Origin: a bacterium
Lineage (GTDB): Bacteria; Bacillota; Clostridia; Lachnospirales; Lachnospiraceae
Direction of reading: 5' to 3'
Assembly: GCA_023664305.1 (NCBI GenBank)
Contig: JAMPFT010000004.1
Coordinates: 62,001-126,000, forward strand
Length of the DNA: 64,000 nt
Shown in pieces: positions 1-64,000 of the stretch (positions are counted from its first letter, which is position 1; each line of letters starts with the position of its first letter). The position numbers and the translations under genes were made by a program. Below the pieces are notes generated by a model that worked only from the letters and a program-made list of their open reading frames with translations, was not told the DNA's origin and ran no database searches.

Positions 1-1
1 C

Positions 2-292
2 GGGATCGGAAATAATGTTACGGTAGTGTATGACAATATGGATTTCGGCGAGGAGGGCGCGGGAAGCGTTACGGTCTGCGGCAGCACGCCTCTTGACGTC
101 AACACGATTCACATCCACTTTACCGACGCGGCCGGAGAGACGGTGAACCGGATTCTGGAGTTTCCGGGCGGCAGTGCGGGCTGTGAGGCGCACTCGTTTC
201 CTCTAAAAAGGCTGAAGGGAAAAGGGCGGATCGAGCTGATCTTTCTGCCGGGCTCCGATTTTGATCTGGAATATCTGCAGTTTGAGCGGTAG
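2..292 (+). CDS. C-terminal fragment, carbohydrate-binding domain protein
   Basis: The open frame runs in from the left edge and ends at TAG 290-292, so only the last 96 residues are present. They read as a beta-sandwich (alternating strands, IHIHFTD, IELIFLPGSDFDLEYLQFER at the end) of the kind found as a C-terminal CBM6-like galactose-binding module in Lachnospiraceae beta-galactosidases and related glycosidases. The closing pattern of a large hydrophobic strand with an F-x-L-x-Y-x-Q-F sequence is typical of such modules. No catalytic residues are visible, so the enzyme family cannot be named. It lies directly upstream of a family A palindromic repeat. Confidence 0.5.
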   Translation, partial: GIGNNVTVVYDNMDFGEEGAGSVTVCGSTPLDVNTIHIHFTDAAGETVNRILEFPGGSAGCEAHSFPLKRLKGKGRIELIFLPGSDFDLEYLQFER

Positions 293-308
293 GGACGGCG
301 GCAGACGC

Positions 309-410
309 GGGTTCCTCTGCGGACCGTAAAGGCACATCGGTGCCGAGCGGGGGTCTTTCGAGTTTAGCGCCCGCTATGTTCCGACCCGAGTACAAACGTG
401 TCCGCAACCC
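309..410. repeat. Family A palindromic repeat, copy 1 (inverted, degraded)
   Basis: This is the reverse complement of the element seen at 49276-49505 and 61341-61573. The left arm CGGGTTCCTCTGCGGAC (about 309-324) faces a right arm GTCCGCAACCCG (about 399-410) that has lost about five bases of the arm. The body between them carries the conserved blocks GGCACATCGGTGCCGAGC and CCGACCCGAGT. Only one unit is present here. It fills most of the 293-468 gap, in which no gene is evident. Confidence 0.8.
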
Positions 411-720
411 GTGCCTGCCCGGCACATTACATTCGTCTTGTGACCGATAACGTGGAATCATCCCGGAATTGCGGGAGAATTATTTGCATACGCTTTTGAT
501 TTATGCTATGATAGGCCTTAGCGGCGGATGCCTGTCCGCCGCGGGGCTTTCATTCTATTGTTGCATAGCCAAAGTCGTTTTATCGATCGTTGAACTGCGT
601 TTTGACGCTTTTTACAGAAACAGATGGCGGACAGTACTTTTGCAGACTGCTGATGCCGGGGCGGCATGGCGGAGATGTGCAGATCAGGTCCGCAGGCATC
701 GGAAAGGCATGGTAATCGAT

Positions 721-1686
721 ATGCTTCATTTTTTTACATCGGAGGCCCGGGGGTCGCTTTTGGCGCTGGCCGGGATTTTGTCTGCCTTTGCGGCCACCGT
801 GTATGCCACTCATAAGCTGCAGGGATATCTGCCAAGAGACGCAGGCAGAGAGTTTGCCCATGACGGCAAGCTGTCCGCCGGGAAGCCGAGAGGCGCGGGG
901 ATCATTTTTGTACTGTGCTTTACGGCGGCGGCGCTTTTGTTCGCGCCTTTGGACGCGGAGATGATCATTTACCTGATTCTTCTTGTGATCTGTATGATGA
1001 CCGGTTTTCTGGACGACGCGTCAAAAATGCCCTGGGGAGAATACAAGAAGGGATTTCTGGATCTGTGCGTGGCTGCGCTGGTTGCCATGACTTTTTTAAA
1101 ATACAATTCCCGGACGGTGGAGCTTGCGCTGTTTCATATACAGATTGCGATTCCGACGGCGCTCTTTGCCGTTCTTACGGTGATTCTGGTGTGGACCTCC
1201 GTGAACGTGACGAATTGCTCCGACGGTGTGGACGGGCTGTCAGGCACGCTTGCGCTCGTCTCCCTGATGACGGTCTACGCGGTAAACCGGGTGCTGGGCA
1301 GGGGCGAGGATTTCTCCTTCCTGATTTTGCTGTTCTCGGCCTGTATTCTGGGGTATCTGTGGTATAACGCAACGCCCAGCAGGCTGATGATGGGGGACGC
1401 GGGATCCCGTGCCATGGGACTGTTTATCAGTATCGCTATCTTAAAGACAGGTTCTCCGTTCCTGTACATTCCCGTGGCGCTGGTCATGATTCTGGACGGC
1501 GGCCTGGGGCTTGTGAAGGTGGCGCTGCTGCGGTTTTTGAAGATACGGATTTTAAAGAAGGTAAGAACGCCCCTTCATGACCATGTGCGCAAGGAGTGGG
1601 GCTGGTCCAATACCCAGACCGTATTCCGGTTTGCGATCATCCAGATCATTCTGGCGGCGGCTGTGATATATGGGATCCAATGGTAG
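721..1686 (+). CDS. MraY/WecA-family phospho-sugar transferase, MraY-like paralog
   Basis: Integral membrane enzyme of the polyprenyl-phosphate N-acetylhexosamine-1-phosphate transferase family, which loads a sugar phosphate onto a lipid carrier in wall or glycan synthesis. About ten hydrophobic segments are visible. Family landmarks: KPRGAGIIF near the N terminus (compare the GTPTMGG region of MraY), the DD pair in GFLDDASK, NVTNCSDGVDGLSG, MGDAGSRAMG, and TPLHDHVRKEWGWS. In MraY the last motif is normally TPLHHH, so the middle His is Asp here. There are no mur genes around it, which suggests a paralog rather than the housekeeping MraY. The frame is open back to 469, but homology begins about here. 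ATG 721 follows GGAAAGG at 701-707 with a long spacing, and ATG 709 is an alternative start. Confidence 0.7.
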   Translation: MLHFFTSEARGSLLALAGILSAFAATVYATHKLQGYLPRDAGREFAHDGKLSAGKPRGAGIIFVLCFTAAALLFAPLDAEMIIYLILLVICMMTGFLDDASKMPWGEYKKGFLDLCVAALVAMTFLKYNSRTVELALFHIQIAIPTALFAVLTVILVWTSVNVTNCSDGVDGLSGTLALVSLMTVYAVNRVLGRGEDFSFLILLFSACILGYLWYNATPSRLMMGDAGSRAMGLFISIAILKTGSPFLYIPVALVMILDGGLGLVKVALLRFLKIRILKKVRTPLHDHVRKEWGWSNTQTVFRFAIIQIILAAAVIYGIQW

Positions 1687-1866
1687 GAAGAGAGCGTGCG
1701 GCCGGGTAGTATTACCGGAAAAAGAGGGAACACGAAACGAAAACAAGGGAAACAGTATGCGAACAGGCAGTACGGCCCGGAACGGCGACAGACCGAATCA
1801 GTGTAAAAAATTACGAAAATTTCTGCGGGCAGATCCCGCGGACGAGGGAAAGGCGTGTGAAGCAGG

Positions 1867-2370
1867 ATGTATGACGAATTGACGGCCGGAGATATCAAAA
1901 AAATGGAGGAGGAGATCGAGTACCGGAAGCTGGTGGTGCGGCCCAAGGCACTGGAGGACGTAAAGGAGGCCAGAGCTCACGGCGACCTCAGCGAAAATTT
2001 TGAGTATCATGCGGCAAAGAAGTATAAAAATCAAAACGAAAGCAGGATCCGATATCTGGAGAGAATGATCAGGACGGCGAAGGTGATTTCGGAGGATTCC
2101 GCCGAGGACGAGGCAGGGATCAACAACACGGTGACGGTGGAATTTGCGGACGACGGCTCTGTGGAGACTTACAGGATCGTCACCACGGTGCGGGGTAATT
2201 CGCTGGAAAATCTGATCAGCAACGAGAGCCCTCTCGGGAAGGCCCTTCTCGGAAAAAAAGAAGGGGATACCGCCCATGTACAGGTCAACGACACGGTGGG
2301 GTATGATGTAAAAATACTTAAGATCGAGAAAACCGCAGATGAAGAAAACGATAAAATAAGGAGCTTTTAG
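1867..2370 (+). CDS. greA: Transcription elongation factor GreA-like
   Basis: A 167-residue Gre factor, close to the usual 158-164. These proteins insert a coiled coil into the RNA polymerase secondary channel to stimulate cleavage of backtracked RNA. The N-terminal coiled coil carries the tip motif ARAHGDLSENFEYHAAKK, with the acidic residues D40 and E43 where GreA has its catalytic pair. The C-terminal FKBP-like half has the GreA pattern SPLGKALLGKKEGDTAHV. The start is fixed by an in-frame TGA at 1858-1860. The gene is tightly coupled to the next one, whose ATG follows this stop codon directly. The 1687-1866 gap contains only a doubtful 41-codon frame from 1757 and no clear promoter. It may be one of several Gre paralogs, since the genomic context is not the usual one. 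Confidence 0.85.
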   Translation: MYDELTAGDIKKMEEEIEYRKLVVRPKALEDVKEARAHGDLSENFEYHAAKKYKNQNESRIRYLERMIRTAKVISEDSAEDEAGINNTVTVEFADDGSVETYRIVTTVRGNSLENLISNESPLGKALLGKKEGDTAHVQVNDTVGYDVKILKIEKTADEENDKIRSF

Positions 2371-3870
2371 ATGAAAAAATATCTTCTTTTTGACCTGGAC
2401 GGAACATTGACAGACCCTAAGATCGGCATCTGTACCTGTGTGCAGTATGCGCTTGCGTCCTTTGGAATCGAGGAGCCGGATCTCGATAAGCTAAAACCCT
2501 TTATCGGGCCGCCCTTGAAGGAAAGCTTTATGAACTTTTACGGTATGAGCGGGGAGCAGGCGGACAGGGCGATAGAGAAGTACAGAGAGCGCTTCAGCGA
2601 TACGGGAATTTTTGAGAACAGACTTTATGACGGAATCCCGCAGCTGCTGCAGGCCTTAAATTCCAAAGGGATGTTCCTGGCGGTGGCGTCCAGCAAGCCT
2701 ACCGTCTTTGTGGAACGGATTTTGGAGCACTTTCAGATCCGAAAGTATTTTAAGGTTGTGGTGGGGAGCGAGATGGACGGCGCCAGAAGCCACAAGGACG
2801 AGGTCGTGGAGGAGGCGCTGCGGCAGCTCTTTGAGGACAAGCCTGTGGAGAAAAATAAGGTGTATATGATAGGCGACCGCCGGTATGATATCGAGGGAGC
2901 GAAGACCGCGGGAGTGGAAAGCGTCGGGGTGACTTACGGCTACGGAGATATGGAGGAGCTGCGGGAAGCGAAGGCGGATTATATCGTCCGCTCCGTGGAA
3001 GAACTGAAAAGATTTCTGCTGAGAGGAACGGAGGACGTTCCAAAAGGAATGAATTTTCAGAAGATATGGGAATTTGCCTATCCATTTTTCATGTTTCTTT
3101 TGATCAGAAGCATCGCGGTCTATCTGCTGAGGATGCTGTACGATGTGTTGGGCGGAAACATACTGGGGATGCCTGTTTATGTATACGATCAGGAAGGGCA
3201 GCCGACAGGTTATACGGGAAATGCGGTAGCAATCATGCAGCTTGTTGGGTTTGGAGCCGCCGCGGCGTATATCCTGAGATCGGCGAAACGCCGGATTGCA
3301 AAGGCGGCGGAGGACACGAAGCTTCTGCACATAAAAAAAGAGCCGGTGAAAAACTACGCGCTCATGGCGGGGGCGGGCCTCTGCGCCATGTTCGGGCTGA
3401 ATATGCTGCTGGATCTGTCGGGCATTACGGATATTTCAGAGTCTTATCAGGCGGTTGCGGATTCCCTGTATGCGCCGAATATTCTGCTGGGATTGATCGT
3501 GTATGTGATAGCGGCGCCGATTGCGGAGGAGCTTTTGTTCCGCGGGATCCTTTATAATTGCATGAAAAATATATTTAAGCCTGTGGGAGCAATGGCGGTT
3601 GCGGCTGTCTTTTTCGGGGTGTATCACGGCAATACCGTGCAGGGAATTTACGGCTTCTGCATGGCGTGCCTGATTATTTATGCCTATGAATATTTTGGCG
3701 ATTTCCGGGTGACGGTAGCGATGCATGCAATGATCAATCTGGCGGCATATCTGTTGGGGAACACATCCCTGGCGCTTTCCGGTTTTGTCTGTTGGCCGGT
3801 ATGTGTGATTTTCCTGGCGGCGGGAGCGGCCTGTCTGTTCCTTCTGTACAGGCAGAAAAAGGTGTTTTAG
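2371..3870 (+). CDS. HAD phosphatase - CPBP membrane protease fusion
   Basis: A two-domain protein of 499 residues. Residues 1-215 are a phosphoglycolate-phosphatase-like HAD hydrolase: nucleophile motif DLDGTLTD (D8, D10), SSKP motif II, and MIGDRRYDIEGAKTAG motif IV. Residues about 230-499 are a CPBP (Abi/CAAX-type) intramembrane protease with several membrane spans, the EE-x3-R motif (E386, E387, R391 in IAEELLFRG), a conserved His in FFGVYHGN and a final H-x3-N in AMHAMINLA. All catalytic residues of both domains are present. The start ATG abuts the greA stop and has AGGAGC upstream, so the two genes are translationally coupled. HAD and CPBP domains are normally separate proteins. The function of the fusion is unknown; a soluble phosphatase tethered to the membrane is one reading. 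Confidence 0.8.
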   Translation: MKKYLLFDLDGTLTDPKIGICTCVQYALASFGIEEPDLDKLKPFIGPPLKESFMNFYGMSGEQADRAIEKYRERFSDTGIFENRLYDGIPQLLQALNSKGMFLAVASSKPTVFVERILEHFQIRKYFKVVVGSEMDGARSHKDEVVEEALRQLFEDKPVEKNKVYMIGDRRYDIEGAKTAGVESVGVTYGYGDMEELREAKADYIVRSVEELKRFLLRGTEDVPKGMNFQKIWEFAYPFFMFLLIRSIAVYLLRMLYDVLGGNILGMPVYVYDQEGQPTGYTGNAVAIMQLVGFGAAAAYILRSAKRRIAKAAEDTKLLHIKKEPVKNYALMAGAGLCAMFGLNMLLDLSGITDISESYQAVADSLYAPNILLGLIVYVIAAPIAEELLFRGILYNCMKNIFKPVGAMAVAAVFFGVYHGNTVQGIYGFCMACLIIYAYEYFGDFRVTVAMHAMINLAAYLLGNTSLALSGFVCWPVCVIFLAAGAACLFLLYRQKKVF

Positions 3871-3911
3871 GGGGATGCTGTATACGGCGGTAGGAAAGAA
3901 AACGGACGATT

Positions 3912-4979
3912 TTATCTGTCGGAATCCCTTGGCGTCAGGTAGCTTACAAAATCACACTCCTGCATCCAGGAAAGCATTTCGTCTAAAACCTGTTCGTAAT
4001 TTTCCACCGTCAACCGACAGGTTCCGTCTGCAAAGCAGCGGGTCATATAATCATTCATCTCATAGGCATAATGCGTGTAATCGCTGTACTGATCCAGATC
4101 GGTAATAAAGTCATACAGATTCTGGAAATAGTAGACAGACACATTGGGGTAAGAAAACAGCATTTCCATAATTCGTTTTTCACCGGCTATTTCCGCATTC
4201 AGGCTTCCTTCCGCAGAGCGGGTATACCAGTACAGTACGCTGTACGGCGGGAAAAAAACCGTAAACCGGGTCTCCGGCATGGATTCGATATAGGGGATAA
4301 TATAAGCGTTCATGCTTTCTTCAATATTGCTGATATAGGTGTCCTCCGGCAGGGGCGTCTGAAACCGCTCGGGGCCCGAATAGGCGGCGAGAACCCTTTG
4401 TCTTCCGGTGGGAATATCCTTCCATGTGGAATAGATCTCATTGATAGGGGTACTGCCCTGCTCTGTAAAAAAGCCTTTGAGGATATAAGTCAGAAGGACG
4501 TCTTTATTGAACAGATAGGCGGCGTCGTTCCAGGGAGAGTCATCGTACAGATATTCCGGTATTCCATAAGCCACAATACCCGGCGCGGCCTTATAAGTAG
4601 AAATATCAATGCCCAGAAAGACCTCTTTTACCTGATTATGGCTGTTCTGAACCACAGTCATGATATTGTGGATATCTTTTGGATATGCGCCGTTATAGGA
4701 AAGCTTAAGGGTGTTGAGTCCCATGATTTCCCGGAAAAGATCGGTGTCAAAATTAACCGTCATGGAAGAACCCAGAATGACGCTGTCGTAATCAAAATTT
4801 TTTGCCAGACCCGGATTCTGACTCAGCTGATTGTCTATGGTATAGCTGATTCCGTCCAGGGGCTTGTGATACTGAAAGAACGGATCCACCAGAACCACCA
4901 GGGCAGCGCAGCCCAGAAGAGTTGCGGCTGACAGAGCCAAAAAGAGGGCAATCTGTTTTTTGTAATTTATCTTTTGCAT
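3912..4979 (-). CDS. SGNH-like membrane-anchored partner of MBOAT acyltransferase
   Basis: A 355-residue protein with one N-terminal membrane anchor (residues about 9-32) and an extracytoplasmic SGNH-hydrolase-like domain. Visible motifs are DSVILGSSMTVNFD (nucleophile-type Ser) and, near the C terminus, DQYSDYTHYAYEMND with a D-x-x-H pair as in the last SGNH block. It resembles the DltD/AlgX-AlgJ type partners that work with MBOAT proteins to O-acylate cell-surface polymers. It follows the MBOAT gene with a 17-bp gap and is surely co-transcribed. ATG 4979 is preferred over ATG 4985 because AGAGAGGT sits at normal spacing only from the former. The polymer acylated cannot be told from sequence. 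Confidence 0.65.
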   Translation of the reverse strand: MQKINYKKQIALFLALSAATLLGCAALVVLVDPFFQYHKPLDGISYTIDNQLSQNPGLAKNFDYDSVILGSSMTVNFDTDLFREIMGLNTLKLSYNGAYPKDIHNIMTVVQNSHNQVKEVFLGIDISTYKAAPGIVAYGIPEYLYDDSPWNDAAYLFNKDVLLTYILKGFFTEQGSTPINEIYSTWKDIPTGRQRVLAAYSGPERFQTPLPEDTYISNIEESMNAYIIPYIESMPETRFTVFFPPYSVLYWYTRSAEGSLNAEIAGEKRIMEMLFSYPNVSVYYFQNLYDFITDLDQYSDYTHYAYEMNDYMTRCFADGTCRLTVENYEQVLDEMLSWMQECDFVSYLTPRDSDR

Positions 4980-4996
4980 AAACATACCTCTCTGCT

Positions 4997-6493
4997 TTAA
5001 AAATTAAAGTAAAGGAATGTGCTGACTCCCGACAGGGATACGATACACCATACGGCCAGCACGGACAGACAGACTGTCTTCCAAACGGCGGGCTTGTGCT
5101 TTTCTTCGCTCTCATACAGATTCCGGCAGAAGAAAATCAGAATCATCGCCGCGATCGTAAAGGCGGCCAGGCCGAAACAGGAGGAAAAGGGCAGGGCATC
5201 CAGCCGCAAAAGCTTGAGGCAGTACAATAATTCCGGCGGCTGGAAAAAGAGCGCCAGCTCCAAATAAATTCCGGTTCCTCCCCCTGTGACAAGCTTTTTC
5301 AACATATAGACAGCCTGCGCCACCGTATCCGCCCTGAAAAAAGTCCAGGCGCAGCATACAAACAAAAAGGTGAGACATACGGAAAGAAACCTGTCGGGCA
5401 GGCTGCGCCTTGTCGCTTCCCGCTCTTTTCCTTTATCAGAAATTTTGTCGCGGCAAAAGCGCCAGACGCGTGTCAGCACTGACAGAACGCCGTGGAGAAG
5501 TCCCCATATGACGTAAGTCCAGCCGGCACCGTGCCAGATGCCGCTGATCAGAAAGACCAGCAGCACGTTGACACAGGCGCGGAGCAACCCTTTACGGCTG
5601 CCGCCCAGAGGAATGTAAATATAGCGGGTAAAAAATCTCGTCAGGGTAATATGCCACCTGTCCCAAAATTCCGAAATGTTTTTTGCTTTGTAGGGCGACA
5701 GGAAATTCACGGGAATACGGATATTGAACAGACAGCCGATTCCCCTTGCCATATCGCAGTAGCCGCTGAAGTCAAAGTAAATCTGGAACGTATAAAATAA
5801 TATGACAAGAAAGGTGTTCAGCCCGTCCAACACCGTATAATATCGGAAGCCCCAGTTTACCGCCTGCCCGAAGGTGTCCGCCAACAATACCTTTTTACCC
5901 AGACCCAACACAAAAAGGCGCAGCCCTCGATATACGTTTTCCGCCTGGATGCGCTTCTTTGACATATCGTTGAACTGGGGCAGCATCTCGTCGTGGCTTA
6001 CGATGGGTCCGGCAATCAGCTGCGGGAAAAAGGTTACGAAGAGCGCATAATCCAAAAGCTTCTGACGGGAAATCTTTCCTCCGGCACTGTCTGCCAGGAA
6101 AGCAATCTGCTGAAAGGTAAAAAAGCTGATGCCCAGAGGCAGAAGTATTTCCGGCAGGGAGAAGTCTGCATGAAACAAAGCGTTGATATTTTCCATCAGA
6201 AAATGAAAATATTTAAAATAAAAAAGCAAGCCCACGTTAGCAAAAACGCCGCAGACTAATATAGCCCTGGAATGGCGGCCGCGTAGAATCAGGCGGTGGC
6301 AAAGGTAATTTATGCCAATACTGAAAAGGATAATCCACAGATAGTTGATATGAAAGTAGGCATAAAACCACAGGGACATACTCACCAGAAAAAATTTAGC
6401 GGCGGGATACCGCTTTATGTGATTGAGTAAAAAATATCCTGAAAATGCAAGGGGGAGAAATATAAAAATAAAAATATAGGAATTAAACAGCAT
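4997..6493 (-). CDS. MBOAT family O-acyltransferase (AlgI/DltB-like)
   Basis: A 498-residue multi-spanning membrane acyltransferase of the size usual for AlgI/PatA. It carries the MBOAT signature: FPQLIAGPIVSHDEMLPQF, DFSGYCDMARGIGCLF, ISEFWDRWHITLTRFFTRY, IPLGGSRKG, and SGIWHGAGWTYVIWGLLHG with the invariant His. Such proteins move acyl groups (usually acetyl) across the membrane for transfer to polysaccharide or teichoic acid by an SGNH partner, which is encoded next. The -10/-35 promoter upstream on the same strand is strong. The operon appears to have only these two genes, so the acceptor glycan is made elsewhere. Confidence 0.88.
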   Translation of the reverse strand: MLFNSYIFIFIFLPLAFSGYFLLNHIKRYPAAKFFLVSMSLWFYAYFHINYLWIILFSIGINYLCHRLILRGRHSRAILVCGVFANVGLLFYFKYFHFLMENINALFHADFSLPEILLPLGISFFTFQQIAFLADSAGGKISRQKLLDYALFVTFFPQLIAGPIVSHDEMLPQFNDMSKKRIQAENVYRGLRLFVLGLGKKVLLADTFGQAVNWGFRYYTVLDGLNTFLVILFYTFQIYFDFSGYCDMARGIGCLFNIRIPVNFLSPYKAKNISEFWDRWHITLTRFFTRYIYIPLGGSRKGLLRACVNVLLVFLISGIWHGAGWTYVIWGLLHGVLSVLTRVWRFCRDKISDKGKEREATRRSLPDRFLSVCLTFLFVCCAWTFFRADTVAQAVYMLKKLVTGGGTGIYLELALFFQPPELLYCLKLLRLDALPFSSCFGLAAFTIAAMILIFFCRNLYESEEKHKPAVWKTVCLSVLAVWCIVSLSGVSTFLYFNF

Positions 6494-6526
6494 TTACATC
6501 ACGCTTCTTTATCTGGAGTTGGTTTT

Positions 6527-6555
6527 ATTATAGCATTGCCCCGGAGAATTGGCAA
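6527..6555 (-). promoter_or_regulatory. Promoter of the MBOAT operon
   Basis: On the minus strand, TTGCCA (6555-6550), a 17-bp spacer, and TATAAT (6532-6527) preceded by TGC, giving a consensus extended -10. It points to the MBOAT start at 6493. Confidence 0.75.
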
Positions 6556-6696
6556 GGATAATGGTGTGCCTCAGGCAGTGACGAGTGTGGTTTACCGGGG
6601 ATGCGGGGATACTCCTGATTTTCGAAATTGTAAAAAAATTACATGCCAAAAGGCAGAAATGTCAAATTATCTGACAATTTTGCAAAAAGTAGTTAT

Positions 6697-6724
6697 TTAC
6701 AAATGGCCGAATGTATTGTATAGT
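6697..6724 (+). promoter_or_regulatory. Likely gltB promoter
   Basis: TATAGT at 6719-6724 with a weak TTACAA 16 bp upstream at 6697-6702. Transcription would start near 6731, just before the terminator-like hairpin. The weak -35 suggests that an activator could be needed. Confidence 0.4.
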
Positions 6725-6734
6725 GTTTTAAACG

Positions 6735-6776
6735 AGAGCGCAATGGAGCGTAATATGGCTTCCTTGCGCTCTTTTT
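6735..6776 (+). terminator. Leader terminator/attenuator upstream of gltB
   Basis: AGAGCGCAA (6735-6743) pairs perfectly with TTGCGCTCT (6764-6772), and the stem runs into a T tract. This intrinsic terminator lies between the promoter and the gltB start. Its 5' arm can instead form a small hairpin, CGC-AATGGA-GCG (6739-6750), whose hexaloop has A at position 1 and G at position 4, as in RNA targets of ANTAR antiterminators. The two folds exclude each other. Only one such hexaloop is visible, whereas ANTAR targets normally have two. The rest of the 6494-6801 gap holds the two promoters noted separately. Confidence 0.6.
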
Positions 6777-6801
6777 GTCCTGACAAAAGGAGGAGAAAGG
6801 T

Positions 6802-9800
6802 ATGTTTGATGTAAAAAGAGAAGTGCCCCAGGCGCCTCTTTACCGACAGGAGTTTGAACATGACAGCTGCGGAATCGGCGCCTGTGTGAATATCAAGGGG
6901 GAAAAGAGCCGTGAGACGGTGGAAAATGCGCTGAAGATCGTGGAGAATCTGGAACACAGAGCCGGAAAGGACGCGGAGGGAAAGACGGGAGACGGCGTGG
7001 GTATCCTGACGCAGATTCCTCACAGATTTTTTGCCAGAGTAACGAAGCCGCTGGGAATTGAGATCGGAAAAGAAAGGGAATACGGCGTGGGGATGTTTTT
7101 CTTTCCCCAGGAGGAGCTGCGCAGAAACCAGGCCAAGAAGATGTTTGAAATCATCGTGCAAAAGGAGGGAATGGAGTTTCTGGGATGGCGGGAAGTACCT
7201 ACTTTTCCCAATGTTCTGGGCCATAAGGCGGTAGAATGTATGCCCCATATTCTGCAGGGATTTGTAAAAAAGCCGGCCGAGGTGAAGAAAGGGATCGAGT
7301 TTGACAGAAAGCTCTATATTGCCCGCCGGCTGTTTGAGCAGTCCACGGAGGACACCTATGTGGTATCCTTTTCCAGCCGTACCGTCGTTTACAAGGGGAT
7401 GTTTCTGGTAGGTCAGCTGAGGACCTTTTTTGCGGACCTGCAGAGCGGGGATTATATGTCCGCTATCGCGATAGTGCATTCCCGTTTTTCCACCAATACC
7501 AATCCCAGCTGGGAGCGGGCGCATCCCAACCGGCTCATGGTACATAACGGCGAGATCAATACGATCCGCGGCAACGCCGACAAGATGCTGGCGCGGGAGG
7601 AAAACATGGAGTCCGAGCACCTGAAGGGGCAGATGCATAAGGTGCTTCCGGCTATCAGCAAGACGGGTTCCGATTCGGCCATGCTGGATAACACGCTGGA
7701 ATTTCTGGTGATGAGCGGGATGGATCTTCCGCTGGCGGTGATGATCGCCATTCCGGAGCCCTGGGCCAACGACAAAGCCATGTCTCAGACCAAAAGGGAT
7801 TTTTATCAATATTATGCCACGATGATGGAGCCCTGGGACGGCCCGGCATCCATCCTGTTTTCCGACGGCGATATCATGGGAGCGGTGCTGGACCGAAACG
7901 GTCTGCGTCCCTCCCGGTATCTGATCACGACGGACGATACGTTGATTTTGTCCTCCGAGGTAGGGGTACTGGAGATGGATCCGGCAAAGATCAGGGTGAA
8001 GGAGAGGCTGCGCCCGGGCAAGATGCTTTTGGTGGATACGGTTCTGGGGAAGGTTATCTCGGATGAAGAGCTGAAGGAAAAATACGCATCCGCCCGGCCT
8101 TACGGCGAATGGCTGGACAGTAATCTGGTTTTCCTGAAGGATCTTTCCATTCCGAATCTGCGTGTGCCGGAATACAGCCGGGAGGAGAGGCAGAGGCTGC
8201 AGAAGGCTTTTGGCTATACCTACGACGAATTGAAGACGGGTATTCTGCCCATGGCGAAAAACGGAAGCGAGGCGATTGCCGCCATGGGAGTGGATACGCC
8301 TCTGCCTGTGCTGAGTAAAACTTACCACCCGCTGTTTCATTATTTTAAGCAGCTGTTCGCGCAGGTGACGAATCCGCCGATCGACGCGATCCGGGAGGAG
8401 ATCGTGACTTCGACGACGGTTTATATCGGTACGGAGGGCAATATCCTGCAGGAGACGCCTCAAAACTGCAATGTGCTGAGGGTCAACAATCCGATCCTGA
8501 CGAATACGGATCTGCTGAAGATAAAAAGCATGAAGGCGGACGGCTTTAAGGTTGAGGTGGTCCCGATTACCTACTATAAAAACACCAGTCTGGAGCGGGC
8601 CATCGACAGACTTTTTGTGGAAGCGGACCGGGCTTATCGGGACGGAGTGAATATTCTGATTCTGTCCGACCGCGGCGTGGATGAAAATCATGTTCCCATG
8701 CCGTCGCTTTTAGCGGTATCCGCGCTGAATCAGTATCTGGTGCGGACGAAAAAGAGAACGCGGGTTGCGCTGATCCTGGAGTCGGGAGAGCCCAGGGAGG
8801 TTCATCATTTTGCCACGCTCTTAGGGTACGGCGCATGCGCCGTCAATCCGTACCTTGCCCAGGATTCCATCCGGGAGCTGATCGATAATCACATGCTGGA
8901 TAAGGACTATTACGCCGCCGTCAACGATTACAACAATGCGGTGCTTCACGGGATTGTCAAGATTGCTTCCAAGATGGGGATCAGCACGATACAGTCCTAC
9001 CAGGGATCTCAGATTTTTGAGGCCATCGGTATCGATCAGGATGTGATCGGAAAGTATTTCAGCAATACGGTGTGCCGTGTAGGAGGAATCGATTTAAAGG
9101 ATATTGAGAGACAGGTAGACGAGCTTCATTCCATGGCTTTCGACCCGCTGGGTTTGGAAAACGATTTGACCTTAGACAGCCCCGGCCGTCATAAAATGCG
9201 CAGCGGCGGCGACGAACATCTGTACAATCCGGCTGTCATCCATATGCTGCAGGAATCCACGAGAAGAGGAGATTATCGGATGTTCAGGCAGTATACCGCC
9301 ATGGTCAACGATGAGAACTCCGTCAGGAATCTGCGCGGACTTATGGATTTCTGTTATCCTGAAAAGGGTGTGCCGCTGGAGGAGGTTGAGCCGGTGGAGT
9401 CCATTGTGACCAGATTCAAGACGGGAGCCATGTCCTACGGCTCGATCTCGAAGGAGGCCCATGAGACCATGGCCATCGCCATGAACAGACTGCACGGAAA
9501 GAGTAATTCCGGCGAGGGAGGCGAGGAGCTGGAAAGGCTGACGCCGGGCGCCGACGGATTGGATCGCTGCTCTGCCATCAAGCAGGTGGCCAGCGGCCGC
9601 TTTGGAGTTACCAGCAGATATCTTGTCAGCGCCAGGGAGATTCAGATCAAGATGGCCCAAGGGGCAAAGCCCGGAGAGGGCGGCCATCTGCCCGGCGGGA
9701 AGGTGTATCCCTGGATTGCAAAGACCAGGCATTCCACGCCCGGGGTGTCGTTAATTTCCCCGCCGCCCCACCATGATATTTACTCCATCGAGGATCTTGC

Positions 9801-11352
9801 GCAGCTGATTTACGATCTGAAAAACGCCAACAAGGAGGCCCGGATTTCCGTGAAGCTGGTATCCGAGGCGGGAGTGGGAACCGTGGCGGCAGGCGTGGCA
9901 AAGGCCGGGGCGCAGGTGATTCTCGTGTCCGGATATGACGGGGGAACGGGAGCCGCCCCGGGGAGCTCCATTCACAATGCCGGTCTTCCCTGGGAGCTCG
10001 GTCTGGCGGAGACCCATCAGACATTGATCATGAACGGTCTGCGGAACAAGGTGCGCATTGAGACGGACGGCAAGCTGATGAGCGGCCGGGATGTGGCGAT
10101 AGCGGCCATCCTGGGCGCCGAGGAATTTGGGTTTGCCACCGCGCCGCTGGTGACGATGGGGTGTGTCATGATGCGGGTCTGCAATCTGGATACCTGCCCT
10201 GTGGGGGTGGCCACCCAGAATCCGGAGCTGCGGAAGAAGTTTCGGGGGAAACCGGAATATGTGGAGAACTTTATGCGGTTTGTGGCGCAGGAGCTCAGAG
10301 AATATATGGCGGCGCTGGGCGTGTACACGGTGGATGAACTGGTAGGGCGCACGGATCTTTTGAGGGTGAAGGAGAATCTGACCGACAGGCAGCGAAAGAT
10401 CGATCTGACGAAAATCCTTGCGAACCCGTACGGGGAGGAAAAAGGGAAGTGTACCTTTGACCCCGGCCAGACGTATGATTTTGAATTGGAGAAGACGTTG
10501 GATGAAAGGGTGCTTTTGAAGCAGCTGGGCAAGGCCATCGCCGACGGACAGAAAAAAAGTATTGAGATAGAGGTTTCGAACACTGACAGAAGCCTTGGCA
10601 CGATACTGGGAAGCGAGATTACCGGAAAGCTGGGAGATGACGTGGAGGAGGATACCTATCACGTCCTTTGCACCGGCTCCGGCGGACAGTCCTTCGGGGC
10701 GTTCATTCCGAAGGGACTGACGCTGGAGCTGGCGGGAGATTCCAACGATTATTTTGGCAAGGGTCTTTCCGGCGGGAAGCTGATCGTCTATCCGCCGACG
10801 GGAAGCAGCTTTGACGCCTCTGAAAATACGATTATCGGAAATGTGGCGCTTTACGGGGCCACCGGCGGTAAGGCATTTATCAACGGAGTGGCGGGCGAGC
10901 GCTTCTGTGTCCGCAATTCCGGCGCGAGCGCCGTGGTAGAGGGCGTCGGCGACCATGGCTGCGAATATATGACAGGGGGCAGGGTCGTAGTGCTGGGACG
11001 CACCGGCAAAAACTTTGCGGCGGGTATGAGCGGCGGTATCGCCTATGTGCTGGACGAAGGAAACGATCTGTATAAGCGTTTGAACAAGGAGATGGTTTCC
11101 TCCGGCGAGATTACCTCCAAATACGATGTGCTGGAATTAAAGTCCATGATCCGGGAGCATGTGACTTTGACAAACTCTGAGAAGGGAAAGAGAATATTGG
11201 AGCGGTTCGAGGAGTATCTGCCGAAGTTTAAAAAGATCATTCCCCACGACTACGAGAGGGTGTTGAAGACCATCGTACAGATGGAGGAAAAGGGGCTGAG
11301 CGCGGAGCAGGCGCAGATAGAAGCTTTTTATGTCAATACAAGGAGGAGCTGA
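6802..11352 (+). CDS. gltB: Glutamate synthase large subunit
   Basis: Makes glutamate from 2-oxoglutarate and glutamine in the cytoplasm, together with GltD. The 1516 residues are normal for the NADPH-type large subunit. Order of domains: class II glutaminase with catalytic Cys23 in HDSCGIGACV (a 22-residue propeptide would be removed), central domain, FMN-binding synthase domain (GGEGGEELERLTPG, AQGAKPGEGGHLPG), [3Fe-4S] cysteines C1121, C1127 and C1132 in the region GCVMMRVCNLDTCPVG, and the C-terminal GXGXG-type beta-helix domain (about 1250-1500, many repeated Gly such as GATGGKAFINGVAGERF). ATG 6802 has AGGAGGAGAAAGG upstream. gltD follows after 2 bp. The leader terminator suggests attenuation control by nitrogen status. 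Confidence 0.98.
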   Translation: MFDVKREVPQAPLYRQEFEHDSCGIGACVNIKGEKSRETVENALKIVENLEHRAGKDAEGKTGDGVGILTQIPHRFFARVTKPLGIEIGKEREYGVGMFFFPQEELRRNQAKKMFEIIVQKEGMEFLGWREVPTFPNVLGHKAVECMPHILQGFVKKPAEVKKGIEFDRKLYIARRLFEQSTEDTYVVSFSSRTVVYKGMFLVGQLRTFFADLQSGDYMSAIAIVHSRFSTNTNPSWERAHPNRLMVHNGEINTIRGNADKMLAREENMESEHLKGQMHKVLPAISKTGSDSAMLDNTLEFLVMSGMDLPLAVMIAIPEPWANDKAMSQTKRDFYQYYATMMEPWDGPASILFSDGDIMGAVLDRNGLRPSRYLITTDDTLILSSEVGVLEMDPAKIRVKERLRPGKMLLVDTVLGKVISDEELKEKYASARPYGEWLDSNLVFLKDLSIPNLRVPEYSREERQRLQKAFGYTYDELKTGILPMAKNGSEAIAAMGVDTPLPVLSKTYHPLFHYFKQLFAQVTNPPIDAIREEIVTSTTVYIGTEGNILQETPQNCNVLRVNNPILTNTDLLKIKSMKADGFKVEVVPITYYKNTSLERAIDRLFVEADRAYRDGVNILILSDRGVDENHVPMPSLLAVSALNQYLVRTKKRTRVALILESGEPREVHHFATLLGYGACAVNPYLAQDSIRELIDNHMLDKDYYAAVNDYNNAVLHGIVKIASKMGISTIQSYQGSQIFEAIGIDQDVIGKYFSNTVCRVGGIDLKDIERQVDELHSMAFDPLGLENDLTLDSPGRHKMRSGGDEHLYNPAVIHMLQESTRRGDYRMFRQYTAMVNDENSVRNLRGLMDFCYPEKGVPLEEVEPVESIVTRFKTGAMSYGSISKEAHETMAIAMNRLHGKSNSGEGGEELERLTPGADGLDRCSAIKQVASGRFGVTSRYLVSAREIQIKMAQGAKPGEGGHLPGGKVYPWIAKTRHSTPGVSLISPPPHHDIYSIEDLAQLIYDLKNANKEARISVKLVSEAGVGTVAAGVAKAGAQVILVSGYDGGTGAAPGSSIHNAGLPWELGLAETHQTLIMNGLRNKVRIETDGKLMSGRDVAIAAILGAEEFGFATAPLVTMGCVMMRVCNLDTCPVGVATQNPELRKKFRGKPEYVENFMRFVAQELREYMAALGVYTVDELVGRTDLLRVKENLTDRQRKIDLTKILANPYGEEKGKCTFDPGQTYDFELEKTLDERVLLKQLGKAIADGQKKSIEIEVSNTDRSLGTILGSEITGKLGDDVEEDTYHVLCTGSGGQSFGAFIPKGLTLELAGDSNDYFGKGLSGGKLIVYPPTGSSFDASENTIIGNVALYGATGGKAFINGVAGERFCVRNSGASAVVEGVGDHGCEYMTGGRVVVLGRTGKNFAAGMSGGIAYVLDEGNDLYKRLNKEMVSSGEITSKYDVLELKSMIREHVTLTNSEKGKRILERFEEYLPKFKKIIPHDYERVLKTIVQMEEKGLSAEQAQIEAFYVNTRRS

Positions 11353-11354
11353 AA

Positions 11355-12848
<1,494 letters not shown>

Positions 12849-12880
12849 CGTTTCCGGCCGGAAATTCCCGGATATGCCGT

Positions 12881-12908
12881 GCCGGCGGCTTTGAAAGCCG
12901 CCGCCGGC
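12881..12908 (+). terminator. GC-rich hairpin after gltD
   Basis: GCCGGCGGCTTT faces GAAAGCCGCC then GCCGGC, a stem of at least nine pairs with a bulge. It lacks an immediate T tract, so its function as a terminator is only likely. It sits between gltD and the next promoter. Confidence 0.45.
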
Positions 12909-13010
12909 AGTTCGGCGGACTGCTTTCTGACGGGTTTTATGCCGGAAAAATCTGTAAAACGGAATGATATTCAGAAAAAAGGATATACTTCAAAAATCTG
13001 ACAGATATCA

Positions 13011-13039
13011 TTGACAAAAAGAAGGATTATTTTTATAAT
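13011..13039 (+). promoter_or_regulatory. Consensus promoter of the TetR operon
   Basis: TTGACA (13011-13016), 17 bp, TATAAT (13034-13039): a perfect sigma-A/sigma-70 promoter. Such strength is usually combined with tight repression, which fits the palindrome just downstream. Confidence 0.88.
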
Positions 13040-13043
13040 TAAA

Positions 13044-13057
13044 ATGAACAGGTTCAT
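13044..13057. promoter_or_regulatory. Palindromic operator, probable TetR self-repression site
   Basis: ATGAAC-AG-GTTCAT is a perfect inverted repeat at the expected transcription start, 5 bp after the -10 box. The first gene of the operon encodes a TetR-type repressor, so autoregulation is the natural inference. Confidence 0.65.
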
Positions 13058-13077
13058 AAAAATGAGGAGGGATTTTT

Positions 13078-13617
13078 ATTCCGAAAATCATTGAAAATCT
13101 GAGGGAAAATCTTCTGGAGGAAGCAGGCAGGGAGCTGTTTCAGGCCGGTTACAGCGGTATGAATATCCGCCGCATTGCGAAAAACTGTCATGTTGCCACC
13201 GGAACGGTTTACAATTACTTCCCCTCCAAGGAAATGCTGGTGGCAAGCCTTATGCTTTCCGACTGGCTGGAGGTTCTGCGCAGGGCAGGAGAATCGGCTG
13301 CGGGCTGTTCGGAGCTAAAGGAAGGCCTGGAGGGCGTCTATGCCGCCTTTCTTTCTTTCAGCGACCGTTACCGGGTCATCTTTCAGGCCACCGACATGCC
13401 GCTCGGGGGAGAAGCCTATGCAAAACGCCACAAAGAACTGCGGGGACAGATTGTCGAGGTGCTGCAAACGCTGCTGGAGCGGTTTGACAGACATCCCGAT
13501 GAAATGACCTGTATCATTCTGGCGGAGAGCATATTGACCGCTACGGGAGAAAACCGGAATTTTTCCGAGCTGTATGCCGTAATCGAAAAACTTTTAGGAA
13601 AAGGAGAAGCAAGATGA
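13078..13617 (+). CDS. TetR family regulator, probable ATT start codon
   Basis: A 179-residue TetR/AcrR-type repressor. Helices 1-3 and the DNA-binding turn are clear: PKIIENLRENLLEEAGRELF, then YSGMNIRRIAKNCHVATGTV and YNYFPSKEMLVASLM. The first helix begins with the proline codon at 13081, and the only codon that fits the ribosome binding site is ATT at 13078-13080, six bases after GAGGAGGG (13064-13071). There is no in-frame ATG, GTG or TTG near it. Starting at ATG 13159 would remove most of the first helix and part of the DNA-binding domain. ATT starts are very rare (infC is the known type case) and can be used to limit expression. The C-terminal ligand domain is short. The gene overlaps the next one by 4 bp. 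Confidence 0.8.
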   Translation: MPKIIENLRENLLEEAGRELFQAGYSGMNIRRIAKNCHVATGTVYNYFPSKEMLVASLMLSDWLEVLRRAGESAAGCSELKEGLEGVYAAFLSFSDRYRVIFQATDMPLGGEAYAKRHKELRGQIVEVLQTLLERFDRHPDEMTCIILAESILTATGENRNFSELYAVIEKLLGKGEAR

Positions 13618-14540
13618 GCAGTTTTAAGGATTTGAGAATCGTAGACAATTTTTACCAGACCTCCGCGTTCTTCCCCATGCCGACGATTCTGGTGGGGACG
13701 CTGACGGATCAGGGCACCACGACCCTGGGGCCTTACAGCCTCTGCCAGCCGTACTATATCGCCGGGAAGGATTATTACGCCATGCTTCTGTGCTGCCGTA
13801 ATTCCTCCAATACCGCCCAGAACATCCTGAAGCGGAAAAAATGCACCCTGAATTTCATTACCGACGACCGCAAATACTTTAAGGAGGCCGTCCGCATGGG
13901 CTTCCCCGGGGATACGCCCGAGGAAAAGATGAAGGACTGCATTTTTACCCTGGAGGACGGGCTGCGCAAGGCGGCGGATCCCAAGGGGACTTATCCGCAG
14001 GTGGTCAGCGAGTGCTATCAGGTGTTCGAGTGTACCTGGGTGGATACGCTGGATAACGCGCAGGACGATCAGCCCGGACAGTTAAACGGCTACGAAGGTC
14101 CGTACCATGATTTCAACGGCATCACCAGCAAGTTTGGAGCGCACTTTATCCTGCGGGTGGATAAGATCCTGATGAAGGAAAAGTATTATAACGCCATCGT
14201 AAACGGCGTCCGCGCCAAAGATTTCCCGAAGGTGCCGGTAGATTACGGATACCGTGATTCCAAAAATTTCTGGTATACAAAGTTCCCCCGGGCGATTCCG
14301 GAGCTACTTCCGGTGCGGGAGGGCAATCTGGATTCCGTGAAATACGCCGCGAACCGTATCGATCCGGATATCAAATTTACGGATGAGGCGTGCATGAAGA
14401 TGATCAAGGTTCCCCGGATCTTTTTGCCGACGGCATTGAAGGGCTGCGTGGAATGGGCGAAGGAAAACAACGTGACTCTGATTACCGCGGAACACATGGA
14501 TATCATCAACGACAAGAGGGCAAAGGAAAAGAAACTGTAA
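13614..14540 (+). CDS. Flavin-reductase-like protein with PCP_red-like C terminus
   Basis: A 308-residue cytoplasmic protein. Residues about 15-200 look like an FMN-binding split-barrel flavin reductase (SAFFPMPTILVGTLTDQGTT, then LGPYSLCQPYYIAG, CRNSSNTAQNILKRKKCTLN). The last 55 residues (FTDEACMKMIKVPRIFLPTA, KGCVEWAKENNVTLITAEHM) resemble the small protochlorophyllide-reductase (PCP_red) helical domain, which is also found as a tail on redox proteins. It overlaps the TetR gene by 4 bp (ATGA), so it is the first enzyme of this operon. A role in reducing a hydrophobic substrate with the following SDR and DUF1295 proteins is inferred, not shown. Confidence 0.65.
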   Translation: MSSFKDLRIVDNFYQTSAFFPMPTILVGTLTDQGTTTLGPYSLCQPYYIAGKDYYAMLLCCRNSSNTAQNILKRKKCTLNFITDDRKYFKEAVRMGFPGDTPEEKMKDCIFTLEDGLRKAADPKGTYPQVVSECYQVFECTWVDTLDNAQDDQPGQLNGYEGPYHDFNGITSKFGAHFILRVDKILMKEKYYNAIVNGVRAKDFPKVPVDYGYRDSKNFWYTKFPRAIPELLPVREGNLDSVKYAANRIDPDIKFTDEACMKMIKVPRIFLPTALKGCVEWAKENNVTLITAEHMDIINDKRAKEKKL

Positions 14541-14562
14541 ATTTTAGGAGAGGAGTATAAGA

Positions 14563-15420
14563 ATGAAGGTAGTTTTGGCAGGCGCCTACGGAAAGCTGGG
14601 CGGCGACATTCTGAAGACTTTGGTAGAGGGCGGCTATGAGGTGGTGGCGGCCGATATGATTGACAGGCAGATCCCGGGTCTGGATCAGAGCAGATATACC
14701 TACCGGAAGCTGGACGTGACCGACGCAGCGTCCTTAAAGGGGCTGTGCGAGGGAGCGGACGCGGTGATTACCACGGTGGGACTCACCAGCACCAACGCCA
14801 CGATCACAAATTACGATATCGACTATCAGGGCAACCTGAATCTTTTAAACGAGGCAAAGCGGGCGGGAGTAAAGAAATTTGTCTATATTTCCGTGCTGAA
14901 GGCGGACAAGGCACCCAAGGTGCCTATGCTTCACGCCAAATATCTGTTTGAGGAGGAGCTGAAAAAGAGCGGTATTGACTATGTGATCCACCGTCCCACC
15001 GGGTATTTTTACGATATCGTCAAGGTGTTCCGTCCCATGATTGAAAAGGGGCAGGTTTCCCTTCTGGGGAAAAAGGCGGTACACGCCAACGTGGTGGATA
15101 CTCCCGATTTTGCGGAGTTTATCGTAAAGCATATGGGCGATCGGAACGTGACTTACAATGTGGGCGGCAAGGAGACCTGGTCCTATGAGCAGATTGCCCG
15201 CATGTGCTTCGAGGCGGCGGGAAAGGAGCCGGTGATCAAGCACGCGCCGCCGTTTTTGTTTGATATTCTGGCAAATCTCCCCAAGAATAAGAAAAACGGC
15301 AAGCAGGCCATCATCCGGTTTTCCAAGTGGACGCTGACGGAGGAGATGGTAGGGGATACCAGATGCGGGGAGCACAGCTTCAAGCAGTATATTTATGACA
15401 GCTTTCAAAAGGAGGGATAA
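14563..15420 (+). CDS. NmrA-like/atypical SDR NAD(P)-binding protein
   Basis: A 285-residue Rossmann-fold protein. It begins MKVVLAGAYGKLGGDILKTL, a G-x-x-G-x-x-G dinucleotide site, followed by the acidic end of strand 2 (VVAADM). GADAVITTVGLTSTNATI corresponds to the strand 4 region. FVYISVLKAD and LHAKYLFEEELKKSGIDYV correspond to the atypical-SDR catalytic region, which lacks the classic YxxxK but keeps the HAKYLFE helix. C-terminal residues TYNVGGKETWSYEQIARMCF are typical of the NmrA/HSCARG-type subgroup. It is co-directional with, and 22 bp from, the flavin-reductase-like gene. AGGAGAGGAG precedes the ATG. The substrate is unknown. Confidence 0.75.
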   Translation: MKVVLAGAYGKLGGDILKTLVEGGYEVVAADMIDRQIPGLDQSRYTYRKLDVTDAASLKGLCEGADAVITTVGLTSTNATITNYDIDYQGNLNLLNEAKRAGVKKFVYISVLKADKAPKVPMLHAKYLFEEELKKSGIDYVIHRPTGYFYDIVKVFRPMIEKGQVSLLGKKAVHANVVDTPDFAEFIVKHMGDRNVTYNVGGKETWSYEQIARMCFEAAGKEPVIKHAPPFLFDILANLPKNKKNGKQAIIRFSKWTLTEEMVGDTRCGEHSFKQYIYDSFQKEG

Positions 15421-15422
15421 GC

Positions 15423-16229
15423 GTGGGCTGGGAATATATGTGGATTTTTCTGATTGTCAGCGCGGCGTTATGCGCGGTCGGGTTTAAGAAGTATGTTTAT
15501 TTCCTTTCCATCGGCTACGGATTTTCCGTGGCGGGACTGGGAGTGGCTTATCTGGTGACCGCCCTGACGCAGCACTGGAGCGTCTCCTGGGTCGTGGCAG
15601 TGCAGTGTCTTTTGTTTGTGGCCTACGGCGCGAGGCTGTCGGGCTTTCTGCTGTACCGTGAGATCAAAAACGCCAGCTACCGCAAGGTGCTGCAGGAGGC
15701 TTCCGGGGAGAAGGATAAGCCCATGCCGTTTTTCGTGAAATGCTCCATTTGGGTAGTGGTTTCCGTCCTGTATATCATGCAGACCTCTCCCGTGTTTTTC
15801 CGGGTTTATAACGGAGAGGGAGCGGAGCTTGCGCTGCCCCTTGCAGGCGCGGTCTTAAGCGCCGTGGGGCTGATCCTGGAGGCTTTGTCCGATAAGCAGA
15901 AGAGCGCCCAGAAGGCCAAGCGGCCGGATATGGTGGCTACGGAGGGACTCTTTAAGATGGTGCGCTGCCCTAACTATTTCGGTGAGATCCTGTTCTGGAC
16001 CGGCGTGTTTGTGGGCGGAGTGAGCGGCCTGGCGGGAGCGGGTCAGTGGATCGTGGCTGTCATCGGCTATATCGCCATCGTTTATATTATGATCAACGGC
16101 GCGCAGAGACTGGACAGAAGGCAGGAGAAGAGCAACGGCTCCAAGCCGGAGTACCGTGCGTATGCGGACCACACGCCGTTAATCATTCCCCTGATTCCGA
16201 TCAGTCATATCGGAAAGTATAAGGAGTGA
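15423..16229 (+). CDS. DUF1295 / steroid 5-alpha-reductase-like membrane protein
   Basis: A 268-residue protein with about six to seven membrane spans. The C-terminal half carries the DUF1295 signature: ALSDKQKSAQK, then ATEGLFKMVRCPNYFGEILFW and a closing YRAYADHTPLIIPLIP. This family is related to steroid 5-alpha-reductases and isoprenylcysteine methyltransferases and is thought to reduce double bonds of lipid-like substrates. The start is GTG 15423, two bases after the SDR stop, with GGAGG at 15412-15416; the first ATG (15438) lacks a site. Its place after an SDR and a flavin-reductase-like protein suggests a reductive pathway for a sterol, isoprenoid or fatty compound (inference). Confidence 0.8.
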   Translation: MGWEYMWIFLIVSAALCAVGFKKYVYFLSIGYGFSVAGLGVAYLVTALTQHWSVSWVVAVQCLLFVAYGARLSGFLLYREIKNASYRKVLQEASGEKDKPMPFFVKCSIWVVVSVLYIMQTSPVFFRVYNGEGAELALPLAGAVLSAVGLILEALSDKQKSAQKAKRPDMVATEGLFKMVRCPNYFGEILFWTGVFVGGVSGLAGAGQWIVAVIGYIAIVYIMINGAQRLDRRQEKSNGSKPEYRAYADHTPLIIPLIPISHIGKYKE

Positions 16230-16231
16230 GT

Positions 16232-16846
16232 ATGAGTATTCCCATGGCATTGGTGGATTTTATCCCCGTGATCCTGTTTGTGGCCGGCGCCGTGGTTTTG
16301 CAGAGGGAGTTTTACGACCATATGAGCAAGGGCACATTCGCTGTCTTTTCGGCGGGCACCATTACCGTGTTTATGGCAGGTCTTTTCAAGGCGTGCTGGA
16401 AGCTTTTGTACGCCGCGGGAATCTGCGATTTTACGGCGCTGAACGAATGCTTCTTTCCCATGCAGACCACAGGATTTGTGCTGGCGGCGCTGGGCATGAC
16501 GGCTATGCTGTGCGGCAGACGTAAAAAAGCGGCGCTCTACAGCGTCGGCGCTGTCCCGGCGGTTTACAGCGGCACCATGCTGTTCGTGGCGCTGATGGTG
16601 CTCGGTGTGGCGGTTCTTGACGGCGGCCTGATCGTCATGGCGGTAAAGAGAAAGAAGAAGGCCGCCGTGGCCGTGTTCCTGGTTTCCTTTGTGTTCGTGC
16701 TGGGGATGGGATATCTGTCGTCTAAAGACTTTGCGGATCCCGCCATGAACTGGATGGCGGAGGGCGTAAACATCGTCGGTCAGGGAGCATTTCTGGCCGG
16801 GGCGCTGATGATCCGCGAAAAGCGTGAGAAGGGGTCGGAAGGCTGA
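16232..16846 (+). CDS. Small polytopic membrane protein, unknown function
   Basis: A 204-residue protein with five to six hydrophobic segments (for example DFIPVILFVAGAVVLQREFY, VALMVLGVAVLDGGLIVMAV, VAVFLVSFVFVLGMGY). No family recognised and no catalytic motif seen. ATG 16232 is chosen because AAGGAG lies at 16221-16226; GTG 16226 would overlap the DUF1295 stop but has no ribosome site. Last gene of the TetR operon, followed by a strong terminator at 16893. Probably a partner of the DUF1295 protein, judged only by position. Confidence 0.6.
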   Translation: MSIPMALVDFIPVILFVAGAVVLQREFYDHMSKGTFAVFSAGTITVFMAGLFKACWKLLYAAGICDFTALNECFFPMQTTGFVLAALGMTAMLCGRRKKAALYSVGAVPAVYSGTMLFVALMVLGVAVLDGGLIVMAVKRKKKAAVAVFLVSFVFVLGMGYLSSKDFADPAMNWMAEGVNIVGQGAFLAGALMIREKREKGSEG

Positions 16847-16892
16847 TCGGCGAGGGTTGGCCGGAGAACTTAAAAACTGTTTTTGGATGCCG

Positions 16893-16931
16893 TGCGGCAG
16901 GCCGTATCTGTAAATCAGACGGCCTGCCGCA
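16893..16931 (+). terminator. Terminator of the TetR operon
   Basis: TGCGGCAGGCCGT (16893-16905) and ACGGCCTGCCGCA (16919-16931) form a perfect 13-bp stem with a 13-base loop, followed by TTAAATT. Confidence 0.75.
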
Positions 16932-16938
16932 TTAAATT

Positions 16939-16975
16939 GACAACGGGCAGTTCGTGAAGCGTGCTGCCCGTTGTT
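16939..16975. repeat. REP-like hairpin repeat, copy 1
   Basis: CAACGGGCAG (16941-16950) and CTGCCCGTTG (16964-16973) form a 10-bp stem, followed by TTGTGTCTT. The same roughly 36-base sequence, about 85 percent identical, is present in the opposite orientation at 42201-42236. It may act as a second terminator here. Confidence 0.65.
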
Positions 16976-17019
16976 GTGTCTTGCTTTGAAAATAATAATA
17001 CCATTTTTAAATTAGTATA

Positions 17020-17048
17020 TTGCATTATATAATAGTATGTGATACAAT
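17020..17048 (+). promoter_or_regulatory. Promoter of the first PadR module, with AT-rich palindrome
   Basis: TTGCAT (17020-17025), 17 bp, TACAAT (17043-17048) with an extended-10 TGA. The spacer contains the perfect palindrome ATTATATAAT (17024-17033), similar to the ATATTATA blocks in the large operator before the second PadR gene at 53127. It is a likely PadR binding site. Confidence 0.55.
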
Positions 17049-17088
17049 GAACCTGTCAAAGAGAAAGAGGAGAAAAGAACGCTGTTAC

Positions 17089-17160
17089 AAAGGAAAGAGA
17101 AAGGGAAAGAGAGAAAGGGAAAAGAGAAGAGGGAAAGAAGAAAAAGAGAAAGGAGGAAAA
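17089..17160 (+). other. 72-base uninterrupted purine tract in a leader
   Basis: Every base from 17089 to 17160 is A or G, and a further purine run lies at 17058-17079. The tract is the 5' leader of the PadR gene and ends in AGGAGGAAAA, its ribosome binding site. Several internal GGGAAAG/AGGAG sequences could compete for ribosomes. Homopurine tracts of this length can form triplex DNA or R-loops. Confidence 0.9.
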
Positions 17161-17164
17161 CGGG

Positions 17165-17473
17165 ATGAATACACAGTTTAAGAAGGGCGCTCTGGAATTG
17201 TGCGTGCTGTCTCAGCTAATGCGGGGCGACAAATACGGATACGAACTGACGGAGCGGATTTCGTCGGAAATGTCGATTGCAGGCGGAACCCTGTACCCGA
17301 TTTTGCGCAGATTGAAGGAAGAAGCCTATGTGACGACGTACCTGATAGAGTCGGAGTCCGGTCCTGCCAGAAAGTACTACAGTTTGACAGAGACTGGGAA
17401 GCGATATCAGGAGAGTGTGGCGCAGGAGTGGGAAGAATTTATCGGAGCGGTAAACAGGCTGATAAGCGAGTGA
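17165..17473 (+). CDS. PadR family transcriptional regulator
   Basis: A 102-residue winged-helix protein of the short PadR-like type: LELCVLSQLMRGDKYGYELT, GGTLYPILRRLKEEAYVTTY and the wing residues ESGPARKYYSLTETGKRYQE. This form is typical of regulators paired with DUF1700/HAAS and DUF4097 proteins in Firmicutes, where they respond to envelope stress or unknown cues. ATG 17165 follows AGGAGGAAAACGGG. The paired gene begins 142 bp downstream. A second, complete PadR module occurs at 53127. Confidence 0.92.
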   Translation: MNTQFKKGALELCVLSQLMRGDKYGYELTERISSEMSIAGGTLYPILRRLKEEAYVTTYLIESESGPARKYYSLTETGKRYQESVAQEWEEFIGAVNRLISE

Positions 17474-17615
17474 ATCGTTGACAGTACGGAATAAGCAGGT
17501 CAGAGTTTTTCTCGAAACGCAGGCAGAAGAGACCTACAGGAAGAAAGCGCAGAAAAAATATCGGAACAACGCTGCGGAAAGCAGATGACAATTTGACGAA
17601 ACAGGAGGCAGGATA

Positions 17616-18779
17616 ATGACAAAACAGGAATATCTGAGCGCATTGCAGGAGAAGCTGGAGACCTTTAACCGGGAGCTGCAGCAGGAAATTACGGAGGATT
17701 ATGAGCAGCATTTCGCCGAGGGACTGGCGGCAGGGAAAACGGAGGAGGAAATCATAGAGGAATTAGGCGATATCGAGGATATGATCGGGGAGCTGCCCGA
17801 GGAGGACAGAAAGCAGGAGTTGCAGCAGGCGGAGCAGCTATCCAGATGCAGCGATACTTATCAGGGAGAGGGTAAGCCGGTAGTGATCGACGGACTGGTC
17901 GCGGACGTGACGCTGGAGAAATCGGAGGACGACTGTATTTATGTGGACTATACAAACAACGGAGACGAGTATTTGACGCAGAGATACCGCTTTTATCAGT
18001 ATGAGGAGGACGGCGTTTTCTATGCGGGCGTAAAGGAAGAGGAAGGCGCGGGATATAAAAACGGGAAAAAGATGACGTTGTTCGGGCGGACCATTCTCGC
18101 CTTTAACAATGTATCCCGGAACAACGCGGAAATCAGGCTGGCGGTCAGGGTCCCCGACGGGCTGCCACGAATAGAGCTTCGGACAAAGAGCGGCGACGTC
18201 ACGGTAGACAGAATCAAGGGAAATCGGATGACGGTCGAGACCGCAAGCGGCGACATTAAGCTGACGCAGAGCATGGCGGAGGAGTTCAGGATGAAAACCG
18301 CAAGCGGGGACGCCGAGCTCAGGGGTGTTACATGCACGGAGTTGAACGTGAATACGAGAAGTGGCGATGTGATTGCGGACAGGGTGACTGCGGGAACGGC
18401 GAAGATGCAGGCGGGGAGCGGCGACATAAGCCTGAGGGAGGTCTGTCTCGACAGCTTATCGGCCCACACCGGGAGCGGAGATGTCGTCGCAGACGGAGAA
18501 ATCTGCGAAGGTACGATGCAGGCGGGAAGCGGCGACGTCAAGGCGACGCTGGAAGGGAAGATCAGCAGGGTGGGGATTACCACCGGAAGCGGCGATGTAA
18601 TATTGAACATGGATAAGGTGAGCGGCGTGGAGGCAACGCTGAGAACGGGAAGCGGTGACGGCGTGGTCTACCTGGGCGGCGAGAAGCATTTTGTGTCGGG
18701 CAGGAGCATTACAGTGGGAAGCGGCGACTGCAAGGTGGCCGTGGTTACGGGAAGCGGCGATGCAAAGATTGTGTGCTGA
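17616..18779 (+). CDS. DUF1700 (HAAS)-DUF4097 fusion protein
   Basis: A 387-residue protein. Residues 1-75 form the HAAS/DUF1700 helical domain (TKQEYLSALQEKLETFNREL, then EEEIIEELGDIEDMIGELPE). From about residue 180 to the end it is a DUF4097 beta-helix with eleven S-G-D turns (KSGDVTV, ASGDIKL, GSGDVVA, GSGDCKV and so on) spaced about 17-20 residues apart. No membrane span or signal peptide is visible, unlike the second module (53448 and 54260), where the two domains are separate proteins with membrane segments. Probably a signalling or scaffold protein under PadR control. The biochemical role of the family is unknown. Confidence 0.85.
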   Translation: MTKQEYLSALQEKLETFNRELQQEITEDYEQHFAEGLAAGKTEEEIIEELGDIEDMIGELPEEDRKQELQQAEQLSRCSDTYQGEGKPVVIDGLVADVTLEKSEDDCIYVDYTNNGDEYLTQRYRFYQYEEDGVFYAGVKEEEGAGYKNGKKMTLFGRTILAFNNVSRNNAEIRLAVRVPDGLPRIELRTKSGDVTVDRIKGNRMTVETASGDIKLTQSMAEEFRMKTASGDAELRGVTCTELNVNTRSGDVIADRVTAGTAKMQAGSGDISLREVCLDSLSAHTGSGDVVADGEICEGTMQAGSGDVKATLEGKISRVGITTGSGDVILNMDKVSGVEATLRTGSGDGVVYLGGEKHFVSGRSITVGSGDCKVAVVTGSGDAKIVC

Positions 18780-18796
18780 GAATAGCGGTTAATGCT

Positions 18797-19789
18797 TTAA
18801 CGGGGGAACTGTACGGTGATGTACAGTCTCCCGTTTTTGTAGGCAGAACCGATGCAGCCGCCCATGCGCTCCGTCAGATGCTTGGCAATGGAAAGTCCCA
18901 GTCCGGCGGAGCTGCCAAGACCGTCTGAATTTGTGGAAGGCCGGGCGCTCTGAGAAGAAGAGCCAAACGCGGATGCACCTTGTACACGCACGGTCTCCAC
19001 GGTAAAGTAGCGGTCGAAAAGCTTTGCGGCGATGACCGGGGTCATGCCGGGGGCAAGGTTGGAGAAGGTGACCGCGCCGTCCTCCGTCAGGGTCACATGA
19101 AGGTCGCCTCCGCTGTACTTGACGGCGTTGCCGATGATATTGCAGAAGACGCGGGAAAGAGAATTTTCGTCGAGCGTGCGTAGGACGGCAGTTTCCGGCA
19201 TGGAAATAACAGGTGTGATATTATGCTGCTCCAGCTCGGTGCAAAAGGCGATCAGGCTTTCCTCCAGAACTCTGTTCAGAGAGAGGGAAACAGGCGACTC
19301 TTCCCCGGCGGAAAGCATCACGGAGTAGCGGAACAGCTCCTCCGTCAGCTTTTTCATGGCAGCCGTGCGGTTTTGCAGGATCCGGAGGTAGCGCAGCGCG
19401 TCGGCGTGTTCCTTTTGCGCTGTCAGCTCCCGGGATAGCAGATCCAGATAACCGCTGACGGCGGTGAGGGGAGTGCGAAGATCGTGGGAGATGTTTGTGA
19501 CCGCCTCCCGGATCTCGCGGTCTCCGTTGGCATAGCGCAGGCGCTCCTGTCTCAACAGAGCAAGCTGTCGGTTCAGCAGTGCGGTCAGTCGGCAGAGACC
19601 GGGATCCCGGGAGGAGACGGTAAGCAGAGCGTTGGTATCCTGATTTTTTTCCAAAATGTCAGTCAGGCCCATGGCGATTTCCCGATAGCTTTTGTGGAGG
19701 AGACGGATTTTCAGCGCAAGGAAAGCGCATATGACACACAATACGACACTTAATATGACACAAAATATGACACACATGGAACTTATCAT
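18797..19789 (-). CDS. Sensor histidine kinase of an ABC-linked two-component system
   Basis: A 330-residue kinase. One hydrophobic N-terminal segment (about 3-25) is followed by a short linker, the HisKA box ISHDLRTPLTAVSGYLDLL, the N box NIIGNAVKYSGG, and the G1/G2 boxes ending GLGSSAGLGLSIAKHLTERM. There is almost no extracellular part, as in intramembrane-sensing kinases that detect cell-wall-active peptides through their ABC partner. The chosen ATG has AGGAGGAG ten bases upstream; a TTG eight codons earlier is less likely. It is the last gene of the response regulator - ATPase - permease - kinase locus and has a 54-bp gap from the permease. A Ser/Gly-rich insert (ASAFGSSSQSARPSTNSDGL) precedes the G2 box. 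Confidence 0.88.
   Translation of the reverse strand: MISSMCVIFCVILSVVLCVICAFLALKIRLLHKSYREIAMGLTDILEKNQDTNALLTVSSRDPGLCRLTALLNRQLALLRQERLRYANGDREIREAVTNISHDLRTPLTAVSGYLDLLSRELTAQKEHADALRYLRILQNRTAAMKKLTEELFRYSVMLSAGEESPVSLSLNRVLEESLIAFCTELEQHNITPVISMPETAVLRTLDENSLSRVFCNIIGNAVKYSGGDLHVTLTEDGAVTFSNLAPGMTPVIAAKLFDRYFTVETVRVQGASAFGSSSQSARPSTNSDGLGSSAGLGLSIAKHLTERMGGCIGSAYKNGRLYITVQFPR
18801..18838 (+). terminator. Terminator of the PadR-HAAS module, inside the convergent kinase gene
   Basis: ACGGGGGAACTGTAC and GTACAGTCTCCCGT pair around GGTGAT, followed by TTTTTG. It lies within the last codons of the minus-strand histidine kinase, so those codons double as the terminator of the plus-strand gene. 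Confidence 0.75.
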
Positions 19790-19867
19790 GACGTCCGATT
19801 CTCCTCCTGACAAAAGGATTTTTTAAAGTTGACTAAATCAGTCGATACAATTTCTGCCGCAGTGGTC

Positions 19868-20698
19868 CTACTTCAGATCCTTTCTGCAAAAGACAGGGAT
19901 TCCGACTGCTGTGACGCCGAGAGTCAGCAGAAGGGAAAAAAGGCACATCCGCGGCGCACTGGGCAGATCATACTGCGAAAAAGACAGGCTTTGGCCTGTG
20001 GGCAGGAAGTCCCGGAAAAATTCAAAGACAGTCCGTGCGGTTCCCTGCAGGTAACCGGGGTTGGGATAAGGATCCTGCGGAACAATCGCGCCGTTTACGG
20101 ACAAAGTATAGGAGTTTTCAATGTATTCCGGCGCCTCCAGACGGGCGGTGACATAGATCGCGGCAAACAGCAGCGCGAAGTATGCAATAACGCACGTTAC
20201 GGAAAGAATCGGCTTGTTGTGGATCAGCATGGCCGGAAGCGTAAAAAGCGCGGAATAGGAGAGGATCAGCAAAAGTCCCGCGCCAAGCTTTTGCAGCAGC
20301 CCGGATAAATTTGTCGGCGGCCCGAAGAGGGGGAGGCCGACGGCGAAGGTGACCAGGACGGAGACGGCGCATACTAAAAGAGAGGCAGCGGCGGTGAGAA
20401 GCAGGGTGGAGAGATACAGACTGATTCTGCCGTGTCCGGCGATCAGCTTATTGCGGATTGTGCCGTCGCTGTATTCCGTGCCCAGGAAGAGGGCGGCAAA
20501 GACAGCCGTAAAGCATCCGAAAAACATCATGCAGCCCGGCACAAAGAGATCCAGGGTGTAAGCAGGGCCGCCGCTTTGCATCAGCCGATAGTCCGACAGC
20601 ATGACGAAGACGAGGAAGGCCGGCATCAAAAGAATCCCCGCCCAGAAGATTTTATTTTTCCAAAGCCTGGCAAAACCGGCACATAAAAGTTTATTCAT
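19868..20698 (-). CDS. ABC-2 type permease
   Basis: A 276-residue membrane protein with six hydrophobic segments and a large loop after the first pair (for example IFWAGILLMPAFLVFVML, LYLSTLLLTAAASLLVCAV, LLLTLGVTAVGIPVFC). It has the layout of single permeases that work with BcrA/NatA-type ATPases in peptide antibiotic export or resistance. It overlaps the ATPase gene by 8 bp, so the two subunits are made together. The substrate is not evident. Confidence 0.8.
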   Translation of the reverse strand: MNKLLCAGFARLWKNKIFWAGILLMPAFLVFVMLSDYRLMQSGGPAYTLDLFVPGCMMFFGCFTAVFAALFLGTEYSDGTIRNKLIAGHGRISLYLSTLLLTAAASLLVCAVSVLVTFAVGLPLFGPPTNLSGLLQKLGAGLLLILSYSALFTLPAMLIHNKPILSVTCVIAYFALLFAAIYVTARLEAPEYIENSYTLSVNGAIVPQDPYPNPGYLQGTARTVFEFFRDFLPTGQSLSFSQYDLPSAPRMCLFSLLLTLGVTAVGIPVFCRKDLK

Positions 20699-21605
20699 CG
20701 TTTTTTCCTCCGATCAGATTCATAAAATAATTTTCCAGTCCTTCCTCGCGTTCGCGGATCTTGATCAGGACGCAGCCGTTTTGGGAGAGGAGCTCTACCA
20801 GCTCCGTGATTTCCAGAGAGCCGTAAATTTCTGCCTGATCATCTGATAACACGCGATATTCTATTCCTCGCGGTTCCAGCGCCGTGCAGAGAGAGCGGGT
20901 GTCGGATACGGTGACGCAAAGGCATTTCCGGCAGGAGGCTTCCAGTTCTTTGGCGCTGATTTCCTTCAGCATTTCCCCGCGGTCGATAAAGCCGTAATGA
21001 GTGGCCAGGCGGGAGAGCTCGTCCAGGATGTGGCTGGAGATCAGAAGGGTGATGCCGTGTTCCCGATTCAGCTTCAGGAGAAGCTCCCGGATCTCGATAA
21101 TTCCCTGGGGGTCCAGACCGTTGGCGGGTTCGTCCAGGACCAAAAAGTCCGGATTGCCGGCCAGAGCTACGGCAATGCCCAGCCGCTGGCGCATGCCCAG
21201 AGAGAAATTCTTCGCCTTCTTTTTGCCGGTGTCCTCCAGTCCCACCAGCTTCAAAAGCTGAGGGACGGAGTCAAAGGAGGGCAGCCCCAGGATGCGGTAT
21301 TGTTCCTTTAAATTGTCTTCTGCCGTCATATCCAGATAGATGGAGGGAGTCTCCACCACAGCGCCCATACGTTTCCTGCCTTTGATGATTTCCGGTTCTG
21401 AGAAGGGTATGCCAAAGAGCGAGTATTCTCCGCGGGTAGGAGTCTGCAGGCCGCAGATCAGGCGGATCAGGGTCGTTTTCCCCGCGCCGTTCTTCCCCAC
21501 AAAGCCGTAGATAGCGCCTTTTGGGACATGCATGGAGATATCATGCAGGGCCGTGAAGCTGCCGTACTTTTTTTGAAGTGCGGATGTAGTCAGTACATAT
21601 TCCAT
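20691..21605 (-). CDS. ABC transporter ATP-binding protein (BcrA-like)
   Basis: A 304-residue ATPase: Walker A GKNGAGKTT, Q-loop region, signature NFSLGMRQRLGIAVAL, Walker B DFLVLDEPANGLDPQG, and switch His in LLISSHILDEL. The roughly 80-residue C-terminal extension (CVTVSDTRSLCTALEPRGIE) is typical of bacitracin-resistance-type ATPases. The start is ATG 21605 with GGAGG close upstream, not the upstream frame extension to 21653. The 245-bp gap before it carries three direct repeats (21753-21784) that are a probable response-regulator site. Confidence 0.92.
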   Translation of the reverse strand: MEYVLTTSALQKKYGSFTALHDISMHVPKGAIYGFVGKNGAGKTTLIRLICGLQTPTRGEYSLFGIPFSEPEIIKGRKRMGAVVETPSIYLDMTAEDNLKEQYRILGLPSFDSVPQLLKLVGLEDTGKKKAKNFSLGMRQRLGIAVALAGNPDFLVLDEPANGLDPQGIIEIRELLLKLNREHGITLLISSHILDELSRLATHYGFIDRGEMLKEISAKELEASCRKCLCVTVSDTRSLCTALEPRGIEYRVLSDDQAEIYGSLEITELVELLSQNGCVLIKIREREEGLENYFMNLIGGKNDE

Positions 21606-21752
21606 TGTAACCTCCGTTTCTGCCTGTGCCCGGATCCCGGGCACGGTACACATAATCGGGACAGTAGAATTTTCGCGCGCAGGAAACTCTGCCGTCGATG
21701 GTGTTTGAACCGATTTCGCGGAACCTTTCTCACATCAGTATCGCAGAAAACA

Positions 21753-21784
21753 GTAAAGAAAGCGGTTAAGAAAAGGGTTAAGAA
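21753..21784. promoter_or_regulatory. Three direct repeats, probable response-regulator operator
   Basis: GTAAAGAA (21753), GTTAAGAA (21765) and GTTAAGAA (21777), written on the plus strand, recur every 12 bp. They lie between the response regulator gene and the ABC transporter it should control. OmpR-family dimers bind such tandem half sites. Confidence 0.6.
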
Positions 21785-21850
21785 ACAGGAAAGATTTCAA
21801 TAATAACATATGTTTTTAAACAGATCCGCCGGCGGGGCGAAGCCCGGCGG

Positions 21851-22513
21851 TTACATCGGATTCAGGCGGAAACCGATCCCCCAGACGGACTCGATGCAGT
21901 CCTCTCCGCCTGCCTCTTTTATTTTTTTCCGCAGATTGCTGATATGGATTTTGAGGGAGCTTTCGGTGCAGTCGGGGGTGTCCGCGCTGATATCCTCCAG
22001 CAGGGCGGATTTTGAGACGGGACGGGCAGGATTCTGCATCAGCTTTTTTAACAGGGCGTATTCCGTCCGGGTCAGGTGTATCGGCCTGTCCCGGACGAGA
22101 AGCTCCCGGGTGTCGGTGTTAAGGACAAGCTCCCCCGCGGTGAGAATGGGGGAGACGGGCTGTCCGCCGCGGCGCAGCTGTACCGTGATCCGTGCCAAAA
22201 GCTCCCGGATCTCGAAGGGCTTTGTCAGATAATCCGCAGCGCCCTCCAGAAGAACCTTTACCTTATCGTCTGTCTCGGCTTTTGCGCTGACCACGATGAC
22301 GGGGATATTTTTTATATGGGGAAGCAGCTGCTCCCCGGACAGCCCCGGCAGCATCAAATCCAGAAGGATCAGATCGGGGCGGTTCTTTTCAAACAGCAGC
22401 AGCGCCTCGGTGCCCGACCAGGCCCGAAGTACCCGGTATCCCTCCGCCTTTAGGCTTTCCGCGAGCAGATCTCCGATATAGGCGTCATCTTCAACGATTG
22501 CAATTGTTTTCAT
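21851..22513 (-). CDS. OmpR-family response regulator
   Basis: A 220-residue regulator. The receiver domain has the acidic pair in AIVEDDAYIG, the phosphoacceptor Asp in DLILLDLMLPGLSG, Thr/Ser-region VVSAKAETDDK, and Lys in DYLTKPFEIREL. The DNA-binding winged helix ends TESSLKIHISNLRKKIKEAG. ATG 22513 has GAGGAC upstream, and the frame extending to 22597 has no site. The order regulator, ATPase, permease, kinase differs from the usual regulator-kinase-ATPase-permease of Bce systems. It is divergent from the GH31 gene. Confidence 0.9.
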   Translation of the reverse strand: MKTIAIVEDDAYIGDLLAESLKAEGYRVLRAWSGTEALLLFEKNRPDLILLDLMLPGLSGEQLLPHIKNIPVIVVSAKAETDDKVKVLLEGAADYLTKPFEIRELLARITVQLRRGGQPVSPILTAGELVLNTDTRELLVRDRPIHLTRTEYALLKKLMQNPARPVSKSALLEDISADTPDCTESSLKIHISNLRKKIKEAGGEDCIESVWGIGFRLNPM

Positions 22514-22613
22514 GAAAGTCCTCGTTTCTGTTTTCGGCGTCACGAAGGGACGCTTTGTGTTCTTTAAGATCATATAATAAATCAGGCCTTTTTTCAACGC
22601 CCAAAAGTTTCTC

Positions 22614-22664
22614 TTGCGGTAAGCAGGGACATAGGGTATAATTAATTAAATCAATTAATTAAAT
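22614..22664 (+). promoter_or_regulatory. Promoter and repeat operator of the sulfoglycolysis-type operon
   Basis: TTGCGG (22614-22619), 17 bp, TATAAT (22637-22642), followed at once by two copies of ATTAATTAAAT at 22641 and 22654 (13-bp period, also readable as inverted AATTAATT blocks). The site covers the transcription start and is a good candidate for binding of the ROK repressor encoded at the far end of the operon. Confidence 0.65.
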
Positions 22665-22680
22665 AGAAAGGGGGAACGGT

Positions 22681-24666
22681 ATGGGGGCAGTATTTGATAT
22701 CGGCCGGTTTGCGCGTATAGGGCTGGAAATCGGTTCCGGGGAAAACCGTTTTACCATGAAGCGGGGAAGCTTTTCCTACAGAAAGAAAGAGGGCCGGTAT
22801 CGGCGGCTTGCGCTCCTGGAAAAGCTTGAGGCGGAGGGCGGATATGATTTGATTTACAGCGGCTTTGGCGCGAAGCCGCTCCGTCTTTCGGTGAGAATCG
22901 GCGAAAACCGGCTGAAGGTGTTCTGGCAGGGCGATGCCCCGGAGGGTGTAAACCGGTTCCGGCTCTCTTTTCCCGCAGATGAAAGCGAGCATTTCTACGG
23001 CTGCGGCGAGACCTATTCGAAGCTGGATCTGAAGGGAGAACTGGTGCGGATCTGGGTGGCGGAGCATCAGAACACGGGCCGGATCTCCGGAAAGATCATC
23101 CGGGAGAAGCTGTTGGGCAGGAATCCGGACAGAACGCTTCCCTTTCGAAAATATGAATCCTATTACGCCCAGCCTACTTTTGTTTCGAGCAGCCGGTATT
23201 TTGTGCATGTGGAGACGGACGCTTATTCGGAGTTTGATTTCAGAAGGCCGGACAGGATTACCCTGAATCTGCAGGAGCCGCCGTGCTTTACCGTTGGCTG
23301 GGGGGACAGCTTTGAGGAGGTGTCCGAAAATCTGTCGGCGCTTCTGGGACGGCCCAGGGCGCTGCCGGACTGGATTTACGACGGCGGGATCCTGGCGGTA
23401 CAGGAGGGCGCAGACGCTGTGGAGCGCAAGCTGAAAAAGGCGTTTGAGGCGGGCGCAGCGGTGAACGGCGTCTGGTGCCAGGACTGGTGCGGATGCAGGA
23501 GAACGGGCTTCGGCTACCAGGTTATGTGGAACTGGCGCTTCGATGAGACGCTGTATCCCGATCTGCCGGAGAAGATTCGAAAGTGGCGGGAAAGAGGAGT
23601 GCGCTTCCTGGGATATATCAATCCTTTTCTTGCCATCGAGAAGGAGCTTTACCGGGAAGCATCCGGGAAAGGCTACTGCGTCAAAGACCGGGCGGGGAAG
23701 GATTATCTGGTGACGATCACCACCTTCCCGGCGGCCATGATAGACCTCACCAACCCGGCGGCTTACGAGTGGTACAAGGGCCTGATCAGGGAAAATATGA
23801 TCGGCGTCGGCATGAGCGGCTGGATGGCGGATTTCGGGGAATATCTCCCGGTGGACTGCGTGCTTTACAGCGGCGCGGATCCGGAGGTAGTCCACAATAC
23901 CTGGCCCGCGTTGTGGGCGAAGCTGAACCGAGAGGCTATCGCGGAATGCGGTATGGAAGAGGAGATTTTCTTCTTCACCCGGGCGGGACACACGGGGACA
24001 GTTGCTCATTCGGATATGATGTGGACGGGAGACCAGCATGTGGACTGGTCGGTGGACGACGGGCTGCCCTCCGTGATCCCGGCGACGCTATCCTTAGCCA
24101 TGAGCGGCTTTTGCATCACGCATTCGGACGTGGGAGGGTATACCACAATCATGCATATGCGCCGTGGCAGGGAGCTTTTGCTGCGTTGGGAGGAGATGAA
24201 CGCGTTTTCGCCGCTGTTTCGCAGCCACGAGGGAAATCAGCCGGTCAACAACGTGCAGTTTGACGGCGACGGGGAGCTGCTGGAGCAGCTGGCGCGCTGC
24301 ACCGGGCTGCATGCGAGGTTGAAGCCGTATCTGAAAAAGTGTGAGAAGGAAGCCCGGGAGAGGGGGATCCCGGTGATCAGGCCGCTGTTTTATCATTACG
24401 ATGAAGAGGCGCTGTATACCGAGAAAACGGAATATCTGCTGGGACGGGATATCCTTGTGGCTCCGGTGCTGAAGGAGGGCAGGGAGGGACGCATCTGCAT
24501 CCTGCCGGAGGACAACTGGGTACACCTTTTCACCAGGGAAGAGTACGGCGGCGGGCGGTATGTGGTTCCGGCGCCGGTTGGAAGGCCGCCGGTGTTCGTG
24601 CGCAAGGCGAGCGAGGATTATGAGGAGTTGATAAGTGTGCAAAGATTTTCTAAGCCCGCAAAGTGA
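22681..24666 (+). CDS. GH31 alpha-glycosidase, sulfoquinovosidase (YihQ/SftG) type
   Basis: A 661-residue family 31 glycoside hydrolase. The nucleophile is D384 in WMADFGEYLP and the acid/base D451 in TGDQHVDWSVDDGLP, both in the exact contexts known from E. coli YihQ. A central QDWCGCRRTGFGYQVMWNW segment lines the sugar pocket. In YihQ the sulfonate is held by Gln288, Arg301 and Trp304. By spacing these are Q267, Q280 and W283 here, so the Arg is replaced by Gln. The neighbours (GPH symporter, transaldolase, YihU-like dehydrogenase, TauE/SafE exporter) point to release of sulfoquinovose from its glycosides; the substitution means another alpha-glycoside is possible. The protein has no signal peptide. 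The last ten residues (SVQRFSKPAK) and the stop come from a family B repeat and are shared with the GH3 enzyme at 61720. Confidence 0.85.
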   Translation: MGAVFDIGRFARIGLEIGSGENRFTMKRGSFSYRKKEGRYRRLALLEKLEAEGGYDLIYSGFGAKPLRLSVRIGENRLKVFWQGDAPEGVNRFRLSFPADESEHFYGCGETYSKLDLKGELVRIWVAEHQNTGRISGKIIREKLLGRNPDRTLPFRKYESYYAQPTFVSSSRYFVHVETDAYSEFDFRRPDRITLNLQEPPCFTVGWGDSFEEVSENLSALLGRPRALPDWIYDGGILAVQEGADAVERKLKKAFEAGAAVNGVWCQDWCGCRRTGFGYQVMWNWRFDETLYPDLPEKIRKWRERGVRFLGYINPFLAIEKELYREASGKGYCVKDRAGKDYLVTITTFPAAMIDLTNPAAYEWYKGLIRENMIGVGMSGWMADFGEYLPVDCVLYSGADPEVVHNTWPALWAKLNREAIAECGMEEEIFFFTRAGHTGTVAHSDMMWTGDQHVDWSVDDGLPSVIPATLSLAMSGFCITHSDVGGYTTIMHMRRGRELLLRWEEMNAFSPLFRSHEGNQPVNNVQFDGDGELLEQLARCTGLHARLKPYLKKCEKEARERGIPVIRPLFYHYDEEALYTEKTEYLLGRDILVAPVLKEGREGRICILPEDNWVHLFTREEYGGGRYVVPAPVGRPPVFVRKASEDYEELISVQRFSKPAK

Positions 24667-24870
24667 GCGGACTAAGAAAATCTAAATTGCACAAGGCGAA
24701 CAAGTTCGCCTTGAAGAATGCCAAGAGGGGGCGTAGCCCACCTCTTTGAGGGAGCGTAGCCCACCTCTTTGAGGGAGCGTAGCCCACCTCTTTGAGGGAG
24801 CGCAGCCCACCTCTTTGAGCGGGCGTTCTTCCGGGTTTGCATCAATTGTTTATGCCGCCGCAGGCGGCGG
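24635..24870. repeat. Family B hairpin mosaic, copy 1
   Basis: Modules in order: outer hairpin GTGCAAAGATTTTCT / AGAAAATCT-AAATTGCAC with apical stem CCGC-loop-GCGG; hairpin AAGGCGAAC-AA-GTTCGCCTT; stem GAAGAATGCC / GGGCGTTCTTC that encloses the 23-bp tandem array; and hairpin GCCGCC-GCA-GGCGGC ending just before the ribosome site of the symporter. The first module overlaps the GH31 stop codon. Confidence 0.85.
24723..24814. repeat. 23-bp tandem repeat, four units
   Basis: Four units with the core GCGTAGCCCACCTCTTTG, the last with GCGCAGCCC. They sit in the loop of the GAAGAATGCC/GGGCGTTCTTC stem of the family B element. A related seven-unit array is at 44978-45136. Confidence 0.92.
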
Positions 24871-24881
24871 AAAGGCATGGA

Positions 24882-26369
24882 ATGAAAATGGATAAACAGG
24901 AAAAGAGAGAAAAAAGTATGTGGCCGCGATGCGCTTACGGCATGGCGGATATCTACGGAGGTGGCGCTTTTGTCATCATTGGCACGTTTTTCACGGTGTT
25001 TCTGACAAAGTCTTTGGGAATGTCCACGGCGCTGGCGGGGACGATTCCTCTGATCGGGAAGGTCTGGGACGCGGTTACGGATCCGCTCATGGGTAATATC
25101 TGCGACCGCACCAGTTCACGGTTCGGGGCAAAGCGCTTCTATATTCTGGTCGGAAGCATCGTCTCGGCAGTGACCTTTGTGCTGATGTGGGTGGTTTTTC
25201 CCGGCAGCACCACGGCGGGCCAGTATCTTTTTTACATGCTGATGTACATGCTGTTTTCCACGGGCTTCACGATTGTGATGGTGCCCTATAACGCGCTGCT
25301 GCCGGATATGGTGGAGGATTACACGGTGCGCAGTAAGTTTTCCGGCGTGCGGATGATTTTTTCCTCCTTCGGCGCGATTCTTGCGGGGCTGATTCCCACG
25401 CTGCTCATCAAGGACAATACCGACGCCTCGGCGTACATAACCGTCGCGCTGATTTTCGGCGTCATCTTTTTCGCGGTTGTTCTGCTGACCTTTTTCGGCA
25501 CCTGGGAGAGGCAGAAGGAGGTCGTCAAGATCGGCTTTGCCCAAAGCTTTGTGCAGTCCCTGACCGTGTATAAGAGCCGCTCTTTCCGGCTGTTTATCGC
25601 CATCTTTCTCTTCGGCCAGGGGGCGGCGGACTTTGTCACGGGGCTGGCGGTCTATTATGTGGACGATGTGCTGAATGCCTACGGCGGAGGGCGGTTCACC
25701 TATCTGATGGCGGTGATCCTGCTGTCCCAGTTTGTGGGAACCATTCTGTTTACCCCGATCATGGCGAAGACCTCCAAGCGTTTTCCGATTCTGTTAGGCT
25801 TCCCGGTCCGGATCGCGGCGACTTTGGCTATGCTTTTGTTCTCCCACGAGGGCGCGAATTTTACGGTGATTCTGGCGCTGACCTTCGTGATCGGTCTGGG
25901 CATGGCGGGTTCCTCCACAAGTATTTACGCGATTCTGGCGGATATGGCGGATGTGGACGAGTTGATCACCTCCATCAACCGTCCCGGCACCTGCTCCGCT
26001 ATGGCGACCTTTGTGAGAAAGATCGCCGGAGGCTTATCCAGCGCGATCATCGGCGTCCTGCTTGCTTTGGCGGGATACGATGAGGTCATCGCGGCGGCGG
26101 GCGGCAGACAGAGCGCGGCGACGCAGCGGGGCGTGGCTTACATCTATATCTTTGTGCCGATCCTTCTGATGATTCTGACGCTGGTTTTCACGGTGCTTTT
26201 CCCCATCAACGAGAAGGAATTTGGGATCATTAAGCGCGAGATTGCCAGAAGAAAGGGCGAGGATACAAGCGTAGCCGCTCCGGAGGAGATCGCGGTCTGC
26301 GAGAAGGTGACGGGATATTCCTATGACAGGCTCTGGAACAGGGAAAATGCGTTGAAGCTAAAAGTGTGA
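24882..26369 (+). CDS. GPH-family sugar:cation symporter (MelB/YihO-YihP type)
   Basis: A 495-residue, 12-span transporter of the glycoside-pentoside-hexuronide:cation family. Typical parts: SMWPRCAYGMADIYGGGAF at span 1, KVWDAVTDPLMGNICDRTSS in the first cytosolic loop (the cation-site D-x3-D region), FGAKRFYILVGS, and MVPYNALLPDMVEDY. Sulfoquinovose operons commonly carry transporters of this family (YihO, YihP), so uptake of sulfoquinovose or its glycoside is inferred. ATG 24882 is preceded by GGAAAGG at normal spacing; the longer open frame from 24837 begins inside the repeat. The leader is the last hairpin of the family B element. Confidence 0.88.
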   Translation: MKMDKQEKREKSMWPRCAYGMADIYGGGAFVIIGTFFTVFLTKSLGMSTALAGTIPLIGKVWDAVTDPLMGNICDRTSSRFGAKRFYILVGSIVSAVTFVLMWVVFPGSTTAGQYLFYMLMYMLFSTGFTIVMVPYNALLPDMVEDYTVRSKFSGVRMIFSSFGAILAGLIPTLLIKDNTDASAYITVALIFGVIFFAVVLLTFFGTWERQKEVVKIGFAQSFVQSLTVYKSRSFRLFIAIFLFGQGAADFVTGLAVYYVDDVLNAYGGGRFTYLMAVILLSQFVGTILFTPIMAKTSKRFPILLGFPVRIAATLAMLLFSHEGANFTVILALTFVIGLGMAGSSTSIYAILADMADVDELITSINRPGTCSAMATFVRKIAGGLSSAIIGVLLALAGYDEVIAAAGGRQSAATQRGVAYIYIFVPILLMILTLVFTVLFPINEKEFGIIKREIARRKGEDTSVAAPEEIAVCEKVTGYSYDRLWNRENALKLKV

Positions 26370-26449
26370 GGAATTAGTAACGGGATATTTGCGGAGGCGA
26401 CATGGGGTGTAAGTATAAAAATCAGGGATTTTCATACTATTGAATTTGA

Positions 26450-26466
26450 GCCTGCCGTTGGCAGGC
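26450..26466. other. Short hairpin between symporter and transaldolase
   Basis: GCCTGCC-GTT-GGCAGGC, a perfect 7-bp stem. The rest of the 26370-26554 gap shows no gene. It may be a processing or partial termination site within the operon. Confidence 0.5.
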
Positions 26467-26554
26467 ATGGGTATAAGTGCGAAATTAAATTTTCACAGGC
26501 GAGTTTGTGCTCACGCTCAAATCCTCAGATTACGGAAAGGTATGGTGAAATAAG

Positions 26555-27241
26555 ATGAAATATTTTCTTGACAGTGCAAAATTGGATGAAATCAGGCTTG
26601 CCTACGAGACCTTTGGAATCGATGGCGTCACCACGAATCCGCGGCATATTATGCTCAGCGGAAAGCCCTTTTTAAAGGCGGTGACAGACATTGCGCAATG
26701 GCTGAAGGAGGAGGGTCTGGAGGGATATGAGAAATTCCCAGTATCGGTGGAGATCAATCCCCATGTGGAAGAGGCCGGGGAGATGGTAGAGCAGGCGAAG
26801 CGGATCGCGGCGATCAGTCCTTCCTTTGTCATCAAGATTCCGGCTACCGAGGCGGGAGTCACCGCCGCGAGAAGGCTGGAGAAAATGGGAATCCGCACGA
26901 ATGTGACGCTGGTCTTTTCCCCGGCACAGGCGATTCTGCCCGCGAAGAACGGCTCGAAGTTTGTTTCTCCCTTCATCGGCTGGAAGGAGGCAAACGGCGA
27001 GGACTGCAGAGAGTATATCCGCAATATTGTGGAGATCTATAAAAATTACGGGTGGTATGGAAAGACGGAAATCATCTGCGCCGCGGTGCGCACGCCCAAG
27101 CAGTTTGTGGACTGCGCCCTGGCGGGAGCGGATATTGTCACAGCGGGGCTTGACGTATATCGGGACAGCATGAAGCATGCCTATACCACGCAGGGAATCG
27201 GCACGTTTATCGACGCCTGGGACCACACGGCGGCGGAGTGA
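26555..27241 (+). CDS. Transaldolase-family enzyme, probable sulfofructose transaldolase (SftT-like)
   Basis: A 228-residue class I aldolase of the small transaldolase/fructose-6-phosphate aldolase group. It starts MKYFLDSAKLDEIRLAYETF with GIDGVTTNPRHI, and has the Schiff-base lysine K94 in FVIKIPATEAG, then TNVTLVFSPAQAI and the closing TAGLDVYRDSMKHA segment. In the sulfo-transaldolase route of gut and soil Firmicutes, SftT splits 6-deoxy-6-sulfofructose and transfers the dihydroxyacetone unit to glyceraldehyde 3-phosphate, giving fructose 6-phosphate and sulfolactaldehyde. The operon context supports this. On sequence alone, a simple fructose-6-phosphate aldolase or other transaldolase would be equally possible. 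Confidence 0.8.
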   Translation: MKYFLDSAKLDEIRLAYETFGIDGVTTNPRHIMLSGKPFLKAVTDIAQWLKEEGLEGYEKFPVSVEINPHVEEAGEMVEQAKRIAAISPSFVIKIPATEAGVTAARRLEKMGIRTNVTLVFSPAQAILPAKNGSKFVSPFIGWKEANGEDCREYIRNIVEIYKNYGWYGKTEIICAAVRTPKQFVDCALAGADIVTAGLDVYRDSMKHAYTTQGIGTFIDAWDHTAAE

Positions 27242-27280
27242 CGGGGAATGTGACTGGAAGTGTTGAAGGAGGGTATAAAG

Positions 27281-28147
27281 GTGAAAATAGGGTTTATCGG
27301 TCTCGGCATCATGGGGGAATCCATGAGCGAGAATATTATCAAAAAGCATGATGACAGTGTCTATGTGTTTGATTTTGTGGAGGAGAAGGTAAAGCTTTTG
27401 GAATCAAAGGGCGGAATCGCCTGTAAAAGCTCCCGGGAGGTGGCGGAGCACGCGGATGTGATCATCTCCATGGTGCCCCGGTCGGAGCATTCCAGAAGCG
27501 TTTATCGGGAGATTCTGCCCGTGCTGGACGCTTCAAAGATCTGTATCGATATGAGTACCATCGACCCGAGCGTTTCCGTGGAGATCGCGGAGGAGGTAAA
27601 GCGGACGGGAGCGCAGTTTCTGGACGCGCCCGTGGTAAAGAGCAAGCCGGCCGCCATAGCGGGAAAGCTGGGGATCTATGTGGGCGGTGACGAGGAGACT
27701 TATAAAAAAATCCGGCCCATTCTGCTGTATATGGGCGAAAACGTGATCCGTATGGGAGACAACGGCAAGGGGCTTGTCATGAAAATCTGTCATAACGCGC
27801 TGGTGTCTCAGATTCAGAACGGCGTGAATGAGACGTCCGTGCTGGCGGCGGCAAACGGCATCGATATTATGACCTTTGCGGAGGCGATTTCTTACGGCGG
27901 CGGCCAGAACTTTTATCTGGATTCCAAAAAGGATCCGATTTCACGCCAGGACTATACTACGGCCTTTTCCGTGGAAAACATGGCGAAGGATGTGAACATC
28001 TGTATGCGGCTTGCAGAGGAATGCGGAGTCAGTATGCCGGGAGAGGAAAACGCAAAGCGCGTCTATGACGCGGCGCTGGAGGCCGGTTTCGGGAAAGAGG
28101 ATTTCTGCGCGACGGTAAAAGTGTGCAAAGATTTTCTAAGCCAGTAA
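27281..28147 (+). CDS. Beta-hydroxyacid dehydrogenase, probable sulfolactaldehyde reductase (YihU-like)
   Basis: A 288-residue NAD(P)-dependent enzyme of the 3-hydroxyisobutyrate dehydrogenase family. It begins MKIGFIGLGIMGESM (dinucleotide site), has FLDAPVVKSKPAAIAGKLGI as the substrate loop, and the catalytic lysine K168 with N172 in GLVMKICHNALV. In E. coli YihU the loop residue Arg123 contacts the sulfonate; the equivalent here is K120, still basic. With the transaldolase it would reduce sulfolactaldehyde to dihydroxypropanesulfonate (DHPS), the fermentative end of sulfoglycolysis. The start is GTG 27281 with AAGGAGGG seven bases upstream. The last residues (VCKDFLSQ) and the stop are encoded by a family B repeat. 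Confidence 0.82.
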   Translation: MKIGFIGLGIMGESMSENIIKKHDDSVYVFDFVEEKVKLLESKGGIACKSSREVAEHADVIISMVPRSEHSRSVYREILPVLDASKICIDMSTIDPSVSVEIAEEVKRTGAQFLDAPVVKSKPAAIAGKLGIYVGGDEETYKKIRPILLYMGENVIRMGDNGKGLVMKICHNALVSQIQNGVNETSVLAAANGIDIMTFAEAISYGGGQNFYLDSKKDPISRQDYTTAFSVENMAKDVNICMRLAEECGVSMPGEENAKRVYDAALEAGFGKEDFCATVKVCKDFLSQ

Positions 28148-28256
28148 AGTACACTGGCTAAGAAAATCTAAGTTGCACACAGAAGAATCGCAAGAGAAGC
28201 GATTCTTCCCGGAACCGAATGGTTCCGTGGGATTGTTTGTGCCGCCGCAGGCGGCA
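28121..28256. repeat. Family B hairpin mosaic, copy 2
   Basis: Outer hairpin GTGTGCAAAGATTTTCT / AGAAAATCTAAGTTGCACAC with apical stem AGCCAGT / ACTGGCT around AAAGTAC; then GAAGAATCGC-loop-GCGATTCTTC with no tandem array; then GGAACC-GAAT-GGTTCC; then GCCGCC-GCA-GGCGGC. A second partial start of the element (GTGTGCAAAGAAGTTCTAAG) follows at 28267-28286, just before the TauE gene. Confidence 0.85.
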
Positions 28257-28302
28257 TGACGGGAAGTGTGCAAAGAAGTTCTAAGGCAGTAAAGGATGCG
28301 TT

Positions 28303-29220
28303 ATGAGGAAGGCAGGATTTTACATCATCATTCTTCTCGCCAACATCATACAGGGAATCACGGGATTTGCGGGCACGATCTTAGCCATGCCTGCCAGCGT
28401 CCTGCTGGTGGGAGAGGGCGTCGCAAGGCCGGTGCTGAATGTGCTGGGGCTTTTGTCCGGCGTTTACGTCTTTGCGGGGAACAGGAAATCCGTAGATCGG
28501 AGAGAGCTTGGGCGGATTCTGCCGGTGATGACGGCGGGGATTCTGGCGGGGCTGGGGATCCGGGCGCTTCTGGCGGGAAAGGAGAAGATGCTGTACCTGG
28601 CGCTGGGCGTCTTTGTACTTGTGCTGGCGGCGCGGGGACTGTACCGCCAGCTTGCAGGGGCGGAGAGACGGCGGATGCAGAGAGGGGCAGCCGGAGGGGA
28701 AACATCCGCGCAGGAACCGTCCGCACAGGAGGCGGAGAGAAGCGCAGCCCGCAAAGGTGAGAAAGCAGCGCCCGCAGAGGAACCGTCCGCACAGGAGGCG
28801 GAGAGAAACGCAGCCCGCAAAGGTGAGAAAGCAGCGTCCGCGCAGAGGAACGTCGGCCTCGGCAGGCGGGCGGGAGACCTCGTCCTGCTTCTGGGAGCTG
28901 GCGTCGCCCACGGAATTTTCGTGTCGGGCGGGCCGCTGCTGATCGGTTACCTGACGGGACGGCTCCGGGATAAGACGGTGTTTCGCGCGACGATCTCCAC
29001 GGTGTGGATTGTTCTCAACAGTCTGATTCTTTTGGGAGACATTCGGGAGGGACTGTGGAATGCGGACTGTCTGCGCACGCTGGCTGTGGCTGTGCCGTTT
29101 TTGACGGGCGGTATGCTGATCGGCGGCAGGCTGTACAGGATTATGAGCCAGAGGACATTTCTGATTTTGACTTATGTGCTGCTGGCGTTGTCGGGAGGTT
29201 TGCTGCTTTTCAAAGTGTGA
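28303..29220 (+). CDS. TauE/SafE (TSUP) family sulfonate exporter
   Basis: A 305-residue membrane protein with two clusters of spans, the TSUP layout. The N-terminal half starts IIILLANIIQGITGFAGTI and the second half has GAGVAHGIFVSGGPLLIGYL, the paired glycine-rich repeats of the family. TauE/SafE proteins export sulfite or organosulfonates and are usual in sulfoglycolysis operons, where DHPS or sulfolactate must leave the cell. The central cytosolic loop is expanded by a 22-residue tandem duplication (SAQEAERSAARKGEKAAPAE and SAQEAERNAARKGEKAASAQ). ATG 28303 has AAAGGA six bases upstream. The isomerase gene follows in 22 bp. Confidence 0.85.
   Translation: MRKAGFYIIILLANIIQGITGFAGTILAMPASVLLVGEGVARPVLNVLGLLSGVYVFAGNRKSVDRRELGRILPVMTAGILAGLGIRALLAGKEKMLYLALGVFVLVLAARGLYRQLAGAERRRMQRGAAGGETSAQEPSAQEAERSAARKGEKAAPAEEPSAQEAERNAARKGEKAASAQRNVGLGRRAGDLVLLLGAGVAHGIFVSGGPLLIGYLTGRLRDKTVFRATISTVWIVLNSLILLGDIREGLWNADCLRTLAVAVPFLTGGMLIGGRLYRIMSQRTFLILTYVLLALSGGLLLFKV
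28714..28845 (+). repeat. In-frame 66-bp tandem duplication inside the TauE gene
   Basis: Two nearly identical 66-bp units begin at 28714 and 28780 (GAACCGTCCGCACAGGAGGC). They keep the reading frame and lengthen the hydrophilic loop. The near-identity suggests a recent event or ongoing repeat-number change. Confidence 0.9.
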
Positions 29221-29242
29221 GAAGAAGGGAGAACGATAAGTC

Positions 29243-30583
29243 ATGAAAGAGTTTCAGGTTGTTTATCTGCCGATCGGGGTGCCAACCTTTCATTTGGAGA
29301 CCGCCGGACAGGAGTTTGAAAAATCTGCCGCGCTGCTGCGAAGCATCGACAGGAATGTAAAGGTGCCGGAGGAGATGCTGCTGTCAACGGATCTGCTGAG
29401 AAAATTTACGGAGGGACTTTCCCCGGATTTGATCGTGCTGCAGAATGTGACCTTTGCAAATGCGGCTTATGCGGCGGAGGTGCTCTCACGGTTTGACTGC
29501 CCGATTCTGCTCTGGACCCTGCGGGAGCCGGCGGCGGACGGGGGAAGGCTTCGATTAAATTCCCTTACCGGCGCGTATTCCGCGGCAAACACGATCCGGG
29601 CGTTTCGAAAGGAACCCTCCACCTATGTGTTCGGAGGGCCGGAGGAAGAAAAGACGGCGGCGAAGGTGAAGGCTGCGGTGAGGGCCGCCGAACTGAAGGC
29701 AAAGCTAAGACAGCTGAAGCTGGCGGCGGTGGGTCATACCCCTCAGGGGTTCGGCTTTGGACGCGCGACGGACACGGACATGCTTAAGACCTTCGGCGTG
29801 AGGCTGGAGTCCGTTGAGGCCAGGGAGCTGATCGAGCGGGCGCTTGTCTACCGGGAAGACGAAGTAGAGGAATATTTGAAAGATGCGTCGGCGCGTATGC
29901 GGGGGCTGGAGATGACGCCGGAGAAGAACCGTACCGATTTTGCAAGACTGTACAGGGCATACCGGGAGTTTGTGTCGGAGCATCAGATCGGGGCGTTGGC
30001 TTCCCGCTGCTGGCCGGACTTCTTCACAGCCTTCGGCACACCGGTCTGCGCGGTGCTGGCCATGCTGAACGATTTGGGAGTGGCCGCGAGCTGTGAGGCG
30101 GACGCCTACGGCGCACTGTCTATGTATATGGGCATGGAACTGTCCGATGCCCCGGTCTTTTTCGGAGATCCCGTGGCTATGGACGAGGAGGAGAACACGG
30201 TCACCTTCTGGCACTGCGGCACCGCCGCCTGCTCTCTGGCGAGGGAGGATACGGGCGCGCAGACGGGAGTACACTGCAACCGCAGGCTCGGCCCTACCTT
30301 GGAGTTCGGGTGTCGTCCGGCAAAAAGCGTGACGGTTTTCCGCGTGGGACAGAAGCCGGACGGGAGCTTCCGCTTTTTCCTGGCGGAGGGAGAGGCTTTG
30401 GATAAACCGAAGCAGTACAGCGGCACATCCGTGGTAGTAAAGACAAAAAATCCTTCCGGGGCGCTGGTGGAGCAGAGTGTGCTGGACGGCTGGGAGCCTC
30501 ATTTTGCGGTGATTTACGGAAATGTGTCAGAGGAACTGGAAATATTGGGGAATATGTTGAACGTAGAGGTGTGCAGATATTGA
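29243..30583 (+). CDS. FucI/AraA-family isomerase, probable sulfoquinovose isomerase (SftI-like)
   Basis: A 446-residue protein of the L-fucose/L-arabinose isomerase superfamily. The N-terminal Rossmann-type domains (LSPDLIVLQNVTFANAAYAA, CPILLWTLREP) are followed by GHTPQGFGFG and the metal-site region, with E285 in SCEADAYGALSMYM and H324 in VTFWHCGTAACS, the usual metal ligands. In transaldolase-type sulfoglycolysis the aldose-ketose isomerase acting on sulfoquinovose belongs to this broad family. The position between the exporter and the repressor supports that role. Specificity for another sugar cannot be excluded from sequence. Confidence 0.78.
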   Translation: MKEFQVVYLPIGVPTFHLETAGQEFEKSAALLRSIDRNVKVPEEMLLSTDLLRKFTEGLSPDLIVLQNVTFANAAYAAEVLSRFDCPILLWTLREPAADGGRLRLNSLTGAYSAANTIRAFRKEPSTYVFGGPEEEKTAAKVKAAVRAAELKAKLRQLKLAAVGHTPQGFGFGRATDTDMLKTFGVRLESVEARELIERALVYREDEVEEYLKDASARMRGLEMTPEKNRTDFARLYRAYREFVSEHQIGALASRCWPDFFTAFGTPVCAVLAMLNDLGVAASCEADAYGALSMYMGMELSDAPVFFGDPVAMDEEENTVTFWHCGTAACSLAREDTGAQTGVHCNRRLGPTLEFGCRPAKSVTVFRVGQKPDGSFRFFLAEGEALDKPKQYSGTSVVVKTKNPSGALVEQSVLDGWEPHFAVIYGNVSEELEILGNMLNVEVCRY

Positions 30584-30802
30584 TCTGCTGCGGAACGGAC
30601 TCAGGCTGAGCTGCGGGGCAGAGAAAGAAGCCGGGTATGCGGCAGTTCCTGTGGCGGAACGGAGATTGCGTCATGAAAGGGCAGGGAAAAGAGAGAATCG
30701 CCGCTCTGCCGGGGAGGACTGTGTTTGCAGGGAAGGAAGGGTAGAACACGGATTCTGCCCTTTTGCGGAGGAGGATTGCATTTGCATGGGAAGGAGAGCG
30801 GA

Positions 30803-31939
30803 ATGAGAAACGCCGGTATGAATATGGTTCAGGTGAAAAAGAGAAACCGTTCTTCCGTCTTAAACTGTATCAATCAGAGGGGCCCCGTTTCCAGAAAGGA
30901 TATCGCGGATATCACGGGACTGACTCCGGCGGCGGTCACGCTGATCTGCGGGGAATTGATGGAACAGGGACTTTTGCGGGAGCTGGGGACGGATACGCTG
31001 TCAACGGGCGCGGGCCGCAGAAAGGTGCTGGTGGATATAAATTACGACTGTTATTATATTCTCACCGTGAACATTGAGTCGGCGGATACCGTCCTTACCG
31101 TCTCCAATATGCGGGGGGACTTTCTGGAACGGGAAACGGTTCCCACCGCGCGGCAGGAGGAGCCGGAGGTCTTTTTGGATAGGGTAGCGGAGCACTGTGA
31201 CAGACTGCGGAACAGACGTCCGCAGCTGGAGAAGCGTCTGGCGGGTGTCAGCGTGGCCGTGCCGGGAGTGGTTGACCGGGAGAGGGGCGTCAGCGTCCAT
31301 GCCTACGGCGTGTGGGACCGTCAGGTGGCGGTCTGCGATATCCTGGCCGAAAAGCTGAAGCTGAAGGTCTGGATCGAAAACAATGTGAATGCTCTTGCCA
31401 TGGCGGAGCTTTTGTTCGGGATGGGAAGGGCGTATGACAATCTGCTGGTGATCAAGTGGGGCCCCGGGGTCGGCAGCGCTATTGTCATCGACAGCCAGCT
31501 CTACGAGGGCCGTCACGGAAAGGCGGCAGAGCTGGGGCATTATATCGTGGAGAGGGAGGGGCGGCTTTGCAGCTGCGGCAGAAGGGGCTGCCTGGAGACG
31601 AAGGTGTCTTATCGGGCGCTGTCCGCGGAGCAGCCTTTTGCCATAGAGGACTTTGGAAAGGTATACCGGGAGGCGTCTGCCGCCGGGAAGGCCGGGAAAT
31701 TTGAGGAGGCCATCGATCTGTTTGCCAGAACGGTGGTTAATTCCATGACGATCCTGGCGCCGAACCGTGTGGTGCTGTTCGGAAGCCTGTTTCGGGACGG
31801 CACGGTCAGGCGGAGACTGATCGAGGACTGCAAAAAGTACGATTCCCGCTACGACGAGGGCAGGATTCTCTACTCCACACTGGCGGATCGGGAAAGCTAT
31901 ATCGGTCCGGTGGCGCTGTTTGTACATTCCATATTGTAA
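30803..31939 (+). CDS. ROK family transcriptional repressor
   Basis: A 378-residue ROK repressor. The N-terminal winged helix (RNRSSVLNCINQRGPVSRKD, ADITGLTPAAVTLICGELME) precedes a sugar-kinase-like ROK domain with VAVPGVVDRERG, IENNVNALAMAELL, and the zinc motif CSCGRRGCLE. The conserved kinase-type ligand residues suggest it senses a sugar, by context sulfoquinovose or sulfofructose, and represses the operon. Its probable operator is the ATTAATTAAAT repeat at 22641-22664. ATG 30803 follows AAGGAGAGCGG; the frame extends further back to 30725 without a site. The 220-bp gap before it has no clear gene. The operon ends in a terminator at 31954. Confidence 0.88.
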   Translation: MRNAGMNMVQVKKRNRSSVLNCINQRGPVSRKDIADITGLTPAAVTLICGELMEQGLLRELGTDTLSTGAGRRKVLVDINYDCYYILTVNIESADTVLTVSNMRGDFLERETVPTARQEEPEVFLDRVAEHCDRLRNRRPQLEKRLAGVSVAVPGVVDRERGVSVHAYGVWDRQVAVCDILAEKLKLKVWIENNVNALAMAELLFGMGRAYDNLLVIKWGPGVGSAIVIDSQLYEGRHGKAAELGHYIVEREGRLCSCGRRGCLETKVSYRALSAEQPFAIEDFGKVYREASAAGKAGKFEEAIDLFARTVVNSMTILAPNRVVLFGSLFRDGTVRRRLIEDCKKYDSRYDEGRILYSTLADRESYIGPVALFVHSIL

Positions 31940-31953
31940 GAAAAAAAGTTCCC

Positions 31954-31988
31954 GGCGGGCGCACAGGATGCGCCCGCCTTCTTGTTTC
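31954..31988 (+). terminator. Terminator of the sulfoglycolysis-type operon
   Basis: GGCGGGCGCA (31954-31963) and TGCGCCCGCC (31969-31978) form a 10-bp stem with a 5-base loop, followed by TTCTTGTTT. Confidence 0.85.
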
Positions 31989-32010
31989 CTGGCGTTTTTT
32001 TTGGTATACT
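31982..32010 (+). promoter_or_regulatory. Promoter of the acyltransferase gene
   Basis: TTGTTT (31982-31987), 17 bp, TATACT (32005-32010) with an extended-10 TGG. The -35 box is inside the T-rich tail of the upstream terminator. Confidence 0.65.
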
Positions 32011-32048
32011 CGTAAGCAGGATTTATTTTGACGGGCGGGAGGCGGAAT

Positions 32049-33200
32049 ATGGCTGAGAAGAAATGTATGGCAAATCTGGAATTGCTCAGGTGTGTGGCCA
32101 TGATGATGGTGATCGTGCTGCATTATCTCGGAAAGAGCGGATTATTGCCGGAGCTGGCGGGAGAAGAGATGGGAGTCAGGGGAACTGCGGCCTGGCTGCT
32201 GGAAGCCTTTTGCATCGTGGCGGTGAACGTTTATATGCTGATCAGCGGCTATTTCTTATGTACCTCGCATTTTAAGCCCAGCCGCCTGCTCGGGCTGCTC
32301 GGTCAGATCTGGCTGTATTCTGTGGTATTTGGACTGATTGGCGCCTGGACGGGGGTAATAGCGGAGACGCCGGTGGACACGCACTATTTTTTGACGTTGC
32401 TCTTTCCGGTTTCAATGGAGCATTATTGGTTTATGACGGCTTATGTTTTCCTGTATCTGTTACTGCCTTTTGTGGGCATGGCAGTGAAAAGAATGACAAA
32501 GGGCCAGCTGCAGCTTGCTCTCGGGGGGCTGTTTGCCGCTTTCTGCGTTTTAAAGAGCGTTCTTCCCGTGCGGTTTGAGACAGACGGGAAGGGGTACGAC
32601 TGTCTGTGGTATCTGTGTGTGTTTGTAGCGGCGGCCTATCTGCGCAGATTCGGCATTTCCTTTTTGGAAAAGAGGAAAAGAGGGCTTTTGCTCTATGTGG
32701 GGGCGGTCCTGCTGATTTTCGGGGGAACCATGCTCCTACGGCTTGTCTGGCTGAAGACGGGCCGACTGGAGAGAATGCTGGGAATGTGCATGGAATATAA
32801 CCATGTCCTGCCGTTTTTGGCGGCGCTGGGACTGTTCTGCGCTTTTGCGGGACTGCGGGTGGAAGGTAAAATAGCGACTGTTATAAATAAGATAGCGCCT
32901 CATACGCTGGGCGTTTATCTGCTGCATGAAAATCTGGGACTGCGCTACAGCTGGCAGAAATGGCTGGGGGCGGAGGCGGTGAAGGCCGCGGGAGACCGGG
33001 GTGCAGCCGGGATCGTCCTGCTTTTGGCAGGAACCCTGTCCGCGGTGGCGGTTGTGTTTTTCTGCGGAGTTGCGGTAGATCTGGCAAGAAACCGGGCGGC
33101 CCGGGGAATCAGCCGTTTTCTCGGCAGATTCCGGGGCTGGCGCAGGCTGACGGAGGCGCTTGCCCGGGCTGACGGAGCTTTCGGGGAGTCGCAGGGATAA
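32049..33200 (+). CDS. Acyltransferase-3 family membrane protein
   Basis: A 383-residue protein with about ten membrane spans. It begins with the family pattern NLELLRCVAMMMVIVLHYLG (R and catalytic H) followed by VNVYMLISGYFLC and HYWFMTAYVFLYLLLPFVG; the C-terminal part has HTLGVYLLHENLGLRY. Acyltransferase-3 proteins O-acylate extracellular glycans or lipids using cytoplasmic acyl-CoA. ATG 32049 follows GGGAGGCGGA. It is followed within about 150 bp by a polytopic GT-C-like protein, so the two may modify the same surface glycan (inference). Confidence 0.85.
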   Translation: MAEKKCMANLELLRCVAMMMVIVLHYLGKSGLLPELAGEEMGVRGTAAWLLEAFCIVAVNVYMLISGYFLCTSHFKPSRLLGLLGQIWLYSVVFGLIGAWTGVIAETPVDTHYFLTLLFPVSMEHYWFMTAYVFLYLLLPFVGMAVKRMTKGQLQLALGGLFAAFCVLKSVLPVRFETDGKGYDCLWYLCVFVAAAYLRRFGISFLEKRKRGLLLYVGAVLLIFGGTMLLRLVWLKTGRLERMLGMCMEYNHVLPFLAALGLFCAFAGLRVEGKIATVINKIAPHTLGVYLLHENLGLRYSWQKWLGAEAVKAAGDRGAAGIVLLLAGTLSAVAVVFFCGVAVDLARNRAARGISRFLGRFRGWRRLTEALARADGAFGESQG

Positions 33201-33350
33201 GGGAAGGACATGCATTGTAAGACGGGCAGGGAAGTCTGGGCGGCATCGGAAGTGTCAGGGGCGGCTGCAGGAAGAAGAGGAAAGACCGGCAGGGCGTTTG
33301 CGGCGCGGTCTGCTGCAGGGAGCGGAGAAGCTGAGAGGAAGGAACAAAAA

Positions 33351-35171
33351 ATGACGGAGAAACAGGGAAAAGAAGAAAAAAGCATCAGAGGCGGAATGAG
33401 TCTGCGGGCGACGCTGGAAATCTTGTCTGCGGCGATTCTGGCTCTTTATCCGCTGCGTCATGTGAACTGGGGACTGGATCTGTGGGATGTGGGTTATAAT
33501 TATGCGAATTTTAAGTATATGGGGACGGAGCACATGGATCCCATGTGGCTTTTTTCCACTTATCTTTCCACGGCGGTGGGACATCTTATCACAAAGCTGC
33601 CCGGAGCGGGCGGGTTGGTCGGGATGAATTTTTTCACTTCCCTTTTTGCAAGTATATTAGCGTTGCTGGGATATTGGTTCTGTGTGAAAAAGCTGCGTAT
33701 GCCGTTTGGGATCGCTTTCCTGGGCGAGATGCTGGCGCTGAGTCTTTGCTGGTGTCCCGGAGCCGTGCTGTATAATTATCTGACCTATCTGCTCTTTTTG
33801 GGAGGCGTGATTCTGCTGTATCTGGGGCTTACCGGTGAGAAAAAGGGGTATCTTGCGGCGGCGGGGGTGTGCCTGGGCGTCAATGTACTGACGCGCTTTT
33901 CCAATCTGCCGGAGATGGGAATGATTCTGGCAGTGTGGGCCTATGACCTGATTGTCTGGCAGGAGGAGGGACGGAAGAAAAAAGGATTTTTGCCTGTGAC
34001 GCTCCGCCATACGGGCTGGTGTGTCCTGGGATACGGGGGAGCGCTGGCGGCGTCAGGCGTCTATTTGCAGGCGCGTTACGGGCTGGGAGCGTATTTTGCG
34101 GGGATAGGGCGTCTGTTTGCCATGACGGATACTGCAACGGACTACAAGGCGACCGCCATGATCCGTTCGGTGGTAGATTATTATGTGAAGAATCTGTACT
34201 GGGCAGTGCGGATCGGCGTGATTTTGTCTGCAGGGCTTTTGGCGTTTGCGGTACTGGGATTTTTGCGTGAAATACTGGCCGGAAAGAAGAAAATCCTTCG
34301 GTGCCTTTCCTGTGCCGTGCATCTGTTCTCTGCGGCTCTTGGCGCTGCCATGCTCATCTGGCTGTACCGGAGGAAGTTCTGTTCGCTGCAGTTTAGCGAT
34401 TATAACGCCATGCTGCTCCCCGGAATTTTGTTTTTGATGCTGACGATGCTGATTGCAGCCGTCCGGATTTTCAGCCGAGGAAGCGCAAGAGAAGAGAAGC
34501 TGATCAGCGGGATGGTGATTTTGGTGATCCTGCTTTCATCCCTCGGAAGCAATACCGGGGTCTTCTCCAGCCTGAACAATCTGTTTGTGGCGGCGCCGTA
34601 CACCCTGTGGGAAAGCTGGCGTTTTGTGCGGAGAGCGCGGGAAACAAAAATAGCGCATGTTACGCTGAATCCTTTTCCGGCAAAGTGTATTTTGACGGCC
34701 TTTTTGCTGATGTGCTTTTTCCAGTTTGGCGCTTTCGGAGCCGTCTTCTGTTTTGCGGAGGCAACCGGGATACAGGACATCAGCGCGTCGGTGGAAAATA
34801 ACGAGATTCTGCGGAATGTGCGGATGTCGGAGGAAAAAGCGCGGTGGATCACGGAGCTTAGCGGCTATGTGGAGGAAAACGGTCTTCAGGGGCAGGAGGT
34901 CATTCTGTACGGCTATATACCGGCACTGTCCTATTATTTGCAGATGCCGTCCGCCTTTAATCCCTGGAGTGACCTTGACTCCTACAGTCAGGAGGTCATG
35001 GAGGAGAGTTTGAAAGCCCTGCATGATGAAACACCTGTTATTATATTGGAAAGCAGCTGCGCGGCTTATCCGGAGCAGGCAGACGGTAAGCTGCTTTTGC
35101 TTTTTGAATTTATGCGGGAGCACGGATATAAGCAGACCTTCCGCAACGAAAAATTTGTGGTTTACCGGTGA
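33351..35171 (+). CDS. Polytopic membrane protein, GT-C glycosyltransferase-like
   Basis: A 606-residue protein with at least twelve hydrophobic segments. After the first span comes an acidic motif in NWGLDLWDVGYNYANF, in the position where GT-C enzymes (PMT/ArnT type) carry catalytic Asp residues. The last 150 residues form a soluble domain (RWITELSGYVEENGLQGQEV, VILYGYIPALSYYLQ), again as in GT-C proteins. No closer family is recognised. The frame runs open from 33210, but ATG 33351 has GAGAGGAAGGA at good spacing and starts a normal hydrophilic leader. Likely uses a polyprenyl-phosphate sugar for surface glycosylation. Confidence 0.55.
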   Translation: MTEKQGKEEKSIRGGMSLRATLEILSAAILALYPLRHVNWGLDLWDVGYNYANFKYMGTEHMDPMWLFSTYLSTAVGHLITKLPGAGGLVGMNFFTSLFASILALLGYWFCVKKLRMPFGIAFLGEMLALSLCWCPGAVLYNYLTYLLFLGGVILLYLGLTGEKKGYLAAAGVCLGVNVLTRFSNLPEMGMILAVWAYDLIVWQEEGRKKKGFLPVTLRHTGWCVLGYGGALAASGVYLQARYGLGAYFAGIGRLFAMTDTATDYKATAMIRSVVDYYVKNLYWAVRIGVILSAGLLAFAVLGFLREILAGKKKILRCLSCAVHLFSAALGAAMLIWLYRRKFCSLQFSDYNAMLLPGILFLMLTMLIAAVRIFSRGSAREEKLISGMVILVILLSSLGSNTGVFSSLNNLFVAAPYTLWESWRFVRRARETKIAHVTLNPFPAKCILTAFLLMCFFQFGAFGAVFCFAEATGIQDISASVENNEILRNVRMSEEKARWITELSGYVEENGLQGQEVILYGYIPALSYYLQMPSAFNPWSDLDSYSQEVMEESLKALHDETPVIILESSCAAYPEQADGKLLLLFEFMREHGYKQTFRNEKFVVYR

Positions 35172-35322
35172 GTCTACCGACGGTGGATTGCGCGGACAGT
35201 ACGGATGCCCTATACTTTTCTTATCATTTGAGAAAGGATGCGGACAGACCGCCACGGAAGGAGGAGCAGCCGTAAAGGATGCTGTCCTGAATGTGACGGA
35301 ACAGCTGTCCCGGGGACAGAAA

Positions 35323-36174
35323 ATGGAAGAGACGGGAAAGGTTTACGGGGACGAAATGGGAAGAGGTGCGGAACAGGGAAAAATCGACGCGGAGAAATTC
35401 GGAAATTTACTTGCCGCGCTGCGCAGGGAGCACGAGATGACACAGAGACAGCTGGCGGAGAAGCTGTATGTTTCCAATAAGGCGGTGAGCAAGTGGGAGA
35501 GAGGGCTAAGCCTTCCCGATATCGCCTTGCTGGAGCCTTTGGCAGATACCTTTGGGATAACGGTGACGGAGCTTTTGCACGGGGAGAGACAGGAGGGCAG
35601 CGAGGTCGTCGGAGAGGAATTGACCCAAGAAGTCAACAAAAAACTGGTGCAGAGGCTGGAGGCGTCTGTTGAGGAAAACAGTCAGTTATTGAAGCAAAAA
35701 AGGAAAAAACGCCTGTTATACTATTTGACCGGAGCCGCTCTGGCGGGGATTGAAACAGCGCTTCTCTATCTGCAGGGCTTCAGAGCGGGAATCACGGCGG
35801 AAGAGATTTCCAGGGATGTGCTTATAGTGGTGGGACTGCCGCTAATTTTCGGCATCTGGTTTTTCTTTTTGATTCGGGAAAAGCTGCCGGCCTATTACGA
35901 TACGGAGAAAATATACTTTTATGCGGACGGCTTTTTCCGGATGAATGTACCCGGCGTGTACTTTAACAATACAAACTGGCCCCGTATTCTGAAAGCAGGC
36001 CGCGGTTATTGTCTGTTGACGCCGGTGCTTTACCCTGTGCTGTACTTTATTCTGCGGCTGCTTATCCCCTCGGAAATCTGGCTGTGGCTTGGTATATTTG
36101 TGCAGCTGACGGTGGTGCTGGGAGGACTTTTCGTTCCGATCATTGTCGCCGCCAGATATGAGAAGAAAGCTTAG
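35323..36174 (+). CDS. XRE-type regulator with C-terminal membrane spans
   Basis: A 283-residue protein. Residues about 27-85 are an XRE/Cro helix-turn-helix (ALRREHEMTQRQLAEKLYVS, NKAVSKWERGLSLPDIALLE, FGITVTELLHGE). After a charged coiled stretch come four hydrophobic segments (LLYYLTGAALAGIETALLYL, VLIVVGLPLIFGIWFFFLI, LLTPVLYPVLYFILRLLI, WLWLGIFVQLTVVLGGLFV). Membrane-anchored XRE proteins of this kind are common and uncharacterised in Lachnospiraceae. The open frame extends back over the preceding gene. ATG 35323 is a best guess, with ATG 35356 also possible. Confidence 0.75.
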   Translation: MEETGKVYGDEMGRGAEQGKIDAEKFGNLLAALRREHEMTQRQLAEKLYVSNKAVSKWERGLSLPDIALLEPLADTFGITVTELLHGERQEGSEVVGEELTQEVNKKLVQRLEASVEENSQLLKQKRKKRLLYYLTGAALAGIETALLYLQGFRAGITAEEISRDVLIVVGLPLIFGIWFFFLIREKLPAYYDTEKIYFYADGFFRMNVPGVYFNNTNWPRILKAGRGYCLLTPVLYPVLYFILRLLIPSEIWLWLGIFVQLTVVLGGLFVPIIVAARYEKKA

Positions 36175-36344
36175 GCCTTTTTGGAATTGTGCAGCCACAG
36201 AAAGAGGGCTTATAAATACACATTGAATGTATAAAACACATTTGAACTTTATAAAAAAAGAAAAATCATAAGAGTTTTGTTGCATTAACCGCAATAAGAT
36301 AATAAAATGTAAATGGGGGAAGTATGTATATGTGTAAGAAGAGC

Positions 36345-36376
36345 CATACTATGATTTGCCTGCAAATCATAGTATG
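36345..36376. promoter_or_regulatory. Perfect 15-bp inverted repeat before the toxin-antitoxin pair
   Basis: CATACTATGATTTGC (36345-36359) and GCAAATCATAGTATG (36362-36376) are perfect complements with a 2-bp centre, 24 bp before the antitoxin start. Either an operator for an antitoxin-type repressor or a leader hairpin just ahead of the AAAGGAGGT ribosome site. Confidence 0.85.
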
Positions 36377-36399
36377 TACTAACAAAGGAGGTGTTTCTT

Positions 36400-36609
36400 A
36401 TGGCAACTTCAAGCATCACGAAAAATTTTGTCATTTCCGGCAAGGAACAGGTGGAGATGTTTGTCAACGCTATTGAAGAATCTGCTAAAAACCGTCCTGT
36501 TCGTACTCCGGTAAATGTGAAATTTATTGAAACTGAGGATGAACTGAGAGAATTTATGAGATTCAGGGAAATGAAAGAAAAGGAGAAATTAAATGCCAAT
36601 AACGGATAA
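36400..36609 (+). CDS. Small protein, probable antitoxin
   Basis: A 69-residue charged protein beginning MATSSITKNFVISGKEQVEM and ending in a helical, Lys/Glu-rich tail (FMRFREMKEKEKLNANNG). Proteins that start ATSSITKNFVI...KEQ..MF are found next to GNAT-type acetyltransferases in Lachnospiraceae and act as likely antitoxins. It overlaps the next gene by 17 bp and is preceded by a 32-bp palindrome, the usual setting of an autoregulated toxin-antitoxin operon. Base composition is clearly AT-richer than in flanking genes. ATG 36400 has AAAGGAGGT; a GTG nine bases earlier is unlikely. Confidence 0.7.
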   Translation: MATSSITKNFVISGKEQVEMFVNAIEESAKNRPVRTPVNVKFIETEDELREFMRFREMKEKEKLNANNG

Positions 36610-37207
36610 ATATTTTGCAATCAATATCCGTAAGTATTTGGCATTAGGAGATGACCAGGAAGCCGGGGAGCCTGCGCTTATTAAGCTGCTCTCCGGATTT
36701 TTCTGTCCGAAAAATCCGGATGTTGAACGGTTTTTGAAAGAAAGTGCAATTGAGTTTACCAAAAAGAACCAATCAGTTACATATCTTGTTTTTTCCAAAG
36801 ATAATGGAGATATGTTAGGTTATTTTACCCTTGCATTAAAGCCATTAACGATTCGTGGCGAAACGGTAAGTAACACCACAAAAAGGAAACTGCTGCGTGT
36901 CAGTGAGTTGGATAAGGATTCAGATACTTATACCATGTCTGCATATCTTATTGCCCAGCTTGGGAAAAATTACACGGGTGACAGGGATAAGGAAATTTCA
37001 GGGAATGCGCTTATAGAACTTGCCTGGATGGTGATTGAGGAAGGGCAGTATAGGTATGGTGGCATGGTAACCTTTTTGGAAACGGAGAATGAGGAAAAAC
37101 TTTTATCTTTTTATCGTGGTAACCGCTTTTCACAGTTTGACACCGGACAGATTACATCAGATACAGATGAGCCGCATGAACTGGTGCAGCTTTTAAGGAT
37201 GCTCTGA
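36593..37207 (+). CDS. GNAT-like acetyltransferase, probable toxin
   Basis: A 204-residue protein with the outline of a GNAT fold: a strand pair VTYLVFSKDNGDMLGYFTLA, a central segment SAYLIAQLGKNYTGDRDKEI with the helix after it, and a C-terminal LLSFYRGNRFSQF typical of the last GNAT strand. Toxic GNAT enzymes acetylate aminoacyl-tRNAs. The gene overlaps its small partner by 17 bp and has AAAGGAG seven bases upstream. AT-rich codon use suggests recent acquisition. A non-toxic acetyltransferase remains possible. Confidence 0.65.
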   Translation: MPITDKYFAINIRKYLALGDDQEAGEPALIKLLSGFFCPKNPDVERFLKESAIEFTKKNQSVTYLVFSKDNGDMLGYFTLALKPLTIRGETVSNTTKRKLLRVSELDKDSDTYTMSAYLIAQLGKNYTGDRDKEISGNALIELAWMVIEEGQYRYGGMVTFLETENEEKLLSFYRGNRFSQFDTGQITSDTDEPHELVQLLRML

Positions 37208-37321
37208 TATGCAGCCATTATAGTTACAGCTGCCAGCATTCTTTAAGACGGTTTTAGGTGTCTGCGAAAGGAATCGGCGGCAGCACGGTATTTTCAGCCT
37301 GTGCCGCCGTGCGGTCCGCGC

Positions 37322-38719
37322 CTACGCCTTTGCGGCGGGCAGCGTGATTTCTACGCAGAAGCCGCCGTGCGGGCCGCGGCTAATGCTCGTTGTGCCGCCG
37401 TGAGCCGCCGTGATCTGCTTTACCAGAAGCAGTCCCAAACCGTGGCGCTGTTCTGCCGTGTTTTCATCACAGACCATATAGTGCGGCGTCCTGTTAAGCT
37501 TTTCTATCTGTTCGTCCGTCGCGCCCATACCGTCGTCCGATACCGTTACGCTGTACTGTGCGTTCCGGTCGGCGACGCGGACGTAAATTCTGCAGTCCTG
37601 TTCATTATGGCGGATGCTGTTCTGAATCAGATTGGAGACCGCCCGTTTTATCAAATCCCGGTCGGCGTTTACGGGACAGTAGGTCAGAGCCTCGTCTGTT
37701 TCCCACTCGATGGGATGTCTGCCGTCAATCTCCGTGTTGATAAAGTCAACGACGACCTGTCGGACGATTGCAATCAGGTTTTCCCTCTCAGGATGGATCG
37801 GCTGCATATTGTATTCCAGTTTGGAAGCCAGATTGAGGTCGTTGATCAGGTCTCGGATCCGTTCGCTCTGCTTTACGATCACGGCGGCCTTCCGGCGTTC
37901 TTCATCCGTCAGGTTCCCTTCTTCCTTTAACTGATCCGCATATCCCATAACCATTGAAAGCGGCGTTCTGATATCATGCGAGACTCCCGCGATCCAATTT
38001 GCCCTTGCCGTTTCCTTCCGGCGAAGCTGACGGCTTTGGGCCTGCAGTATTTCCGATGTTTTGTTGATGCTCGCCGCAAGCTCGGATAAAAGCCCTTTTT
38101 CCGCAACGAAAACGGGCTCTTCCCCGGGCAGGCTCTGGATCCCGTTTACAATCGGCTTTATTGACCGTAACAGTCGGGAATTTGCGGTCATATAGAGAAA
38201 GAAAATGAGGGCCGCATTGGCGGCAAGAACCGTCAGGGCAATTTTCGGGGAATCGGCTATCAGTCTGTAGTCCCAGCTTGGATACATATGTTTCCAGAAG
38301 CTTTCCCTCGGATAGCCCAGCACGATCAGTCCGTTTTCGGCGTTTCCCGTAAAGGTCGGATAGCCGTCTATATATCCGCGGGTCAGATCGGCGATATCCG
38401 AAAGCGTATAGGACAGGGGGATTGACTCCGGCAGATCATCCGTATGCCATGTTACCTGTTTTGTGCCATTGTCGATGAAAATTGCCCAGGCGCCGGCATT
38501 TTCCAGTTCGGACAGAACCGCGGCAGGCAGAGCATATCCGCCGTCGGCTGTCTGCTGCAGCGCGTCTGCGGCTTCCCTGGCCGCGGTGTACGGACGGGCA
38601 TTTGGGGTTTGTCCCGCCACGAGTATGACGAGCAGGACAAAATTAAGAAGGAGAAGCAGCACACAGCTGAGAAGCATAATACTCACATAACGCCGGATCA
38701 GTTTAGGAACACTCTTCAT
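37322..38719 (-). CDS. Sensor histidine kinase next to a Lan-immunity ABC locus
   Basis: A 465-residue kinase with two membrane spans (about 12-35 and 160-180) around an extracellular sensor of about 125 residues. Then come a linker, the HisKA box WIAGVSHDIRTPLSMVMGYA, N box NLIQNSIRHNE, and ATP lid VSDDGMGATDEQIEKLNRTP with HGLGLLLVKQITAAHGG. The layout matches kinases that sense lantibiotics and control CprABC/LanFEG transporters. The gene follows the regulator with one base between stop and start. The 37208-37321 gap separates it from the toxin-antitoxin pair. Confidence 0.9.
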   Translation of the reverse strand: MKSVPKLIRRYVSIMLLSCVLLLLLNFVLLVILVAGQTPNARPYTAAREAADALQQTADGGYALPAAVLSELENAGAWAIFIDNGTKQVTWHTDDLPESIPLSYTLSDIADLTRGYIDGYPTFTGNAENGLIVLGYPRESFWKHMYPSWDYRLIADSPKIALTVLAANAALIFFLYMTANSRLLRSIKPIVNGIQSLPGEEPVFVAEKGLLSELAASINKTSEILQAQSRQLRRKETARANWIAGVSHDIRTPLSMVMGYADQLKEEGNLTDEERRKAAVIVKQSERIRDLINDLNLASKLEYNMQPIHPERENLIAIVRQVVVDFINTEIDGRHPIEWETDEALTYCPVNADRDLIKRAVSNLIQNSIRHNEQDCRIYVRVADRNAQYSVTVSDDGMGATDEQIEKLNRTPHYMVCDENTAEQRHGLGLLLVKQITAAHGGTTSISRGPHGGFCVEITLPAAKA

Positions 38720-38720
38720 A

Positions 38721-39431
38721 TTAACGGCCCTGCCTTTCCGTGACCAGTTTGTAGCCCAACCCCCTGACCGTAATCAAGGAGACGGGACGGGATGGATTTT
38801 CTTCTATCTTCTCTCTGATCCGCCGGATATGGGCCATCAGAGAATTTTCGTAGCCGAAGGGATTATCGCCCCAGGCCGCCTCGCACAAAGCGTCAATCGT
38901 GACGATGCGGCCCGCGTTGCGGTATAAAACGGCCAAAATATCGTGTTCCTTTGCGGTCAAAGGGATATGCTCCCCGCCCCTTATCACTTCGGCCCGCCCG
39001 AAATCGATCTCGCTGCCCTGAAGCTTTACAAGAGGGCTTTCCGCCTTGTAGCATCTGCGCAGAATTGCCGTAATGCGGAAAACAAGCTCCCTTCGAAGAA
39101 ACGGCTTTACGATATAATCATCCGCGCCGAGACTGAATCCCTCAAATTTATCTTCCTCCTCACCGCGGGCGGTTAAAAAGAGGACGGGATATTCCCCGCT
39201 CTGCCTCAGCCGTTTCAGCAGATCAAAACCGTTTCCGTCCGGCAGCATGATATCCAGAATTGCGAGCTCCGGCTGTATTTTGGCGGCTGCCTCAAGGGCA
39301 GTCTTTACGCTTTTGGCGGCGGTTACAGAACGGAAGCCCTCTTCCCTCAGGATAGAGACCAGCATATCTAAAATTTCCTGCTCATCGTCAACGAGCAGGA
39401 TTCTTTTGTCTTTCAGGTATTCATGATCCAT
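38721..39431 (-). CDS. OmpR-family response regulator (CprR-like)
   Basis: A 236-residue regulator: receiver DDEQEILDMLVSIL, phosphoacceptor region ELAILDIMLPDGNGFDLL, LTARGEEEDK, and DYIVKPFLRREL; winged helix ending GYENSLMAHIRRIREKIEEN and RGLGYKLV. ATG 39431 has AGGAGG at good spacing; the frame continues back to 39680 over the divergent promoter. The direct repeats TGTAAGG at 39504 and 39515 in that region are a likely binding site for this regulator controlling the divergent ABC operon. Confidence 0.92.
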   Translation of the reverse strand: MDHEYLKDKRILLVDDEQEILDMLVSILREEGFRSVTAAKSVKTALEAAAKIQPELAILDIMLPDGNGFDLLKRLRQSGEYPVLFLTARGEEEDKFEGFSLGADDYIVKPFLRRELVFRITAILRRCYKAESPLVKLQGSEIDFGRAEVIRGGEHIPLTAKEHDILAVLYRNAGRIVTIDALCEAAWGDNPFGYENSLMAHIRRIREKIEENPSRPVSLITVRGLGYKLVTERQGR

Positions 39432-39503
39432 CTCGTGTTGCCTCCTCTTGTTCGTTTTCTGATTATAACATAAATCTCTGATATTTTCCGCAATCCGGAA
39501 AAA

Positions 39504-39521
39504 TGTAAGGCAGATGTAAGG
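39504..39521. promoter_or_regulatory. Direct repeat, probable response-regulator site
   Basis: TGTAAGG at 39504 and again at 39515, an 11-bp period as used by OmpR-family dimers. It lies just upstream of a weak promoter (-10-like TAAGAT at 39553-39558) of the ABC operon, the position of an activator site. Confidence 0.55.
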
Positions 39522-39572
39522 TAGAGAGAAGGTTCCCGCAAGGCTGGGGCGGTAAGATAAGAGCAGCAGAAA

Positions 39573-39599
39573 GGAGGGCGTGCGTAGGCACGCAAAATG
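39573..39599 (+). promoter_or_regulatory. Ribosome site separated from the start codon by a hairpin
   Basis: GGAGG at 39573-39577 is 19 bases from ATG 39597, too far for normal initiation. The bases between form GCGTGC-GTAG-GCACGC (39578-39593), a perfect 6-bp stem. Folding would bring the two close together. Confidence 0.65.
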
Positions 39600-40361
39600 C
39601 GCAGAATGAATATAATTGAAACCAGAAATCTGACAAAGCTCTATCAGAATTTTACCGCCGTGTCCGGACTGAATATTCATATTCCGCAGGGAACGGTATA
39701 CGGATTCTTAGGACCGAACGGGGCGGGAAAATCCACTACGATGAAAATGTTTCTTGGCCTTACGAAGCCTACGGGCGGCACGTTTGTAATTGACGGGAAA
39801 AAGTATCCGGAAGACCGGATGCAGATTTTAAAGGAGACAGGTTCGTTTATCGAAGCGCCTGCCTTTTACGGCAATTTAAGCGGCGAAGAAAATCTGGAGA
39901 TTATCCGCAGAATTTTAGGACTGCCGAAGTCCGCCGTCTCTGAGGCGTTAGAGACGGTCGGCCTTACGCAGTACAAGGACAGGCTTGCCAGAAAGTATTC
40001 TCTCGGCATGAAACAGAGGTTAGGGCTTGCGGGCGCGCTGATCGGGAAGCCGCCGATCCTGATCCTTGACGAGCCGACCAACGGGCTTGACCCCGTCGGC
40101 ATCCGTGAGATCAGAACGCTGATCCGATCCCTGCCGCAGAGGTTTGACTGCACCGTATTGGTGTCGTCCCATCTGCTGTCCGAAATCGAGCTGATGGCGG
40201 ACGAGGTCGGTATCCTGAACCGCGGACGCCTGCTGTTTGAGGGAACGTTTGACGAACTGAAGCGGAGCGCAGCGATATTGGGATACCCTGCGGACCGTCT
40301 GGAGGATACTTTTCTTGCCATGATCGACGCCGACAACAGGCAGAGAGGCGGTGTGGGATGA
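39597..40361 (+). CDS. Lantibiotic-immunity-type ABC ATPase (CprA/LanF-like)
   Basis: A 254-residue ATPase: Walker A GPNGAGKSTT, signature KYSLGMKQRLGLAGAL, Walker B ILILDEPTNGLDPVG, and LVSSHLLSEIELMADEVG. It has the short form without the long C-terminal extension, as in LanF. It is the first gene of a four-gene operon with two permeases that overlap or abut, divergent from its two-component system. No lanthipeptide synthetase is near, so it should protect against peptides made by other bacteria or by the host. The start is uncertain between ATG 39597 and ATG 39606. Confidence 0.92.
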   Translation: MRRMNIIETRNLTKLYQNFTAVSGLNIHIPQGTVYGFLGPNGAGKSTTMKMFLGLTKPTGGTFVIDGKKYPEDRMQILKETGSFIEAPAFYGNLSGEENLEIIRRILGLPKSAVSEALETVGLTQYKDRLARKYSLGMKQRLGLAGALIGKPPILILDEPTNGLDPVGIREIRTLIRSLPQRFDCTVLVSSHLLSEIELMADEVGILNRGRLLFEGTFDELKRSAAILGYPADRLEDTFLAMIDADNRQRGGVG

Positions 40362-41077
40362 GTTTCACGTTGGAATGCAGGAAGATGAAACGGACGGGTT
40401 TTATGTCCGCTTTCCTTTGCGGCGGGCTGATGGCGGCGGCAGTGCCTGTCCTCAATATGGCGGTCCGCTCGGAAATTTATCAGGGACTTGACGGTTCGCC
40501 GGTCCGGATTTTGCTGGATGCAAACTGGCAGCTGATGGCCATGCTCAATGTGCTCCTTGCGGTTCTGGGAGCCTGTATCCTGTACCACACGGAATATGCG
40601 GACCGCGCCATTTGGAAAATGAGTGTACTGCCGAAAAAAGAGTGGAAGCTGTTTTTCGGCAAAGCCGCTTTGCTGACGTCGATGTGTATTTTAGTCCTGC
40701 TGACGGAGGCCGCGGGCGTCGCCTTCTGCCTGCAGTATTGGTTTGAACCGTCCCGGGAGGTATGGGCAGAAGCGGTGCAGAGCTTCGGCTATGCCTTGCT
40801 GTTGATGCTTCCCGCCGCGTTTATCTCGCTGTTTACCGCGTCGGTCTGCAAAAACATGTGGGTGTCTCTCGGCATCGGCGTTGTGTGCGTTTTTACGGCA
40901 ACGGTGATCCCCGCCGGAAATTTTGTTCTGTCGTTGTTCCCGTTTGCCCTTCCGTTTCGAATTTATGGGGGGACGGCAGAAAATACCGTCAGGGGATTTA
41001 TGGCGGCCGCAGTCGGCGAGGTTCTGGCGGCGTGGATCGCGGAGGTAATATTTTTAAAAGTCAGGAGGAATGTTTAA
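40358..41077 (+). CDS. Lantibiotic-immunity-type ABC permease 1 (LanE-like)
   Basis: A 239-residue membrane protein with six hydrophobic segments in the MutE/EpiE layout: FTLECRKMKRTGFMSAFLCG at the cytosolic start, a first span, a short extracellular loop, then MAMLNVLLAVLGACILYHTE and WKMSVLPKKEWKLFFGKAAL. It overlaps the ATPase gene by 4 bp and abuts the second permease gene. Confidence 0.85.
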   Translation: MSFTLECRKMKRTGFMSAFLCGGLMAAAVPVLNMAVRSEIYQGLDGSPVRILLDANWQLMAMLNVLLAVLGACILYHTEYADRAIWKMSVLPKKEWKLFFGKAALLTSMCILVLLTEAAGVAFCLQYWFEPSREVWAEAVQSFGYALLLMLPAAFISLFTASVCKNMWVSLGIGVVCVFTATVIPAGNFVLSLFPFALPFRIYGGTAENTVRGFMAAAVGEVLAAWIAEVIFLKVRRNV

Positions 41078-41848
41078 ATGAATTTTCTGTCTCTGATCCG
41101 GGTTGAGTTTTGTAAAATCCGCCGCTCCAAAATTCTTTTGATTTTGACGGCGGCTGCGTTCATTCTCTGGCTGCCTGCCGTCCTGAACGCCGACCTGAAT
41201 TTTGAAATGCAGGCGGAGGGCATCTCGCCCGAAAACAATTTTCTGATTCAGGGCTTTATGGGAATGGCCTGGTTTCTGTTCCCGGCGGGCGTGGCGGTAA
41301 GCACGGTCATGCTGAATATGACGGAGCGAAGCAGCGGCGGCATTTTGAAAATGCTGTCCCTGCCGGTTGCCGCGGCAAAATTATGTCTGGCGAAATTTGC
41401 GGTCCTGCTTGCGCTGGCGGCCTTTCAAATCCTGCTGCATACGGGCATGTATTTTATAAGCGCGGGAATTGCCTCGCGGATGCAGGGTTACAGTTTTATG
41501 CTGCCGCCTCTGTTTGTTTTCCGGGAGGCGGGATTGATTTTTGCGGCGGCAATACCGATGACCGCAGTTTTCTGGCTTTTATCCGTATGGATTCAGACGC
41601 CTGTTTTTTCCGTGGGAATCGGACTTGCCTCGATTGTCCCGTCGGTTTTGATCATCAATACGAAGATATGGTTTGCTTATCCGATGGCTTATCCGTTCTT
41701 TGTGATCACTGCGGAATACGGAAAATTGGCGGAAAATCTTACGACGGCGCAGATCGAACCGATCCCGTGGATTCCGGTGGCCTGCGGGATCACCGTGTTC
41801 TGTCTGACTGCTTCCTGCCTTTGCTTCGGGCAGGCTGAAAGGAGATAG
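41078..41848 (+). CDS. Lantibiotic-immunity-type ABC permease 2 (LanG-like)
   Basis: A 256-residue permease homologous in layout to the previous one (LSLIRVEFCKIRRSKILLIL at the start, MLNMTERSSGGILKMLSLPV in the cytosolic loop, six spans). Its start codon follows the stop of permease 1 directly. LanE and LanG proteins form the heterodimeric membrane part of the exporter. Confidence 0.85.
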   Translation: MNFLSLIRVEFCKIRRSKILLILTAAAFILWLPAVLNADLNFEMQAEGISPENNFLIQGFMGMAWFLFPAGVAVSTVMLNMTERSSGGILKMLSLPVAAAKLCLAKFAVLLALAAFQILLHTGMYFISAGIASRMQGYSFMLPPLFVFREAGLIFAAAIPMTAVFWLLSVWIQTPVFSVGIGLASIVPSVLIINTKIWFAYPMAYPFFVITAEYGKLAENLTTAQIEPIPWIPVACGITVFCLTASCLCFGQAERR

Positions 41849-41854
41849 TGTAAA

Positions 41855-42139
41855 ATGAAAAACAAAATGATAACCCTTGTCAGCACCGTTATGCTTTTTG
41901 CGCCCTGGACGATTCTTCCGCTTCGGAGCCGCTTTCAGTGGGCGTTGGATTATGCGCATATTATGATTCCCTGCTATGCGGTGTTTATGATTTTAAGCGG
42001 AGTGTTCACGGTTTTTTCCTATGTTCGGGGAAAGGTGCAGAATCATCTGATGAAGATCTGCCTGATCGGAAACATCCTTTACGCCGTATTCGGCGCAGTG
42101 GCGCTCGGATTGATGCTTGTGCCGCCTTGCACGGTATGA
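41855..42139 (+). CDS. Small membrane protein of the immunity operon
   Basis: A 94-residue protein with three hydrophobic segments (MITLVSTVMLFAPWTILPLR, IMIPCYAVFMILSGVFTVFS, ICLIGNILYAVFGAVALGLM). No named family recognised. It is 6 bp after the second permease gene and has GAAAGGAGA upstream, so it is part of the operon. It may be an accessory immunity protein. Confidence 0.7.
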   Translation: MKNKMITLVSTVMLFAPWTILPLRSRFQWALDYAHIMIPCYAVFMILSGVFTVFSYVRGKVQNHLMKICLIGNILYAVFGAVALGLMLVPPCTV

Positions 42140-42200
42140 CGGAGAAGCGTAAGAAAGCTTCCTGCTGAAAGCAAAGCGACACGGCGAAGTTTCCTGTAGA

Positions 42201-42236
42201 ACAACGGGCGGCAAGCTCCGCGAACTGCCCATTGTT
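42201..42236. repeat. REP-like hairpin repeat, copy 2 (inverted)
   Basis: Reverse-complement counterpart of 16939-16975, with AACGGGC and GCCCATTGTT as outer arms. It lies between the convergent immunity operon and asnA. Confidence 0.65.
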
Positions 42237-42245
42237 AAAATAAAA

Positions 42246-42284
42246 GAGAGGGCCGCAGCCTATAAAAGCTGCAGCCCTCTTTTT
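42246..42284. terminator. Bidirectional terminator overlapping the asnA stop codon
   Basis: AGAGGGCCGCAGC and GCTGCAGCCCTCT pair around CTATAAAA, with T tracts on the plus side (TTTTTG) and A-rich sequence (TAAAATAAA) on the other, so it can serve both strands. The asnA stop (42260-42262) is in the loop and the last codons of asnA form one arm. Confidence 0.88.
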
Positions 42285-43270
42285 GCGGCCTCCTGCATGA
42301 CCTCTTCGGGCCACAGGGAGCATTGTACTTCGCCGATATGCGCTTTCCTCAGGAAGAACATACAGATACGGGACTGACCGATGCCTCCGCCTATGGTGTA
42401 GGGCAGCTCGCCCTTTAAAACGGCCTGGTGGAAGGGAAGCTCTGCCCGCTCCGGACAGCCGGCCTTCTCAAGCTGCTGCGCCAGGGAGGTCTCGTCCACG
42501 CGGATGCCCATGCTGGAGAGCTCCAGGGCGATATCCAGCACCGGATAGTAGACGATGATGTCGGCATTCAGCGCCCAGTCGTCGTAGTCGGGGGCGCGCC
42601 CGTCGTGAGGCTTGCCGTTTTCCAACATGTCGCCGATCTGCATGATACAGACCGCACCCTTGGCCTTGGCGATGTAATATTCCCGCTCCTTGGGGGTGTA
42701 ATCCGGGAACATTTCCTCCAGCTCCGAGGTGGTGATAAAGAAAATATCATGGGGCAGAATTTCCTCAATGTAATCGTAGTGGATAGACAGGTATTTTTCC
42801 GTCTTGCGCAGTACCTTATAGACGGTTCTGACGGTATCCTTCAGCGTATCCGGGGTGCGGGCCTCCCGGGAAATGATTTTTTCCCAGTCCCACTGATCCA
42901 CATAGACGGAATGGATGTTGTCGGTTTCCTCGTCGCGCCGGATGGCGCTCATGTCCGTGTAGAGCCCCTCTCCTACGGAGAAGCCGTACTTCTTTAAGGC
43001 GTAGCGTTTCCATTTTGCAAGAGACTGCACGATTTCGCCTTCCCTGCCGTTCTGGCATTTGATGTCAAAGCTGACGGGACGCTCCACGCCGTTTAAGTTG
43101 TCGTTTAAGCCGGATTCCGGGGCGACAAAAAGCGGGGCGGATACGCGCAGCAGATGAAGGCGCTCGGCCAGCAGCGTCTGGAAAAAGTCCTTCACCGTCT
43201 TGATGGCGATCTGAGTGTCGTAGAGATTCAGTTCGGAATGATAATTTTGTGGGATAAAAAAGTTTGCCAT
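42260..43270 (-). CDS. asnA: Aspartate-ammonia ligase (asparagine synthetase A)
   Basis: A 336-residue class II synthetase-like enzyme that makes asparagine from aspartate, ammonia and ATP. Family features: start FIPQNYHSELNLYDTQIAIK, RVSAPLFVAPESGLNDNLNG near residue 50, SVYVDQWDWEKII, ELEEMFPDYTPKEREYYIAK, and the closing GGGIGQSRICMFFLRKAHIG with the class II motif 3 Arg. Length equals that of known AsnA. It is divergent from the LexA-boxed radical SAM gene. No T-box leader is visible in the short upstream region. Its own terminator overlaps the end of the gene. Confidence 0.97.
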   Translation of the reverse strand: MANFFIPQNYHSELNLYDTQIAIKTVKDFFQTLLAERLHLLRVSAPLFVAPESGLNDNLNGVERPVSFDIKCQNGREGEIVQSLAKWKRYALKKYGFSVGEGLYTDMSAIRRDEETDNIHSVYVDQWDWEKIISREARTPDTLKDTVRTVYKVLRKTEKYLSIHYDYIEEILPHDIFFITTSELEEMFPDYTPKEREYYIAKAKGAVCIMQIGDMLENGKPHDGRAPDYDDWALNADIIVYYPVLDIALELSSMGIRVDETSLAQQLEKAGCPERAELPFHQAVLKGELPYTIGGGIGQSRICMFFLRKAHIGEVQCSLWPEEVMQEAAKRGLQLL

Positions 43271-43350
43271 ATGATTCCTGCTTTCTTAAGACATTGGTTT
43301 TCCTATCTCATTTAACCGCTTTTCGTCCTGTTTTGCAAGTAATTTTTTTC

Positions 43351-43398
43351 TTGCAATAGCAGAACATATGTGCTATACTGAATCAGAACAAATGTTCT
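43351..43398 (+). promoter_or_regulatory. Promoter with two LexA-type (SOS) boxes
   Basis: TTGCAA (43351-43356), 17 bp, TATACT (43374-43379) with extended-10 TGC. AGAACATATGTGCT (43361-43374) overlaps the spacer, and AGAACAAATGTTCT (43385-43398) follows the -10. The second is a perfect GAAC-N4-GTTC box and the first has one mismatch; both match the Gram-positive LexA consensus. Confidence 0.82.
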
Positions 43399-43502
43399 GG
43401 TTTAAAAGCGAATGTTTCCGTTTCAAATCGCAAGGTTTGCAGGTATGCGCGGTCTGCAGCAAATCCGTTTATGCGCGGAGACGGCGCAGAAAGGGGAGAA
43501 AG

Positions 43503-44855
43503 ATGGAATATCCTGCGGCAAGAGGGAAAATGACGGTTACGGAAAAGCTCGGTATTCTCACCGACGCGGCAAAATACGATGTCGCCTGTACCTCCAGCGG
43601 CGTGGAGAGAAAGGGAACGGGGAAAAGCATCGGAAACTGTGCCGCCGCCGGGATCTGCCACAGCTTCAGCAGCGACGGCAGATGTATCTCTCTGCTTAAA
43701 ATTTTATTGACAAACGAGTGTATCTATGACTGTAAATACTGTCAGAACCGCTGCAGCAGCGATATCCCCAGGGCAACCTTCACGCCGGAGGAGATCTGCG
43801 CGCTGACCATGGAGTTTTACAGGCGGAATTATATCGAAGGGCTTTTTCTAAGCTCGGGCATCCTGCGCAATCCTTCCTATACGATGGAATTGATTTACGA
43901 CGCCGTCCGGCTTCTGCGGGACAAATACGGGTTCAACGGATATATCCATGTGAAGGCCATTCCCGGGGCGGATTCGGAGCTGATCCGCCGGACAGGCTTT
44001 TACGCGGACAGGATGAGCGTTAATCTGGAGCTGCCGACGGCGGAGGGGCTGCGTGTGCTTGCTCCCAATAAGCACCGGAAAACCATTTTGACTCCCATGA
44101 GACAGATTCAGAGCGGCATCGAGGCAAATCAAAACGAGCTGGTGTTATATCGCAGCGCGCCAAAATTTGTGGCGGGCGGCCAGTCCACGCAGATGATCAT
44201 CGGCGCGACGCCGGAAAGCGATTATCAGATTGTCAGCGTGGCGGAAAGCCTGTATCGGAAATTCGGGCTGAAGCGGGTATTTTATTCCGCGTTTGTCAAT
44301 GTGACGGGCGACAGGGCGCTGCCTGCTCTGCCGGGCGGCCCTCCGCTCCTGCGGGAGCACAGGCTGTATCAGGCGGACTGGCTGCTGCGGTTTTACGGTT
44401 TCCGGGGTGAGGAGCTGTTGGATGAGAAGCGCCCCTTTTTCAACGTGATGCTGGATCCGAAAGAGGATTGGGCGGTGCGGCATCTGGAGCAGTTTCCCGT
44501 GGAGATCAACAGAGCGCCGTATGAGACGCTTTTGCGGGTGCCGGGCATCGGCGTCAAAAGCGCCCGCAGGATCGTGGCCGCCAGAAGGAGCGTCCGCCTG
44601 ACCTTCGCGGATCTGAAAAAGATCGGCGTGGTCTTAAAACGTGCGGTCTACTTTGTGACCTGCGGCGGCAGGATGATGTATCAGGTAAAAATGGACGAGG
44701 ACTATATCGTGCGGAACCTGACGGATCCGAAGGACCGTATCCGGTTTGGAAGCGACGGCATGACTTACCGGCAGATGTCTCTTTTTGACGACGGCGCTTT
44801 TACCGGGTTCGTGGCTGCGGCGGAACGGCTGCGGACGGCGGTGGGAGAAGTGTGA
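43503..44855 (+). CDS. Radical SAM / HhH putative DNA modification-repair protein (TIGR03916-like)
   Basis: A 450-residue protein with a radical SAM domain (cluster motif C73-x3-C77-x2-C80 in NECIYDCKYCQ; preceded by CTSSGVERKGTGKSIGNCAA) and a C-terminal helix-hairpin-helix (INRAPYETLLRVPGIGVKSA). It is the standard partner of a TIGR03915-type protein and the pair is widely predicted to act in DNA repair or modification, with no reaction known. The two LexA boxes in its promoter support DNA-damage control. ATG 43503 has AAAGGGGAGAAAG. The open frame continues back to 43368 through the LexA box and is not used. The partner gene is displaced 391 bp downstream by a family B repeat. Confidence 0.9.
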   Translation: MEYPAARGKMTVTEKLGILTDAAKYDVACTSSGVERKGTGKSIGNCAAAGICHSFSSDGRCISLLKILLTNECIYDCKYCQNRCSSDIPRATFTPEEICALTMEFYRRNYIEGLFLSSGILRNPSYTMELIYDAVRLLRDKYGFNGYIHVKAIPGADSELIRRTGFYADRMSVNLELPTAEGLRVLAPNKHRKTILTPMRQIQSGIEANQNELVLYRSAPKFVAGGQSTQMIIGATPESDYQIVSVAESLYRKFGLKRVFYSAFVNVTGDRALPALPGGPPLLREHRLYQADWLLRFYGFRGEELLDEKRPFFNVMLDPKEDWAVRHLEQFPVEINRAPYETLLRVPGIGVKSARRIVAARRSVRLTFADLKKIGVVLKRAVYFVTCGGRMMYQVKMDEDYIVRNLTDPKDRIRFGSDGMTYRQMSLFDDGAFTGFVAAAERLRTAVGEV

Positions 44856-44867
44856 GAAGAATTTCTA

Positions 44868-45200
44868 ATTGCCGTTGGCAATTTTCGCTCAGCAGCCAAA
44901 GGCCTGATTCTCAGGCCTGGCTGTTTTGCGGAGAAATTCTAAGTTTCATAAGTTGCTAAAGCAACTTGAAGAATCGCAAGAGGGGCATAGTCCGCCTCCA
45001 AGAGGGGCGTAGCCCACCTCCAAGAGGGGGCATAGCCCACCTCCAAGAGGGGGCATAGCCCACCTCCAAGAGGGGGCATAGCCCACCTCCAAGAGGGGGC
45101 ATAGCCCACCTCCAAGAGGGGGCATAGCCCACCTCTTTGGGAAGCGATTCTTCCCGGAACCGAATGGTTCCGTGGGATTGGTTTGTGCCGCAGGCGGATT
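44868..45200. repeat. Family B hairpin mosaic, copy 3 (variant)
   Basis: The first module differs: AGAATTTCT (about 44868) and AGAAATTCT close a large stem-loop with the inner hairpin AGCAGCCA / TGGCTG. Then AAGTTGC-TAAA-GCAACTT; then stem GAAGAATCGC / GCGATTCTTC enclosing the seven-unit array; then GGAACC-GAAT-GGTTCC and GTGCCGCAGGCGG. It fills the gap between the radical SAM gene and its partner. Confidence 0.8.
44978..45136. repeat. 22/23-bp tandem repeat, seven units
   Basis: Units start at 44978, 45000, 45022, 45045, 45068, 45091 and 45114, with the core GGGGCATAGCCCACCTCC. The first two units are 22 bp and diverged; the last five are 23 bp and nearly identical, the sign of recent expansion. 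Related to the array at 24723. Confidence 0.95.
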
Positions 45201-45246
45201 CTTCCGGGTTTGCAGGGAAAGCGGTTTGGATTGGGAGGAATGGAGA

Positions 45247-46008
45247 ATGACGGTATATCGGTGTGAGGATTCGCTGGAAAGTATTTTTACGGCAGTTTAT
45301 CGTTCCTATGAGGAGAACAGGAATCCGGAGGATACCTGTCTGGCGCTGCATGACGATCCGCTGCTGTTTGCGGAGGATGTGACGGTGACGCCGGACGTAT
45401 CAAAGGCGGTCAAGGTCATGCGCACCCTGAAACGGCGGTTTGGGGAGGACGATTATCTGACGGTATGCATGGCGCTGGCGTCGCCGGATCCGGAGAAGGC
45501 GCAGGCTGTCTACCGGACCGTGGCGAAGGGGCTGGATGAGCGGTGTCCCAGGGGACATCTCTTTGACAACATGGCAGACGACAATGTGCTGAAGGCATTT
45601 TCGCTGGGCAGAAGCACCTGCAGGGAAATCGATCATCTGAAAGGCTTTCTGCGTTTTCAGGAGCTGGAAAACGGAATGCTGTACGCCAGGTTCGGGCCGA
45701 AATGCAATGCGGTCACGTTTCTGATGCCGCATTTTGCGGATCGGCTTCCCGTGGAAAATTTTGTGATTTATGACGAGACGAGAGGGATATTCGGCGTGCA
45801 TCCGGCGGGGCGGCAGTGGTATCTGCTTTCAGGGGAGGAAGGGGAGCCTGTCCTTGAACTGTCGGAGTCTGAGCTGCAGTACCGGGAGCTGTTTTGTCAT
45901 TTCTGCAGAACCATCGCCATAAAGGATCGGAAAAACCTGAAGCTTCAGCGGAGCATGCTGCCTCTCAGGTTCCAAGAATATATGGTGGAATTTCAACAGA
46001 AAATGTAA
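45247..46008 (+). CDS. Putative DNA metabolism protein (TIGR03915-like)
   Basis: A 253-residue protein that begins TVYRCEDSLESIFTAVYRSY and continues with the family pattern HLFDNMADDNVLKAFSLGRS, CREIDHLKGFLRFQELENGM and FADRLPVENFVIYDETRGIF (DUF4130-like core). The family is always found with the radical SAM/HhH protein encoded just upstream, and some members are fused to uracil-DNA-glycosylase domains. It probably acts with that protein in DNA repair. ATG 45247 has GGGAGGAATGGAG. Transcription from the SOS promoter would have to pass the repeat array. Confidence 0.88.
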   Translation: MTVYRCEDSLESIFTAVYRSYEENRNPEDTCLALHDDPLLFAEDVTVTPDVSKAVKVMRTLKRRFGEDDYLTVCMALASPDPEKAQAVYRTVAKGLDERCPRGHLFDNMADDNVLKAFSLGRSTCREIDHLKGFLRFQELENGMLYARFGPKCNAVTFLMPHFADRLPVENFVIYDETRGIFGVHPAGRQWYLLSGEEGEPVLELSESELQYRELFCHFCRTIAIKDRKNLKLQRSMLPLRFQEYMVEFQQKM

Positions 46009-46155
46009 AATTTTTAACGCGTCAAAAGCGCCGTAAAAAAAGGAAATGGCTAAAATAGACAAAAGTTTTCGGGAAGGCTCGGGGTCTGTTGACAAAGTGT
46101 TGAAACAGGCGGATTTATGGCGAAAAACCGGGAAAAAACAGACTTTAAAAAGTGC

Positions 46156-46183
46156 TTTACATTCTGCATATTTTGCATATAAT
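46156..46183 (+). promoter_or_regulatory. Promoter of the HPr-like gene
   Basis: TTTACA (46156-46161), 16 bp, TATAAT (46178-46183). Nothing else is recognised in the 46009-46240 gap. Confidence 0.65.
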
Positions 46184-46240
46184 AGTAAAATATAGAAACG
46201 TAAAACCGACATATGATCTTTTTAGAAAGGATGGTTGGAA

Positions 46241-46465
46241 ATGGTTAAGACAATTCGTATGACTCAAGGTGACGTTCAACATTTTGTAGATGTTACATCC
46301 AAGTGTGATTTTGACATCGACATTTCCTATAACAGGTATGTAGTAGATGCCAAATCATTCTTAGGTGTGTACGGTCTGGATTTCAGGGCGCCGTTGAATG
46401 TGTCCTATGAGGGATACAACAAGGATCTTGAGGAACTTTTGAAAAAGCTTGCGATTGCGTGCTGA
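46241..46465 (+). CDS. HPr-fold protein lacking the phosphorylated histidine
   Basis: A 74-residue protein with the HPr length and the typical middle helix DAKSFLGVYGLDFRAPLNVS, corresponding to AKS-I-LGVM-L in HPr. The place of the active-site His15 region is VQHFVDVTSKCDFDIDISYN, with no His-x-Arg-Pro motif. It therefore cannot take phosphate from Enzyme I in the normal way. Such His-less HPr-like proteins are common in Lachnospiraceae; their role is unknown. It is transcribed alone, from a good promoter to a good terminator. AGAAAGG is ten bases before ATG 46241. Confidence 0.75.
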   Translation: MVKTIRMTQGDVQHFVDVTSKCDFDIDISYNRYVVDAKSFLGVYGLDFRAPLNVSYEGYNKDLEELLKKLAIAC

Positions 46466-46481
46466 TGTGAAAACGAATTTG

Positions 46482-46525
46482 ACTCCCTGTGAAAGATAGC
46501 GTACTATCTTCATGGGGAGTTTTTA
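46482..46525 (+). terminator. Terminator of the HPr-like gene
   Basis: ACTCCC and GAAAGATAG pair with CTATCTTC and GGGGAGT around a short CGTA loop, followed by TTTTTAATT. Confidence 0.82.
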
Positions 46526-46612
46526 ATTCACGGAAATTGACGTCTCTTCCGGGCGGCGGCATGTCTTTTGACGCGGCGCGGGAACGCTTTGGGAGGACAG
46601 GGGGGAAGGAAT

Positions 46613-49249
46613 GTGACAGCCAAAACGGAATCGCAGGAGACTGCCAAAGACAGAATACGGATTTCCGTCCGGGGCCTTGTAGAGTTCGTGCTGCGCCACG
46701 GAGATATTGACAAGCGTCATCAGGCGGCTCCGGATGACGCCTGCCAGGAGGGCAGCCGGATCCACCGCATGATCCAGCGCAGAATGGGCGCGGAATATCA
46801 GCCGGAGGTACCGTTAAAGCTTTCCCTGGAGGCGGAAGGGTATACCCTGACGGTGGAGGGCCGGGCGGACGGGATTATCCGCCAGCCGGGAAAGGTTACG
46901 GTCGATGAGATTAAGGGAACCTACCGGGATCCGTTGAGATGGAAGGAGCCGCTGCCGCTGCATCTGGCGCAGGCAAAGTGCTATGCCTATATCTACAGTC
47001 TGCAGCAGCAGCTGACGCAGATTGGCGTAAGGGTAACCTACTGTCACATCCCGACGGAGGAGATCCGCTATTTTTATGAAGAATACACCTTTGAGGAGTT
47101 GTCCGGGTGGTTTAACGGATTGATGGATTCGTACCGCAAGTGGGCGGATTATTCCTGGAGCTGGGGGCTTCTCAGGCAGGAATCCATACGCGGCCTGGAG
47201 TTTCCCTTTGACTACAGGGCGGGTCAAAAGGAGCTTGTTGCAAACGTATACAGGACGATATATCATGGAAGAAAGCTGTTTCTGGAGGCGCCTACGGGCG
47301 TGGGAAAAACCGTATCCGCCGTCTACCCGGCCGTGCAGGCGATGGGACAGGGGCTGGGAGATAAGCTTTTTTACCTGACGGCAAAAACGATCACAAGAAC
47401 AGTGGCGGAGGATACGCTGGCGCTGTTGCGGCAGAGGGGCCTGCGATTTAAAAGCGTTATATTGACGGCCAAGGAAAAAATCTGTTTTATGGAGGAGACG
47501 GAATGCATTCCCGAGTACTGCCCTTATGCGAAGGGGCATTACGACCGGATCAACGACGCTGTTTTTGATCTGTTGACCTCTCAGGAAAGCTTTGGCAGGG
47601 AAAAAATCGAAGAATACGCGATAAAGCACCGTGTCTGTCCCTTCGAGCTGTGCCTTGATATGAGCCTTTACGCGGACGGCGTTATCTGTGATTATAATTA
47701 TCTGTTTGATCCCCATGTCTATCTGAAACGCTTCTTTTCGGACGGAGCGGCCGGAAATTATATTTTTCTGATTGACGAGGCGCACAATCTGTTGGAGCGG
47801 GGCAGGGAAATGTACAGCGCGGTTCTGTTTAAGGAACAGTTTCCGGAACTGAAAAAGAAGCTGAAACAGACAATATTGTCAGAGACGTCAAGCCCTGAAA
47901 AAACGCGGAAAAAATCACAAAATTTGACAGAAGTGTCAGAAAATGGGATGGCATGGATCGCAGAGGAAGAGGATATTGACCGGATCGGTACTGAAACGGA
48001 CGGGACGCCGGAAGCCCTGCGGAAGGAGAAAGGCGCGAGGGGCCGCGGGCGCAGTCTGCTGGTGCGGCAGGGGTACGCGGACAAGATGATTTATCAGGCG
48101 GAAAAGTGCAACAGGCAGCTGCTGGAATTAAAGCGGGAATGTGAGGGAAGCTGCCGTACCGTACAGCAGATCGATTCTTTCGTACAGCCGCTGATGCGTC
48201 TGCAGGCTGTGATGGACGACTATCTGGAAGAGCCGGAGGAGGAACCGCCGGCGATGCGGGAGGAGCTGCTGGACTTTTATTTTGACATCAGACATTTTCT
48301 GGAGATTTATGAGCTGTTGGACGAGCGCTATGTGAAATATACGCAGCTGTGCGACGATGGAAGCTTCTTTCTCAAGCTGTTCTGCGTGGATCCCGCGGAA
48401 AATCTGAAGCGCTGTATGCAGAGGGGACGAAGCAGCATCCTGTTTTCGGCGACATTTCTGCCGATACAGTATTACAAGAAGCTTCTGGGCGGGGAAAAGG
48501 AAGACTATGAGGTATATGCGCAGTCCGTTTTTTCTCCTGCAAAGCGGAGGATTTATATCGCGAATGACGTGACAAGCAAGTATACGAGACGTTCCGAGGA
48601 GGAATACGGCACGATAGCCAGATATATTGAGGAGATCGTCAAAAACCGCAGCGGAAATTATATGGTATTCTGTCCGTCCTATTCCTTCCTGAGGATGGTC
48701 TACGAGAAATACGAGGAGAATTATGGCGGCGAGGGAAGGGAATGCATTCTCCAGAGCGAGTACATGAGCGAGGAGGACAGGGAAGTTTTCTTAAGGAAAT
48801 TCCGGGGAAACGCGGACTGCGACCTTCAGGCCGGAATCGGGATGGAAATCGAGGTGGAGGAGGGCGTCCTGATCGGGTTCTGTGTTCTGGGCGGGATCTT
48901 CGGAGAGGGGATCGACTTAAAGAACGACAGCCTGATCGGCGCGGTTATCATAGGAACCGGACTGCCGCAGGTATGTTATGAACGGGAGATTCTCAAGAAC
49001 TTTTTTGACGGGGACGGAGAGAACGGGTTCGATTACTCTTACCGGTATCCGGGAATGAACAAAGTGCTGCAGGCCGCCGGGCGGGTGATCAGGACGGTGG
49101 ATGACGTAGGAATTGTAGCCCTTTTGGACGAACGTTTTTTGCAGTATACTTACCGCCGCCTGTTTCCCAGGGAGTGGGAGAGCTTTGAAACCGTGAGTGT
49201 GGACACGGTGGCCGGCCGCGTGGAACGCTTCTGGAATGAGTGGTTATAA
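46613..49249 (+). CDS. PD-(D/E)XK nuclease - Rad3/DinG-type helicase fusion
   Basis: An 878-residue protein. Residues about 30-180 are a Cas4/RecB-like nuclease domain (VEGRADGII with the Asp, VDEIKGTYRDP with E-x-K). The helicase has Walker A with K232 in APTGVGKT, cysteines for an iron-sulfur cluster (CFMEETECIPEYC and CPFELC), the DEAH box D388-H391 in LIDEAHNLLERG, and late motifs GIFGEGIDLKND and LQAAGRVIRTVDD. This is the XPD/DinG group of 5'-3' helicases acting in DNA repair. GTG 46613 has GGGGGAAGGA just upstream; an in-frame TTG at 46568 is less likely. The gene stands beside the radical SAM pair, forming a small DNA-repair neighbourhood. Confidence 0.87.
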   Translation: MTAKTESQETAKDRIRISVRGLVEFVLRHGDIDKRHQAAPDDACQEGSRIHRMIQRRMGAEYQPEVPLKLSLEAEGYTLTVEGRADGIIRQPGKVTVDEIKGTYRDPLRWKEPLPLHLAQAKCYAYIYSLQQQLTQIGVRVTYCHIPTEEIRYFYEEYTFEELSGWFNGLMDSYRKWADYSWSWGLLRQESIRGLEFPFDYRAGQKELVANVYRTIYHGRKLFLEAPTGVGKTVSAVYPAVQAMGQGLGDKLFYLTAKTITRTVAEDTLALLRQRGLRFKSVILTAKEKICFMEETECIPEYCPYAKGHYDRINDAVFDLLTSQESFGREKIEEYAIKHRVCPFELCLDMSLYADGVICDYNYLFDPHVYLKRFFSDGAAGNYIFLIDEAHNLLERGREMYSAVLFKEQFPELKKKLKQTILSETSSPEKTRKKSQNLTEVSENGMAWIAEEEDIDRIGTETDGTPEALRKEKGARGRGRSLLVRQGYADKMIYQAEKCNRQLLELKRECEGSCRTVQQIDSFVQPLMRLQAVMDDYLEEPEEEPPAMREELLDFYFDIRHFLEIYELLDERYVKYTQLCDDGSFFLKLFCVDPAENLKRCMQRGRSSILFSATFLPIQYYKKLLGGEKEDYEVYAQSVFSPAKRRIYIANDVTSKYTRRSEEEYGTIARYIEEIVKNRSGNYMVFCPSYSFLRMVYEKYEENYGGEGRECILQSEYMSEEDREVFLRKFRGNADCDLQAGIGMEIEVEEGVLIGFCVLGGIFGEGIDLKNDSLIGAVIIGTGLPQVCYEREILKNFFDGDGENGFDYSYRYPGMNKVLQAAGRVIRTVDDVGIVALLDERFLQYTYRRLFPREWESFETVSVDTVAGRVERFWNEWL

Positions 49250-49275
49250 GAGGGTTGAGAGGGTTGAGAGGGTTG

Positions 49276-49505
49276 AGGCAGGCGCAGGGTCCTCTGCGGA
49301 CACGTTTGCACTCGGGTCGGCACATAGCGGACGCTAAGCTCGAGAGGACCTCGCTAAGCGCCGATGTGCCTTTACGGTCCGCAGAGGACCCTGCGCCTGC
49401 CTCTGGCCGATACGGTCACTCTCGGGTCGGCACATAGCGGACGCTAAGCTCGAAAGGCCCCCGTTCGGCGCCGATGTGCCTTTACGGTCCGCAGAGGACC
49501 CTGCG
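49276..49505. repeat. Family A palindromic repeat, copy 2 (two units)
   Basis: A left arm at 49276-49301 and a right arm at 49377-49402 are perfect 26-bp complements, around a 75-bp body containing ACTCGGGTCGGCACATAGCG and CGCCGATGTGCC. A second body and right arm follow (about 49416-49505), so the order is arm, body, arm, body, arm. Three copies of AGGGTTGAG (49251-49277) lead into it. Confidence 0.92.
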
Positions 49506-49580
49506 TCTGTCCGAAGCAGAAACGGGACGCCATTTTCACCTTTCCGACACGCCGAAAATCCGATGTGACACATGTGTATA

Positions 49581-49659
49581 TGTGGATAACTCTGTGGATT
49601 TAGTGCATTTCCGGGCAAAAAAATCCCAAAAAAATGACAGACAGGTTCAGATATCCACA
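49581..49659. other. Cluster of DnaA-box-like sequences in a gene-free gap
   Basis: TGTGGATAA (49581-49589) is a perfect DnaA box on the minus strand. TGTGGATT (49593-49600) and TATCCACA (49652-49659) are close variants. No replication gene is near, so it is not an obvious origin. The rest of the 49506-49822 gap shows nothing recognisable. Confidence 0.4.
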
Positions 49660-49822
49660 GTCGGGATTCACCTTAAATCTTAATTTAGTACTGAATTAGT
49701 CAATAACGGCTGCGACAAAGTTTCCTGCTATAAAAAAACGGAAAACGGACGCAGGGTCTGGAAATTACGGCAGAAAAAATGTAAAATAGGGTAAAAGGAC
49801 ATAATAAAGGAGAAGACGGTAT

Positions 49823-51136
49823 ATGTGGGCATACGAAAGTGTTTTTTATCAGATTTATCCGCTGGGGTTCTGCGGAGCGCCTTTTGAAAACGACGGAGTA
49901 CAGGAGCACAGGATCAGAAAGGTATTGGATTGGATTCCCCATCTGAAGAAGCTGGGGGTGGGCGCGGTTTATTTTTCCCCGCTTTTTGAATCGGATACCC
50001 ACGGATATAACACGAGGGATTTCCGCAAGGTGGATGTGCGTCTGGGGACGAACGGGGACTTTAAAGAGGTGTGCGATGCGCTGCACGAAAACGGGATCCG
50101 CGTGGTGCTGGACGGCGTATTCAACCATGTGGGCAGAGGCTTCGGCCCTTTTCGGGACGTATTGCAGAACAGGGAAAGCTCCGCTTACAGGGATTGGTTT
50201 TATCGAATTGCCTTTGATGGCAATTCCTGCTATAACGACGGTCTGTGGTACGAGGGCTGGGAGGGAAATTACGATCTGGTAAAGCTGAACCTGAGAAACG
50301 AAGAGGTTGTGACTTATCTGCTTGACAGCGTAAGCTTCTGGATCCGGGAGTTTGGGATAGACGGCCTGCGGCTTGACGTGGCCTACAGCCTGGACGAGGG
50401 CTTTGTGAGAAGGCTGAGGAGCCACTGCGACGGGATAAAGGGGGATTTCTTCCTGGTGGGGGAGATGCTGCACGGGGACTACAACCGTCTGATGAACGAG
50501 AGCATGCTGCATTCGGTGACGAACTACGAATGCTATAAGGGTCTGTACAGCAGCTTCAACAGCATGAATCTTTTTGAGATCGTGCATTCCCTGCTGCGTC
50601 AGTTTGGGCCGGAGAACTGGACGTTATATAAGGGCAGGCATCTGCTGTCCTTTGTGGATAACCATGACGTGAGCAGGGTGGCGAGCATTCTTTCGAATGA
50701 GAAGCATCTGCCGCTGATTTACGCGATGGCCTTCGGTATGCCGGGCATCCCGTGCGTGTATTACGGGAGCGAGTGGGGGGAAAAGGCTGACAAGCGTCAG
50801 GGAGATCCCGCGCTCCGCCCCGCGTTTGACAGGCCGGTGTGGAATGAATTGACTGATTGGGTCGCGCGCCTGGCGGATGTGAAGAGGAAGTCGGAGGCGC
50901 TCAATTACGGCGCGTTCCGCTCCGTGCTTTTGACAAACCGGCAATGTATCTTCGAACGGAAATCGGAAAAGGAGCGCATCCTGGTTGCGGTCAACGCGGA
51001 CGGAGCTGATTTTACGGCGCATTTCGACGCCGGCTGCGGCAGGGCGACGGATTTAATCTCAGGGGCGGAGCACGATTTCGGCGGCGGCAGCCTTCTGCCC
51101 GCGTACAGCGCTTATTACTGGAGGTGTGAGGTGTGA
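49823..51136 (+). CDS. GH13 alpha-amylase family glycosidase
   Basis: A 437-residue cytoplasmic enzyme with the GH13 barrel. Conserved regions: I GVRVVLDGVFNHVG-like (RVVLDGVFNHVG), II GIDGLRLDVAY with nucleophile D185, III FLVGEMLHGDYN with acid/base E214, IV FVDNHDVSR with D282. The order and length resemble maltodextrin glucosidase/neopullulanase enzymes, with no signal peptide, and point to breakdown of imported maltodextrins. It overlaps the next gene by 4 bp, which is unexpected for a glycolipid glycosyltransferase. AAAGGAG precedes the ATG. Confidence 0.9.
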   Translation: MWAYESVFYQIYPLGFCGAPFENDGVQEHRIRKVLDWIPHLKKLGVGAVYFSPLFESDTHGYNTRDFRKVDVRLGTNGDFKEVCDALHENGIRVVLDGVFNHVGRGFGPFRDVLQNRESSAYRDWFYRIAFDGNSCYNDGLWYEGWEGNYDLVKLNLRNEEVVTYLLDSVSFWIREFGIDGLRLDVAYSLDEGFVRRLRSHCDGIKGDFFLVGEMLHGDYNRLMNESMLHSVTNYECYKGLYSSFNSMNLFEIVHSLLRQFGPENWTLYKGRHLLSFVDNHDVSRVASILSNEKHLPLIYAMAFGMPGIPCVYYGSEWGEKADKRQGDPALRPAFDRPVWNELTDWVARLADVKRKSEALNYGAFRSVLLTNRQCIFERKSEKERILVAVNADGADFTAHFDAGCGRATDLISGAEHDFGGGSLLPAYSAYYWRCEV

Positions 51137-52260
51137 AGGTGCTGATTCTGTCAACCGGAACCGGGGAGGGACATAACTCCGCGGCAAAGGCAATGAAAGA
51201 GCAGTTTGACAAAAACGGCGTTCCGTGCGTCATGGCGGACGCTTTGGAGTTCGCCTCCGAGAAGGCGGCGCGGTACGGCAGGAACGTCTACCTCTGGAGC
51301 ACGGAAAAGGGAGTTTTCGGCGGCGCTTACAGGGTCGGAAGCGCGATTACCTCTTCCCGGCACAAAAGCCCTGTCTATTATGCCAACGCGCTGTATGCGG
51401 AAAGATTGTACGGCTATATCACGGAAAACGGGTTTGACACGGTGGTGATGCCGCACCTGTTTCCGGCGGAAGCGGTGACCTATATGATGAAACGGCATCA
51501 TCCGAAGGTGAAGACTTATTTCATTGCCACGGATTACGCCTGCATTCCCTTTACGGAGGAGACTGCGCCGGACTTTTTCTTTATTCCGCATGAAGACCTG
51601 ATCCCCGAATTTGCGGGAAGGGGAATACCCGCGGAAAAACTGGTTCCTCTGGGGATCCCGGTGTCGGAGCGCTTCCGGAATACGGCGTCCGGCGCGCAGT
51701 GCCGCGAGAGCCTGAAAATCCCGGCGGATAAAAAATGTATTCTGATTATGACCGGCAGCATGGGTTACGGAAATGTGGAGAGCCTTGTGGCGAAGCTATG
51801 GGAGAGGACGGGAGAAGATACCTGCATCTATGTGATGGGCGGCACCAATGAGAAGCTGAAGACTTCCCTCAGACAAAAGTACGCGGGGGAAAGCAGGGTG
51901 ACGGTGCTTGACTTTACCGACAGGGCCGACGAGTATATGAAGGCAGCGGATATTCTTTTTACCAAGCCGGGAGGCCTGACCTCCACCGAGGCGGTTGCGG
52001 CAAAGGTGCCGTTAGTGCATACGCATCCCATACCCGGGTGCGAGACCAAAAACGCGGCCTTTTTTACCGGGAGGGGCATGAGCGTGTCCGGCCGGGATGA
52101 GGATCGCATCGTAAGCGAGGGGCTTTTGCTTCTGGAAAGCGGCGCGCTGCGGGAGGAGATGCGCAAGGCGCAGCAAAAATACGGGAAACCGGACGCTGCG
52201 CAAAGGATTTATGAATTTATTGCGGAACACGGAAAGGAAAATTGCTCCGATGCCTTTTGA
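51133..52260 (+). CDS. GT28 glycolipid synthase (UgtP/MGDG synthase-like)
   Basis: A 375-residue glycosyltransferase. It begins MKVLILSTGTGEGHNSAAKA, the MGDG-synthase N-terminal motif. The acceptor domain has TYFIATDYACIPFTEETAPD, and the nucleotide-sugar domain has MTGSMGYGNVESLVAKLW and ADILFTKPGGLTSTEAVAAK. Such enzymes transfer glucose or galactose to diacylglycerol at the inner membrane face, giving membrane glycolipids and lipoteichoic-acid anchors. The GTG start overlaps the GH13 stop. The PlsY-like gene downstream suggests a lipid-synthesis theme. Confidence 0.88.
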   Translation: MKVLILSTGTGEGHNSAAKAMKEQFDKNGVPCVMADALEFASEKAARYGRNVYLWSTEKGVFGGAYRVGSAITSSRHKSPVYYANALYAERLYGYITENGFDTVVMPHLFPAEAVTYMMKRHHPKVKTYFIATDYACIPFTEETAPDFFFIPHEDLIPEFAGRGIPAEKLVPLGIPVSERFRNTASGAQCRESLKIPADKKCILIMTGSMGYGNVESLVAKLWERTGEDTCIYVMGGTNEKLKTSLRQKYAGESRVTVLDFTDRADEYMKAADILFTKPGGLTSTEAVAAKVPLVHTHPIPGCETKNAAFFTGRGMSVSGRDEDRIVSEGLLLLESGALREEMRKAQQKYGKPDAAQRIYEFIAEHGKENCSDAF

Positions 52261-52332
52261 CGTTTTGCGGAGACGGACTGCGCGGAAGAAGGCATGAAAT
52301 ACGCCGGGGCGGACGGGAGGTATCCGAAGAAG

Positions 52333-52971
52333 ATGGATCAACTGATAATGATTTTGATGGGACTGTTGTGTGGAAGCGTACTGTTTGGCAGCTTTCTGCC
52401 CAGGGTCATGAAAGGAATCGATGTGACAAAGCTGGCGGAGGATCAGAATCCGGGTACTGCCAACGCGATGAAATATGCGGGAATCCCGGTGGGGATACTA
52501 TGCCTGATCGGGGATATCCTGAAGGGGGTGATACCGGTTCATTTGGCCGCGTATATGGGGCTTGAGACAGGGAGGCTGTTCCCGTTTATCATGGCTGCGC
52601 CGGTGTTCGGCCACGCGTATTCTCTGTTCCACCGGGGAAAGGGCGGGAAGGCCATCGCGGTATCCTTCGGCGTCCTGATCGGTCTGTTCCCTGTGAACCG
52701 GGAGCTGCTGGGCCTGCTGTGCCTTCTCTATATCGCCTATTCAACGCTGATCCGCATTAATCCTCACACCCGGCGTACAAGGATCACTTTCCTCTGTTTT
52801 GCGGCGGGGGCTACCGTGCTGAAGCTAACGGAGCGGCTGGCCGTGGAATGCTGGCTGGGAGCCCTGCTTGTGTCGGGGGTTGTGATCTGTAAAAACAGTA
52901 TCCGGCAGCAGAGCCTGGAGGAAGAAAGAAGCGCGGAAAAGATTTCCGAGTCCGCGGAGTATGCGGATTGA
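52333..52971 (+). CDS. PlsY-like glycerol-3-phosphate acyltransferase
   Basis: A 212-residue membrane protein of the PlsY family, which acylates glycerol 3-phosphate with acyl-phosphate as donor. Motifs: GSVLFGSFLPRVMKGID, DQNPGTANAMKYAGIPVG (in place of the S-GNxGATN motif), GDILKGVIPVHLA, and GHAYSLFHRGKGGKAIAVSFG. The first motif is weaker than in housekeeping PlsY, so it is probably a paralog. ATG 52333 follows GGGAGG at 12 bases; ATG 52294 is an alternative with poorer spacing. It lies 72 bp after the GT28 gene. Confidence 0.82.
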   Translation: MDQLIMILMGLLCGSVLFGSFLPRVMKGIDVTKLAEDQNPGTANAMKYAGIPVGILCLIGDILKGVIPVHLAAYMGLETGRLFPFIMAAPVFGHAYSLFHRGKGGKAIAVSFGVLIGLFPVNRELLGLLCLLYIAYSTLIRINPHTRRTRITFLCFAAGATVLKLTERLAVECWLGALLVSGVVICKNSIRQQSLEEERSAEKISESAEYAD

Positions 52972-53038
52972 TGCCGTTTCAGCCATACGCGGCGCAAAAC
53001 CGGGCTGTGTCTTTTGTAAACTGAACTGCATGAAAGTG

Positions 53039-53107
53039 TTGACAGTATAATATTATATGGTGTATAGTATCCGTGACGGGGATATTATACACCATATAAT
53101 ATTATAC
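53039..53107. promoter_or_regulatory. Promoter inside a 22-bp perfect inverted repeat (PadR operator)
   Basis: TTGACA (53039-53044), 18 bp, TATAGT (53063-53068). Two perfect 22-base arms, 53045-53066 and 53086-53107, cover the spacer, the -10 box and the initial transcribed region, with 19 bp between them. Each arm has the AT-rich core TATAATATTATATGG. Binding of a PadR protein here would block transcription; an RNA copy of the second half alone could not fold. Confidence 0.85.
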
Positions 53108-53126
53108 AAGAAAAAGGAGTGACGGT

Positions 53127-53444
53127 ATGATATTCAACACAGGAGCCGCTCTTCTTGACGCCATCGTACTGGCCGTCGTGTCAAAGGAACCGGAGGGAAC
53201 CTACGGCTACAAGATCACCCAGGAGGTAAGGCAGGTCATAGAATTGTCGGAATCAACGCTGTATCCTGTACTGCGCAGGCTGCAGAAGGATGCGTGTCTT
53301 GAGGTCTATGACATGGAATGCGGCGGCAGAAACCGCAGATATTACAAGATTACCGGCAGCGGCTGGGCCCAGCTGCAGCTCTACGAGGGAGAGTGGCGTC
53401 AGTATTCCGATAAGATCACGCGATTGTTCGAGGGGAGGGTTTAG
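53127..53444 (+). CDS. PadR family transcriptional regulator (second module)
   Basis: A 105-residue PadR protein: ALLDAIVLAVVSKEPEGTYG, YKITQEVRQVIELSESTLYP, VLRRLQKDACLEVYDMECGG and RNRRYYKITGSGWAQL. Same family and length as the protein at 17165. It is the first gene of a three-gene operon behind a very large palindrome, probably its own operator. The next gene begins 4 bp after its stop. Confidence 0.93.
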   Translation: MIFNTGAALLDAIVLAVVSKEPEGTYGYKITQEVRQVIELSESTLYPVLRRLQKDACLEVYDMECGGRNRRYYKITGSGWAQLQLYEGEWRQYSDKITRLFEGRV

Positions 53445-53447
53445 GGT

Positions 53448-54257
53448 ATGAACAGGTCTGATTTTATGACACAGCTAAAACGGCTGCTGCAGGGGATTCC
53501 TTCCGCGGAGCGGGAGGAGGCGCTGCAATATTATAACGATTATTTTGACGATGCGGGGGAGGAGCAGGAGCAGGCGGTCATCGAGGCTCTGGGGAATCCG
53601 GCCCGGGTGGCGGAAAATATCCGCAGGGATCTGGCGGACAGCGGAGTACAGCCCCGCGCAAAGGCCTCCGACAAGGCGCTTGTCGAGTACGGAAAGGACA
53701 GCAAAGAAGAGGAACCGGACGAACCCCGGGCCAAGCCTGCGGTAAAGGAGAGTGAGCTGCCGACAAAGCCCGCGCCGCGGGAGCGGGAGAGAGAAACGGG
53801 ACGGGAGACCGAGTACGGAGACGGGGAGAGGTCGGAAAGTAAAAGAGACGGCGGCTATGGAGGAGAACCGGGAAGCTCCGGAAGAAAGGGCCGGTCTCTG
53901 GCGGGCTGGGCCGTCATCCTGATTGTGATTGGAGCCGTGTTCGCGTCGCCGGTGGCGATGGGAGCGCTCGGCGTGCTGTTTGGGCTGGCCGTCAGCTGGC
54001 TTTGCATCATCCTGATCATGGGGGTGATGGCGATAGCCATGTTTATCCTGTCAGTCTGCATGGCGGTGACGGGAATCCTGTGTCTGCCTGCGGATCCTCT
54101 GGCAGGAGTGGCGGTAATCGGGGGAGGCCTGATCTGCGGCGGTCTGGGGATTTTGTTCCTGATGGTGACCGTTGCGCTGGCGGGAATCGTAACCCCGGCG
54201 TTTTTCCGGGGGATCGCATGGCTGTTTCGGGGCAGAAAGAGAATGAGGGAGGCATAA
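53448..54257 (+). CDS. HAAS/DUF1700 domain membrane protein
   Basis: A 269-residue protein. Residues 1-65 are the HAAS domain (NRSDFMTQLKRLLQGIPSAE, EEALQYYNDYFDDAGEEQEQ, VIEALGNPARVAENI). A charged, proline-containing linker of about 80 residues follows (EEPDEPRAKPAVKESELPTK, then ERERETGRETEYGDGERSES), and then four closely spaced hydrophobic segments. In the first module (17616) the same domain is fused to DUF4097 with no membrane part. Function unknown; likely a sensor or scaffold controlled by PadR. Confidence 0.85.
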   Translation: MNRSDFMTQLKRLLQGIPSAEREEALQYYNDYFDDAGEEQEQAVIEALGNPARVAENIRRDLADSGVQPRAKASDKALVEYGKDSKEEEPDEPRAKPAVKESELPTKPAPRERERETGRETEYGDGERSESKRDGGYGGEPGSSGRKGRSLAGWAVILIVIGAVFASPVAMGALGVLFGLAVSWLCIILIMGVMAIAMFILSVCMAVTGILCLPADPLAGVAVIGGGLICGGLGILFLMVTVALAGIVTPAFFRGIAWLFRGRKRMREA

Positions 54258-54259
54258 GC

Positions 54260-55291
54260 ATGAAGAGGTTTATGAAGGGATGCGCGGTCACGGCGTTGAT
54301 TTTGTTGATTGCGGGGCTGATCCTGGGAGTGGCGGCAGGGTCTTTCCGGGAAAAAGGCTCCATCGCCGAGACGGTGCGGCGGGTTACAGGCGGAAGAGTC
54401 CGGATTAATCTCGGCTTCGGCGCGGGAGAAGACTGGGGGATCACATGGGGAGAAGACCTGTTTGGGGGAGAGGACGACGTAAACTACGAGATTGAGGATT
54501 CCGTAAATTTCGACAGTCACCATGAGATACATCAGGGTAATGTGGAGAAGTATGCGCTGGAAGGGACGGCAGAGAAACTGCAAATCGAAGTGGGGGCCTG
54601 TACCCTGTCGGTGGAGGATTCCGGGGACGACAGCTTTTATGTAGAGGGAGAAAACGTCGGCAAGCTGCAGGCCTATGTGGAATCCGGCACCCTGTATCTG
54701 AGATCGTCCGTCAAGGGCAGCGTAAAGAGCTGGAGCGAGCTTGGCGGAGCGAGGATCACGCTGTATGTGCCGGAAGGATGCAGCTTTCAGGAGGCTGAGA
54801 TCAATGTGGGCGCAGGAATCTTTTCTTTCCCGCGGCTGCACGCGGAGGAGGCATCGGTGAATGTGGGCGCAGGGAAGATTACTCTGACGGGCGTCGAAGC
54901 GGCCAGACTGAAGATTGAGGTCGGAGCCGGACAGGCGGAGCTGACCGACATGAAGGTGACGGAGCTGGAGGTGGAGGTCGGTATGGGAGAATTTGCGGGA
55001 GACGGCGAGATCGAACGGCGCGTCAGCGCGGAATGCTCCATGGGAAATCTGGACCTGTGCGTCGTGGGGAGACAGGAAGATTTCAACTATGAGATCAGCA
55101 GCGCCATGGGCAGGGTGACGCTGGGAGCATACCGCGGGGACGGCCATCACGGGGAGGAACACCATGAGGATGACCATCATTCCCAGAGCTACGGCGGCTT
55201 TTCCGCGGGGAGAAGCATCGATAACGGCGCGGATAAGGATATGGAGCTGTCGTGCTCTATGGGCAATGTGACGGTCAGCTTCCGGGAGTGA
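54260..55291 (+). CDS. DUF4097 beta-helix protein with membrane anchor and His-rich loop
   Basis: A 343-residue protein with one N-terminal membrane anchor (VTALILLIAGLILGVAAGSF) and an outside-facing beta-helix from about residue 95 (LQIEVGACTLSVED, INVGAGIFSFPRL, VNVGAGKITLTGV, IEVGAGQAELTDM, VEVGMGEFAGDGE), with VGAG turns in place of the SGD turns of the first module. Near the C terminus is a His/Asp/Glu-rich stretch (DGHHGEEHHEDDHHSQS), a likely metal-binding loop. ATG 54260 has GAGGGAGG upstream. The function of the family is unknown. Confidence 0.82.
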   Translation: MKRFMKGCAVTALILLIAGLILGVAAGSFREKGSIAETVRRVTGGRVRINLGFGAGEDWGITWGEDLFGGEDDVNYEIEDSVNFDSHHEIHQGNVEKYALEGTAEKLQIEVGACTLSVEDSGDDSFYVEGENVGKLQAYVESGTLYLRSSVKGSVKSWSELGGARITLYVPEGCSFQEAEINVGAGIFSFPRLHAEEASVNVGAGKITLTGVEAARLKIEVGAGQAELTDMKVTELEVEVGMGEFAGDGEIERRVSAECSMGNLDLCVVGRQEDFNYEISSAMGRVTLGAYRGDGHHGEEHHEDDHHSQSYGGFSAGRSIDNGADKDMELSCSMGNVTVSFRE

Positions 55292-55306
55292 CAAAATGCC
55301 GCGGGA

Positions 55307-56239
55307 CTATTTCTGTGCGGCCCGGAAATTCCTGGCGTCCGTGATTTCGGGAAACAGCCCCGACTTTCGGAGGGCGGGCCGCAGCGCCAGATAGAACAGG
55401 GACGCGAGGGCTACGGCAATCACTGCGTTCACCGCGGTAATGCCCAGATTGACCTTTGCGAGAGTGGCGGCCAGATCCTGCGGGATGCCCAGCAGATAAG
55501 TTTTGTAAAAATACCCCACCACAGGATCGGCGACGATATTGAAGCCCATGCCGCAGGCGCTGGCTAAGACAGTAACCTTTGCGACATATTTCGTATCGTG
55601 GTCCTGATCCAGCCGGAAGAGATTGTGCGCCACAAAACCGACGATCAGGCCGATGAGAAGCTTTAACAGAAAGGTTTTAGGCGCGCTGGTGACGTAGGTC
55701 GTGGTCAGGTCGCCGACGGTCATCCCGACGGCCCCGGCCATGCCGCCCCAGTAGCCGCCCAGCAGAAGGGCCGCCAACACACAGAAAATATTGCCAAAGT
55801 GGATGGCCGCGCTGCCGATGGGGATATCAATCTTCAAAAAGGCGAATCCGATATAGCAGAGCGCCGCCATCAGTCCCGCCATTGCCAGACGCTTCACGTC
55901 CGTCCGGGAGGAATCCGGTACGCCGCGGAGCGTATTATATAGGCCCTTTGTGGTCAGCAGGACAGAGAAAAACATTAGGGCAAGACTGTAGGAGTAAGGG
56001 CGCTCCTGGTCCAGCTTTTTGGCGGAAAGCTCGGCCTGCTGTGCCTTCAGGGCTTCCAGGTCTGTGCCTGGGGCCTCGTTTTCCGCTGCGGAAATCTGCG
56101 CCTTCACCTCGGACAGCAGTTCTCCTGTGGCCATGGAGCTGCGATAGCTGGTGTTATGCGTATAGACTGCAAGGATGATGCCTGCGATCAGGAGAATGAC
56201 TCCGACGGTCAACAAGCCGTAACTCTTTTTTCTCTTCAT
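55307..56239 (-). CDS. ECF transporter S component (vitamin/cofactor uptake)
   Basis: A 310-residue membrane protein. The first 110 residues hold one span, a hydrophilic coiled region (SEVKAQISAAENEAPGTDLE, LKAQQAELSAKKLDQE) and another span; the ECF S-component core starts at about residue 115 (RLAMAGLMAALCYIGFAFLK, IPIGSAAIHFGNIFCVLAAL, LLGGYWGGMAGAVGMTVGDL). S components bind the substrate and dock on a shared EcfT/EcfA module encoded elsewhere. The substrate is not clear. The N-terminal extension is unusual. ATG 56239 has GGAGGTATCAG; a hairpin abuts that site. Confidence 0.8.
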   Translation of the reverse strand: MKRKKSYGLLTVGVILLIAGIILAVYTHNTSYRSSMATGELLSEVKAQISAAENEAPGTDLEALKAQQAELSAKKLDQERPYSYSLALMFFSVLLTTKGLYNTLRGVPDSSRTDVKRLAMAGLMAALCYIGFAFLKIDIPIGSAAIHFGNIFCVLAALLLGGYWGGMAGAVGMTVGDLTTTYVTSAPKTFLLKLLIGLIVGFVAHNLFRLDQDHDTKYVAKVTVLASACGMGFNIVADPVVGYFYKTYLLGIPQDLAATLAKVNLGITAVNAVIAVALASLFYLALRPALRKSGLFPEITDARNFRAAQK

Positions 56240-56251
56240 ACTGATACCTCC

Positions 56252-56269
56252 TGTCCGCTTTAGCGGACA
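56252..56269 (-). promoter_or_regulatory. Hairpin adjoining the ribosome site of the ECF gene
   Basis: TGTCCGC-TTTA-GCGGACA, a perfect 7-bp stem directly next to the AGGAGG of the minus-strand gene. It could modulate ribosome access or mRNA stability. No known riboswitch was recognised in the 56240-56495 gap. Confidence 0.6.
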
Positions 56270-56495
56270 TAAATTGTTACCTCTTTTCAACCTGAGTTAT
56301 AAAGTCAGTGTATAGCAAGACTGGAATGTTAAAAAGTGCCAGAATAAAACTTTTTTACCAGACCAGTCTGCTTTTTTTTGAAGTTAGCAAAAACTGGGCA
56401 TCATTCCACAAGGTTTAGGAAGATTCCCGAAAAAAAGTGGACTAAACTTAAAGCAAAGCGGACAAAACCGCGCAGAATACGGGAGGGATAGGTTG

Positions 56496-58193
56496 ATGAC
56501 AGGGCCGATTGCGCCGAGGGACGCGGAAAAAGAGAGAAAAAGTTTTTACATTATGAGAAATAAGGAGACTGCCGGATCCCGGCAGCCGGACGGCAGAGGG
56601 ATTCAGTTTATCTATCTGGATAATTCCAGGCTGGTAAGCTTTGCCAAAATTGCGGGCGGCATCACGGATGAGGAGCTTTTGGGGCTTTTGAGGACTGCGG
56701 AGGGCTTCCGAAGGCTGGTCCATTCCGTCGGCGTGACGGTGGAGACGGAGGATATGGAGGAGCAGGTCACGTTTGCCCTGCAGATGTACGGCAGACGGGA
56801 TACCTATCACTCCGGAACGACGCTTTGTATGCCCGTGAAGGGAGACGGCATGGAGCGGATCCTGCGGCTGGAGGAGGCGGAGTGGTCCGATGACGACGCC
56901 GTTCCGGGACAGATCCGGTTCGAGTTCCCCAGGGCGGATATGCAGGCGAAGGTGGCGGTGAGGCTCCTGCTGCAGGACGGCTTTGACGCGCCGGAGCCCG
57001 AGGAGGAGGGCAGTGTGGATTTCGACTGCCCGGAATACGGGGAAATGCTGAAAAAATCTCTGATGCAGACCGGCTGTAATCTGCGCTTAAAGCGGGTGAT
57101 AGACCGCGCGAGAAGGGGAGAGGAGGTGACGGTAGCCTTTATCGGAGGCTCCGTCACCCAAGGAGCCGGGGCAATCCCCATAAACACGCAGTGCTATGCC
57201 TGGAAAACCTTTGAGCGCTTCTGCAGACTGTGCGGCAGGGGGACGGAGGAAAATATCCGATACGTCAAGGCGGGAGTGGGCGGCACTTCCTCGGAGCTCG
57301 GCATGGTGCGCTATGAGCGGGACGTCTGCGCCGGGGGCGCGGTCAGCCCGGATCTGGTGATTGTGGAATACGCGGTAAACGACGAGGGAGACGAGACCAA
57401 AGGTCATTGCTACGACGGTCTTGTGCGGAAAATCCTGCTGTCGCCGCAGGAACCGGCGGTGATCCTTTTGTTTGCGGTGTTCTCTTACGACTGGAATCTG
57501 CAGGAGAGTCTGTCGCCGGTGGGATATGCCTACGGTCTTCCCATGGTCAGCATAAAGGACTGTGTGGTGGAGCAGTTTTATAAGAAGCCGGGAGAGGGAA
57601 GGGTGCTGACGAAGAATCAGTTCTTTTACGATATTTATCATCCCGGCAATTACGGTCATACGGTCATGGCGGACGCCATAGGCTATCTTTTAGAGACGGT
57701 TGACCGGATGCCTGCGGATCAGGCGGAGCCGCAGATCGACAGGATTCCTGCGCCCTACAGCGCCGAGTTTGAGACGGTCAGACTGCTGGATCGGGGAAGT
57801 ATTCCGGAGACGGTGCAGATCGACTGCGGCGACTTTTCGGAGACCGATAAAGAGCTGCAGGCGGTGGAGAGGGACCGAAATCTGTACGCCACGCCGGAAT
57901 TTACGGACAACTGGATGCATGTGTCCGGCGGCAGGCCCTTTGTCATGGAGATTACTTGCAGCGCCCTGTTGATTGTCGCAAAGGATTCCGGGTCGCCCCT
58001 TGCGGGCTGCATCGACGTATCTGTGGACGGACGCCCTGTGCGCACGGTGGATCCGAAGGAGGTGGGCTGGACGCATTGCAGCGCGCTGATTCTGTTCCGC
58101 GGGGAAGAGAGAAGGATGCGCCGCGTGGAGGTGCGTATGCGGGACGGAGACGAAGAGAAGCCGTTTACGATCCTGGGCTTCGGGTATGTCTGA
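56496..58193 (+). CDS. SGNH/GDSL-type carbohydrate esterase
   Basis: A 565-residue protein without a signal peptide. Residues 1-190 form a beta-rich N-terminal part. The SGNH hydrolase domain has block I FIGGSVTQGAGA with nucleophile S219, block II VGGTSSELG, block III VIVEYAVNDE with the Asn, and the catalytic D379/H382 in DIYHPGNYGH. The C-terminal 150 residues look like another beta-sandwich. It fits enzymes that remove acetyl groups from hemicellulose fragments. The xylan genes downstream (GH115, GH3) support action on acetylated glucuronoxylan oligosaccharides. ATG 56496 follows GGGAGGG. Confidence 0.82.
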   Translation: MTGPIAPRDAEKERKSFYIMRNKETAGSRQPDGRGIQFIYLDNSRLVSFAKIAGGITDEELLGLLRTAEGFRRLVHSVGVTVETEDMEEQVTFALQMYGRRDTYHSGTTLCMPVKGDGMERILRLEEAEWSDDDAVPGQIRFEFPRADMQAKVAVRLLLQDGFDAPEPEEEGSVDFDCPEYGEMLKKSLMQTGCNLRLKRVIDRARRGEEVTVAFIGGSVTQGAGAIPINTQCYAWKTFERFCRLCGRGTEENIRYVKAGVGGTSSELGMVRYERDVCAGGAVSPDLVIVEYAVNDEGDETKGHCYDGLVRKILLSPQEPAVILLFAVFSYDWNLQESLSPVGYAYGLPMVSIKDCVVEQFYKKPGEGRVLTKNQFFYDIYHPGNYGHTVMADAIGYLLETVDRMPADQAEPQIDRIPAPYSAEFETVRLLDRGSIPETVQIDCGDFSETDKELQAVERDRNLYATPEFTDNWMHVSGGRPFVMEITCSALLIVAKDSGSPLAGCIDVSVDGRPVRTVDPKEVGWTHCSALILFRGEERRMRRVEVRMRDGDEEKPFTILGFGYV

Positions 58194-58421
58194 GACACAG
58201 GGGATTTTGAAAACCGGGATTTTGCGCAGACAGGAGCAGTGTGGAAATGATTTTATACGCGCATCAGGGCCGGAGGGAGCCCTGAGCCGCAAACGGTTTG
58301 AAATCGGTTCGTCCGCCGCAGCCTGAGGGAATGCCGGCAAACGGGCTTTGCGGGGCGGAAGCGCCAGGAGACGGGAAAAAGGATAATTCGCGCAAAAACG
58401 GTGCGGAAAGGATTGACAGGT

Positions 58422-61313
58422 ATGGAAATCAGATTAGCGCAAAACGGCAGGGCGGTTCCCCTTTTGGTGGAATCCGCCGGATGGGAAGGCGTCAGAAGAA
58501 TCGCGGCGGCGGTGGCGGAGGATATCTGCCTGGTGACGGATGTAAAACCCGAGGTTTTGGACGAGGGCGCATTGGAAAAAGCGTCCGGCGGGACGGTGAT
58601 TCTCTGCGCCACAGCAGGCCGCAGCCCCCTTTTGGAGGAACTGGAACGGAGAGGAAAATTTTCCGCGGAGGAGATCAGAGGAAAAAGAGAGGTGTTTAAG
58701 ATCGCGCTGGCGGAGGAGCCCTTCCCGGGAGCGGAGAGGGCGCTTGTGATCTGCGGCAGCGACAAACGGGGGACGATCTACGGCATGTTTACGCTCTCCG
58801 AGTATATCGGTGTGACGCCCCTTGTCTGGTTTGGGGACGCCGCGCCTGCAAAACACAGGGAGCAGCTGATCCGGGAGGATATCGAGACGGTTTCCGGGGA
58901 GCCCAGCGTCCGATACAGGGGCTTTTTTATCAACGACGAGTGGCCCTGCTTCGGCACCTGGGCCCACAGGCATTTCGGAGGCGTCAACGCGGAAATGTAC
59001 CGATTGGTGTTTGAATTTCTGCTGCGCATGAAGGGAAATTATCTCTGGCCCGCCATGTGGAGCTCTTCCTTCCCCCTGGACGGCCCGGGCAGCGCAAACG
59101 AGGAGCTGGCGGATCTCTACGGCGTGGTGATGGGCTATTCCCACCATGAGCCCTGCTTAAGAGCCAGCGAGGAATGGGACAAGGTGCGGGGCAAGGACAG
59201 CCGCTACGGCGACGAGTGGAACTTCTATACCAATGAGCAGGGGCTTTTGAATTACTGGGAGGACGCGCTCAAGCGAAGCGGAAAGTATGAAAACATTATC
59301 ACCATCGGTATGCGGGGAGAGCGGGACACCTCCATGCTGGGCGAGAACGCCACGGTGGAGGAAAACGTCAATCTGCTGAAAAATATCATCCGGAAGCAGA
59401 GACAGCTGATCAAAAAGCATGTGAATGAGGATCTTTCTCAGGTTCCTCAGATGCTGGCGCTCTACAAGGAGGTGGAGGCTTACTTTTACGGCGACGGAAA
59501 AACGCCGGGCTTAAAGGACTGGGAAGAGCTGGACGGCGTGATCTGTATGCTCTGCGAGGATAATTTCGGACATATGAGGACGCTGCCCACGGAGGAAATG
59601 CGGGGGCGCAGGGGCGGCTTTGGCATGTACTATCACTTTGATTACCACGGAGGCCCCATCTCTTATGAGTGGGTGGATTCCACCCCTCTCTCCAAGACCT
59701 GGGAGCAGATGTGTACGGCCTACGAGTACGGAATCCGGGATCTCTGGATTGTAAACGTGGGGGATCTGAAATTCCACGAGGTGCCGCTGACCTTCTTTCT
59801 GGCCATGGCCTACGATTACGACAGATGGGGCGCTTCAAACCCGGAAAGCCCCCGGGAATTTACGGCCCGCTGGGCGCAGAGGAGCTTTCCACGGGCTTCG
59901 GAGGAGCTTCAGAAAAAGGCTGCGGAGCTTTTTACGGCTTACATAGACATGAATCATCTGCGCCGTCCCGAGTCCCTGAACGAAACGGTTTACCATCCCT
60001 GCCATGAGCTGGAGGCGGACAGGATGCTTGCGCTGGCGGAGCGGATCGAGGAGTTGGATAAAGAACTGACGGAGGGGCTCTGCCCCGAGGAGCGGGACGC
60101 TTATTACAGCATGGCCGGCTTTGCGGCGGCGGCCTCCGCCAATCTGCTGAAAATGCATCTAACGGCGGGCAAGAGCAGACATTACGCTTCTCAGGGGAGG
60201 CACGCTGCCAACCGCTTTGCCGCGCTTGCCGGGCAGTGTATCGAGAAGGACAGAAGGCTGGCGGCGGAGTTTGCCTTGTGGAAGGGCGGAAAATGGAGCG
60301 GCATGGAGCTGGCGGCCCATATCGGTTTCCGAAAGTGGAACGAGGACGGCAGCCGATACCCGGTGCTCTGTACCGTCGAGCCCATGGGGCGGCCCGCCTT
60401 GAGCGTATCCCGTAAGGACGAGGCCCGCGCGGTTGTGAAAAACTACGGCCGCCCGGAGGTAATCCGGGTTCCGGACTTTCTGGACGAGGGGTGCGAACAG
60501 GTGATTCTGGAGATTGCAAACGAAGGAAAAACCCCCATGCATTACGAGATCGTGCCGCCGGGCGCCCCGGAGGGGGAAATGCCGGAGTGGCTGCGGGTAA
60601 CGCCTGCGTCGGGAGAGGTGGACGAGCTGCAGGAGGTACGGCTGATCTGTGACAGAAGCCGTCTCCCAAAGGAGCCGGAGCAGGTTATGCTTCTCGTCAG
60701 GGGGGACAGCGTCGTGGCGGGCGTGAAGGTTACGGCGGCGCGGACGGACTGCGAGGGAATGCCGCCTATGACTTTCCTGCCCAGACGGGGCGTCATCACC
60801 GTGAACGCGGATCATTTTGCCCGGAAAAAGGATGTTCCCGGCGCAGGCTTTGAGAGGCTGGCGGGCTACGGAAGATACGGCGTGGGGATGAAAGTGGCTC
60901 CCTGCACGGTCTCTTTCGAAGAAAAGCAGGAGAAGCCGGAATTGACTTATCGGTTCCTGATCCGGGAAAGCGGCAGATATCGCGTGGAGCTTCTGACCGC
61001 TCCGGTCAATCCGGCGGTGAGAGGGCAGGAAATCCGGCTCCTCTTAAAGGGCGGCGGAGAGGAAAGGGCCGTTGTGCTGATTTCCTCGGATTACAGGGCC
61101 GGTGAATCCGGCGATCCCGTCTGGAGCAGAGGAGTGCTGGACCAGATTCATAAGGCGGAGACGGTATTTACCTTTGAGGCGGGGGTACAGGAGCTGACGG
61201 TGGGCGCCCTGGAGGCGGGGACCGTGCTGGAGCGGATCCGGATTTACAGAGAGGACGGCGTTCTTCCGGAATCCTATCTGGGGCCTGTGGAGTCCTGGCA
61301 TAGGCCGGAGTAA
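58422..61313 (+). CDS. GH115 xylan alpha-1,2-glucuronidase
   Basis: A 963-residue family 115 enzyme that removes (4-O-methyl)glucuronic acid from xylan. Typical stretches: GSDKRGTIYGMFTLSEYIGV, PSVRYRGFFINDEWPCFGTW, FLLRMKGNYLWPAMWSSSFP, GVVMGYSHHEPCLRASEEW, IITIGMRGERDTSMLGENA and a C-terminal beta-domain. All parts of the barrel are present and the length matches the family. No signal peptide is seen, so oligosaccharides would be imported first. ATG 58422 has AAAGGA upstream. In the 228-bp gap after the esterase no gene is evident. A family A repeat follows the stop codon. Confidence 0.92.
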   Translation: MEIRLAQNGRAVPLLVESAGWEGVRRIAAAVAEDICLVTDVKPEVLDEGALEKASGGTVILCATAGRSPLLEELERRGKFSAEEIRGKREVFKIALAEEPFPGAERALVICGSDKRGTIYGMFTLSEYIGVTPLVWFGDAAPAKHREQLIREDIETVSGEPSVRYRGFFINDEWPCFGTWAHRHFGGVNAEMYRLVFEFLLRMKGNYLWPAMWSSSFPLDGPGSANEELADLYGVVMGYSHHEPCLRASEEWDKVRGKDSRYGDEWNFYTNEQGLLNYWEDALKRSGKYENIITIGMRGERDTSMLGENATVEENVNLLKNIIRKQRQLIKKHVNEDLSQVPQMLALYKEVEAYFYGDGKTPGLKDWEELDGVICMLCEDNFGHMRTLPTEEMRGRRGGFGMYYHFDYHGGPISYEWVDSTPLSKTWEQMCTAYEYGIRDLWIVNVGDLKFHEVPLTFFLAMAYDYDRWGASNPESPREFTARWAQRSFPRASEELQKKAAELFTAYIDMNHLRRPESLNETVYHPCHELEADRMLALAERIEELDKELTEGLCPEERDAYYSMAGFAAAASANLLKMHLTAGKSRHYASQGRHAANRFAALAGQCIEKDRRLAAEFALWKGGKWSGMELAAHIGFRKWNEDGSRYPVLCTVEPMGRPALSVSRKDEARAVVKNYGRPEVIRVPDFLDEGCEQVILEIANEGKTPMHYEIVPPGAPEGEMPEWLRVTPASGEVDELQEVRLICDRSRLPKEPEQVMLLVRGDSVVAGVKVTAARTDCEGMPPMTFLPRRGVITVNADHFARKKDVPGAGFERLAGYGRYGVGMKVAPCTVSFEEKQEKPELTYRFLIRESGRYRVELLTAPVNPAVRGQEIRLLLKGGGEERAVVLISSDYRAGESGDPVWSRGVLDQIHKAETVFTFEAGVQELTVGALEAGTVLERIRIYREDGVLPESYLGPVESWHRPE

Positions 61314-61340
61314 TTTATAAGTACAAACGTGTCGGTGTGA

Positions 61341-61573
61341 GCCGGGCGCAGGTCCTCTGCGGACACGTTTGCACTCGGGTCGGCACATAGCGGACGCTAA
61401 GCTCGAAAAGACCTCGCTAAGCGCCGATGTGCCTATACGGTCCGCAGAGGACCTGCGCCCGGCCTTTATGGATACCTTGCACTCGGGTCGGCACATAGCG
61501 GACGCTAAGCTTGAAAGTACCACGTTCGGTGCTGAGGTGCCTATACGGTTCGCAGAGGACCTGCGCCCGGCCG
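61341..61573. repeat. Family A palindromic repeat, copy 3 (two units)
   Basis: The left arm 61341-61364 and right arm 61440-61463 are perfect 24-bp complements. A second body and right arm end near 61573. The outer arm bases (GCCGGGCGCAGGTCC) differ from those at 49276 (AGGCAGGCGCAGGGTCC), but the right arm changes in step. It fills the gap between GH115 and GH3; nothing else is seen in 61314-61719 apart from the leader of the GH3 gene. Confidence 0.92.
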
Positions 61574-61719
61574 AGGCATCCTATATTCATTTTTTGTGAA
61601 ATTGTAGAAACGGATGGAAAAATCAAACGGTTTGTGCTATGCTGTCAGGGATATCGGACAAAAGTAAGTCAGATTGGAAAACCTGAGGCGGAATAAGCTT
61701 TCAATTAGGGAGGAACGAT

Positions 61720-63894
61720 ATGAGAGACAGAGAGAAGGCAAGACAGAGGGCGAAGGAGCTGGTAAGCCGGATGACCCTGGAGGAGAAGGCGTCGCAGCTA
61801 AAGCATGACGCCCCGGCCATTCCCAGACTGGGAGTGCCGGAATATAACTGGTGGAACGAGGGACTGCACGGCGTGGCAAGGGCCGGGGTGGCGACCATGT
61901 TTCCTCAGGCGATCGGGATGGCGGCGGCCTTCGACACGGAGCTGTCGGAGCAGATCGGCGGTGTGATCGCGGAGGAAGGAAGAGCGAAGTATAACGCTTA
62001 TACTGCCGAGGGAGACAGGGGCATTTACAAGGGACTGACCTTCTGGTCGCCCAATGTAAATATTTTCCGGGATCCCAGGTGGGGAAGAGGACACGAGACC
62101 TACGGGGAGGATCCTTACCTGACGGGCGAGCTGGGCAAGGCTTTCGTGGAGGGCCTGCAGGGCGACGGAGAATACCTGAAGGCGGCGGCCTGCGCGAAGC
62201 ACTTTGCGGTACACTCCGGCCCGGAGGCGCTGCGCCACAAATTTGACGCGGAGGTATCCCAGAAGGATTTGTGGGAGACCTATCTTCCGGCGTTTGAAAA
62301 GCTGGTGACCGAGGCGGGGGTTGAGGCCGTCATGGGAGCCTACAACAGAACCAACGGCGAGCCCTGCTGCGGCAGCAGGACGCTGATGCAGGACATTCTC
62401 CGGGGAGAGTGGGGCTTCGAAGGGCATTTCGTGTCCGACTGCTGGGCCATCCGGGATTTCCACACCAATCATATGGTGACGGATACGGCGGAGGAGTCTG
62501 CGGCGCTGGCGTTGAAGAGCGGCTGTGACGTCAACTGCGGCAATACATACCTGCACCTGATGAAGGCTTATGAGGACGGGCTGGTGACCGAGGAAGAGAT
62601 CACGGCAGCTGCAGAGAGGCTGTTTACCACCCGGTTTCTGTTGGGACTGTTCGACGAGACCGAATACGACAAGATAGGCTACGACAGACTGGAGTGCCGG
62701 GAGCATCTTGCCCTGGCGGACCGGGCGGCTGCGGAGTCTGTCGTTCTGTTGAAAAATAACGGGATACTTCCTCTGAAAAAGGAAAATCTGAAGGCGGTGG
62801 GCGTCGTGGGTCCCAATGCAGACAGCAGGGCTTCCCTGATCGGCAATTATCACGGCACCTCTTCCAGGTACATCACCGTGCTGGAGGGCATTCAGGACGT
62901 GCTGGGCGAGGACGTGCGGGTTTATTATTCCGAGGGCTGCCATCTGTTCAAGGAACGGATCGAGGGCATCGGACGGCGTCACGACCGCGTCAGCGAGGCG
63001 GTTTCGGTGGCGAAGAACAGCGATGTGGTCATTCTCTGTCTGGGACTGGACGAAACGCTGGAGGGCGAAGAGGGAGATACCGGCAACAGCTACGCTTCCG
63101 GGGACAAGGTGGATCTGCTTCTGCCCGCGCCCCAGAGAGAGCTTCTCGAGGCGGTGGTAAAGGTCGGAAAGCCGGTGATTCTGATCAATATGACAGGAAG
63201 CGCCATGGATCTGCGCTATGCCGACGAAAACTGCGCGGCTGTGGTACAGGCCTGGTATCCCGGCGCAAGAGGCGGCAGGACAGTGGCGGATATTCTGTTC
63301 GGGGAGATTTCCCCTTCCGGCAAGCTGCCCGTGACCTTTTATCACGACACGGAGGAGTTGCCTGACTTTGAGGATTATTCCATGAAGGGCAGAACCTACC
63401 GGTATTTCACGGGAGAGGTGCTTTATCCCTTCGGATACGGCCTTACCTACGGCAGTGCGGAGGTGACAGGGGCAGAGCTTTGCGGCAAAAAAGCGGAAAA
63501 AGGCGGCGAGCTGAAGGTATCCGGCGGGGAGCGGATAACGCTTACGGCGGCGGTCTCCAACACGGGAGACCGGGATATCCGGGAAGTAGTCCAGGTTTAC
63601 GTCAGGGCCTTAGACAGCGGCGACGCCACGCCCAACGGCAGACTCTGCGGCTTTGCGAGAGTATCCGTAAAGGCAGGGGAAACCGTAAAGGTAAACGTTC
63701 CCATAGACAAAGACGCGCTGACGGTGGTCAACGAGGACGGAAAGAAGGTGTCCGGCGGCAGCAGATACGCTTTCAGCGTGGGCTTCGGCCAGCCGGACGA
63801 AAGAACTGCCCGGCTGACCGGGCAGGAGACGTTTGCGTTTACGGCGGTGCTAAGTGTGCAAAGATTTTCTAAGCCCGCAAAGTACGCGGACTAA
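61720..63894 (+). CDS. GH3 beta-glycosidase (beta-xylosidase/glucosidase type)
   Basis: A 724-residue enzyme: GH3 N-terminal barrel (LHGVARAGVATMFPQAIGMA, SPNVNIFRDPRWGRGHETYG, CAKHFAVHSGPE) with nucleophile D240 in HFVSDCWAIRDF, the GH3 C-terminal sandwich (VVGPNADSRASLIGNYHGTS, LCLGLDETLEGEEGDTGNSY), and a fibronectin-III-like end (VSNTGDRDIREVVQVYVRAL). The SDC-W context resembles bacterial beta-xylosidases. There is no signal peptide. The final residues (SVQRFSKPAKYAD) and the stop derive from a family B repeat, nearly identical to the tail of the GH31 enzyme at 22681. The start at 61720 has TAGGGAGGAACGAT. Confidence 0.92.
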   Translation: MRDREKARQRAKELVSRMTLEEKASQLKHDAPAIPRLGVPEYNWWNEGLHGVARAGVATMFPQAIGMAAAFDTELSEQIGGVIAEEGRAKYNAYTAEGDRGIYKGLTFWSPNVNIFRDPRWGRGHETYGEDPYLTGELGKAFVEGLQGDGEYLKAAACAKHFAVHSGPEALRHKFDAEVSQKDLWETYLPAFEKLVTEAGVEAVMGAYNRTNGEPCCGSRTLMQDILRGEWGFEGHFVSDCWAIRDFHTNHMVTDTAEESAALALKSGCDVNCGNTYLHLMKAYEDGLVTEEEITAAAERLFTTRFLLGLFDETEYDKIGYDRLECREHLALADRAAAESVVLLKNNGILPLKKENLKAVGVVGPNADSRASLIGNYHGTSSRYITVLEGIQDVLGEDVRVYYSEGCHLFKERIEGIGRRHDRVSEAVSVAKNSDVVILCLGLDETLEGEEGDTGNSYASGDKVDLLLPAPQRELLEAVVKVGKPVILINMTGSAMDLRYADENCAAVVQAWYPGARGGRTVADILFGEISPSGKLPVTFYHDTEELPDFEDYSMKGRTYRYFTGEVLYPFGYGLTYGSAEVTGAELCGKKAEKGGELKVSGGERITLTAAVSNTGDRDIREVVQVYVRALDSGDATPNGRLCGFARVSVKAGETVKVNVPIDKDALTVVNEDGKKVSGGSRYAFSVGFGQPDERTARLTGQETFAFTAVLSVQRFSKPAKYAD

Positions 63895-63990
63895 GAAAAT
63901 CTAAGTTGCACACAGAAGAATCGCAAGAGAAGCGATTCTTCGCACGGATTGTTTGTGCCGCCGCAGGCCGTGCGGGCCTACGGCGCCTTG
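63854..63990. repeat. Family B hairpin mosaic, copy 4
   Basis: Outer hairpin GTGTGCAAAGATTTTCT / AGAAAATCTAAGTTGCACAC with apical CCGC-AAAGTAC-GCGG; stem GAAGAATCGC-loop-GCGATTCTTC without a tandem array; then GCACGG-...-CCGTGC around the GTGCCGCCGCAGG block. It starts inside the GH3 reading frame and runs to near the window edge. Confidence 0.85.
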
Positions 63991-64000
63991 GTGATCCGCA

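Follow-up and report, generated by a model that had tools for sequence, protein, structure and literature searches.

A Probable Sulfo-Transaldolase Operon Headed by a Glutamine-Type Relative of YihQ in a Lachnospiraceae Genome

Introduction

According to PMC8397734, sulfoquinovose (SQ) is ubiquitous in green vegetables, and the DHPS formed when it is degraded feeds gut hydrogen-sulfide producers. The stretch of 64,000 nucleotides analyzed here (the window) carries a gene cluster that raises two questions: whether it encodes SQ breakdown by the sulfo-transaldolase (sulfo-TAL) route, as an earlier note on this DNA had claimed, and which glycoside its first enzyme, a member of glycoside hydrolase family 31 (GH31), would serve. 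GH31 proteins with Gln or Arg at the position of YihQ Arg301 are called Q type and R type below.

Operon Layout and Gene Content

The seven co-directional genes described in the earlier note are all present (22681–31939), all on the plus strand and all with open frames. The features of the locus are the following:

22614..22642, plus strand: putative promoter (−35 TTGCGG at 22614–22619, 17-nt spacer, −10 TATAAT at 22637–22642)
22642..22662, no strand: candidate operator, the palindrome TTAATTAAATCAATTAATTAA, which shares base 22642 with the −10 box
22681..24666, plus strand: GH31 protein, 661 aa, Q-type relative of YihQ/SftG (NF007746, 769.7 bits, cut-off 553)
24643..24683, no strand: palindrome resembling a mobile element and running across the stop codon of the GH31 gene
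24882..26369, plus strand: GPH-family symporter, 495 aa, 26.9% identical to YihO
26555..27241, plus strand: transaldolase, SF-type (8bc3, 284 bits; next protein, 151)
27281..28147, plus strand: reductase of the beta-hydroxyacid dehydrogenase family (HIBADH-type), 288 aa, GTG start
28129..28169, no strand: another palindromic element, running across the stop codon of the reductase gene
28303..29220, plus strand: TauE/SafE exporter, 305 aa; a 66-bp tandem repeat lies inside the gene (28705–28851)
29243..30583, plus strand: PF02952 isomerase, 446 aa (NF048012, 402 bits, cut-off 700)
30803..31939, plus strand: ROK-family repressor, 378 aa
31954..31978, plus strand: intrinsic terminator, 10-bp stem, T-rich tail

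We compared this layout with 95 related loci (100 fetched, 80 through the window transaldolase and 20 through the isomerase, minus five duplicates). All seven genes occurred in the window's order in 20 of them, and transaldolase, reductase, and isomerase occurred together in 60; the gene set is shared beyond chance. The five duplicates, pairs in which an identical contig appears twice, were dropped from the gene-order, SftX, and palindrome counts. An Rfam search of the window gave no match.

The Transaldolase

The best solved relative of the window transaldolase is BmSF-TAL (8BC3, 8BC4), with 62% identity. In the alignment of the two, D6, E66, K94, N116, S138, W143, A177, and R179 are kept, that is, the D, E, K, N, S catalytic set and the W-A-R sulfonate motif of SF transaldolases, both named in PMC11659671 (section 3.4); the positions of W, A, and R in the window protein were assigned here from the alignment. 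The window enzyme differs from BmSF-TAL by insertions of five residues (52–56) and of two near residue 168. In the same section, the Faecalicatena F1 transaldolase is numbered E66, K94, and S138, which implies the 52–56 insertion there too. An ordinary FSA was ruled out, both by the score (181 bits vs. a TIGR00875 cut-off of 246) and by W and A at two diagnostic sites, where the genome's other TAL_FSA protein has R and S (aligned by eye). Its sequence identifies the window transaldolase as an SF-TAL, W-A-R motif included.

As a check, the earlier note had proposed asking whether this enzyme groups with those of another sugar pathway, and the answer is divided: it matches sulfo-TAL enzymes, but equally near (80–85%) are the SF-type enzymes from 13 loci with another cluster, of putative function. 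SF-type transaldolases were also found beside NagA and NagB-like genes, a hint of other C6-sulfo sugars, and the GH31 pocket is altered (see below), as might be expected if the pathway served a C6 sulfate ester (e.g., glucose 6-sulfate glycosides) instead of the C6 sulfonate SQ. We consider this very improbable, since transaldolase, isomerase, and reductase are all close to those of a locus of Clostridium symbiosum, which is reported to use SQ (see below), and since Q and R loci are interspersed on the transaldolase tree. No literature joining GlcNAc-6-sulfate and transaldolase was found.

Isomerase, Reductase, and the Missing SftX

The sulfo-TAL (SFT) cluster of C. symbiosum and Eubacterium rectale comprises sftG, sftA, sftT, sftR, sftE, and sftI. 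Our locus L074, from C. symbiosum ATCC 14940, resembles the window in its transaldolase (84%), reductase (78%), and isomerase (64%) and has TauE, GH31, and ROK matches; it differs by a DUF4867 gene, no GPH match, another gene order, and a GH31 that keeps Arg301 and is 41% identical to the window protein. For C. symbiosum, expression of the sulfo-TAL pathway on SQ (PMC8397734) and reduction of SLA to DHPS (PMC11489063) have been reported.

Neither the isomerase (below the NCBIfam SftI cut-off) nor the reductase (157.9 bits on NF012005, not its best model, vs. a cut-off of 348) is a called equivalog. Against solved structures the isomerase sequence had no useful match (best E-value 0.12), and the reductase is 29% identical to YihU, with K120 in the column of the Arg of the YihU motif DVPVGR. 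The kinship of both with the enzymes of C. symbiosum-type clusters is nevertheless well supported, and they are likely a sulfoquinovose isomerase (SftI/SqvD) and a 3-sulfolactaldehyde reductase (SftR), respectively. The sulfo-TAL route claimed in the earlier note is well supported by the W-A-R transaldolase and by the match of isomerase and reductase, in sequence and context, to the C. symbiosum locus. We take the operon to be a sulfo-TAL operon, of a known kind.

The earlier note had also called it complete, which does not hold, because the SftX (DUF4867) gene of close relatives is missing. SftX/SqvB beside the pathway genes is usual, not defining, for a sulfo-TAL operon; in this one it was not found, nor was any remnant by tblastn in the gap. 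The genome's one DUF4867 match, whose neighbors on contig C22 are an FGGY kinase and a further PF02952 isomerase, was ruled out as part of the operon by its location on another contig. No literature joining sulfoquinovose and lactate racemase was found.

In relatives the pathway can be extended or bifurcated, HpfG leading on to 3-HPS and a transketolase to isethionate (PMC11489063 and PMC11659671), and on that ground DHPS might not be the end product here. This is very unlikely: among the eight plus-strand proteins scanned (22681–33197) there is no split transketolase, HpfG, or other glycyl-radical enzyme, and the one glycyl-radical enzyme (PF02901) of the genome, a 94.6% complete draft, was ruled out as an operon part because it lies on another contig (C14). 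The bifurcated TK/TAL cluster of Faecalicatena, as described in PMC11659671, likewise uses an SF transaldolase; from the window operon, transketolase, RpiB-like, and Fe-ADH genes are all absent. The same source names a homolog of the Arthrobacter NAD+-dependent SQase in Faecalicatena, and a Faecalicatena-like cluster of our set (L172) has a Q-type GH31 at its head.

The GH31 Protein Lacks the Arginine of YihQ

The window GH31 belongs to the same subfamily as the four solved YihQ-like proteins, YihQ (5AED; 46% identity), E. rectale SftG (6PNR), the Agrobacterium tumefaciens enzyme (5OHY), and 8R56 (deposited simply as a family 31 hydrolase). All four have Arg at position 301, in YihQ presumably the sulfonate-binding residue, whereas the window protein has Gln280 (codon CAG, 23518–23520). 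An alignment slip was excluded, as there is no gap over residues 267–283, repeated alignments agree, and the codon itself was read. E369 is replaced by T and the strand 367–374 is rebuilt; residues 346–353 of the window protein read ITTFPAAM (23716–23739). The catalytic D405 and D472 as well as Q262, Q288, W304, and Y508 (YihQ numbering) are kept; we assume active-site roles for D472, Q262/Q288 (or K/E), W304, and Y508 in YihQ. The alignment columns read Q-Q-R-W-Y in YihQ and K-E-R-W-Y in the A. tumefaciens enzyme, the motifs characteristic of these two, which likewise speaks against a slip.

These features extend to the Q type at large, in which R301 becomes Q, E369 becomes T or V, and the strand 367–374 is rebuilt. 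Across 49 Q rows (a count that retains same-contig duplicates), Q262, Q288, W304, both catalytic Asp, and Y508 are kept and N-domain residues are invariant; three further Q-type genes have Phe at the Y508 position. The coupling of positions 301 and 369 is not strict (Arg with Ala in L181, Gln with Val in L157). In a first tree (91 rows, 77 of them different), Q and R types fell on two sides of one branch with an SH-aLRT of 100, which dropped to 89 in a larger tree, where YicI forms a very long outgroup branch and the root is unsure. The Q-type rows as a clade are accordingly less than certain, with support weakened from 100% to 89%; in both trees the window protein stands on the opposite side from the four solved enzymes. 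"YihQ-type GH31," in the wording of the earlier note, is therefore right by family, but the protein is without YihQ Arg301 and outside the group of the solved four. The statement that each gene fits is likewise qualified by Gln280.

We found no assayed member of the Q-type branch. Among the matches listed in a literature search for the residue gripping the sulfonate in GH31 sulfoquinovosidases, Arg301, QQRWY, and KERWY were not found, and no paper was found naming two or more of YihQ, R301, W304, and Y508 together; literature joining sulfoquinovosidase, sulfonate, and arginine concerns arginine breakdown, and further sulfoquinovosidase papers, in their available parts, show no sulfonate-binding residue for a GH31 enzyme or simply name the enzymes. 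Among the known sulfoquinovosidases listed in PMC13219744 is a YihQ from "Clostridium sp." (probably MSTE9); if that protein is Q-type, the type is already characterized. The Q type bears on the basis of GH31 specificity for sulfonated sugars. Surveys requiring the Arg could overlook it, and those accepting any YihQ homolog assign it a presumed activity.

Distribution and Exchange of the Q Type

Among 299 sampled genomes of the family, a close isomerase (at least 58% identity) occurred in 21, a YihQ-like GH31 in 21, and both in 20 (Fisher P = 6e−29). The Q-type GH31 thus tracks sulfoglycolysis: 20 of the 21 GH31-bearing genomes have the isomerase, and a Q-type gene heads the TK/TAL-type cluster of L172. 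Of the 24 YihQ-like GH31 matches from the sampled Lachnospiraceae, 13 have Gln, and 391 genomes of the class gave nine matches (4 Q, 5 R); these samples are fairer for the Q:R ratio than the transaldolase-found loci (L057–L136), which are the best 80 of 334 relatives and give no census. Three genomes hold both types.

The Q/R label changes five times on the transaldolase tree, four on the isomerase tree, and five on the reductase tree, which implies a small number of exchanges of GH31 type. One example is the sister pair of L049 (Q) and L051 (R), with 98% support on the transaldolase tree and 100% on the isomerase tree. Free mixing is nonetheless weakened by the strong clustering of the label on the core-enzyme trees (none of 500 shuffles was as low). 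On the isomerase tree, one group of 43 rows counts 37 Q against no R, and another of 19 rows counts 14 R against one Q. Exchange is thus rare, with isomerases largely following the GH31 type, and this clustering slightly lowers our confidence in the overall reading of the locus.

Could the Q type, within a sulfo-TAL core that receives free SQ, be no ordinary sulfoquinovosidase and cut another alpha-glycoside, one whose sugar is some other sulfosugar or bears no charge at C6? We regard this as possible though rather unlikely. The substitutions at 301 and 369, the rebuilt strand, and the invariant N-domain residues of the Q rows would fit it, as would the position of the two types on either side of one branch, the genomes holding both as if for different jobs, the isomerases following the type, and the distribution of SftX, which was found at 18 of 18 R loci and not found at 22 of 46 Q loci (contig ends truncate some of the loci counted). 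It is countered by the retained active-site residues (except Phe in three genes), by a score above the cut-off of the NCBIfam YihQ model, by the near-constant company of the isomerase, and by the presence of the type in both transaldolase and transketolase-type clusters.

We think that the Q-type GH31 still releases SQ, and it appears to be an interchangeable entry module that frequently comes with a GPH symporter. More tentatively, and with considerable doubt, it may be a second kind of GH31 sulfoglycosidase, in which linked changes in two segments of the pocket replace, for recognition of the sulfonated sugar, the Arg regarded as a sulfoquinovosidase hallmark, and which gives transaldolase and transketolase routes access to a glycoside that the YihQ type does not serve.

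Proposed Pathway and Its Control

Transaldolase identity and conserved gene content are carried by the sequence itself; all substrates, transport, export with DHPS excretion, and the repressor site are what we infer. With fairly good confidence, we read the locus as a ROK-regulated sulfo-TAL operon in which GH31, GPH, isomerase, reductase, and TauE proteins act as follows. The GPH symporter, likely the importer, would take up SQ or an SQ glycoside, and the GH31, a module able to replace the usual enzyme, would free SQ, presumably via its rebuilt pocket. The isomerase would convert SQ to 6-deoxy-6-sulfofructose, whose unsulfonated C3 half the transaldolase would move to glyceraldehyde 3-phosphate, yielding sulfolactaldehyde and fructose 6-phosphate, which would enter glycolysis. 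The reductase would turn sulfolactaldehyde into DHPS, regenerating NAD+, and the TauE/SafE protein, likely the DHPS exporter (SftE), would release it. The ROK protein would block the promoter at the TTAATTAA palindrome until the sugar arrives.

The earlier note had placed one promoter with a repeat operator ahead of the operon. TATAAT and the palindrome are there, and overlap in several relatives (by eye), but the −35 candidate matches at only three of six positions and a consensus promoter scan reported none at 22614. The palindrome had no match in shuffles of the window; allowing up to four mismatches, it precedes 30 of the 45 GH31 genes of the Q type (18 perfect; 1.8 expected from mononucleotide shuffles) and is absent upstream of the other 15. 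It is likely the site of the ROK repressor.

A putative single transcript would have to cross gaps of 215, 185, 155, and 219 nt within the operon, and palindromic elements enter two of these. That at 24643 adjoins an array of 23-bp repeats (24725–24826), a stretch not present in the near relative L057, and that at 28129 sits in the gap where close relatives have DUF4867. With the elements reaching the 3′ ends of two genes and the mutarotase-like DUF4867 gene gone without remnant, the operon might be thought to be decaying. We hold this to be highly improbable, as the seven frames are open, both transaldolase and GH31 retain the catalytic residues examined, and L057 retains all seven genes, with DNA 92–97% identical over four main aligned blocks. 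Downstream of the ROK gene, the terminator announced in the earlier note was recovered as the hairpin at 31954–31978.

Gene Content and Core Enzymes

The seven co-directional genes claimed in the earlier note are present on the plus strand with open frames: GH31, GPH symporter, small transaldolase, HIBADH-type reductase, TauE/SafE, PF02952 isomerase, and ROK. The source genome is a 3.58-Mb draft (completeness 94.6%), assigned here to the Lachnospiraceae on the strength of its named relatives. A near relative, the Roseburia sp. MAG locus L057, carries the same genes in the same order, with 92–97% DNA identity to the window across four main aligned blocks. Among 95 related loci (from a set of 100, less five duplicates, that comprised the best 80 of 334 transaldolase relatives and 20 loci found through the isomerase), transaldolase, reductase, and isomerase occur together in 60, these three with GH31 in 54, and all seven genes in window order in 20.

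Transaldolase-type sulfoglycolysis, the pathway that had been named, is well identified. The nearest solved match of the window transaldolase is the sulfofructose transaldolase (SF-TAL) BmSF-TAL (284 bits, vs. 151 for the next protein; 62% identity), with which it shares D6, E66, K94, N116, and S138 as well as W143, A177, and R179 of the W-A-R sulfonate motif (catalytic residues and motif as in section 3.4 of PMC11659671). W-A-R is kept in 92 of 94 aligned rows, one of the others being without the last site and one in the wrong frame. The sole other TAL_FSA match in the genome has Arg/Ser at the sites of the window Trp/Ala (aligned by eye).

The window isomerase scores 402 bits on the NCBIfam sulfoquinovose isomerase model, under the cut-off of 700, and has no other NCBIfam match; the reductase scores 157.9 bits on the sulfolactaldehyde reductase model (cut-off 348), and three other superfamily models score it higher, each under its own cut-off. 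Identities to the Clostridium symbiosum ATCC 14940 locus L074 are 64% (isomerase), 78% (reductase), and 84% (transaldolase). Passages on C. symbiosum as a species, not on this strain, describe expression of the pathway on sulfoquinovose (SQ) (PMC8397734) and production of DHPS (PMC11489063). Of 299 sampled family genomes, 21 contain a close isomerase (≥58% identity; five more match at 27–30% only), 21 a YihQ-like GH31 (E ≤ 1e-80), and 20 both (Fisher p 6e-29), the exceptions being G205 (isomerase without GH31) and G075 (GH31 without isomerase). In three Oscillospiraceae loci (L126, L128, and L129), a Q-type GH31 (defined below) and a transaldolase accompany a PF02952-like isomerase 24–25% identical to that of the window. 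The pathway is ordinary, and one enzyme, the GH31, is out of the ordinary.

A Distinct GH31 Type

The work of Speciale et al. in 2016 and Abayakoon et al. in 2018 is said to show that YihQ binds the sulfonate by Arg301 and Trp304 and, via water, by Tyr508. The description of the window GH31 as YihQ-type held for the family and for the pocket Trp and Tyr, which are kept, but not for Arg301, replaced by Gln280 (codon CAG at 23518). Among 71 GH31 rows, 49 including the window read QQQW..Y (Q type), 21 including YihQ and C. symbiosum L074 read QQRW..Y (R type), and one reads QQQW..F. The solved YihQ, Eubacterium rectale SftG, the Agrobacterium tumefaciens enzyme, and 8R56 are all of R type, unlike the window enzyme. 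The strand FGEF(Y/D)(C/G)GV of these solved enzymes becomes ITTFPAAM in the window, and Lys138, Glu159, His129, and His453 do not vary across the 49 Q-type rows. In 82 distinct YihQ-like rows, Gln301 (54 rows) goes with Thr at residue 369 in 53 and Val in 1, and Arg301 (28 rows) with Glu in 27 and Ala in 1. Arg301 and Glu369 may form a pair.

In a barrel tree built without the Q/R-diagnostic columns, one branch parts 58 Q rows from 33 R rows (SH-aLRT 100; 77 different rows). With five added sequences and the Escherichia coli YicI outgroup, this branch has a support of 89 and 52 of 54 Q rows are united at 99; the root is unsure because the YicI branch is very long. The 24 GH31 matches in the family sample comprise 13 Q and 11 R, and four of the nine in 391 class genomes are Q, two of them from another family. 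Two neighboring Q-type genes on one contig of G406, from another family of the class (L180 and L184), both have Phe at the Tyr508 position.

YihQ enzymes are handled as a single monophyletic group in passages of PMC13219744, whose main text contains neither "residue" nor "motif"; Q-type sequences may therefore sit unremarked in its tree. The SftG motif of PMC8397734, derived from signature residues, may exclude Q-type enzymes. No mention of the Gln form was found in the literature searched, to which the founding YihQ papers did not belong, so that its absence from print is unproven.

Exchange of GH31 between Operons

Q/R labels require five changes on the transaldolase tree, four on the isomerase tree, and five on the reductase tree, and are clustered far above shuffled labels. 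Isomerases mostly track GH31 type (37 Q and 0 R in a group of 43 rows; 14 R and a single Q in one of 19 rows). GH31 exchange is therefore real but rare. L049 (Q) and L051 (R) illustrate it best: the transaldolase tree joins them as sisters with 98% support and the isomerase tree with 100%; the reductase tree does not resolve the pair. The core enzymes probably split the same sugar in Q and R operons.

A close GPH gene adjoins GH31 in 27/46 Q loci vs. 0/18 R loci (p 7e-6, kin loci not being independent), which makes the glycosidase–symporter pair resemble an entry module. In G164, a Q-type GH31 and a distant GPH gene head a cluster continuing with Fe-ADH, split transketolase, RpiB-like, two transaldolase-family, and EamA genes, which shares much gene content with the bifurcated pathway of PMC11659671. 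Both GH31 types occur together in G066, G164, and G291. In G234 and G075, the stretches around the Q-type genes contain neither the transaldolase nor the reductase nor a close isomerase. Given the pathway, we lean toward the Q-type GH31 being a sulfoquinovosidase with a rebuilt pocket rather than another glycosidase.

Absence of DUF4867

The operon had also been called complete; all seven named genes are there, but DUF4867 (SftX/SqvB, a proposed mutarotase in passages of PMC9594981 and PMC11968277) is missing between reductase and TauE, where close relatives have it (L058, L062, L063, and L065–L067) and where the window has a palindromic element. No remnant was found in the gap by tblastn, the best match in 20001–34000 (E 0.063) being located elsewhere. 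DUF4867 occurs in 18/18 R-type vs. 24/46 Q-type loci (p 1e-4; contig ends cut some loci). Because 7 of the 20 seven-gene loci also do without it, DUF4867 is probably not essential. The genome's sole match lies on contig C22, next to an FGGY kinase and another isomerase. This stretch (L053:4745–11101: LacI-type regulator, DUF5692, FGGY kinase, DUF4867, second PF02952 isomerase) is another aldose/ketose locus.

Regulation and Repeats

The operator-like palindrome TTAATTAAANNNNTTAATTAA, perfect in the window, lies upstream of the operon and touches the -10 box; as TTAATTAA, it is the candidate binding site of the ROK protein. With up to four mismatches, it is found upstream of 30/45 Q-type GH31 genes vs. 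1.8 expected (mononucleotide shuffles), leaving 15 without. C. symbiosum-type loci show looser forms 5' of the transaldolase (by eye). Since the ROK gene is inside the operon, autoregulation by the ROK protein is likely.

Repeats in the window
24643–24683, palindromic element (pattern match)
28129–28169, palindromic element (pattern match)
63862–63902, palindromic element (pattern match)
24725–24826, array of 23-bp unit (..TAGCCCACCTC..), 4.4 copies
44977–45135, array of similar 23-bp unit, 7 copies
28705–28851, 66-bp tandem repeat in TauE (22 codons, 2.2 copies)
49311–49509, 110-bp unit, ~2 copies
61369–61572, similar-looking array, 108-bp unit, ~2 copies

The palindromic element, AGATTTTCTAAG..CTAAGAAAATCT, has seven exact pattern matches genome-wide and resembles a small mobile element, non-coding and bounded by GTGCAAA/TTTGCAC-like ends. 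Two copies extend into 3' ends of operon genes; L057 is without the GH31 copy, and its GH31 end differs. The first 23-bp array adjoins the element. The TauE repeat encodes a charged loop and coincides with a break in the L057 DNA alignment.

SF-Type Transaldolases in a NagA/NagB-Like Cluster

Among the best 80 of 334 transaldolase relatives, at least 13 loci (L061:8611–20232, L060, L068, L069, L071, L073, L075–L079, L082, and L088) place an SF-type transaldolase, 80–85% identical to that of the window and with W-A-R kept, in a conserved cluster of another kind, composed of ROK, transaldolase, TIM-like, LarA-like, NMT1-type ABC transporter, DUF4838, NagB-like, and NagA. The 13 loci gave no matches to SQ isomerase, GH31, or reductase. 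Their gene set varies: contig ends cut some, L082 is without ABC and DUF4838 matches, and the order differs in L088. Judged from gene content, a route for C6-sulfonated or C6-sulfated GlcNAc is possible, in which NagA-like deacetylation would be followed by NagB-like deamination to a 6-sulfo-ketose, which the transaldolase would split. No paper on such a route was found in the literature searched, and the novelty of this cluster is perhaps above that of the Q-type GH31 operon.
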